Shown: one piece after another, positions 1-33,369 of the stretch
Layout: every line of letters begins with the position of its first letter
Position numbering within the stretch: position 1 is the first letter of the stretch
Assembly: GCA_012518355.1 (NCBI GenBank)
Contig: JAAYSP010000138.1
Location: 1 to 33,369, forward strand
Source: a candidate division WS1 bacterium
GTDB lineage: Bacteria; Armatimonadota; Zipacnadia; Zipacnadales; UBA11051
DNA: 33,369 nt
Direction of reading: 5' to 3'
Made by a program: the position numbers and the translations under genes
Notes under the pieces: generated by a model
The model's database searches: none
Seen by the model: only the letters and a program-made list of their open reading frames with translations
What the model was told of the DNA's origin: nothing

Positions 1-486
1 ATCGCTCAACACTTCCTCCAGAGGAGGGGCGTCTATGTCGTACTCCCGGTTCAGGCCCACGCCTTCGCACGGCACTTCTGCGTGCGACACAGTAGCCTCC
101 TGCAGACTCTGCACCGCCTGGATACATGCTGCAGCGATGCGATCAGGGAGCAGCTCGATGTATGGCAGATCGGTCTCGCCCCAGCCACTATAGGTACCGG
201 TCGCCGGGCCACTGTGGGTGTGCGTGCAGTGAACCATCACCGCTTCACCGGGCACTCCGGTGGCATCAGTCACCAGTTGGCGCACTTGAGCGGCGGTCTC
301 GCGGTTCACTCCGATGATGTCGTTGCTGTTGACGATGATCGTCCTGTCGCCCTCGCACACAGCCATGGCTCGCGCCCACAGTCGGTCACGGATGGCTATC
401 GAGCGACGGTTGAGAAACGGACCGAAACCGCTTAGTTCCACGCCCACACGGGGTGTGATATCGCTTTTGGCAAATCCGAATTGCAT
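1..486 (-). CDS. Neutral/alkaline ceramidase-like protein, N-terminal part (runs off window)
   Basis: The minus strand is open from an ATG at 486 to the window edge, giving 162 codons without a stop. A GGAGA Shine-Dalgarno lies about 8 nt upstream of the ATG. The protein starts MQFGFAKSDITP and carries HCTHTHSGP at residues 86-94. Both are typical of the neutral/alkaline non-lysosomal ceramidase family (PF04734), in which the His pair of HTHSGP binds the catalytic zinc. Family members hydrolyse the amide bond of ceramides or related N-acyl lipids. Many bacterial relatives of this length class have no tested substrate, and no signal peptide is visible here, so an intracellular amidase role on another substrate is possible. 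It lies 50 nt downstream of the DegT aminotransferase on the same strand, probably in one transcript. The C-terminal half is outside the window. Confidence 0.8.
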   Translation of the reverse strand, partial: MQFGFAKSDITPRVGVELSGFGPFLNRRSIAIRDRLWARAMAVCEGDRTIIVNSNDIIGVNRETAAQVRQLVTDATGVPGEAVMVHCTHTHSGPATGTYSGWGETDLPYIELLPDRIAAACIQAVQSLQEATVSHAEVPCEGVGLNREYDIDAPPLEEVLSD

Positions 487-536
487 AGCCTGTGTCTCCT
501 ATAGTGCTGATGGAGATAGGAACTATCTTTTCGGCC

Positions 537-1808
537 TTACTCTGTGGCGGCACTTGCGAAGTGGCGTTTGATCTCCGTTAGATTGTCGTTCACCTTTGCG
601 ACGGCGGCCAGCAACTGGCCGATGTACTCCGAATCGCCCAGCAGGTAGACGTGTGACAGTAGTGCGGCGGTGTCGGCGACTGCGCGTTCAGTGTTGGGCA
701 GGTTCAGTTCGGCATAGTTTTGGACGCGTGCAGGGTCGCGGTAGGGGATGGGGCTGGTTCGGTCATATAGGTTCAGCAGCGGATTGCTGTACACCGGGGC
801 GTATGGCTTGCCCAGTGAGCAGCCCTCGGCACCCGCTGCCTCCAGGTACTGGTCGCGAGTGACACCCTCGGCCAGCTCAGGATCGAACTTCAGGGTCATG
901 GCGTAGTACGACTGGCAGGTGACTCGTGGGTCTCGGCGCACGGCCTGCAGTGGCCCGCCCATCTGCTCTAGCTCAGTCCTGATGCGTGCTGCGTTCTCTT
1001 CGCGTGTACGGATGTGGTCGGGCAGACGCGTCAGGCCACCTCGTAGCAGTACACACTGCATCTCGGTGATGCGATAGTTGTGCCCATAGCGGTTGCCCGG
1101 GCGCGACTCGGGCCCAGGGGTCCAACCCACTTGCTTCAGGCAGAAGGAAGTCTCGTAGACCTCATCATCGCTACAGGAGATGCCGCCACCTTCCCCGCTG
1201 GTGAGCACCTTGCTTTGCTGAAACGAAAAGCTGCCGGCATCACCGATAGCACCGGCTGCCTTGCCGTTCCAGCGGCTGCCATGCTGGTGCGCTACATCCT
1301 CGACGATCTTCAGGTCATGGCGCGCGGCGATATCCATGATGGCGTCCATATCTGTCATGCAGCCGTACAGGTGCACCGGTATGATCGCCTTGGTGCGGTC
1401 GGTGATGGCGGCTTCGATTGCAGCCGGATCTATGCATAGAGTTTCGGGGTCTATGTCCACCAGTACCACATCGGCACCGATATCCATGGCGGCCTGTGCG
1501 GTGGCCACCCATGTCAGGCCCGGGACGATGACTTCGTGGCCGGGCTCGACACCCACAGCCTGTAGGGCGCACTGGATGGTGACGGTGCCGTTGGATAGGC
1601 ACAGGAAGTGCTTGCTGCCCAGGAACTCGGCAAAATCGCTGGAAAAGGCCTCCTCGTGCTCGCCCATCCAGCTCCACTTGCCACTGCGCACCACCTGCTC
1701 CATCCACTGGACTTCCTGCTCACCGACTACCGGCCACACGGGAGGGACGGCGGTCACGATTGGAGTGCCACCGGTCAGGGCCAACTGTCCGCTGCTGTTG
1801 TTCGTCAT
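537..1808 (-). CDS. DegT/DnrJ/EryC1/StrS family PLP-dependent aminotransferase
   Basis: This 423-residue protein is of full family length. Visible landmarks are the SNGT substrate/PLP loop (72-75), WVATAQAA (100-107), VHLYG (145-149), VEDVAHQHGS (169-178) with the Asp that pairs with the PLP ring nitrogen, and SFQQSKVLTSGEGG (194-207), whose Lys200 is the expected Schiff-base lysine. Such enzymes transfer an amino group from glutamate or glutamine to a keto-sugar or keto-cyclitol. The substrate cannot be read from the sequence; scyllo-inosose-type aminotransferases are one group with this overall pattern. AGAGGTGA precedes the ATG by 6 nt. The ceramidase-like gene follows after 50 nt, which suggests a shared operon. 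A gene for amino-sugar nucleotide synthesis is not seen nearby. Confidence 0.88.
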   Translation of the reverse strand: MTNNSSGQLALTGGTPIVTAVPPVWPVVGEQEVQWMEQVVRSGKWSWMGEHEEAFSSDFAEFLGSKHFLCLSNGTVTIQCALQAVGVEPGHEVIVPGLTWVATAQAAMDIGADVVLVDIDPETLCIDPAAIEAAITDRTKAIIPVHLYGCMTDMDAIMDIAARHDLKIVEDVAHQHGSRWNGKAAGAIGDAGSFSFQQSKVLTSGEGGGISCSDDEVYETSFCLKQVGWTPGPESRPGNRYGHNYRITEMQCVLLRGGLTRLPDHIRTREENAARIRTELEQMGGPLQAVRRDPRVTCQSYYAMTLKFDPELAEGVTRDQYLEAAGAEGCSLGKPYAPVYSNPLLNLYDRTSPIPYRDPARVQNYAELNLPNTERAVADTAALLSHVYLLGDSEYIGQLLAAVAKVNDNLTEIKRHFASAATE

Positions 1809-2236
1809 CTCAATTCACCTCTGGACACTGTGATTGGACCTGCATCTGTATTGCTGGATGGTACATGTCAAACACTGCGCCACTTGTATAGCTGCACACA
1901 GCCAGGCAATTGTCGGAATTTGCATCGTGAGCCAAGCACCGGTTGGGCGTTCCGGCCTCTCTATGCTCTCCATTTTCCTTCTATCTGTCTGTCTCACCTC
2001 CTGCCATCTGAAACAGATTGCAATCCTATCTGTGGCAGCATAACGCCTACATGTCACGGACGCGAAGCATGGCTCTGGATTTCGGCTCGACATGCTCTCA
2101 TTGCACGCTTGCGCAAAGGAAGATGAAAGTCAATACAGAAGCAGTTTCAGCCTGTACTGTGCGAAGGATTTCCTATGCACATGTCGAATACGCATTCGTA
2201 TTACGTGCTATCTGAACAACCCGAGGAAGGCTGGCT
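1809..2236. other. 428-nt intergenic region between divergent genes
   Basis: This gap separates the minus-strand aminotransferase from the plus-strand amidohydrolase, so it should hold promoters for both. On the minus strand a TTGACA (1866-1871) faces a TACAGA (1845-1850) at 15 nt. That spacing is short, and I give it little weight. I see no convincing plus-strand promoter, no RNA gene and no repeat. Short open frames here have no Shine-Dalgarno and no recognisable product. Confidence 0.4.
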
Positions 2237-3064
2237 ATGATAGATTTTCATGCACATATGGGACGACTATATCGTGAGGGCTATCCCGAAAAGCACTACC
2301 TGACCGCCGCGCAACTGGTGGACCGGATGAACCGCGATGGTGTGGACATATCAGTGCTGCTGCCTCTGGAGAGCCCCGAGGGCAGTTGGGGCTGGCTGCT
2401 GACCGAAGAGTGTGTCGCTGCACGGGATGAGTTTCCTGATAGGCTCATAGCGTTCATGTGTATAGATCCCCGGTATCCGCGAGTGGAAGAGCTGTTCGAT
2501 GTATGCGTGGAAAAGTACGGCTGCAAGGGCTTCGGAGAGCACGTGCCCGGCATGGCCTTCGATGATCCGCGCTGCAAAGTCATCTATCGCAAGTGCCATG
2601 AGTACGGCATGCCGATAGATGTAGAGATAGGTGGGGTGTGCACCGACGAACCGGGGCTACCGCGGCTGGAGGCGTGCCTGAAGGAGTTTCCGAACTGCAT
2701 CTTCGTCGGCCACGGTCCGGGCTTTTGGGCGAACATCTCAGCCGAAGACGTGAACATGTACGGCTACCCGGATGAACCGGTGGTACCCGGCGGCGCGCTT
2801 GACCGGCTCATGGCCGAGTACGACAACCTCTATGCTGACCTGTCTGCAGGGTCGGGCTGGAACGCCATCAGCAGAGACCCGGAGTTCTTCGATGGTTTCA
2901 TCGAGCGCAACTGGCAGCGGCTCATGTATGGCAGCGATATCATGTTCGCCAGCCACGAGATCCCGCAAGTCGAGTGGATGCACGAGCTGCAGGTTGCTCC
3001 GGAGGTGCACTACGCTATTGCCCAGGGCAACGCGCGTCGTCTTCTGAAGCTGGATGAGCAGTAG
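2237..3064 (+). CDS. Amidohydrolase-family metal-dependent hydrolase
   Basis: The protein has 275 residues and begins MIDFHAHMG. The HxH pair (His5, His7) on the first beta strand is the metal-binding signature of the amidohydrolase superfamily, here the Amidohydro_2 (PF04909) type. FVGHGPGFW near residue 158 supplies a further conserved His. LMYGSDIMF near residue 232 supplies the metal-ligating Asp, and GNARRLL closes the fold at the C terminus, as in this family. Members act as hydrolases, decarboxylases or lactonases on small molecules, and the substrate here is unknown. GAGGAAGG lies about 8 nt before the ATG. The next gene starts about 110 nt downstream on the same strand. Confidence 0.85.
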   Translation: MIDFHAHMGRLYREGYPEKHYLTAAQLVDRMNRDGVDISVLLPLESPEGSWGWLLTEECVAARDEFPDRLIAFMCIDPRYPRVEELFDVCVEKYGCKGFGEHVPGMAFDDPRCKVIYRKCHEYGMPIDVEIGGVCTDEPGLPRLEACLKEFPNCIFVGHGPGFWANISAEDVNMYGYPDEPVVPGGALDRLMAEYDNLYADLSAGSGWNAISRDPEFFDGFIERNWQRLMYGSDIMFASHEIPQVEWMHELQVAPEVHYAIAQGNARRLLKLDEQ

Positions 3065-3173
3065 AGAGGCGCTGACTGGTCGTGACCGTGGCGTAAGCGA
3101 AGCTTGGCTAGAGCATAACCGGGTGCAGCTGTGATGCAACTGTGGGATGGCGCAGAAGGGAGCACAAAATCTG

Positions 3174-4139
3174 GTGAGTATCGAAGAGATCAAGGCTTCG
3201 CAGTTGGATGCGGAGCAGTTCATAGCTGAGAAGGTGCGTGAGATTGCAGATGCGGTTGGGGATGGGGTGGCCATAAATGCACTGTCCGGGGGCGTGGACT
3301 CCTCTGTGGTGACCATGCTGGGACACAGGGCGTTGGGAGAGCGGCTGCTGAGTTACTTCGTGGACAATGGCCTGATGCGCGCGGGCGAACCCGAGCAGAC
3401 TGTGGCCATGTTCGCGGAGGTGGGGGTTCATGTGGAGTTGGTAGCTGCACGTGACCAGTTTTTTGCCGCGATTGATGGTGTGACAGATCCCGAGGAGAAG
3501 CGAGAGGCTATCACCCGCACCTTCTACCACGATGTGTTCGGCGGTCTCGTGCGAGAAAGCGGTGCCAGATACCTGCTGCAAGGCACAATTCTCACCGATA
3601 TAGATGAAACAGTGGCAGGTATCAAGCGTCAGCACAACGTTTTCGAGCAACTGGGGATCGACCCGCAGGAGGCGTTTGGCTATCGCATACTCGAGCCACT
3701 TGTGCAGCTCCGGAAGGCTGGTGTGCGGAAGATCGGTCAGGCGCTGGGACTGCCGACGAAGATCTGGGATCGGATGCCCTTCCCGGGTCCGGGATTGGCA
3801 ACGCGCATCATCGGAGTGGTCACTCCTGAGCGGGTTGATCTGGTGCGCAAAGCGACAGCTATACTCGAGAGTGAGCTAGCCGAGATAGAGGCGTTTCAGT
3901 ACATGGCGATCCTGCATGAAGATCGCGTGACCGGCTCCCGTGAGGGGCGTCGCGAGTTCGGCCAGCAGATCGAGGTACGCTGCTGGGACAGTGTAGACGC
4001 GCGCACTGCCAGGCCCACGCGATTGCCCTGGGAGTTGCTGGAGAAGCTCAGTGCGCGGATGGTCGGAGAGTTGCCCGGTGTTGTCAGTGTGACCTACAAC
4101 ATCGCCACCAAACCGCCGTCCACGATGGAGGTAGTATAG
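3174..4139 (+). CDS. Stand-alone GMP-synthase-type ATP pyrophosphatase (GuaA C-terminal/ExsB-like)
   Basis: The product corresponds to the ATP-PPase and dimerization domains of GMP synthetase and has no glutamine amidotransferase domain. SGGVDSS (about residues 38-44) is the PP-loop. YLLQGTILTD, MPFPGPGLATRIIG and the terminal YNIATKPPSTMEVV follow GuaA order. Two deviations are visible: canonical GuaA has RPFPGPGL where this has MPFPGPGL, and it ends KPPxTIEWE where this ends KPPSTMEVV. It could be the synthetase subunit of a two-subunit GMP synthase, or a paralogue adenylating another substrate (such proteins are often labelled ExsB family). I prefer the GTG at 3174, because AGAAGGGAG lies upstream and relatives begin near this point. 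An in-frame ATG at 3147 has only a weak Shine-Dalgarno. A GATase gene is not in the window. Confidence 0.8.
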   Translation: MSIEEIKASQLDAEQFIAEKVREIADAVGDGVAINALSGGVDSSVVTMLGHRALGERLLSYFVDNGLMRAGEPEQTVAMFAEVGVHVELVAARDQFFAAIDGVTDPEEKREAITRTFYHDVFGGLVRESGARYLLQGTILTDIDETVAGIKRQHNVFEQLGIDPQEAFGYRILEPLVQLRKAGVRKIGQALGLPTKIWDRMPFPGPGLATRIIGVVTPERVDLVRKATAILESELAEIEAFQYMAILHEDRVTGSREGRREFGQQIEVRCWDSVDARTARPTRLPWELLEKLSARMVGELPGVVSVTYNIATKPPSTMEVV

Positions 4140-4186
4140 CGCTGTTGCCGCGCCGCCTTTGATTCAGGGCAGGAGTGGGAAGTGAC

Positions 4187-5764
4187 ATGAGGCATCACCC
4201 GTCTGCTGATGTTGCTCCTGCAGTTCCAATGCTTCGTGGCGTCTCCGTGGCAGTTGCTGGTCGGCAGTTCGCTGCCTGGCATGGATTGATGACAGTGGTG
4301 GCAGTTGCCCTGGTCCTGCGTTTATGGGGCCTGGGCAACCGCAGTTTTTTCGGCGATGAGGTATACTCGCTGCAAATCGCCGAACAGAAGACTGCTGCGC
4401 AACTGCTGCACCATGCACAGAAGCTGGAGCGTCATCCCCCCCTTCCGCATCTGATCTCCCGTGTCATCTACCTGGCCGGTGCGCGTGGCGAGTTCCAGTG
4501 GCGGTTGTTTGGCGCCTTCTGCGGAGTTGCGATAGCCGCACTGGCGTTTCTAGTGCCACTGTACTTCGGCGCTCCCCAACTGAGCCTGCCTGCGGGTATA
4601 CTTGCTGCAACCGCGCCCATGGGAGTGCTGTTCAGCCAGGTCAACCGCTGGTACCCACTTGCTGGAGCGCTGCTGGGGTTGGCCATTCTGTGCACAGTGA
4701 TAGGTGCCAGGAGAGGGAGTCTGGGGGCATGGATAGCCGCCGGTCTTGCCCTGGCCCTGGCCTTCTACACCGTGTATTTGGCGGCTGCGGTCGGAGCGGT
4801 CATACTGCTGATGGCTCTGGTGCACTTGCTGCGTCGTCGGGCGGAGTTGCGTGGCTGGATGTGGGCGGTGGCGGTAACAGTGCTGTGCACGGCTCCATGG
4901 CTACCGTATTTCCTGTGGATGCTGCGCGAGGGGAAAGTTCAACTCGATCCGGCACAGACTGCTCTCTTTGCTCTGGGCAAAGCGCTTCTCTTGCTGCAGA
5001 ATCTCGCAGTAGGCCCTACCGTCCTGCCATGGAGCTGGGCGGTGAACTTGTCGGCGGCGGCGCTGTATCTCATGCTTCTGAGGGCACTTGTCCGCAGTGA
5101 GCACGTCGAAATTCGGCGTACGAGCGCAGCAGCGGGATGGTTCATGGTGCTATGCTTTCCGATTATGTTAGTGGCATCTGCATCATCAGCCCCGCGCTAC
5201 TGGCTGGTTCTGCTGGTTCCGTGGACCATGCTGGTGGCAGGAGGGTTGGTAAGCCTGCGCTCTGCTGTTGGTCGTGGTCTGGCAGTGGCCGCACTTGCAG
5301 CACTCATAGGATATGGGTTGGTGAACCTGTACACTGTGCGGCAGTACCAGTATCTGGAGCTGGCCGATGACTGGCCAGACTTAGCTGCACAGGTACGCGT
5401 ACTGGAGCAGCCAGGCGACGAGGTGTGGACTCTAGCTTCGCCCTTCGTCTACTACTATGGTGGCGCAACCGAGTACGTCATGGATTGGGGCTGGGACCCG
5501 GATGGGCTGCGACAGCACCTGACCGCTCGCCACCCGCATCGGATCATCCTCCAGTACTCCCCGCTGAGCGGCTGGGAAGGTACCCCGTTCGAACGAGTTG
5601 CCAGGACAATCGGCGGCCAGTTGGAGGATGCAGGTTATCGGCGCCAGTGGCAGAAGCAGTGGGGACGTGATCCACAGGTGGAGATGAAGCGCCGTTATCT
5701 GCGAGGGCGTACCTTTCCCGAGTACCGACATGCCGCCGAACTGTGGGTGCATGAGCCGCAGTGA
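4187..5764 (+). CDS. ArnT/PMT-like integral membrane glycosyltransferase (GT39/GT83 type)
   Basis: This 525-residue protein has about ten hydrophobic segments in its first 360 residues and a soluble C-terminal part of about 150 residues. Near the N terminus RLWGLGNRSFFGDEVYSL carries an acidic pair in the first periplasmic loop. This is the hallmark of the polyprenyl-phosphate-sugar transferases of the PMT/ArnT superfamily (PF13231-like). These enzymes move a sugar from a polyprenyl carrier to lipid or protein at the outer face of the membrane. HPPLPHL shortly after matches the second conserved loop element. The ATG at 4187 has AGGAG 11 nt upstream. A GTG at 4175 overlaps that Shine-Dalgarno and is unlikely. 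It follows the ATP-PPase gene by 47 nt, which suggests co-transcription. Acceptor and donor are unknown. Confidence 0.82.
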   Translation: MRHHPSADVAPAVPMLRGVSVAVAGRQFAAWHGLMTVVAVALVLRLWGLGNRSFFGDEVYSLQIAEQKTAAQLLHHAQKLERHPPLPHLISRVIYLAGARGEFQWRLFGAFCGVAIAALAFLVPLYFGAPQLSLPAGILAATAPMGVLFSQVNRWYPLAGALLGLAILCTVIGARRGSLGAWIAAGLALALAFYTVYLAAAVGAVILLMALVHLLRRRAELRGWMWAVAVTVLCTAPWLPYFLWMLREGKVQLDPAQTALFALGKALLLLQNLAVGPTVLPWSWAVNLSAAALYLMLLRALVRSEHVEIRRTSAAAGWFMVLCFPIMLVASASSAPRYWLVLLVPWTMLVAGGLVSLRSAVGRGLAVAALAALIGYGLVNLYTVRQYQYLELADDWPDLAAQVRVLEQPGDEVWTLASPFVYYYGGATEYVMDWGWDPDGLRQHLTARHPHRIILQYSPLSGWEGTPFERVARTIGGQLEDAGYRRQWQKQWGRDPQVEMKRRYLRGRTFPEYRHAAELWVHEPQ

Positions 5765-5829
5765 TCTGTCGGCCTGCCTGTATCAGTCTTGTTCAGGTCT
5801 CCAGTCGCTTCCAGCGCGAAGCCGCATGG

Positions 5830-7385
5830 ATGCATCGGCAGCAGCGGCCCCGACAGGATGCCAGAGCGCTTACGGCTATCCGTCGGGCAGGAGTATCATG
5901 GGCATGTGGCTATCGCACTGGGGTCTCTGTTTTGACGGCGATCTGCTGGCATATGGCGTGATGGTGGGAGCTATCGCGGTCGCGCTGAGTAGAGAGGGCC
6001 ACGTCTCATACTCACAGTCGCCGGAGTTGACGAGCCACACGTGAGCGGCCTACTCCAGCCACCAGGGGCTGGGCCACCAACCGTTGCGAGTCAGCAGGTT
6101 CGGGTTCTGTGCGCGCATCCGCCGGTCTATACGTTGATGGTCGTCAGCGAGGCCAGTCGCGCATAGTCAACTCATGCACAACTGTGGGGCGGACGTTGGC
6201 GTATCCGTGACGCATGCACGGACGTTATCCCGGTTGATCTTCAGATGAGCTGCACCCACTCTGGTACAGCCAGCCGGTAAAGTTGCCGGAGCGCCTCCTC
6301 GAAGTTCGGCTGTATCATGACCACGCATGACCACGCAGGTTTCGCCGTGACAGGGGCCGGGTTCGTCGCCTGTGCTCCATCCCTCCGGCGGTTACAGTCC
6401 ATGTCCATACCGGTGCGGCCGTTGTGGTTCACCCACAGCGATAGCTTGAGGCCGTTTTGGCGAGGCTTTTCACACAGGGCGATGAGCTTGCTGTTACTTT
6501 CATCGCCACCCTGCCATGGAAAAGTGAAACACTATCGAAACATCCCGCATATACCGTCAGTATATCGGTAGGGGCGGGCCAGTGGACGTGGGCCGGGTTG
6601 AAGCATGGTGTCGAGGAAGGCGTCTATCGCTTCGAAGAGCAGACGCTGTAGTCACCGTCCCCACTGTGCGAGCGGACTAGCCGGTACTGGCAGTGTACAG
6701 CGGCCTGACAAAAGACGGGTTGCGCACCTGCCACAGGTAGTCCATGAACGCTTCGGGCATCGCTTGATGGCTCTGCGCCACACCCATGACTGCCGAGAAG
6801 CTGTGGATGACACTGTTTTTCGTCCCAGACCGGGTGGTGGTACAGCTCCAGCCCCGCCGGTCCGGCACGGCGAACGCTGCCGGATGCTCCAGCCCGAAGA
6901 ACCAGTCGCCTGTGAACACCGGATAGCTGCAGCCGGGCTGCTCGGCATAGGTGTCGCGGCCCTCCTGCTGCTCGACATCCGGGCCCCACGCAGACCGTAG
7001 CCGCCCCGACATATCGGCTATGGCAGATTGCCCCACAGCTCTATCTACAGCTAGCCTGGTGTGGGAGTGCTGACCGATGCCTGCAGCCGCACCTGCTTAC
7101 GCACCCATGGCTGTTCCCCGTCAAGTCAGTAGCGGACAGGTACCTGTATATCATACCTATTGCTGTGCCGGGTGAAGGCGATTTGCCGCTTGTCCGTTTC
7201 AATCGCCAGCAAGTCGAAGTCTTCTTGCATCAGCGCGTGGCTGTTCATGCTGACAGCAAATGCAGGGCAATCGAAGTGCGGCTCTGTTCTGAGGGAAGGT
7301 TATGTGCCTGGAGCGTGTTTCCGATCCGGTTTGAGGTGACTGTAATACGAATCCTGCGGCTCATGTCATGTAACTATAGGCTCAT
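5830..7385 (-). pseudogene. Decayed glycoside hydrolase (GH36/alpha-galactosidase-like) pseudogene
   Basis: Pieces of one protein can be read in order on the minus strand across all three frames. A GGAGG (complement of 7395-7399) precedes an ATG at 7385, but codon 4 is TAG. The reading resumes at 7364 as MSRRIRITVTSN. Next comes ALMQEDFDLLAIETDKRQIA, then an in-frame TGA (7126-7128) directly followed by LDGEQPWVRKQVRL. Further on are GDWFFGLEHPAAFAVPD (about 6910-6860), ELYHHPVW, SFSAVMGVAQSHQAMPEAF (about 6800), LKLSLWVNHNGRTGMDMD (about 6450-6390), VVMIQPNFEEALRQLYRLAV (about 6330-6265), NGWWPSPWWLE, a TAG, then HVWLVNSGDCEYETWPSL (about 6050-6000). The SPWWL and SGDxEYxxWPSL blocks resemble alpha-galactosidase-like GH36-related enzymes. 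That family name is from memory. The 3' limit near 5830 is approximate. Confidence 0.75.
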
Positions 7386-7655
7386 CGTCTATGTCCTCCG
7401 CCGTTGTGTGTCTGATGCGGCTTACTGCTGGGTTCACTATGGCTTTTCCCTACATCTCTTTTCTACATACTTGCGAGAGGGATTCGTGTGTATGGTGAGA
7501 GGCAGGGAAGAGGTTTTCGTGCTCGCTGCCAGATGCATCAGAGCGTTTTCATACACCTATATCCTTGCGGCGCAAACCCATGCATGTGGCGGATGGTGCA
7601 GGGGGAGAGAGCTTCTCACTTTCTGCAGTGGCGACAGACAATTATGTGTGGCCCG

Positions 7656-8183
7656 CTACTTGACAAGCCGGGTTCGTCTGGCAGGATCGGGGCGAGTGCC
7701 GTAGCGGTGTCGAAAGAAGGCCACTCCGATGCCGCCCAGTGCCCCTAAAATCGCCACAGCGGCGATAGATAGGATGGTAGCTATTTGCTGTTCGCTACTG
7801 GTTGACTTCGAGGGCAGGTCTGGAGGGGTTGAGCGCAGATATCTGCCAAGTTCGTCCGCTGTTTCGCCGGTGGTCTCATGGGGAGCGGTCCGTCCGTCCG
7901 GTAGTATGCGCTGGAGTTCAGGATCATCACTTTGCGCGCGGCCAGCCCTGACCCGCTCGCTAGGTCGTATGCCGCCTTCCTGCCCGGGCTCAGCAGTCCA
8001 GGTCGGGACCGTCGCTGTCGCAGTGGACGTGGGCTCTGTGTCGGGTGAGTCTCTGCCGAGGAACTGCTCGTAAGACACCGAGTCAGAGCTGTGCTGTTGC
8101 GGGGCACAGGAAGCTGGATGAGCCAGGCTGATGCCCATCAGGACGGTTGCACTCACAATTGTCTGCACTATCCGCGCTCTCAT
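7656..8183 (-). CDS. Small exported protein with C-terminal membrane anchor, function unknown
   Basis: I do not recognise the family. The ATG at 8183 has AGGAG 6 nt upstream; a longer in-frame start at 8252 has none. The 175-residue product starts with a signal peptide (basic MRAR, hydrophobic residues 5-21, likely cleavage after SCA at 25-27). A low-complexity stretch rich in Ser, Thr, Pro, Asp and Glu follows (28-130). It ends with a hydrophobic helix (about 134-157) and a basic tail (RHRYGTR onward). This is a type-I membrane topology with a flexible extracytoplasmic domain. Cys26 is not in a good lipobox because Pro23 is at -3. It lies 212 nt downstream of signal peptidase I on the same strand and may be its substrate or simply a neighbour. 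Confidence 0.65.
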   Translation of the reverse strand: MRARIVQTIVSATVLMGISLAHPASCAPQQHSSDSVSYEQFLGRDSPDTEPTSTATATVPTWTAEPGQEGGIRPSERVRAGRAQSDDPELQRILPDGRTAPHETTGETADELGRYLRSTPPDLPSKSTSSEQQIATILSIAAVAILGALGGIGVAFFRHRYGTRPDPARRTRLVK

Positions 8184-8320
8184 GTCGTGCTCCTGCAGTC
8201 CTCCGACTTGTCCATGCCCGGTTTTGTTCAGTTCAACTGCGATTCTGTGCATATCCGTCTATGTGCGGGGCAGAGAAGGACAATTTCGTGCTGACTGCCC
8301 GGTTGAGCCATATCACTGTG

Positions 8321-8350
8321 GCTATACTGATGTCGGAATACCGCCATCAA
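8321..8350 (-). promoter_or_regulatory. Candidate promoter for the small exported protein
   Basis: On the minus strand TTGATG (8345-8350) and TATAGC (8321-8326) are separated by 18 nt, about 140 nt upstream of the ATG at 8183. The match is moderate (4 of 6 in each box), and read-through from the signal peptidase gene is an alternative. Confidence 0.35.
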
Positions 8351-8395
8351 CTCAACTGTTTCTCCCCGAGTAGTGGGTGCAACCCGGATGGCCTC

Positions 8396-8938
8396 TCACT
8401 GCACGGTTTCCAGGTCTTCAAAAGGGTTGACTATTTTGCCACGCCGGGCTCGAGGGGCGATGATTGCGGCCACTTTGCCTTTGACATCCTGTAGTCGGAC
8501 CGGGCCGATGTCGCGACTGTCTTCGCTGTGTGCTCGGTTGTCACCCATCAGGAAGTACTCGTCTGCATCCAGTGTCACCAGTATCGGCCACTCGCGAAGA
8601 ATTGCTTGTGTTGCATACGGTTCGGGCAGGTGCTGGCCATTGATCGCCACCCAGCCCGAGATGACTAACACGTCCTCTCCGGGCAGGCCGATGATTCGCT
8701 TGGCGAAGTAGTCGGGCACGCCGTCATGCTGAAATAGCACCACGTCGCCACGTGCTGGGCTGCGGTCATGCCTGTAAGCATCCTTACGGATTAGCAGCAG
8801 ATCCCCCGCCTTCAGCTCTGGCTCCATAGACGCGGAGGGTACCAGGGCGGTTCGAACGGAGCGCGATGCCCAGAGCACTCCGCCGGCCAAAGCCAACAGC
8901 ACTACTGCGGAGATGATGCCCGGTACTTTGCGTGTCAT
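8396..8938 (-). CDS. lepB: Signal peptidase I
   Basis: Type I signal peptidase (S26A) releases secretory proteins from their signal peptides at the outer face of the cytoplasmic membrane. The 180-residue product has one N-terminal membrane segment (about 7-24). PSASMEP follows with the nucleophile Ser37, YFAKRIIGLPGE with the general base Lys80, and GDNRAHSEDSRDIGPV (132-147), the conserved box E. All catalytic elements are present, so it should be active. The size and single membrane segment are like Gram-positive-type SipS rather than E. coli LepB. I chose the ATG at 8938, which has GAGAAG 5 nt upstream; a GTG two codons earlier is the alternative. A good promoter lies at 9104-9132. Confidence 0.93.
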   Translation of the reverse strand: MTRKVPGIISAVVLLALAGGVLWASRSVRTALVPSASMEPELKAGDLLLIRKDAYRHDRSPARGDVVLFQHDGVPDYFAKRIIGLPGEDVLVISGWVAINGQHLPEPYATQAILREWPILVTLDADEYFLMGDNRAHSEDSRDIGPVRLQDVKGKVAAIIAPRARRGKIVNPFEDLETVQ

Positions 8939-9103
8939 CGCCACTTCTCACTCTCGGCCAATCGTGTGACGTCCGCCGGCCTCGACACATGCTGACATCT
9001 GCATGTCTGCTGCTGGCTGCTACGGTGCAGTCGCGACTGCGCCCAGACCGTCAGGCAAGCGTTGTTTTGTGTCAGGGATCGGCCAATAAGCGCATCATAG
9101 GCA

Positions 9104-9132
9104 ATTCTAGACAGTCGAACATCGGTTGTCAA
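9104..9132 (-). promoter_or_regulatory. Sigma-70-type promoter for lepB
   Basis: On the minus strand TTGACA (9127-9132) and TAGAAT (9104-9109) are exactly 17 nt apart. The predicted leader to the lepB ATG at 8938 is about 160 nt. It is divergent from the DUF177 promoter at 9237-9266. Confidence 0.65.
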
Positions 9133-9236
9133 CTCCCTACGTTGGTTCTCTGTGAGGCTCTCCAGTGATTGCGGGATTGTGTGTGCGAGAGGTTGTCTGT
9201 GCGGCCAAACGGGTTGGCGCCCCAATATGGCTGTTC

Positions 9237-9266
9237 TTGACAAGTGGAATTGAGCCGCGGTATAAT
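9237..9266 (+). promoter_or_regulatory. Consensus sigma-70-type promoter for the DUF177-rpmF-plsX-fab cluster
   Basis: TTGACA (9237-9242) and TATAAT (9261-9266) are perfect consensus boxes 18 nt apart. The predicted start near 9273 gives a leader of about 50 nt that is mostly a hairpin. The -10 box overlaps one copy of a 13-nt direct repeat (9251-9263). Confidence 0.85.
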
Positions 9267-9316
9267 CAGCGGACAAAAGTAAAACGGCCTGGCCGCGGCT
9301 TTCTGAGCCGCGGTAT
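9251..9316 (+). repeat. 13-bp direct repeat TGAGCCGCGGTAT flanking the transcription start
   Basis: TGAGCCGCGGTAT occurs at 9251-9263, running into the -10 box, and again at 9304-9316, just before the DUF177 start codon. The two copies are offset by 53 bp. The second copy forms the 3' arm of the hairpin at 9293-9313. The arrangement would suit a DNA-binding regulator that contacts both sites, but no such protein is encoded in the window. Confidence 0.7.
9293..9313 (+). promoter_or_regulatory. GC-rich leader hairpin before DUF177 (copy 1 of a recurring element)
   Basis: CCGCGGCT (9293-9300) pairs perfectly with AGCCGCGG (9306-9313) around the loop TTCTG. It ends 8 nt before the start codon at 9322, so it would cover the ribosome-binding region. 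No Shine-Dalgarno is visible outside it. A nearly identical hairpin lies before acpP at 17476-17496, with one compensated base pair. It could act as RNA, or as a DNA operator. Confidence 0.7.
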
Positions 9317-9321
9317 GCATT

Positions 9322-9855
9322 ATGAGAATAACTTTTGATCCTGAGATAACCCGTGAGGGCGGCCAGGTGCAGGTGCAGATATCTGCTCCTGTGCCTGCTG
9401 GCAGCGCCCCCGAATATCAGGGGACGGTGACCGGAAGTATCGTCCTGGCTAACGCTGGCGAGGCCCTGACTGCACAAGGATGGCTGCAGTCGGAAGCGGT
9501 GGTGCAGTGTAGTCGCTGCGCAAACTCTCATACAGTGGCAGTGCGAATTGACGTCAATGAAGAGTGTGTCTTACGGGATCTCGACCGACCCCAGGCCTAC
9601 ACGGCCCGCGAGTCGGGTACTGTTCCGTTCCCAATACTCAATGGCAACGAAATTGACCTCAGTGAGCTGGTCAGGCAACTTCTGAATCTGCATCTGCCAT
9701 TGCGTCCTCTGTGTCGGGCCGACTGTGCAGGTCTATGTCCACACTGTGGGCAGGACCTAAATCAGAGGCCCTGTCAGTGTGCGACCGACAGTAGCGATCC
9801 GCGATTGGCACCACTGGCGACACTGCGCGACAAACAGGAACGGAAACTTCAGTAA
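9322..9855 (+). CDS. DUF177 / YceD family protein
   Basis: The 177-residue product has the DUF177 (PF02620) pattern. CSRCANSH near residue 57 provides one CxxC pair. The C-terminal stretch CRADCAGLCPHCGQDL supplies more cysteines that probably bind zinc. Family members are encoded just upstream of rpmF in many bacteria. They have been linked to 23S rRNA accumulation or ribosome assembly, although the molecular activity is not settled. The order DUF177-rpmF-plsX-fab seen here is a classic conserved arrangement. The start codon lacks a clear Shine-Dalgarno and sits 8 nt after a strong hairpin, so translation may be controlled. rpmF follows after 57 nt. Confidence 0.9.
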   Translation: MRITFDPEITREGGQVQVQISAPVPAGSAPEYQGTVTGSIVLANAGEALTAQGWLQSEAVVQCSRCANSHTVAVRIDVNEECVLRDLDRPQAYTARESGTVPFPILNGNEIDLSELVRQLLNLHLPLRPLCRADCAGLCPHCGQDLNQRPCQCATDSSDPRLAPLATLRDKQERKLQ

Positions 9856-9912
9856 ACCACGACGCTTTTGACCGTACCGGGGCCCGCCCGGCCGGACACG
9901 AGGAGATCCATC

Positions 9913-10125
9913 ATGGCACTTCCGAAACGCAGACATTCAAAGAGTCGGCGCAACAAAAAGCGCACTCACCAGGGAATACCACTTGACTCTATTGCTGTTG
10001 TCACATGCAGCAGGTGCTCTGCAGCAATCCGACCACACAACGCCTGCTCATCCTGCGGCTACTACAAGGGCCGCCAGGTAGATCACACTGTCAAGCAGAA
10101 GGACAAAAGCAAGGCGAGGGGCTAA
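9913..10125 (+). CDS. rpmF: 50S ribosomal protein L32
   Basis: The 70-residue basic protein starts MALPKRRHSKSRRNKKRTH, the standard L32 N terminus. It carries a zinc ribbon, CSRC followed by CSSC, so it is the zinc-binding (C+) form. The ATG at 9913 has AGGAG at 9901-9905, 7 nt upstream. An upstream in-frame start at 9868 has no such support. It sits in the large ribosomal subunit. plsX begins 8 nt after the stop codon, so translational coupling is likely. This links ribosome and membrane-lipid synthesis in one transcript, as in E. coli. Confidence 0.96.
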   Translation: MALPKRRHSKSRRNKKRTHQGIPLDSIAVVTCSRCSAAIRPHNACSSCGYYKGRQVDHTVKQKDKSKARG

Positions 10126-10133
10126 GAGCTCTT

Positions 10134-11201
10134 ATGCGCATTGCTGTAGATGCGATGGGCGGAGACCATGCACCTGAGGAGATCGTCCCTGGAGCGCTGG
10201 CAGCGGCCCAGATAGTTGATGCCGAGATCTGTCTGGTGGGCGATGAGATACAACTCAACGCACTACTGTCAGACACCACTGGCGCTGTTGCCCGTGCCGC
10301 CGTTGACACCAGACGAGCGGGCCGCGTTACAGTCGTCCACGAGCCGGGTGTGGTGGGCATGGATGAGAGCCCGCGAGCGGCCCTGCAGCGCAAGCGGCGC
10401 TCATCGATGGCTGCGTGCGTAGACATGGTGCGCGACGGTGAAGCCGATGCTGCCGTGTCAGCGGGCAATAGCGGTGCCTTCATGGCCCTGGCCACCACGC
10501 GTCTGCGCAACATCGCCGACATAGACCGACCCGCCATCGCCATCACCATACCAACTAAAACCGGCAAAGCGATACTGCTTGACGCAGGGGCTAACGCCGA
10601 TTGCAGGTCCGAGCACCTGGCACAATTTGCCACCATGGGCATTTGCTATGCCGAACACTTGCTGGGCCTGGACAGCCCTCGAGTAGCCACACTGAACATC
10701 GGCGAAGAGCAGTGCAAAGGCAATGCTTTGACCCAGGCAACCTACAGTCTACTGGCCTCTGCCCCAATCAACTTTGTTGGTCATGTCGAGCCTAACGCCA
10801 TACTGGATGGCCATGTGGATGTGATTGTCGCTGACGGCTTTGTAGGCAACGTAGTATTGAAGACCATAGAGGCTTCGCTTCAGTTTTTCAACGATGGCAT
10901 CAAGGCAGGCATTGCCAGCAGCCACCTGGCGCGGCTTGGAGCCTGGCTCATGAGGCCGGTCTTCCGTAGCCTTGCAGCGAAGTGTGACTGGGCCGAGTAC
11001 GGAGGCGCGTTGCTACTAGGCGTAAACGGAGTATGTGTGGTCAGCCACGGACGTTCAGACCGCCGGGCAATCCGTGAGGCCATAGTGGTCGCTGCCAACG
11101 CCGTTGAGCATGACATCGTCGAGGAGATGCGCCAGTCGGTACAACTGCTTTCCGCATTGCCGGCATCGACGGAAGTACTCTCCAACTCGCCGCAGGTATG
11201 A
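10134..11201 (+). CDS. plsX: Phosphate acyltransferase PlsX
   Basis: PlsX converts acyl-ACP and phosphate to acyl-phosphate, the acyl donor for PlsY in phospholipid synthesis. The 355-residue protein begins MRIAVDAMGGDHAP, the diagnostic start. It also has AVSAGNSGAFMA, LLDAGANADCRSEHL and GFVGNVVLKTIEA, all conserved in the family. The length is normal. I place the start at the ATG at 10134; the frame is open further upstream, but that part overlaps rpmF and is not PlsX-like. The Shine-Dalgarno is weak (GAG), which fits translational coupling to rpmF 8 nt upstream. fabH follows after 197 nt. Confidence 0.96.
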   Translation: MRIAVDAMGGDHAPEEIVPGALAAAQIVDAEICLVGDEIQLNALLSDTTGAVARAAVDTRRAGRVTVVHEPGVVGMDESPRAALQRKRRSSMAACVDMVRDGEADAAVSAGNSGAFMALATTRLRNIADIDRPAIAITIPTKTGKAILLDAGANADCRSEHLAQFATMGICYAEHLLGLDSPRVATLNIGEEQCKGNALTQATYSLLASAPINFVGHVEPNAILDGHVDVIVADGFVGNVVLKTIEASLQFFNDGIKAGIASSHLARLGAWLMRPVFRSLAAKCDWAEYGGALLLGVNGVCVVSHGRSDRRAIREAIVVAANAVEHDIVEEMRQSVQLLSALPASTEVLSNSPQV

Positions 11202-11398
11202 CCACATCGTCAGCTAGAGACATTGCGCCGTCATGCCGGTTCCAGCCGGTTGGTCGACACACCCGCTTCTCCCCACCATTGCCTGCTGCCACCTGAAAAA
11301 ACGCGCAGGGATAGAGTGTGACCGCGAACTGCCAAACCGTTCGATTAGGTTCAAATATGACTGGATTGACAGCAGGCGAGGAGTAACTGAGCGATATT

Positions 11399-12391
11399 AT
11401 GGATTTGCGTGGATGTCGTATCGCTGGCGTAGGCTCTTATGTGCCCGAAGAGGTACTCACCAACGCTGATTTGGAAAAAATAGTTGACACCACTGATGAG
11501 TGGATTGTCTCCCATACCGGCATACGCGAGCGCCGAGTAATACCTGATGACCAGAACACTTCCGACCTCGCAGCCGAGGCCTCCAGGCGCGCTCTAGACG
11601 ACGCTGGAGTTCAGGCCGACCAGGTGCAACTTATCATCGCCGCCACTGTCACCTCTGACACCGTCTTCCCAGGCACTTCCGCTATCCTGGAGCACAAACT
11701 CGGCGCCAAGCGGGCAGCCACCTTCGATCTGGTCACTGGCTGCACTGGCTTTGTTGACGGTATAGTTACCGGTGCCCAGTTCATCCAGACCGGAGCTTAC
11801 GACCGCGTGCTGGTAGTTGCGGCGGAGGCGCTCACTCGGATCACCAACTGGACCGACCGCAGCACCTGTGTACTGTTCGGTGACGGGGCAGGGGCCGCGG
11901 TGCTGGAGCCAACGGATCCTGGTGCTGGGCTGCTAGGATATGCTATGGACACTCAGGGATTTGCCGGTGAGCATCTGTGCATACCCTCCAGCGGTTCAGC
12001 CTGGCCGCCTGACGAGAAAGCCATAGCCGAACATGCGACCAAGCTGTACATGAACGGACATGAAATCTTCAAGATGGCTGTGCGAGGCGTACCCTATATC
12101 GCCCGCAAGGCCATGAAAAATGCCGGTATCACCGAAGAAGACGTGGACTGGGTGGTCATGCACCAGGCCAACCAGCGCATCCTCGACGCCGCTGCAGATC
12201 GGCTGCACATCGCTCCGGAAAAGGTGATCTCAAATCTGGAGAGATATGGCAACACTTCTGCCGCCTCTATGGGCATAGCGCTCGACGAACTATATCGCGA
12301 CGGGCGGCTGCAAAACGGCCAGCATGTGTTGATGGTGGGCTTCGGCGCCGGCTTCTGTCTCGCCGGTGCGGTAATACGCTGGGACAAGTAG
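11399..12391 (+). CDS. fabH: Beta-ketoacyl-ACP synthase III
   Basis: FabH condenses an acyl-CoA primer with malonyl-ACP to start fatty-acid synthesis. The 330-residue protein keeps the whole Cys-His-Asn triad. Cys115 is in VTGCTGF, His255 in VVMHQANQRI and Asn285 in ERYGNTSAAS. The Cys motif differs from the common AACAGF, with Thr-Gly before the Cys, which may affect the primer pocket. The C-terminal GFGAGFCLAGAVIRW is typical. GCGAGGAG lies about 15 nt before the ATG, farther than usual. The 197-nt gap from plsX shows no clear promoter. The acyl-CoA dehydrogenase gene follows after 82 nt on the same strand. Confidence 0.95.
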   Translation: MDLRGCRIAGVGSYVPEEVLTNADLEKIVDTTDEWIVSHTGIRERRVIPDDQNTSDLAAEASRRALDDAGVQADQVQLIIAATVTSDTVFPGTSAILEHKLGAKRAATFDLVTGCTGFVDGIVTGAQFIQTGAYDRVLVVAAEALTRITNWTDRSTCVLFGDGAGAAVLEPTDPGAGLLGYAMDTQGFAGEHLCIPSSGSAWPPDEKAIAEHATKLYMNGHEIFKMAVRGVPYIARKAMKNAGITEEDVDWVVMHQANQRILDAAADRLHIAPEKVISNLERYGNTSAASMGIALDELYRDGRLQNGQHVLMVGFGAGFCLAGAVIRWDK

Positions 12392-12473
12392 ATGCGCAAC
12401 AGCCTCACATTCGGTAGTCATTTGGTAGTCATCATATGTTCAGTTGACATGTCGCTGAGGAGGGAGCTTTCTG

Positions 12474-13622
12474 ATGGACTTTGCTTTCACCGAGGATCAG
12501 CAAGAGCTTTTCGACTATGTACGCGAGTTTTGTGACGAAAAGCTCAAGCCGTACGCCACAGAAGTAGACCAGAAACGTGAGTATCCGTGGGATCAGGTCA
12601 ACATGATGCGTGAGATGGACCTGATGGGCATACCAGTCTCCGAAGAGTACGGTGGCGCAGGCCTCGGTTTCCTCGAGTGGGCTGTCATCGGCGAGTTGCT
12701 CTCAGGCGCCTGTACCACTACTGGTGCGGTCTATGGTGCCCACATGCTGGCCGAATACCCCATCATGTTTTTCGGTACCGACGAGCAGAAGGAAAAGTAC
12801 CTCACGCCTCTGGCCACCGGCGAATCGGTAGGAGCCTTCGGACTGACCGAGCCGGGCGCCGGTTCTGACGCTGGGTCTGTCAGAACCAGTGCGGTAAAAG
12901 ACGGCGACGACTACATCCTCAACGGCACCAAGATCTTCATCACCAACGGTGGCGACGCCGAGATTTACGTGGTCGTTGCCAATAGTCGGCCCGAAAGAGG
13001 CATGCGTGGGATCACCGCCTTCATCCTCGAAAAAGGCATGGAAGGCTTCGAGTTCGGCAAAAACGAAGAGAAGATGGCTTATAAGTCACTGTCAAACCGC
13101 GAACTGATCTTCGACAATTGCCGCGTACCGGCCGAAAACATCCTGCACCGTGAAGGGCGCGGCTTCCAGGTGGCCATGGAAACACTGCGAGTAGGGCGAA
13201 TCGGCATGGCTATCGGCGCCGTGGGCCTGTCGCAGGCCGCTTACGATGCCGCCGTATCCTATGCACTCCAGCGTGAGCAGTTCGGTCAGCGGATCGCCAA
13301 CTTCCAGCTCATCCAGGCGCATCTGGCTGATATGGCTACCGAGCTTCAGGCCGGTCGTCTGCTCACCTACCTTGCCGCATGGCGCAAAGACCAGGGCCTG
13401 CCTTTCGAGAAGGAAGCGGCCATGGCCAAGCTGAAGACCTCGGAGGTCTGTGCTGCAGTAACCTCCAAGTCTGTTCAGATCCACGGCGGCTACGGCTACT
13501 GCTCGGACTATCCCGTAGAGCGCTACATGCGCGAGTCCAAGCTGTTCGAGATTGTCGAGGGCACATCGGAAATTCAGCGCCTGGTCATCGCCGGCCAACT
13601 GCTGAAAGAGGCGCAGATCTAA
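12474..13622 (+). CDS. Acyl-CoA dehydrogenase (Bcd/short-chain type)
   Basis: This 382-residue flavoprotein has the full ACAD fold. GLTEPGAGSD (123-132) is the first family signature. IFITNGG lies in the FAD/substrate beta domain, and QREQFGQRIANFQLIQ and QIHGGYGY are in the C-terminal helical domain. VEGTSEIQR (361-369) places Glu362 as the catalytic base. Such enzymes interconvert acyl-CoA and trans-2-enoyl-CoA and pass electrons to Etf. With its own etfB and etfA directly downstream it resembles butyryl-CoA dehydrogenase/Etf or caffeyl-CoA reductase modules, which run in the reductive direction. A GGAGG-type Shine-Dalgarno precedes the ATG. Its place between fabH and fabD suggests a role in fatty-acid synthesis, but acyl-CoA versus acyl-ACP specificity cannot be read from the sequence. 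Confidence 0.94.
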   Translation: MDFAFTEDQQELFDYVREFCDEKLKPYATEVDQKREYPWDQVNMMREMDLMGIPVSEEYGGAGLGFLEWAVIGELLSGACTTTGAVYGAHMLAEYPIMFFGTDEQKEKYLTPLATGESVGAFGLTEPGAGSDAGSVRTSAVKDGDDYILNGTKIFITNGGDAEIYVVVANSRPERGMRGITAFILEKGMEGFEFGKNEEKMAYKSLSNRELIFDNCRVPAENILHREGRGFQVAMETLRVGRIGMAIGAVGLSQAAYDAAVSYALQREQFGQRIANFQLIQAHLADMATELQAGRLLTYLAAWRKDQGLPFEKEAAMAKLKTSEVCAAVTSKSVQIHGGYGYCSDYPVERYMRESKLFEIVEGTSEIQRLVIAGQLLKEAQI

Positions 13623-13707
13623 CTCAACGCGGTATCGATGGGATGACCCGGTGGCCGTTTATCGCGGCTGCCGGGACCGATCTGCATGTCCTCAGGAGGA
13701 CAGTTCC

Positions 13708-14496
13708 ATGAGAATAATTGTATGCATAAAACAGGTTCCGGATACCACTGAAGTCAAGATCAATCCGGAAACCGGTACACTGGTGCGCGACGGGGTACCA
13801 AGTATCATCAACCCCTTCGACGAAAACGCCATCGAGGCCGGCCTGCAGTTGGTGGAGGAGCATGGTGGAGAAGTGATAGTCATCACCATGGGACCGCCGC
13901 AGGCCGAGCAGGCCTTGCGTGATGCTCTGGCTATGGGCGCCAATCGGGCCATCCTGATAAGCGACCGTGCCTTCGCAGGGGCTGACACCCTGGCCACATC
14001 ATACGTACTGGCTCAGGCTGTTGAGCGTATCGGCGATTTCGACCTGATATTCTGTGGCAAGCAGGCCTTCGACGGAGACACAGGCCAGGTAGGCCCCGGC
14101 CTTGCCGAGCATCTGGGAATCCCGCAGATAACTTATGCCATCGACATCGAAGAGGTCACTGACAGAGAAATTCAGGTGCGGCGACTGCTCTCCGATGGCT
14201 TTGAGGTAGTCCGCACCAGGCTTCCGTGTCTGATCACTGCAGTCAAGCAGCTAAACGAGCCCAGAATGCCGGGGCTCAAGAGCCGGATGAAGGCCAAAAA
14301 GGCCGAAGTAGAGCAGTGGACCTGTGACTGTATCGGAGCGCTTGCCGATCGCTGCGGCCTGGATGGTTCGCCCACCAGCGTCATGCGTGTCTTCAGCCCT
14401 ACCCGCCAGGTCGAAGGTGAGAGGATCGAGGGCGAGACGGCAGAAGAAAAGGTCTGCCGCCTCATAGACAAACTTCGTGATGCACAGGTGTTGTAG
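13708..14496 (+). CDS. etfB: Electron transfer flavoprotein beta subunit
   Basis: The 262-residue protein begins MRIIVCIKQVPDTTEVKI, a standard EtfB start. It carries GKQAFDGDTGQVGPGLAEHL, the conserved loop in the middle of the protein. The DGDTxQVGP form is, as I recall, that of bifurcating and Bcd-linked EtfBs, whereas mitochondrial-type EtfB has DDDxNQTG. AKKAEVEQW near residue 200 matches the recognition-loop region that docks to the dehydrogenase. AGGAGGA lies 7 nt before the ATG at 13708. The gene sits 85 nt after the acyl-CoA dehydrogenase and 51 nt before etfA. With EtfA it carries FAD and shuttles electrons between a low-potential partner, NADH and the dehydrogenase. Confidence 0.94.
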   Translation: MRIIVCIKQVPDTTEVKINPETGTLVRDGVPSIINPFDENAIEAGLQLVEEHGGEVIVITMGPPQAEQALRDALAMGANRAILISDRAFAGADTLATSYVLAQAVERIGDFDLIFCGKQAFDGDTGQVGPGLAEHLGIPQITYAIDIEEVTDREIQVRRLLSDGFEVVRTRLPCLITAVKQLNEPRMPGLKSRMKAKKAEVEQWTCDCIGALADRCGLDGSPTSVMRVFSPTRQVEGERIEGETAEEKVCRLIDKLRDAQVL

Positions 14497-14547
14497 CCTT
14501 TCAACCGGTCAGTTCCGGTTGGCTTCTGAAAAGTGGAGGATTTTTCT

Positions 14548-15744
14548 ATGCCCATTTACATAGTCGCTGAGGAGTGCAAAGGCTGCAAGCTGTGTCTGCC
14601 TGCATGTCCGTATGGTGCCATCGAAATGGTGGATGGGGTAGCGGTGCTGACCGACGACTGCACACAGTGCGGCGCATGTGTCAGTAGCTGCAAGTTTGGG
14701 GCAATCAAGCTCGAGCGTGTCGAGATGTGCGATGTGGACACAAGCCAGTATCGCGGGGTGTGGGTGGTCGCCGAGGTGAATGACGGGCGACTGGCTGATG
14801 TCACTCTGGAGCTTCTCGGTGAGGGACGCCAACTTGCCGACCAACTGGGCGAACAGCTCAGCCTGGTGCTGGTGGGCCACGAGGTAGAACCGCTGGCCGA
14901 GGTGGCCGCCGCCTATGGGGCGGACAAGGTCTATCTTGCCCAGGCTCCGGAGCTGGAGCGATACCGCACCGGTCCGTTTACCGATGTGATAACCGGCATC
15001 ATCAACCGCTACAAGCCGGAGATAGTGCTCATCGGCGCCACTGGCATGGGCCGTGATCTGGCGTCACGTATCGCCGCCCGTATCAGTGCAGGTCTCACGG
15101 CAGACTGCACCGGACTTGAGATCAGCGTTGAAGACCGCCTGCTCTACCAGACCCGTCCGGCGTTCGGTGGCAACATCATGGCCACCATCGTCTGCCGCCA
15201 TGCCCGTCCCCAGATGGCCACAGTCCGATCGCACGTGTTCCTGAAGCCCGAACCGGACCACAACCGCACCGCAGAAGTGGTGGAGGTGCCGGTTTCGCTC
15301 GACGAAAAGAGCATCATGACCAGGATCGTCGAGGTCATCAAGGAAAACGTGGATGCAGCTGCTAACCTACAGGATTCCGACATCATCGTTTCCGGTGGGC
15401 GCGGGCTGAAAAAAGCAGATAATTTCGAACTGATTCGCGATCTTGCCGATGCCATAGGAGGCGCAGTTGGGGCTTCCCGGGCGACGGTAGACGCAGGCTG
15501 GATCCCCGCCTATCACCAGGTCGGGCAGACCGGCAAGACTGTGCACCCCAAGCTCTATATCGCCTGTGGCATATCCGGGGCTGTCCAGCACCTGGCCGGT
15601 ATGGGCTCTTCAGACTGTATCGTGGCCATCAACAGCGACCCCTCGGCTCCGATTTTCGAGGTTGCCCACTTCGGTATCGTCGGCGACCTCTTCGAGGTGG
15701 TTCCGGCTCTGACCAGGGCGATTCGCGAAGAGTTCGGAGGCTAG
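14548..15744 (+). CDS. etfA: Electron transfer flavoprotein alpha subunit with N-terminal 2[4Fe-4S] ferredoxin domain
   Basis: The 398-residue protein is longer than plain EtfA because residues 1-60 form a two-cluster ferredoxin. Cys10, 13, 16 and 20 bind one cluster and Cys38, 41, 44 and 48 the other. The last Cys of the second set is followed by Lys instead of the usual Pro. The rest is Etf[21 protein letters not shown] in domain I, then the FAD signature [20 protein letters not shown] near residues 326-345 and [19 protein letters not shown]. Ferredoxin-fused EtfA is known from the caffeyl-CoA reductase of Acetobacterium and lactate dehydrogenase Etf complexes, where it links Etf to ferredoxin during bifurcation or confurcation. 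GGAGGA lies 7 nt before the ATG. fabD starts 4 nt after the stop codon. Confidence 0.94.
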
Positions 15745-15747
15745 GTG

Positions 15748-16689
15748 ATGCTCGCTTTCATATGTCCGGGCCAGGGCTCACAGAGCGTCGGTATGGCGCA
15801 GGATCTGTATGAGCAGTACCCAGTTGCGCGGGAGTTGCTCGACGAAGTGGCCGCTGGGGTGGACTTCCCGTTGCTGCCGACTATGTTTGACGGTCCGGCC
15901 GATGCACTAACGGCGACTGAAAACGCGCAACCGGCCCTGGTGGCTCACTCGCTTGCAGTGGCAGCAGTGCTGCAAGCCGAGGGCATCGAGCCCCAGATGG
16001 TAGCGGGTCACTCGCTGGGCGAGTACGCAGCTCTGGCAATCGCTGGTGTATTCACAGCGGCAGATGCGGTGCGTCTGGTGCGCAAGCGGGGTCTGCTTAT
16101 GGCCGAAGCCGGTCGCGAGGTCGGTGGCACGATGGCTGCCATAATCGGCCTGGAAGAGTCTGCATTACGTGAGGCCCTGGCGCAGGTCAGTGAGGGTATC
16201 GTGGGCATCGCTAACTTCAACTCCGAGGACCAGACAGTCATCTCCGGAGAAGTCGAGGCGGTGCAGATAGCCGGAAAGCTCGCCACTGAGGCGGGTGCCA
16301 GGCGCGTGATACCGCTGCAGGTCAGCGGTGCGTTCCACTCACCGCTCATGCAGTCGGCAGCAGAGCAGCTTACTGAGGCCCTCGCGCAAGTCGAATTCGC
16401 GAATGCCACAGTGCCAGTCATCACCAACTGTGACGCCGCGTCGCACACTGACGCTGACGAGCTCAAGCAGGGGTTGGTGCAGCAGTTGACCCACACTGTA
16501 CTATGGCGCCAATCGGTTGCGACCATGACCGAGGCAGGCGTGGATGCTTTCATAGAGGTCGGTGCCGGTACCGTGCTGAGCAAGATGATGCAGAGATCCA
16601 GGATAGATGCCGGAATCCATAACAGTGCCAACGTAGACGCCCTGCGCAACAGTGTAATCGAACTGGGCGGACTGAAACCAACTCAGTGA
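15748..16689 (+). CDS. fabD: Malonyl-CoA:ACP S-malonyltransferase
   Basis: FabD loads malonate onto ACP. The 313-residue protein begins MLAFICPGQGSQSVGM, with the GQGSQ oxyanion motif. It has GHSLGE with nucleophile Ser89, and SGAFHSPLM with the catalytic His near residue 200. GAGTVLSKM near the C terminus is also standard. The start is the ATG at 15748, with GGAGG (15736-15740) 7 nt upstream; an in-frame GTG one codon earlier is too close. Only 3 nt separate it from the etfA stop codon, so the Etf module and fabD are surely co-transcribed. fabG follows 11 nt after its end. Confidence 0.96.
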   Translation: MLAFICPGQGSQSVGMAQDLYEQYPVARELLDEVAAGVDFPLLPTMFDGPADALTATENAQPALVAHSLAVAAVLQAEGIEPQMVAGHSLGEYAALAIAGVFTAADAVRLVRKRGLLMAEAGREVGGTMAAIIGLEESALREALAQVSEGIVGIANFNSEDQTVISGEVEAVQIAGKLATEAGARRVIPLQVSGAFHSPLMQSAAEQLTEALAQVEFANATVPVITNCDAASHTDADELKQGLVQQLTHTVLWRQSVATMTEAGVDAFIEVGAGTVLSKMMQRSRIDAGIHNSANVDALRNSVIELGGLKPTQ

Positions 16690-16700
16690 GGGAGAGTAGG

Positions 16701-17450
16701 ATGCTGAATTTGACTGACCGGGTAGCCATGATCACTGGTGGTGCAGGTGGTTTGGGGTTGGCTCTGGCAGACAGGCTTGCCACTCTTGGCGCAAATGTGG
16801 TGGTAAACGATATACCTCAGGCTGAGGAGGCCGCTGAGCGCGTCGCTGAGATGGTGAGGAAGCACGGGCGCAAGGCGCTGGTGGCACTGGGCAGTGTGAC
16901 CAGTGCAGATGATGTGGGCAAGACGGTTGACTCCGTGCTTGAGGAGTTCGGCAAGATAGATATCCTGATAAACAACGCCGGTATCACGCGTGACGGGCTG
17001 CTCATACGCATGTCTGAACAAGACTGGGATATGGTGCTGGAGATCAACCTCAAGGGCTCTTTTCTATGCACCAAAGCCGTAGCGCGTCCGATGATGAAGG
17101 CCCGGTACGGTCGCATCGTCAACATCGCCTCGGTGGCCGGTGTGATGGGCAACGCGGGGCAGGCCAACTACTCGGCTTCGAAGGGTGGCCTGATCGCCCT
17201 GACCAAGACCACGGCGAAGGAGCTCGCCAGCAGGAGCATCACCTGCAACGCAGTCGCCCCCGGTTTCATCGAGACCAGGATGACCGAGGTGTTGGACGAG
17301 CAAGTCCGTGCCCAGTGGCTACAGAACATACCGCTGGGGCGTCCGGGGACACCCGAAGACGTAGCTGATGTTGTCGCTTTCCTGGCTTCAGATGCCGCCG
17401 CTTATGTCACCGGGCAGGTGCTGAACATTGACGGTGGGCTGATTATGTAG
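16701..17450 (+). CDS. fabG: 3-oxoacyl-ACP reductase FabG
   Basis: This NADPH-dependent short-chain dehydrogenase reduces 3-oxoacyl-ACP to 3-hydroxyacyl-ACP. The 249-residue protein has the Rossmann motif TGGAGGLG (12-19), NNAG (91-94), catalytic Ser144, and YSASK with Tyr157 and Lys161. It ends NIDGGLIM, the usual FabG terminus. GAGGGAGAG lies just before the ATG at 16701. A GTG at 16686 overlaps the fabD stop codon and is less likely. NITRD-like GITRDGLL at 94-101 is characteristic of true FabG rather than other short-chain dehydrogenases. The acpP gene follows after 93 nt that contain a strong hairpin. Confidence 0.96.
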   Translation: MLNLTDRVAMITGGAGGLGLALADRLATLGANVVVNDIPQAEEAAERVAEMVRKHGRKALVALGSVTSADDVGKTVDSVLEEFGKIDILINNAGITRDGLLIRMSEQDWDMVLEINLKGSFLCTKAVARPMMKARYGRIVNIASVAGVMGNAGQANYSASKGGLIALTKTTAKELASRSITCNAVAPGFIETRMTEVLDEQVRAQWLQNIPLGRPGTPEDVADVVAFLASDAAAYVTGQVLNIDGGLIM

Positions 17451-17475
17451 CACACTGAAGCATATGGCAAATCCC

Positions 17476-17496
17476 CCGCGGCATTCGGTGCCGCGG
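17476..17496 (+). promoter_or_regulatory. GC-rich leader hairpin before acpP (copy 2 of the recurring element)
   Basis: CCGCGGCA (17476-17483) pairs with TGCCGCGG (17489-17496) around the loop TTCGG. It matches the hairpin at 9293-9313 in stem length, loop length and sequence, with the loop-closing pair changed from T-A to A-T. Both copies are followed by T(A)TGCAT(T/C)ATG. Here that ATG (17504) opens a 26-codon frame that ends at 17584, overlapping the acpP start in another frame. No U-run follows, so it is not a standard terminator. Confidence 0.65.
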
Positions 17497-17543
17497 TTGC
17501 ATCATGGACACAACGGTAAACAAGAAAACTGGAGGTCATTGCC

Positions 17544-17783
17544 GTGGCACTGTACGAGAAAGTAAAAGAAATAGTAGTCCGTGAACTGTCCGTTCCCGAA
17601 AGCCAGGTCACTGAGGACGCCACTTTTCAGGGTGACCTGAACGCCGATTCGCTCGACGTTGTCGAGTTGGTCATGGCTTTTGAGGACGAGTTCGATGTGG
17701 AGATCCCCGACGAGGAGGCCGAAGGCATCACAACTGTGCGCCAGGCTGTCGAGTATCTCGAGAAGAAAGCCGGCGGTGCTTAG
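17544..17783 (+). CDS. acpP: Acyl carrier protein
   Basis: ACP carries growing acyl chains on a 4'-phosphopantetheine arm. The 79-residue acidic protein has [13 protein letters not shown], where Ser36 is the modification site, and VEIPDEEAE in helix III. The start codon is GTG with GGAGG upstream (ctggaggtcattgcc). ACP is usually among the most abundant proteins, so a GTG start and a hairpin-containing leader may tune its level. Directly after the stop codon lies a short GC hairpin with a T-run. fabF follows on the same strand. Confidence 0.97.
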
Positions 17784-17803
17784 GCGGGCCGCCCCGCGTT
17801 TTG
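17784..17803 (+). terminator. Possible (partial) intrinsic terminator after acpP
   Basis: GCGGG (17784-17788) pairs with CCCGC (17793-17797) across CCGC and is followed by GTTTTG. It starts at the base after the acpP stop codon. The stem is short and the T-run has only four residues. It may reduce rather than stop transcription into fabF, giving more acpP than fabF message. Confidence 0.45.
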
Positions 17804-17830
17804 TCACATCGCATGACCAGTCCCATTTTC

Positions 17831-17925
17831 AGCAGCAGCCACCGCCACACCGGTTTGTCGCGGCCCCGCGTTCGCCACAGCGTACGTGCATGGTGCCGCG
17901 GATGCCGGTGTGGCTGACCGCTGCT
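17831..17925 (+). promoter_or_regulatory. Long structured leader between acpP and fabF
   Basis: Three nested complementary segments can be read. AGCAGC (17831-17836) pairs with GCTGCT (17920-17925). GCCACACCGG (17844-17853) pairs perfectly with CCGGTGTGGC (17905-17914). Inside, CGCGGC (from about 17859) pairs with GCCGCG (about 17894-17899). Together they form an imperfect hairpin of about 95 nt. Its 3' foot is 11 nt before the fabF Shine-Dalgarno GGAG (17937-17940). It could be a processing site for RNase III, whose gene is two genes downstream, or a translational control element. Confidence 0.55.
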
Positions 17926-17948
17926 ATCTATTATCCGGAGACAAATGC

Positions 17949-19187
17949 ATGGACACACGTGTAGTCATCACTGGTGTGGGGTCGCTATCGTGCTTCGGAC
18001 CGGGCAGAGAACGTTTGTGGGAGGCTCTCTGCAACGAAGAGTGCGGTATAGACACCATAACCCACTTTGACGCAAGCGAGTACAAATCTCAGATCGCGGC
18101 TGAGTGCAGCAGAGACATAGACATCTCTGAACGCGTGGACCCCAAGCTCGCCAAGCGTGCGGACCGCTTCACACAGTATGCCATGTACTGTACTGATGAA
18201 GCTATGCAGCAAGCCGGCTTGCAGGTGACCGACGAAAACGCCGACGAAATTGGTGTGCTCATCGGGTCCGGCATCGGCGGCATGGAGACCTGGGAGAAGC
18301 AGTTTACGACTCTGCTGCGAAAAGGTCCGAGACGAGTAAGCCCTTTTCTCGTGCCTATGATGATCGTGGACATGGCGGCCGGGCTTGTCTCTATTCAGAC
18401 CGGTGCCAAGGGCCCCAACCTAGCGGTAGTAACTGCTTGTGCCAGCGCTACCCATGCCATCGGTGAAGCGACGGCTATCATACGCCGTGGGCAGGCGCAA
18501 GCCATGATCACCGGTGGCAGTGAGACGGTGGTCTCTCCGACAGCCGTGTCGGGCTTCTCTTCGGCCGGGGCCGTGTCGTTTCGCAACGATGACCCGAAAC
18601 ACGCTTGTCGCCCGTTCGATCGCGACCGCGATGGCTTCGTCATCGGAGAGGGCTGCACCATCATGCTACTCGAGGAGTACGAACACGCACGCGCGCGTGG
18701 CGCCGAGATACTGGGCGAGATCCTCGGTTTCGGCATGAGCGGCGATGCCTACCATATCACAGGTCCGTCTCCAACCGGCGAAGGGGCAGTGCGTGCCATG
18801 AAGGCTGCGCTGAAGGATGCGCGTCTCAATGCCGATGATATAGACTACATAAACGCTCATGCGCCGGGCACACCAGACGGCGACTCGATGGAAGCTCACG
18901 CTATCCTGGGGCTGTACGGTGACCAGTCGCCTCCGGTCAGCTCCACCAAAGGCAATCACGGGCATCAGCTTGGTGCCACCGGCGCCACAGAGCTCATCAT
19001 GTCTCTATACATGGCCGAACACAGCTACATACCGCCCACCTTGAACTGCGACAGTCCCGAGGACTTCATGACCTTCGATATCGTGCGCGGGTCAGGCAGA
19101 GAGATGGCTATGAACACCATCATGAGCAACTCTTTCGGTTTCGGTGGACACAACGCAGTGCTCATTGCCAACCGTCGAGTACAGTAG
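17949..19187 (+). CDS. fabF: Beta-ketoacyl-ACP synthase II
   Basis: FabF elongates acyl-ACP with malonyl-ACP. The 412-residue protein has catalytic Cys164 in VTACASATHAIG, His304 in INAHAPGTPDGDS and His339 in KGNHGHQLGATGA, giving the Cys-His-His set of elongating synthases. MNTIMSNSFGFGGHNAVLI at the C terminus is typical. The first His motif reads NAHAPGTPDGD instead of the usual NAHGTSTPxGD, a small departure. The ATG at 17949 has GGAG 8 nt upstream; an in-frame upstream ATG at 17886 lies inside the structured leader and is not supported. rnc follows after about 116 nt. Confidence 0.95.
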   Translation: MDTRVVITGVGSLSCFGPGRERLWEALCNEECGIDTITHFDASEYKSQIAAECSRDIDISERVDPKLAKRADRFTQYAMYCTDEAMQQAGLQVTDENADEIGVLIGSGIGGMETWEKQFTTLLRKGPRRVSPFLVPMMIVDMAAGLVSIQTGAKGPNLAVVTACASATHAIGEATAIIRRGQAQAMITGGSETVVSPTAVSGFSSAGAVSFRNDDPKHACRPFDRDRDGFVIGEGCTIMLLEEYEHARARGAEILGEILGFGMSGDAYHITGPSPTGEGAVRAMKAALKDARLNADDIDYINAHAPGTPDGDSMEAHAILGLYGDQSPPVSSTKGNHGHQLGATGATELIMSLYMAEHSYIPPTLNCDSPEDFMTFDIVRGSGREMAMNTIMSNSFGFGGHNAVLIANRRVQ

Positions 19188-19303
19188 CGGTGAGCGGTAG
19201 GTTTGCCCTTCGACCATCGTAGGTCACACAGAACCGGACGTATCACGGGCCAGGCAGCGGCACGAGTATGCTGTTGGTGCCCCGTTCCGGAGAAACGGAT
19301 TAC

Positions 19304-20029
19304 ATGAACGTCTTTGACGCGGAACAGGTTCGCGATGAACTCGAACTGCCGCACGCTCAGGACCCGGAGTTGCTGCGCCAGGCGTTCGCACATGGCTCTT
19401 ACGTGCGAGAGCAGGGGCTTGAGGCGATAGCATCGAACCAGCGTCTGGAGTTTCTCGGAGACGCTGTCCTCGACATGGTACTTGCGCATGAGCTCTACAT
19501 CAGTAACCCTGACTTACCTGAGGGTGAGCTGACGAAGCTGAAGGCCGCTCTCGTGAGAGCCGAGACGCTGGCCCATGTGGCCCGCGAGCTGAACCTGGGC
19601 AAGTACTTGCTGTTGGGGCGTGGCGAAGAGGAGACAGGCGGACGTGGGAAGCCTTCCCTACTGGCCGACTGTCTGGAGGCGCTTATCGCCGCTATCTACC
19701 TGTCGGGCGGATGGCCTGCTGCCAGCGACTTCATCATGCGCCATCTGTGGCCCCTGGTTGCTGAGATCGAGGCCGGTGAGCACATCTTCGACCACAAAAG
19801 CACGCTGCAGGAGACCATCCAGGCACATGGCGGCAACCCGCCGCACTACATCACGCTCCAGACGCTTGGCCCCCCGCATCGGCGTGTTTTCGAGGTCGAG
19901 GTCAGGCACAACGGACAAGTGCTCGGCACGGGACGCGGGGCCAGCAAACAGGAAGCTGAGCAGGATGCAGCGCGTGATGCCCTGGTATGTAGCGATGAGT
20001 GGCTGGCACACTTGACCGGGTCAGCATAG
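19304..20029 (+). CDS. rnc: Ribonuclease III
   Basis: RNase III cuts double-stranded RNA in rRNA precursors and mRNA leaders. The 241-residue protein has the signature NQRLEFLGDAVL (45-56) and the second acidic motif ADCLEALIAAIYLSGG, with Asp122 and Glu125. A C-terminal dsRNA-binding domain (about 163-232) includes HKSTLQE and GASKQEAEQDAARDAL. All metal-binding acids are present. I chose the ATG at 19304, with GGAG 11 nt upstream; an in-frame ATG at 19268 without a Shine-Dalgarno would add 12 residues. fabF-rnc adjacency is common in several phyla. The leader hairpins of fabF and pnp in this window are possible targets. Confidence 0.95.
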   Translation: MNVFDAEQVRDELELPHAQDPELLRQAFAHGSYVREQGLEAIASNQRLEFLGDAVLDMVLAHELYISNPDLPEGELTKLKAALVRAETLAHVARELNLGKYLLLGRGEEETGGRGKPSLLADCLEALIAAIYLSGGWPAASDFIMRHLWPLVAEIEAGEHIFDHKSTLQETIQAHGGNPPHYITLQTLGPPHRRVFEVEVRHNGQVLGTGRGASKQEAEQDAARDALVCSDEWLAHLTGSA

Positions 20030-20131
20030 GCAGCGCCTCATCATATCGGCTCCGACGCCCTCCCAGGCCTCTCCTGGCTATCCATGCAGCATTTGCAGGA
20101 CTCTGTGCCACGACTTGCGAAACCTCTACTC

Positions 20132-22585
20132 ATGACCCGAATCCATCGTCATCAGAAGCCACAGGTACGTCCCGTATGGGAGGCAGGCACCTCGGCAACC
20201 GCGGTGGCAAGCCGACTGTCGTGGGTGCTGCTGTTGTTGCTGCTCTCACTGGCCGTGTGTGCTGCTGGAGACAGGCCGGGACCGTTCACTTTCGTCTACG
20301 GCCTGGACAGAGGCGGGACACTTGCAGACCTGCAGCACTTCGGTGTCAACAGCCTCTACATGGACCTGCAGCCGGACGAACTCGAAGACTTGACGCTCGT
20401 GCGAGAGCAGGTGAGAGAGGCGGCCGCGGCTGGATACCATGTGATAGTCGGTCTGCCGACCACGGAGTTGGGGCGCTATCGCGTTTCTCCGTACTCTGAA
20501 CAGTATCGTAACGCGGCCACAGAGCTGATACACCGTGTGATTCTGCAGTTGCGTGACGAGACCGGCATCAGCGCGTGGGCCACCGGACACTACCTGGAGA
20601 AGCATCTGAGCTACGACGACCGCGATTTCCGCCAGTTTCTCCAGGATCGCTACGGAAGCCTGGAGCGGCTGAATCGGATGTGGGAGACGAGCTTTTCACT
20701 CTGGGGCGCCGTTGACCAGGAGACTGCTCTCAACGCAGATCCCGACATGCCATTCGGTATCGGGCGGGCAGCGGTTGATGTAGCCGATTACCGCCATTTT
20801 GCCTTCGGGGCAGTCATGTCCCACTGGGCCGAGACAGTCAAATCGTTGGACGAATCGCGTCCGCTGATGACCGGGTGCGTGACGCTGTACCGGAGCTTGC
20901 CGGCGATCCCGGAGACTTATGACATCATCGCGGTAAGTCTGCCGCCAGACGTGATCAAACCTTCGGCCGAACGGTACGGCGACGGACTCACCCACAACGT
21001 AGACGGGATAGATCTGGCGCGCAGAGGCGGAAGATTTGAGGTCATCCCAGTACTGCGAGTACCGCTGCCTCATGAGCCGGGCTACTCGAGGGGGCTGCGC
21101 GACTGGATACTCGCCGCCGATCTGCATGGGGCCCGCGGCATCGCCATCGAGAACTGGCAGCGATATGTGCAGTATCCTGAGATTGCTGCACGCAGCGTTC
21201 GGCTGCTGAACGAAACATGGCCTCTGGTAGACTTCCGGGGGGAGCCGCAGCCCCCTGTGGCAGTGCTCTACTCTCCCTATGCAGAGGGTGTTCAGGTGGT
21301 CGGCCAGCCGGTGTACGGGCACCTGAAGGGATTTGGCAGTGGTACGCCAGGTGAACTGATGGCAGGATTGCGCCAGGGCACATGCTTTGGACTGACGGAT
21401 TATCTGGCAGTGGAGGATCTGGGCCGTGTCAACCTGAGCCGTTATGGATTGATCATCGCCCCCGCCGCCCTGAGCCTCAACGAATCGCAGAGCCAACTAC
21501 TGTCTGACTACGTGCGTGCCGGTGGTGCACTGATCGCTGACCTGGGCTTCGGGCTGCATCATACAGGTACCTGGCTTCGGCTTCCGGGGCCCGGATGGGG
21601 CCTGTTCGGGATAAGTGAACTTCGCCCCGGCGAGGCTCGGGCAGGTGATCTGACTCTCAGCGGCTCGATGGACGAATTTCCGCACCTGAGCCATGGGATG
21701 AAAACTACAGGGACCTTCCGAGCCACAGTTGGAGGAAGCGGGGGTGGACCTCGCACGTATCAAGCGGGCACCTACAGTGTCAGTTCGTACACCGCCTACG
21801 CGTCGGTGATGCAGGGGGCGCTGGGACTGGCGGTACTCAGGACCGACACCTCCGGAGATCAGGGCCCGGCTATAGCAGGTCTGATCTGCAACCGTTATGG
21901 ACGAGGTCTGGGGCTTTTCGCCACGCACCAATTGTATTCGCACTGGCCTCTGAGTGACCGGGTCAGCACCGCACTGCACTACGACTTGATACGTCGGCAA
22001 GCCAGTTGTGAGCTTGTAGACGGCCCCTTCCTACGCTCCGATGTCGCCATCAGCCTGGAACAGGACCGCGTCAGGCTCTTCAACTGCTCAGATAGGCAGG
22101 CGGTACATAGCGTGGCCTTGTACGGGCAGGGTGACAGGCTGATCGAAGGGGTGGTGACGGTAAACCATGCGGCATATGGTGGCCAGCCACAGCGACAGTT
22201 CTTCGAGGCCCATGTCCCATCGCACAGCATCCGCAACCTGCGGCTTACGGGCATCACCGCCCAGCCCTACGAAGCACACGTGAGTGTGGTGATCGCCGAC
22301 TGCTCGGAGCCTCTGGTACGTCTGGTGGCTGCCGGTCCGGGAGCGCGGCCGGCACCCACCCGTGAAAATCCGCATCAATTTCAGCGGCCCGAGGCGGCTG
22401 TCAGGGTGCGGTTTGCAGTCCGTGATGATGGGACGTATGCAGTAGCGGACGGCTCACGGCATCAGGTGACAATCCGACCTGACCGCGGCAACAGCCGCAC
22501 CCTCGAGGTAGTTGCCTCCCAGGGACAGATCAGCTTCACAGCAGATATCTATCGCGATCAGATTACCATCAGCCCAATGCACTGA
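20132..22585 (+). CDS. Exported GH42-like protein with GATase-like domain, catalytic site uncertain
   Basis: The 817-residue protein has a hydrophobic segment (about 31-47) after a charged N terminus, so it is exported or anchored. A TIM-barrel-like part follows. FRQFLQDRYGSLERLNRMWE (166-185) is the stretch seen in GH42 beta-galactosidases after their cysteine cluster. Residues about 385-490 (PVAVLYSP to GGALIADL) look like the GH42 trimerization domain, with LIIAPAALSLNESQ. GH42 enzymes normally have Asn-Glu as acid/base just before that stretch. Here the equivalent reads AWATGHYLEKHL, without Asn-Glu, so activity is doubtful or altered. No convincing Shine-Dalgarno supports any start; an ATG at 20084 is the alternative. 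About 100 nt separate it from rnc. Confidence 0.6.
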   Translation: MTRIHRHQKPQVRPVWEAGTSATAVASRLSWVLLLLLLSLAVCAAGDRPGPFTFVYGLDRGGTLADLQHFGVNSLYMDLQPDELEDLTLVREQVREAAAAGYHVIVGLPTTELGRYRVSPYSEQYRNAATELIHRVILQLRDETGISAWATGHYLEKHLSYDDRDFRQFLQDRYGSLERLNRMWETSFSLWGAVDQETALNADPDMPFGIGRAAVDVADYRHFAFGAVMSHWAETVKSLDESRPLMTGCVTLYRSLPAIPETYDIIAVSLPPDVIKPSAERYGDGLTHNVDGIDLARRGGRFEVIPVLRVPLPHEPGYSRGLRDWILAADLHGARGIAIENWQRYVQYPEIAARSVRLLNETWPLVDFRGEPQPPVAVLYSPYAEGVQVVGQPVYGHLKGFGSGTPGELMAGLRQGTCFGLTDYLAVEDLGRVNLSRYGLIIAPAALSLNESQSQLLSDYVRAGGALIADLGFGLHHTGTWLRLPGPGWGLFGISELRPGEARAGDLTLSGSMDEFPHLSHGMKTTGTFRATVGGSGGGPRTYQAGTYSVSSYTAYASVMQGALGLAVLRTDTSGDQGPAIAGLICNRYGRGLGLFATHQLYSHWPLSDRVSTALHYDLIRRQASCELVDGPFLRSDVAISLEQDRVRLFNCSDRQAVHSVALYGQGDRLIEGVVTVNHAAYGGQPQRQFFEAHVPSHSIRNLRLTGITAQPYEAHVSVVIADCSEPLVRLVAAGPGARPAPTRENPHQFQRPEAAVRVRFAVRDDGTYAVADGSRHQVTIRPDRGNSRTLEVVASQGQISFTADIYRDQITISPMH

Positions 22586-22633
22586 CAGCCGTCCCCTCCT
22601 ACAGCCGTACCTCGTGCTATCGTGCACTAACAA

Positions 22634-23296
22634 CTACTGTTTGCCCAGTTCCTCCTGCAGCTTGTTCCAGTCTGCCAGGAAAGCTTCCAGGCCACGGTCG
22701 GTTAGGGGATGGCCGAACATCTGGTCCAGGACCTTGAAGGGCACTGTGGCGACATGAGCGCCCCAGCAGGCGGTCTGCACGACGTGTTCGGGCCGGCGTG
22801 CGCTGGCCACGATGATCTGGGTCTTATAGCCATAGTTGGAGTAGATCTGGGCCAGCTGTTTGACCAGGCCCATGGCGTCGGTGGCCATATCTTCGAGCCG
22901 ACCGAGGAACGGAGAGCAGTATGTGGCACCGGCCTTGGCTGCCAGCAGGCCCTGGGCGGCGGTGAACACCAGGGTGACGTTGGTTCGGATGCCCTCTGCT
23001 GAAAGCACTTTTACCGCTTTCATGCCTTCTTTTATCATCGGGATCTTGACCACCACGTTGTCGGCCCACTTGGCGAGCTTCCGGGCCTCGGCGATCATGG
23101 CATCAGCTTCTGTGCTGACCACCTCGGCACTGACCGGTCGATTGCCCATCAGTGCGCAGATCTCCTTGACGGTGGCTTCAAAATCGCGCCCCTCACGCGC
23201 TATGAGAGTGGGGTTGGTAGTCACTCCATCAACTACACCCCAACTGTCGGCCCGCTTGATCTCCTCTATGTTGGCAGTGTCCATGAAAAACTTCAT
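22634..23296 (-). CDS. tal: Transaldolase / fructose-6-phosphate aldolase-like (TalC type)
   Basis: The 220-residue protein belongs to the short transaldolase family. MKFFMDTAN carries Asp6, [10 protein letters not shown] carries Asn28, and NVVVKIPM carries Lys84, which forms the Schiff base. [10 protein letters not shown] and [22 protein letters not shown] complete the pattern. It either transfers dihydroxyacetone units between sugar phosphates in the non-oxidative pentose phosphate pathway, or cleaves fructose 6-phosphate. Short family members do one or the other, and the sequence alone does not decide. AGGTGA lies 5 nt before the ATG. It is the third gene of a probable nfu-phosphoesterase-tal operon, and it converges with the GH42-like gene, 48 nt away. 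Confidence 0.93.
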
Positions 23297-23372
23297 ATCT
23301 TCACCTCATGTTGGTATTTTCGGCGGCTTGCGGCTCGTGCCACTGATCGCCCGCGGCAGCTTCATGGCAGCT

Positions 23373-24452
23373 TTACGGTAGAGGATCAGTCCACAGCCGT
23401 TCATGGATGGTAACCCGGCCGTCCTCTATATACAGGAAGTCGGCCCGATCTGCTTTCCATGACCCGTCGTTGTAGTAGTTGCGCTGGGCGCCATCTTCTT
23501 CCCATTGCATGTGGTCAAGTTTGTGCACGTGCCCCAGGATGATGGCGGATATAGTGGCATCGGACTGGCTGTTGAGCTGTTTGAGGCGGTAGCGTGCCGC
23601 GCGACGCCAGGGGATTTTTGCGTAGTACACGTCACCCAGCGTGAAAAACAGTTCCAGGGCCCTGTCAGGTATGCTGTCTGGTCGCTGCAATTGGTCCGTA
23701 GTGAGCTCCATTTCACTGAGGCGGGCCACGGCGATCTCCTGCTCGACAAACTGTTCTCCGTTGGCTCGCACGTCCTCAAAATCATCCCGCAGGTTCAGGG
23801 CCATCAATGCCACTGCTATCCGCTTTTCGGCGTCCGTGAATTGCAGTCCGTTAGGCTCCCATTGCAGGGCAGACAGCATCTGCTGGGCTATCACATAAGA
23901 CCGGGGCATCACGATTTGTCCAGCCTGCTCCACCGGGCGCAGGAACTGCTGCATGGCCTGCCGCGCCGTAGTGTGGGGCTGGGCGGGCAGAAGACTGAGC
24001 CGGTGCTCAACATAGGCCCAGAGCCAGGCATCCAGCAGGTGGCCGTGTTCGATGGCGAAGCGGTTTTCTCCGCACTCGAGCAGGAGGCAGGGGCAGTTGA
24101 AAGTCAGCGACGTATCATGAGTCCGTGTCGCAAAGCCCAAGATACCGGCATCATGGTTGCCTACGACATAACTGATTCCAACACCGGCCTGATGCAGGGC
24201 GGCCAGCTCGCCGACGATGTCAGAGAACTCCGGCAGAAGCGGCCTACCGTCTTTTTGGGGGACATCCAGCAGGTCGCCGTTGATCACGAGGTGCTGGACG
24301 TCTGTATCGTTACCGATCCACCGGAGAAACTCAAGAAAAGCCTGTCGCTTGTCCTGATGGTGGTCAGGCAATTCGTGAGGCCACTCATCTACGTGTACGT
24401 CAGAAACGACGATGACGCGTTGGGCCTGCACCGCACCAGATTGCAGCTCCAT
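23373..24452 (-). CDS. Calcineurin-like metallophosphoesterase
   Basis: The 359-residue protein has the dimetal phosphoesterase motifs in order. VSDVH has Asp18 and His20, VINGDLLD has Asp60, and VVGNHD has Asn99, His100 and Asp101. A later His lies in EHGHLLD, and ILGHVHKLD is the final GHxH-type motif. About 100 residues between EHGH and GHVH form an insert rich in Arg and Glu. No signal peptide is present, so it acts in the cytoplasm. Family members hydrolyse phosphomonoesters, phosphodiesters or UDP-diacylglucosamine (LpxH-like); this protein is longer than LpxH and I cannot name the substrate. The Shine-Dalgarno is weak. It starts 24 nt after the nfu stop codon, and tal follows after 76 nt. 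Confidence 0.85.
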   Translation of the reverse strand: MELQSGAVQAQRVIVVSDVHVDEWPHELPDHHQDKRQAFLEFLRWIGNDTDVQHLVINGDLLDVPQKDGRPLLPEFSDIVGELAALHQAGVGISYVVGNHDAGILGFATRTHDTSLTFNCPCLLLECGENRFAIEHGHLLDAWLWAYVEHRLSLLPAQPHTTARQAMQQFLRPVEQAGQIVMPRSYVIAQQMLSALQWEPNGLQFTDAEKRIAVALMALNLRDDFEDVRANGEQFVEQEIAVARLSEMELTTDQLQRPDSIPDRALELFFTLGDVYYAKIPWRRAARYRLKQLNSQSDATISAIILGHVHKLDHMQWEEDGAQRNYYNDGSWKADRADFLYIEDGRVTIHERLWTDPLP

Positions 24453-24476
24453 GCTGATCCGCCGTTCACCCAGATG

Positions 24477-24707
24477 CTAATCCACAGCCACCACTTGCTG
24501 CACGCCTTCGACCCGTTCGCGTATCACACGCTCGATGAGGTTGGTCAGTGTCATCTGGGCAAAGGGGCAGCCACGGCAGTGTCCCTTCAGCCTGACACTC
24601 ACCTTGCCATCCTCGGTGACTTCGACCAGCTCCACGTCGCCTCCGTCGCTTTGCAGTGCCGGCCGGACCTGCTCAAGGGCGTCTTGCACTTGCTCTTGCA
24701 TACTCAT
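24477..24707 (-). CDS. NifU-like C-terminal-domain Fe-S scaffold/carrier protein (Nfu type)
   Basis: The 76-residue protein is a single Nfu domain. LQSDGGDVELVEV and GHCRGCPFAQMTL contain Cys44 and Cys47, the CxxC pair that holds a [4Fe-4S] cluster at a dimer interface. Such proteins carry clusters to apo-enzymes. The ferredoxin-type EtfA in this window is one possible client, though that is only inferred. AGGAG lies 7 nt before the ATG at 24707, and a promoter lies at 24754-24783. It is the first gene of the three-gene minus-strand operon. Confidence 0.92.
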   Translation of the reverse strand: MSMQEQVQDALEQVRPALQSDGGDVELVEVTEDGKVSVRLKGHCRGCPFAQMTLTNLIERVIRERVEGVQQVVAVD

Positions 24708-24753
24708 CTTCTATCTCCTGTTTAGGCCCCAACAGTCTAGGTTGACACGACGT

Positions 24754-24783
24754 ATTGTACACCACGAGGCAATAGGCCGCCAA
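24754..24783 (-). promoter_or_regulatory. Promoter candidate for the nfu-phosphoesterase-tal operon
   Basis: On the minus strand TTGGCG (24778-24783) and TACAAT (24754-24759) are 18 nt apart, 47 nt upstream of the nfu ATG. The -10 box matches 5 of 6 positions and the -35 box 4 of 6. Confidence 0.5.
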
Positions 24784-24902
24784 GAGCTGCGTTCGGCAAG
24801 CAAAAGGTCCTCCAGTCATGCCATAAGCGACAGTCAACTGTACAGCGTCGGAGACGATATTTCACACCGAATTGCGTTGATATATCCCACAGAGTTCAGT
24901 AA

Positions 24903-25176
24903 GCGTGCGTGGATCTCAGTATCCCTGCCAGTAGTCAGGCTCATGTTGCTTTAGGAATTCTCTGGTACCCTCATAGCTGGGCACTCTATGCGATGGTGCC
25001 GAGGCCTTCGGTGCATAGTCCGCCCACTGCATTTGCCCAGCGTGCGTGGATCTCAGTATCCCTGCCAGTAGTCAGGCTCATGTTGCTTTAGGAATTGGAT
25101 GGTACCCTCATAGTTGCGCACTCCGGCGGTGGTGCCGAGGCCTTCGGTGCATAGTCCGCCCACTGCATTTGCAAAG
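24903..25176 (-). repeat. Tandem duplication of the pfkB 3' end (two units of about 137 bp)
   Basis: Copy 1 (24903-25039) and copy 2 (25040 to about 25176) align over their whole length. About 57 nt at the start are identical, covering the codons for HEPDYWQGY, the stop codon and 13 nt beyond it. The remainder has a few substitutions and one 1-nt indel. Copy 2 is the genuine gene end. Copy 1 is a non-coding remnant: read in the pfkB frame it meets TAG (complement of 24986-24988) and is shifted by the indel. With the nfu promoter region it fills the 345 nt between nfu and pfkB. Confidence 0.92.
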
Positions 25177-26012
25177 CGCGCGGCACGCTCCAGATCCCAG
25201 CCGTCCAGAGTAGCGCGCAGGAAGCCCGCCACATAGGCATCACCGGCGCCAGTGCCATCTATCACTTCCACGGGGTATGCTGGTATCTCAAAAGCGGTAT
25301 CAGCAGAGGCCACATAGGAGCCCTGTGGCCCCATCTTCAGTGCGACTGTCCCCACTCCGTGATCCAGCAGCGCTTGCGCTACATCCGCGGGTTCCCGCAA
25401 TCCGGTGAGCTCCTGTGCTTCCGATAGTGATGGCAGAAACAGATCTGTATGCTCAAGGCAGGGCTCGAGAGTGTCCATCCATGCGCCGGTGTCATCCCAG
25501 ACGGTGTCCAGCGAGGTCGTTGTCCCGACTGCTTTCACCTGTTTGAGCACCTGTGCCATAGGCTCACCATCGAAACCGGGCATGACCAGAGCGCCGCCAC
25601 AGTGGAAGATCTCGGCTTCACGGGCCAGATCCATGTCTACGTCTTCCACCTTCACCTTGCCGTTAGCGCCGACAAAATGCAGGAAGGTGCGCTCACCTTC
25701 GGAATCGATGATGACCATGGTGCCGGATGTGGCCGCTTCGGGGTCAACAACCACTCCCTGGGAGTGCGCACCGCCTGCTTCGAGTGTCTGGCGCACGAAG
25801 CTGCCGAAGCCATCATCTCCGACCTTCCCCATGATCGCGGTATCAACTCCAAGTCGCACCAGCGACAGACCGGTGTTGGCAGCACATCCGCCCAGGCCGA
25901 TACCCATCTCTTCGACCAGCGTAAGTCTGCCGCGCTGCGGCCACTGATCAATTGGGAGACCGTAAACGTCCGCCACCAGGATTCCCAGACATGCTACTCG
26001 TGCCAATTGCAT
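25053..26012 (-). CDS. PfkB-family carbohydrate kinase
   Basis: The 319-residue protein has the ribokinase fold. GIGLGGCAANTGLSLVRLG near residue 41 is the N-terminal PfkB signature with the glycine pair that lids the substrate. VIDGTGAGDAYVAGFL near residue 246 is the C-terminal signature with the catalytic Asp of DGTGAGDA. It phosphorylates a sugar, nucleoside or similar alcohol with ATP; the substrate is not evident. The ATG at 26012 has AGGAG only 2 nt upstream, which is tight; a TTG at 26024 is the other possible start. The last 40 codons are tandemly duplicated downstream. It is divergent from rpsO, and it has no same-strand partner within 300 nt. Confidence 0.9.
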   Translation of the reverse strand: MQLARVACLGILVADVYGLPIDQWPQRGRLTLVEEMGIGLGGCAANTGLSLVRLGVDTAIMGKVGDDGFGSFVRQTLEAGGAHSQGVVVDPEAATSGTMVIIDSEGERTFLHFVGANGKVKVEDVDMDLAREAEIFHCGGALVMPGFDGEPMAQVLKQVKAVGTTTSLDTVWDDTGAWMDTLEPCLEHTDLFLPSLSEAQELTGLREPADVAQALLDHGVGTVALKMGPQGSYVASADTAFEIPAYPVEVIDGTGAGDAYVAGFLRATLDGWDLERAARFANAVGGLCTEGLGTTAGVRNYEGTIQFLKQHEPDYWQGY

Positions 26013-26057
26013 CACTCCTGACAAGATATCGGCCAGTCTATGCCACTACTGTCTGCG

Positions 26058-26086
26058 ATTACAGTTCTCCACATGTGGTCCGATAA
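26058..26086 (-). promoter_or_regulatory. Candidate pfkB promoter with a palindrome in its spacer
   Basis: On the minus strand TTATCG (26081-26086) and TGTAAT (26058-26063) are 17 nt apart. The perfect palindrome CCACATGTGG (26069-26078) lies between them, where a repressor could block RNA polymerase. The boxes match only 3-5 of 6 positions. Confidence 0.35.
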
Positions 26087-26127
26087 CCTCTTGCGCCATG
26101 TGCGGTTGCAGCCATAACCGTTTAGTC

Positions 26128-26156
26128 TTTACATTGGGCCTGCACTATGGTACGAT
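26128..26156 (+). promoter_or_regulatory. Promoter candidate for rpsO-pnp
   Basis: TTTACA (26128-26133) and TACGAT (26151-26156) are 17 nt apart. The predicted leader to the rpsO ATG is about 140 nt, long enough for an S15-binding structure. Confidence 0.55.
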
Positions 26157-26304
26157 TGCACTGTCGCGTTGCCTCGGCTTGACCATTCGCAACCCCAGCG
26201 GTGGTGAGGCCGTCGGCTAAGGGCATGATGTCAATGCCAGTGTATCCATTTTTCCAGGCGCGGCCGTTATCGGGGCGCTGAAACAGCAAAGAGAGGTCGC
26301 AAAG

Positions 26305-26574
26305 ATGTCCACATCCAAAGACAGGAAAGCGGAGCTTGCCCGCAAATTTGGGCGTAGCGAGAATGATACGGGCTCACCTGAGGTGCAGGTTGCGTTGTTG
26401 ACCGATCGGATCCAGTACCTGACAAAGCATCTGCAGGAGCACAGGAAAGACCACCACTCGCGACGCGGCCTCTTGAAGCTCGTGGGCCAGCGCCGGCGCT
26501 TGCTCAACTATCTGAACACCAAAGACCCGGTTCGATACCGAGCGCTAATCGCTGAGCTGGGCTTGAGACGGTAG
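26305..26574 (+). CDS. rpsO: 30S ribosomal protein S15
   Basis: The 89-residue protein is of standard length. It carries [20 protein letters not shown] and [21 protein letters not shown], the S15 signature that contacts 16S rRNA helices 20-22. GAGAGG lies about 8 nt before the ATG. It is an early assembly protein of the small-subunit platform and often represses its own mRNA by binding the leader. pnp follows, the common rpsO-pnp arrangement, with a 266-nt intergenic region that holds two structured elements. Confidence 0.97.
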
Positions 26575-26610
26575 CCGCAGCGGCACCGTGAGCCCCTCAA
26601 TAGTCTTGAA

Positions 26611-26659
26611 TTACCGGAGCGGCCGACACGCAAATCTATGCAGTTGGCCGCTCCCGTAA
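26611..26659 (+). promoter_or_regulatory. Large rpsO-pnp intergenic stem-loop
   Basis: A 14-nt arm at 26611-26624 pairs with 26646-26659 with a single mismatch around a 21-nt loop. No T-run follows. In E. coli the same interval holds the rpsO terminator and an RNase III-cut hairpin that controls pnp. This stem-loop could serve either purpose; the missing T-run favours processing. Confidence 0.6.
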
Positions 26660-26752
26660 ATTGTCGTAACCATACAACATCGGCAATCCGCCGAAGGCAA
26701 GCTGTGGACGGGCATGGCTGCTTGTAGCGAACACAGGGAGTCAGAAAAAGCA

Positions 26753-26798
26753 AGGGAAGCAAACGCTCCCCTGGTTTTCTCTGCTTCCCTCTGTTTGC
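26753..26798 (+). promoter_or_regulatory. pnp leader element with mutually exclusive pairings (possible pseudoknot)
   Basis: AGGGAAGC (26753-26760) pairs with GCTTCCCT (26783-26790). GCAAAC (26759-26764) pairs with GTTTGC (26793-26798), extended by a G-T wobble. The arms come in the order S1, S2, S1', S2', which is H-type pseudoknot topology if S1 gives up its last two pairs. A third option is a local hairpin in 26754-26770, GGG-A-AGC against GCTCCC. The element ends 26 nt before the Shine-Dalgarno of pnp. Confidence 0.5.
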
Positions 26799-26840
26799 GC
26801 GGCACGCCTGTCGGCGAATTGTCGGAGAGGAAAAGTGAAC

Positions 26841-29090
26841 ATGAGTAACGCAGTAACAGCTGAGTTGGCAGGCCGACCGCTCGCGATCGAGATAGGCTCA
26901 CTTGCCAACCAATCCGACGCCGGAGTACGGGTGACGTATGGTGACACTGTGGTTTTGGCCACTGTCAACGTGACCGCCAAACCGGTTGATGTACCTTTCA
27001 TGCCTCTGAGAGTCGACTTCGAGGAGAAGATGTATTCTGTGGGGCGCATTCCCGGTGGTTTTTTCAAGCGAGAAGGCCGCCCTTCGGAAGAGGCCATCCT
27101 GACTTGCCGCAAGATCGACCGGCCCATCCGCCCGTTAATCCCTTCGGGTATGCGCAATGACATGCAGTTGATTATCCTGCCGCTGTCAGTCGAGCCCGAC
27201 TGTGCCGTAGACGTGGCTGCCATGATCGCTGGTGCAGCAGCCATGCACCTGTCCAGTATCCCCTTCCATGGGCCGTTCGGTACCGTTAGAGTGGCCCAGA
27301 TTGATGGCGAATTGCAGCTCAACCCGTCTTTCGAGGCGGTCGAGCAGGGCGAGATGGATCTGCTGGTGGCCGCCACACGCGAGGGTATCGTCCAGCTTGA
27401 GATGGACGGCGCGGAACTGTCTGAGCAGGCGGTATTCGAGGCACTCAAGATGGGCTACGATGCCTGCATGCCTGTGATCGATCTGCTTGACCAGATCCGT
27501 GAGAAGGCCGGTAAGCCCAAACGTGATTTCCCACTGTGGGAGCCACGCGATGAAGTGGTGGAACTGGTAGACGCTGACTATCGAGAGCAGATCATCGAAG
27601 CCCTGACAGTGACCGACCGAGTTGAGCGCGACAGCCGCCTGCGTGACATGCAGGATGAGGCCGTCGAGCGGCTCACTTCCGAGCAGGAGCTGGCCAACGC
27701 CGGCCCCGATGTAGAGGCCGTGTTCGAGGACGTCGTCAAGGCCCGGCTGCAGGATCTAGCGTTTGATCACAATCAGCGAGTGGACGGCAGGGCTCTCGAT
27801 GAGGTGCGTCCTGTCAGTTGCGAGGTAGGCTTGCTGCCACGGGTGCACGGTTCGGGACTCTTCCAGCGCGGGGAGACCCAGGTGCTAAGTATCACCACCC
27901 TGGGTGCATATACCGACCAGCGTCTGGTGCGCACTCTGGAAGAGGAAGAGTACACTCGCTTCATGCACCACTACAACTTCCCGCCATTCTCCACCGGAGA
28001 GGTACGGGCACTCCGAAGTGCCTCTCGGCGTGACATCGGCCACGGAGAGATCGGCAAAAAGGCCATCGAACGGCTGCTTCCCGCTGAGGATGACTTCCCA
28101 TACACCGTTCGTCTGGTGTCAGAGGTACTTGCCGCCAACGCCTCCACATCTATGGCCGCCACCTGTGCCTGCTCCCTGGCTCTTATGGACGCGGGCGTGC
28201 CCATCAAGGCCGCCGTCGGCGGAGTGGCTCTGGGCCTGATCCAGCGCGGCGATGACTACCGTATGCTGACCGATATGCAGGGCATCGAAGACTTCATGGG
28301 CTACATGGACTTCAAGATTGCCGGCACCGCCGATGGCATCACCTGCATCCAGCTTGACACCAAGACTCACGGACTGCCTCTGGAAGTGCTCGAGGAGGCT
28401 CTGGAGAAGGGTCGTAAGGGTCGGCTGGAAGTACTTGAGTCGATGAACGCCACGATGGCCGAGGCACGCAGCGAACTATCCAAGTTTGCCCCCACGATGG
28501 TCACCGTCCGCATACCTGAGGACAAGATCGGTCTGGTCATCGGGCCCGGCGGCAAGAACGTCCGCGCTCTGCAGCATGATTATGAGGTCAGTGTGGACAT
28601 CGAAGATGATGGCGCCGTGCGGGTCTTCGGCGAAGACCGAGAAAACGTCGGCAAAGTGGTCTCCATTATCCGTGACATGACCCGTGAAATCGAAGCGGGC
28701 GAGGTCATCAACGGCACTGTCGTGACCATAACCGACTACGGAGCATTTGTGGAGATCATGCCTGGCCGTGACGGTCTTCTGCACATCTCCGACATCGCCT
28801 GGGAGCATGTCAACAAAACAGAAGATGTGCTGAAAGTTGGCGATGAGGTCGAAGTGAAGGTCATGGCTGTGGATTCTGACGGCAAGGTTCGCCTGAGCCG
28901 AAAGGACTTGCTGCCACGTCCGGAGGGTGCAACCAGTTCCGGCCCACGTGACCGCGATAGCCGTCGCGGCAGAGGCGACCGGGGCGGTCGTCGTGGATCC
29001 TCGGGTTCAGGCCAGGATCGTGACAGTGGCTCCGAAGGGCCCTCTCGTGGCAAAGCATACTTCCGCGACAAAAAGCGGAGGCAGGACTGA
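26841..29090 (+). CDS. pnp: Polyribonucleotide nucleotidyltransferase (PNPase)
   Basis: PNPase degrades RNA 3' to 5' by phosphorolysis. The product has 749 residues. Two RNase PH domains are visible: the first has [20 protein letters not shown], and the second has [19 protein letters not shown] and the catalytic [23 protein letters not shown] domain follows ([17 protein letters not shown]) and then an S1 domain ([20 protein letters not shown]). The last 50 residues are a disordered tail rich in Arg, Gly, Asp and Ser. GGAGAGG precedes the start: a GTG at 26835 is 4 nt from it and the ATG at 26841 is 10 nt from it; I took the ATG. A structured leader suggests autoregulation as in E. coli. Confidence 0.97.
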
Positions 29091-29136
29091 GAGACAACAC
29101 GCTCCAGAAGATGTCGCCAACCGGTAGGTGCTGCAG

Positions 29137-29166
29137 TTGACACGCCGCGCGCCGGTGGGCTATAAT
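29137..29166 (+). promoter_or_regulatory. Consensus sigma-70-type promoter for rplU-rpmA
   Basis: TTGACA (29137-29142) and TATAAT (29161-29166) are perfect boxes 18 nt apart, the same spacing as at 9237-9266. The leader to rplU would be about 100 nt. Confidence 0.85.
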
Positions 29167-29190
29167 AGCAATCTCCGTGTGACTGGTACA

Positions 29191-29218
29191 GGAGGCCGAC
29201 CAATTCAGGTCGGCCACC
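29191..29218 (+). promoter_or_regulatory. rplU leader hairpin
   Basis: GGCCGACC (29194-29201) pairs with GGTCGGCC (29208-29215) around AATTCA. GG and CC extend it beyond an A-A mismatch. The following TTGTATCTTTG is moderately T-rich, so it may be an attenuator. L21 leaders are known in Firmicutes, but I do not see that consensus here. Confidence 0.6.
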
Positions 29219-29275
29219 TTGTATCTTTGACTGGGCAAATGGGAATACAACAGTAGCAGAAGGGTTGCCGGGCGC

Positions 29276-29587
29276 ATGTACGCGATATTTGAAACCGGTG
29301 GCAGGCAGTATTGGGCCGGACCGGAACAGGTCATTTCGGTAGATAAGCTGGACTTGGAGGCCGGTGACACGGTCGAATTCGATAGGGTTCTTGCAGTGCG
29401 CGAAAACGGCGATATGCAGGTGGGTAAGCCCTATGTCGAAGGTGCCAAAATTGTCGCTACTGTACTGCGGCAGGGGCGAGAGCGTAAGATCCGCGTGTTC
29501 ACCTTCCGCCGCAAAAAGAACACCAAGCGTCTGATGGGGCACCGGCAGGACTACACCGCCGTACGAATTGACGAAATCATGGTCTGA
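29276..29587 (+). CDS. rplU: 50S ribosomal protein L21
   Basis: The 103-residue protein begins [13 protein letters not shown] and ends with [20 protein letters not shown] and [10 protein letters not shown], matching L21 throughout. L21 binds 23S rRNA near L20. An AAGGG-type Shine-Dalgarno lies about 13 nt before the ATG. It is first in rplU-rpmA-obgE, one of the best conserved bacterial gene orders, and has its own promoter and leader hairpin. Confidence 0.97.
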
Positions 29588-29634
29588 GTCGCCTGCAGCG
29601 GCTCACTTGTGTTCGCATGACAGGAGTGTTACTT

Positions 29635-29889
29635 ATGGCACACAAAAAAGGAATGGGTAGTAGCCATAACGGTCGGGATAGCGCAGCTCAAAGGCTGGGC
29701 GTGAAGGCTAGCGGCGGCCAACAGGTGCGTGCCGGCAACATCATCGTTCGCCAGCGCGGCAGCCGCTTCCAGCCCGGACGCAACGTGGGTCAAGGCAGCG
29801 ATGACACGCTGTTTGCTCTGACCGACGGAGTGGTACAGTTTCAGTATAGAGCCGGCAACAGACGCCGTGTGAGTGTACTGGCTGACTGA
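29635..29889 (+). CDS. rpmA: 50S ribosomal protein L27
   Basis: The 84-residue protein starts [20 protein letters not shown] and has the L27 core [19 protein letters not shown]. The N terminus reaches the peptidyl transferase centre. It begins MAHKKG directly, without the cleavable leader found in Firmicutes and Fusobacteria, so no Prp protease is required. GGAG lies 8 nt before the ATG. obgE starts 182 nt downstream. Confidence 0.97.
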
Positions 29890-30071
29890 CCACTGCATCC
29901 CGTGCATGTCGCAGGGTGCGGGTGCTGCCTATCCGGAGCAGTCTCATCTTACAATCGTGCCGGCGCGATTCTACGCGTCGGCATTTTCACTGATGGGCAG
30001 AGGACTGAGCAGGGGCGTCGGAGAGATTTGCCCTGTCCAGTGCAGTGCCCAGGTTTGAAGGAAGTACTGCA

Positions 30072-31370
30072 GTGTTTGTTGACCAGGCGGTCATCAGAGT
30101 GCAATCAGGACGCGGTGGCGATGGAGCGGTAAGTTTTCGCCGCGAAAAATTCGTGCCTCGAGGCGGGCCTGATGGTGGCGACGGGGGTGCGGGGGGTAAC
30201 GTCTATCTGGTTGTGGCCCCAAAAATGCGCACTCTGCTCGACTTCACTTATAAGTCACAGTTTGCAGCGGAAGATGGCAAACGTGGCTCTGGTGCAGGTA
30301 AAAAAGGCCGTAGTGGTCGCGATGTGAACATCAAAGTGCCTCCCGGCACAGTGGTGTATGATGCCGAAACTGGGGAGCAAGTAGCTGATCTGGTGGGGCC
30401 AGATGACCGATTGTTGGCAGCGCGGGGCGGTAAGGGCGGCAGAGGCAACAAGGCATTCACCTCACCTATCCGCCAGGCTCCTCACTTTGCTGAGCGCGGT
30501 GACGCGGGCCAGCAGCATACCCTACAGTTGGAGCTGAAGGTGCTGGCTGATGTCGGCGTCATCGGCATGCCCAGTGTCGGCAAATCCACCTTCATCAGCC
30601 GGATTTCAGCTGCGCGTCCGAAAATAGCTGCCTATCCCTTCACTACGCTCCGGCCTAACCTCGGTGTGGTGGAGCTGTCAGGGCACCGTCGCATGGTGGT
30701 AGCCGACATGCCTGGGCTCATCGAAGGGGCGCATCAGGGTGTGGGTCTGGGGCATGAGTTTTTGCGCCATGTCGAGCGCACCCACGTGCTGATACATATG
30801 CTCGATATCGCTGCAGTGGAAGGGCGCGACCCACTGGAAGATTTTGCTGCCATCAATCGCGAGTTAGCTTTGTATGACGCCCATCTGGCAAATCTGCCGC
30901 AAATCGTAGTCATGAACAAGATAGACCTGCCCGACGGTCGCGACTACGCCCCATTGTATGCCGAAAAGCTCCATGAGCAGGGATATCAGCCGCTGCCGAT
31001 CTCATCAGTAACCGGCGAAGGCTGTGCAGAGGTTGTGGAGGCGGCATGGCGAATGCTGGAGCAGACCGATGCGTTTCTCGCGCTGGATGCAGAGCGCGAA
31101 CCGACGCTCTTCACCATGCCTGAGGCGCCGATGACACGGCTACGGGTGGCGCGAGTGGCCGAAAACGTGTTCATCGTGAGCGGCAGCGAAATCGAACGGA
31201 TAGTGGAGCGGACCGACTACAGCACTGAAGCGGGTACTGAGTGGCTTCACGAGCAGCTTGCCGCTGCCGGTATCCTGGACCAGCTCGATGAGGCGGGCGC
31301 TCAGCAGGGAGACACCGTCTTCCTGGGGCCTCTGGAGACCGAGTATCGGTTTGCCCTGGATCATCTATAG
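30072..31370 (+). CDS. obgE: GTPase Obg/CgtA
   Basis: Obg is a ribosome-associated GTPase involved in large-subunit assembly and stress response. The 432-residue protein has the glycine-rich Obg fold (GRGGDGAVSFRREKFVPRGG onward). The GTPase domain has GMPSVGKST as G1, DMPGLIEGAHQGVGLG as G3, NKIDL as G4 and SSVTGEG as G5. A C-terminal OCT domain follows (VSGSEIERIVERTDY). I placed the start at the GTG at 30072, because MFVDQAVIRV matches the usual Obg beginning and GGAAG lies upstream; an in-frame GTG at 30045 would add 9 residues. G1 reads PSVGKS rather than PNAGKS. Confidence 0.95.
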   Translation: MFVDQAVIRVQSGRGGDGAVSFRREKFVPRGGPDGGDGGAGGNVYLVVAPKMRTLLDFTYKSQFAAEDGKRGSGAGKKGRSGRDVNIKVPPGTVVYDAETGEQVADLVGPDDRLLAARGGKGGRGNKAFTSPIRQAPHFAERGDAGQQHTLQLELKVLADVGVIGMPSVGKSTFISRISAARPKIAAYPFTTLRPNLGVVELSGHRRMVVADMPGLIEGAHQGVGLGHEFLRHVERTHVLIHMLDIAAVEGRDPLEDFAAINRELALYDAHLANLPQIVVMNKIDLPDGRDYAPLYAEKLHEQGYQPLPISSVTGEGCAEVVEAAWRMLEQTDAFLALDAEREPTLFTMPEAPMTRLRVARVAENVFIVSGSEIERIVERTDYSTEAGTEWLHEQLAAAGILDQLDEAGAQQGDTVFLGPLETEYRFALDHL

Positions 31371-31425
31371 TCCACCACACCGCTGCAAACCCTGACAGTC
31401 TCAAATCTGTGGTCGGGAGGGGCAT

Positions 31426-32670
31426 ATCATCACCGAGCCGCAGCCATCATCGCATGCACCCATAGAACGTCGTCGCCTGGCCTACACTTCTCTAGGCCAT
31501 GGCGTCAGCGACGGGCTGGGTAACCTCGTGCCTCCACTGTGGTATGTCGTGCGCTCGATGTTCAGCCTGGACAACCGGCAACTGGGGCTTCTGATGATGC
31601 TCTCGGTGCTGATCACCAACCTGGGCCAGCCGGTTTTCGGCTACCTCACCGACCGGTTTCGCTGGCGCAACGTAGTGGGACTGGGTGTCTTCATCAGTGT
31701 GGTGTTCACCTGCACCGTAGGCTTCATGCCCAACGTCTGGCTTTTCGCGGCCGCACTGGTGCTTGCCGGTGTGGGCACCGCTCTGTTTCATCCACAGGGT
31801 GGTGGACTGGCGGCCCATGCTTCAGGGCAGCGGCGTGCCTTCGGGATGAGCATCTTCGCCCTCGGTGGAGCTGTGGGGTACGCAGTGGGGGCGCTCGCCG
31901 GGCCGATGTTGCATAGGCTGGGAGAGAGGGTGGGACTGGGGCCGCTGCAGGGTTTCATCTTCGCGCTGCCTCTGGGAGTGTTGCTGGCCTATATCCTGCA
32001 TGTGTTTACAGGCTCTTACCAGGTGGCAGCTGCGAAAAGCAGTTTTCATCTGCGAGTGCACCTACTGCCTTACTGGCGCCAACTGACCCCAGTTTTTGTG
32101 GTGATGGTGCTGCGGGCCGTGACCGTAGTGGCGTATGGTGGCTTTTTCCAGGTCCTCGTTGGCGATAGGGGGCTATCAGTATACCATCAGGGTCTGGTTC
32201 TGTTCAGCTTTGCCTTCGGAGGCGCGCTGGGAGGTATGCTGGCAGCCAGGTTCAGTGAGCTGTGGGGAGCGCGCTTTATCACCGCAGTCACACTTCTGCT
32301 CAGTCCGCCCTTGCTGTATTATGCGGTGTACGCGCCATTTGCCGCCGGAGTAGTCCTGCTCTTTTTGGCAGGAGTGATGGTGCGTGGCGGCGAGCCGGTC
32401 AACATAGCCCAGACCCAGGACCTGTTGCCACATGGTGTGAGCATGGCTTCCTCTATCGGGATGGGGCTGACCTGGGGTGTGGCCGGGGTCGCTACACCGC
32501 TGGTCGGTTGGATATCCGACTACACCGGCAGCCTTGCCTATGCGATTGTCCTGACTGCGGTGTTGCCAATCCCAGCGGCAGTCATAGCGTGGGCCGCGCC
32601 TGTTGCCCGTCTGCAGAAGTCGTCACCGATGGACGTGCCTTCGGACGATGACTGCACCCGTCACTCTTGA
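31426..32670 (+). CDS. MFS transporter (fosmidomycin-resistance-like) with a non-canonical start
   Basis: The protein has about twelve membrane segments. The first helix reads SLGHGVSDGLGNLVPPLWYV, the pattern of the Fsr/fosmidomycin-resistance group of major facilitator efflux pumps. GQPVFGYLTDRFRW is the loop 2-3 motif and LFHPQGGGLAA follows in helix 4. The first GTG (31528) would delete half of helix 1. The same frame is open upstream to a TGA at 31393 but has no ATG, GTG or TTG. A strong GGGAGGGG (about 31415-31422) stands 5-8 nt before ATC-ATC (31426-31431), so I infer initiation at ATC or a mutated start codon. Length from there is 414 residues. Substrate is unknown. The gene is 55 nt after obgE. 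Confidence 0.8.
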   Translation: MITEPQPSSHAPIERRRLAYTSLGHGVSDGLGNLVPPLWYVVRSMFSLDNRQLGLLMMLSVLITNLGQPVFGYLTDRFRWRNVVGLGVFISVVFTCTVGFMPNVWLFAAALVLAGVGTALFHPQGGGLAAHASGQRRAFGMSIFALGGAVGYAVGALAGPMLHRLGERVGLGPLQGFIFALPLGVLLAYILHVFTGSYQVAAAKSSFHLRVHLLPYWRQLTPVFVVMVLRAVTVVAYGGFFQVLVGDRGLSVYHQGLVLFSFAFGGALGGMLAARFSELWGARFITAVTLLLSPPLLYYAVYAPFAAGVVLLFLAGVMVRGGEPVNIAQTQDLLPHGVSMASSIGMGLTWGVAGVATPLVGWISDYTGSLAYAIVLTAVLPIPAAVIAWAAPVARLQKSSPMDVPSDDDCTRHS

Positions 32671-32786
32671 TCGACAGGCAGCATGAACGGACATAGCTTG
32701 CAGGCAGGTTTCAAGCAGGAATTGGTCTCTATCATGGTGAATTCCACATCGCTAACACTGTGTTGAGCGTGCAAGGCGTGGTGGTT

Positions 32787-33369
32787 ATGTCCGGGAAAAA
32801 CACAAGTAATCCGTATGTACATCTGTTTCGAGCACCGTTTACCATCGGGCCACTGGCCTCCGTGGTTGGCACCATACTTGGCACGATCTATATCAGTCCA
32901 TGGCTGATTTTCCCCGGCATGGCTGCATGGGGTATCACATGGTATATGGCAGGCCCGGGACGAATGCAGCAGGAATTGCGCGCTCAGCGTGATGCTCAGC
33001 GTATGATGCGAGAGTTGCCCCCACAGTTTCGGCCTATAGCGGTCGGGATGGAGCAGACCATCGAACGTGTGCGCGACACTATCGCCGATGCTGAACCAGG
33101 GGCCAGAGTGATGTTGGCGGGGCTGGATGCCGAGGTGGATCAGCTGGGGGAGGCAGCAAACCAGCTCATGAATTCGGCCCGTCGATTGCACAGGTATCTG
33201 CAGGCCAACAGCCCCCATGCGCTCCAGGATACAGCGGCTGCTCTGCAGGCCCGGATAGCCGCCACTGAGGACGATTTTGCGCGTGCTCAACTGCAAGAGG
33301 CCGTCGCCGGGGTGGTGGCTCAGCAGCAGGCGCATCAGGAAATCGAACGGCTGCTGCAGCGAGTGGAGG
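32787..33369 (+). CDS. Membrane-anchored coiled-coil protein, 5' part (runs off window)
   Basis: An ATG at 32787 opens a frame of 194 codons to the window edge without a stop. I do not recognise the family. Residues about 18-55 hold two closely spaced hydrophobic segments, the second ending WYMAGPGRM. After residue 60 the sequence is helical, rich in Gln, Ala, Glu and Arg, with heptad-like spacing (QQELRAQRDAQRMMREL and later QARIAATEDDFARAQLQEA). This suggests a membrane hairpin with a long cytoplasmic coiled coil. GGTGG lies just before the start. The stretch 32671-32786 before it holds nothing I can support. Confidence 0.65.
   Translation, partial: MSGKNTSNPYVHLFRAPFTIGPLASVVGTILGTIYISPWLIFPGMAAWGITWYMAGPGRMQQELRAQRDAQRMMRELPPQFRPIAVGMEQTIERVRDTIADAEPGARVMLAGLDAEVDQLGEAANQLMNSARRLHRYLQANSPHALQDTAAALQARIAATEDDFARAQLQEAVAGVVAQQQAHQEIERLLQRVE

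Follow-up and report, generated by a model that had tools for sequence, protein, structure and literature searches.

Which enzyme reduces the enoyl intermediate in a type II fatty-acid synthase (FAS-II) whose gene cluster carries an acyl-CoA dehydrogenase-family flavoenzyme (ACAD), EtfB and EtfA, and no recognisable enoyl reductase? Every cycle of fatty-acid synthesis ends with enoyl reduction, a step at which antibiotics act (triclosan, isoniazid); the bacterial enoyl reductases known are SDRs and FabK-type flavoenzymes. The stretch of DNA that raises the question (hereafter, the window; 33,369 nucleotides) is the entire contig C54 of a draft MAG, G000, of 3.09 Mb and 93.7% completeness. Its relevant features, all on the + strand, are as follows.

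10134..11201, +: plsX, phosphate acyltransferase (TIGR00182, over cut-off)
11399..12391, +: fabH, beta-ketoacyl-ACP synthase III (TIGR00747, over cut-off)
12474..13622, +: ACAD, acyl-CoA dehydrogenase-family flavoenzyme, 382 aa, proposed enoyl reductase (AcrC best NCBIfam model, below cut-off)
13708..14496, +: etfB, bifurcating type as judged from its motifs DGDTGQVGP, RAFAG and SPT, 262 aa (best PDB match CarD, 6FAH)
14548..15744, +: etfA, CarE-like with N-terminal 2[4Fe-4S] ferredoxin domain, 398 aa (match to CarE, 6FAH_A; TRPAFGG)
15745..16689, +: fabD, malonyl-CoA:ACP transacylase (TIGR00128, over cut-off; junction read)
16701..17450, +: fabG, 3-oxoacyl-ACP reductase of the Y-x3-K type (TIGR01830, over cut-off)
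17544..17783, +: acpP, acyl carrier protein (TIGR00517, over cut-off)
17946..19187, +: fabF, beta-ketoacyl-ACP synthase II (TIGR03150, over cut-off)
19268..20029, +: rnc, ribonuclease III, downstream neighbour (named from sequence; position conserved in relatives)

A first-pass annotation had read the genes from fabH to fabF in this order on one strand, and the reading held: ORF analysis and profile matches gave rpmF-plsX-fabH-ACAD-etfB-etfA-fabD-fabG-acpP-fabF-rnc, with the ACAD, etfB and etfA ORFs uninterrupted between fabH (11399–12391) and fabD (15745/15748–16689). Its statement that the window lacks fabI, fabK and fabZ was likewise borne out, the sole significant match being FabG itself. 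The TAG stop of etfA (15742–15744) is followed by GTGATG, so that fabD starts 0 or 3 nt further on, and a GGAGG lies within the 3' end of etfA ahead of that start. Signals in a promoter and terminator scan were not clearly over chance. Directly 3' of rnc, at 20084–22585, lies a gene for a GH42-like glycosidase, whose homologues are likewise placed in many relatives; positions 3147–4139 encode a GMP synthase C-terminal/PP-loop protein of 330 aa, with no attached glutaminase domain.

The best NCBIfam model for the ACAD was acryloyl-CoA reductase AcrC (NF042972), at 455.5 bits against a curated cut-off of 640. Among solved structures, both its sequence and its predicted fold (pLDDT 87) placed it nearest to the Bcd subunits of bifurcating complexes (5OL2 and 4L1F), with the same ACAD fold, 50% identity by structure alignment and the catalytic glutamate kept; the SDR fold with Y-x6-K that marks FabI/FabL was not found. 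All 15 aligned relatives keep the catalytic residue, Glu362 of VEGTSEIQR. The whole clade departs from the Bcd type at residues surrounding the active site (Q248G, T358F, Y361V); these changes would fit an altered substrate, but they are common to clustered and non-clustered ACADs (defined below) and are only suggestive. The window further differs from the Bcd-EtfAB systems in that Bcd-type EtfA has no ferredoxin domain and in that no butanoate fermentation genes stand alongside its module.

The Etf subunits point to the caffeyl-CoA reductase CarCDE of Acetobacterium woodii (6FAH). The best solved match of EtfA was CarE (6FAH_A; full length, 433 bits), and eight cysteines arranged as two CxxCxxCxxxC motifs form an N-terminal domain for two [4Fe-4S] clusters, a CarE-type fusion that the first-pass annotation had overlooked. 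The TRPAFGG of EtfA aligns with CarE and, by alignment only, supplies the arginine equivalent to that at N5 of the beta-FAD. Bifurcating Etfs are marked in EtfB by a beta-FAD motif DGDTAQVGP, an NAD motif RxFxG and SPT (PMC9232219); EtfB of the window, whose best PDB match was CarD, has DGDTGQVGP, RAFAG and SPT. Nearly all relatives have the beta-FAD motif as DGDTxQV[GP]P (EGDT in L068), and the NAD motif varies among clustered relatives (e.g. RALAG), all of which keep its arginine except L070. Most non-clustered relatives (L075–L078, L080) lack that arginine (DGAFRG, DPASRG, DPIIRG). CarCDE thus shares with the window an ACAD, an EtfB with the beta-FAD and NAD motifs and an EtfA with the N-terminal two-[4Fe-4S] domain, but the window ACAD is nearer to Bcd than to CarC, and CarCDE serves caffeate respiration whereas the window module is embedded in a fab operon. 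AcrABC of Clostridium propionicum provided the best NCBIfam model for ACAD and EtfA and the second-best for EtfB, although all three fell below the curated cut-offs. From these features the Etf would be of the CarCDE-like NADH/ferredoxin type, not a respiratory one, and the motifs together with the ferredoxin domain make it likely that ACAD-EtfBA bifurcates. The published description of Zipacnadia reports that the class lacks Rnf, and fatty acids go unmentioned in it.

Relatives were counted when their ACAD was at least 62% identical to that of the window, which gave 23 genomes with the module inside the fab cluster (clustered; the window's own included) and seven with it elsewhere (non-clustered), all of them draft MAGs. 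The arrangement is therefore not confined to one strain: 23 genomes from six families (f1, f2, f3, f4, f6 and f10) of one Armatimonadota class, probably Zipacnadia, have ACAD-etfB-etfA conserved among their FAS-II genes. The module sits between fabH and fabD wherever the contig spans both, and the etfA-fabD gap is −4 to +33 nt in 14 of the 19 other loci with both genes. Chance adjacency was excluded by the recurrence of this order in 22 genomes besides the window's own. The seven non-clustered relatives belong to families f5, f7, f8, f9 and f25, and in the ACAD tree the clustered members form one well-supported clade (100/99) that takes in a single non-clustered member, from f9. In one f8 genome (G130, locus L082) a true fabI (approx. 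5050–5811) lies directly upstream of, and on the same strand as, ACAD (6238–7389), etfB and etfA, away from the other fab genes, which may represent an intermediate or backup state.

This depth of conservation, at family and class level, bears on the plainer reading offered at the outset, that of a co-regulated degradation enzyme. An ordinary butyryl-CoA dehydrogenase, engaged in butyrate formation or beta-oxidation and co-transcribed with the fab genes by happenstance, would agree with the protein family and nearest structures of the ACAD, and 11 of the 23 clustered genomes encode at least one thiolase. Yet family and protein searches found the window ACAD to be the only one in its genome, and no thiolase was found in the other 12 clustered genomes. 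We consider such a role very improbable and have rejected it as the main explanation.

Gene absence was assessed by family and protein searches. FabI and FabL were called by a relaxed search followed by a check of catalytic spacing (Y-x6-K against Y-x3-K); the E. coli FabI query had matches in 92 of 151 genomes. The window's genome, 94% complete, yielded no FabI/FabL, its seven SDRs all being FabG-like with Y-x3-K; no protein of the NMO family (FabK, FabX) over the cut-off; and no FabV. The genome-wide check called for by the first-pass annotation thus covered the FabI/FabL, FabK and FabV types and found no other enoyl-ACP reductase among them. A FabI/FabL-type SDR was missing from 21 of the 23 clustered genomes by the same procedure, a result for which MAG incompleteness cannot account, and FabV from all 20 in which it was sought; FabK/NMO matches in clustered genomes were sub-threshold, with one sizeable NMO match in G014. 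The exceptions are two f2 genomes (G014 and G090), which encode a true FabI, as does, together with the module, the Ca. Zipacnadia MAG of locus L119. Among non-clustered relatives FabL-like Y-x6-K proteins occur in f7, while f8 and one f25 genome have FabI, so that FabI/FabL is present in four of seven non-clustered against two of 23 clustered genomes (Fisher p = 0.016, ignoring relatedness); three genomes (G055, G134 and G114) are without FabI although in them the module is not part of the fab cluster.

The dehydratase step is accounted for. FabZ is encoded once in the window's genome, on contig C61 away from the window, and in all 30 genomes examined (23 clustered, 7 non-clustered), and therefore only the enoyl-reduction step is missing. 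For the same reason the suggested reversed beta-oxidation-like elongation, in its full form, does not apply: the pathway is a FAS-II lacking just its enoyl reductase. The window's genome also has a second fabG-fabF pair (L002, contig C184, positions 1–3696), preceded on the same strand by genes for a lipoyl-domain-like protein and an M48-like peptidase.

Four Armatimonadota genomes (G038, G068, G073 and G088) have neither FabI/FabL, a full FabK match, FabV nor an ACAD match, and an unrecognised enoyl reductase may therefore exist in the phylum. It could be this enzyme, conceivably of the FabMG or MDR type given the scope of our searches, that performs the FAS step, leaving ACAD/Etf another part in lipid metabolism, for instance to produce or saturate chains that are unsaturated or branched, or to recycle acyl groups oxidatively; coexistence of FabI and the module in f2 would agree with that. 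We regard this as unlikely, however: across six families no redox enzyme other than this module and FabG is fixed in the operon, and genomes that have the module there tend to lack FabI/FabL.

A scan of named genomes found three fab-linked ACAD loci outside Armatimonadota. The order is fabG-acpP-fabF-x-ACAD-etfB-x-etfA in an Omnitrophota genome (L153), plsX-fabH-fabD-fabG-acpP-fabF-ACAD in isolate SKW262 (L182) and plsX-fabH-fabD-fabG-acpP-fabF, then rnc, then ACAD in Edwardsbacteria (L190). Their ACADs form a clade separate from that of the clustered Armatimonadota, and FAS-II is associated with this type of ACAD in at least a second instance. A search for FabI/FabL found no Y-x6-K reductase in the three genomes. 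Between etfB and etfA the Omnitrophota locus carries a gene resembling uroporphyrinogen-decarboxylase-type methyltransferases (10994–11851). A further set of Armatimonadota ACADs (group B, L084–L112; 42–47% identity), mostly single orphans, makes up another clade; those included in the tree cluster with the ACADs that are fab-linked in Edwardsbacteria, Omnitrophota and SKW262. Most group B genomes are without FabI, and one (G036, family f24) has a FabL-like Y-x6-K SDR. No conserved neighbours of these ACADs were found, and group B was left out as evidence from context for that reason.

The gene orders in other phyla are also relevant to a role in primer supply, whereby the module, as an acryloyl- or crotonyl-CoA (or branched enoyl-CoA) reductase, would furnish FabH with propionyl-, butyryl- or branched acyl-CoA and a different enoyl reductase would serve elongation. 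Such a role would suit the fabH found directly upstream in every clustered locus with that side sequenced, the acryloyl-CoA reductase model as best NCBIfam match, the short-chain CoA enzymes as nearest structures and the retention of FabI, available for elongation, in f2. In other phyla, however, the ACAD comes after fabF and not fabH, and primer supply leaves unexplained the lack of FabI/FabL in 21 of 23 genomes, in which FabV and full FabK matches were likewise absent where searched for. We give it a small chance only.

We therefore favour, with a probability of roughly 0.6, the reading that enoyl reduction in this type II fatty-acid synthase is carried out by the ACAD/EtfB/EtfA complex, in place of FabI, FabK, FabL or FabV. 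Counted in its favour are the position in 23 genomes, the absence of FabI/FabL in 21 of 23, FabZ in 30 of 30, the single ACAD, the contrast of 4/7 with 2/23 in FabI/FabL, the fab-linked ACADs of other phyla, the CarE match and the EtfB motifs. Against it stand FabI together with the module in f2 and L119, the Armatimonadota with neither system, the genomes with an unclustered module and no FabI, the short-chain CoA enzymes as closest structures, and the origin of all data in draft MAGs. An enoyl reductase of fatty-acid synthesis has to accept chains from C4 to C16–18. The enoyl-reductase interpretation of the first-pass annotation is accordingly upheld in part: the lack of any known FabI, FabL, FabK or FabV and the conserved order speak for it, and we go no further because f2 genomes encode FabI alongside the module.

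We infer that the complex works in the reductive direction, with ACP as carrier, on all chain lengths and with bifurcation; by analogy with known complexes it would probably be driven by NADH and reduce ferredoxin. As in CarCDE and Bcd-EtfAB, NADH would reduce the beta-FAD on EtfB, from which one electron would pass through the ferredoxin domain of EtfA to ferredoxin and the other via the alpha-FAD to the ACAD flavin, which would then reduce the trans-2-enoyl thioester supplied by FabZ. The net reaction per cycle would be enoyl-ACP + 2 NADH + 2 Fd(ox) -> acyl-ACP + 2 NAD+ + 2 Fd(red). More tentatively, and at somewhat less than even odds, every FAS-II elongation cycle in these organisms may bifurcate, enoyl-ACP reduction by ACAD-EtfAB driving ferredoxin reduction, and FAS-II may have taken up related ACADs on more than one occasion, in Armatimonadota as well as in Omnitrophota/Edwardsbacteria.

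The enzyme complex is of a known kind. In the literature searched we found neither a description of it serving FAS-II as enoyl reductase nor any ACAD-type enoyl-ACP reductase. A review of enoyl-ACP reductases gives FabI, FabL, FabK, FabV and FabMG, with no ACAD-type enzyme among them (PMC9260719). These would share with ACAD-EtfBA the step proposed here and are unrelated to it in fold. Precedent for ACADs acting on carrier-protein thioesters is found, according to NCBIfam descriptions, in MbtN and the prolyl-PCP dehydrogenases RedW/PigA, which, unlike the proposed reductase, oxidise their substrates and are less similar to the window ACAD (54–257 bits against 455).

If the favoured reading is true, ACAD-Etf would be a further, unrelated solution to enoyl reduction and the first coupled to ferredoxin, and it would account for the making of lipids in probably anaerobic, uncultured lineages without recognisable FabI. 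An ACAD encoded by an anaerobe need not, then, imply fatty-acid degradation, which calls for caution in annotation. Should the complex bifurcate, the synthesis of membrane lipids would hand low-potential electrons back to the cell.
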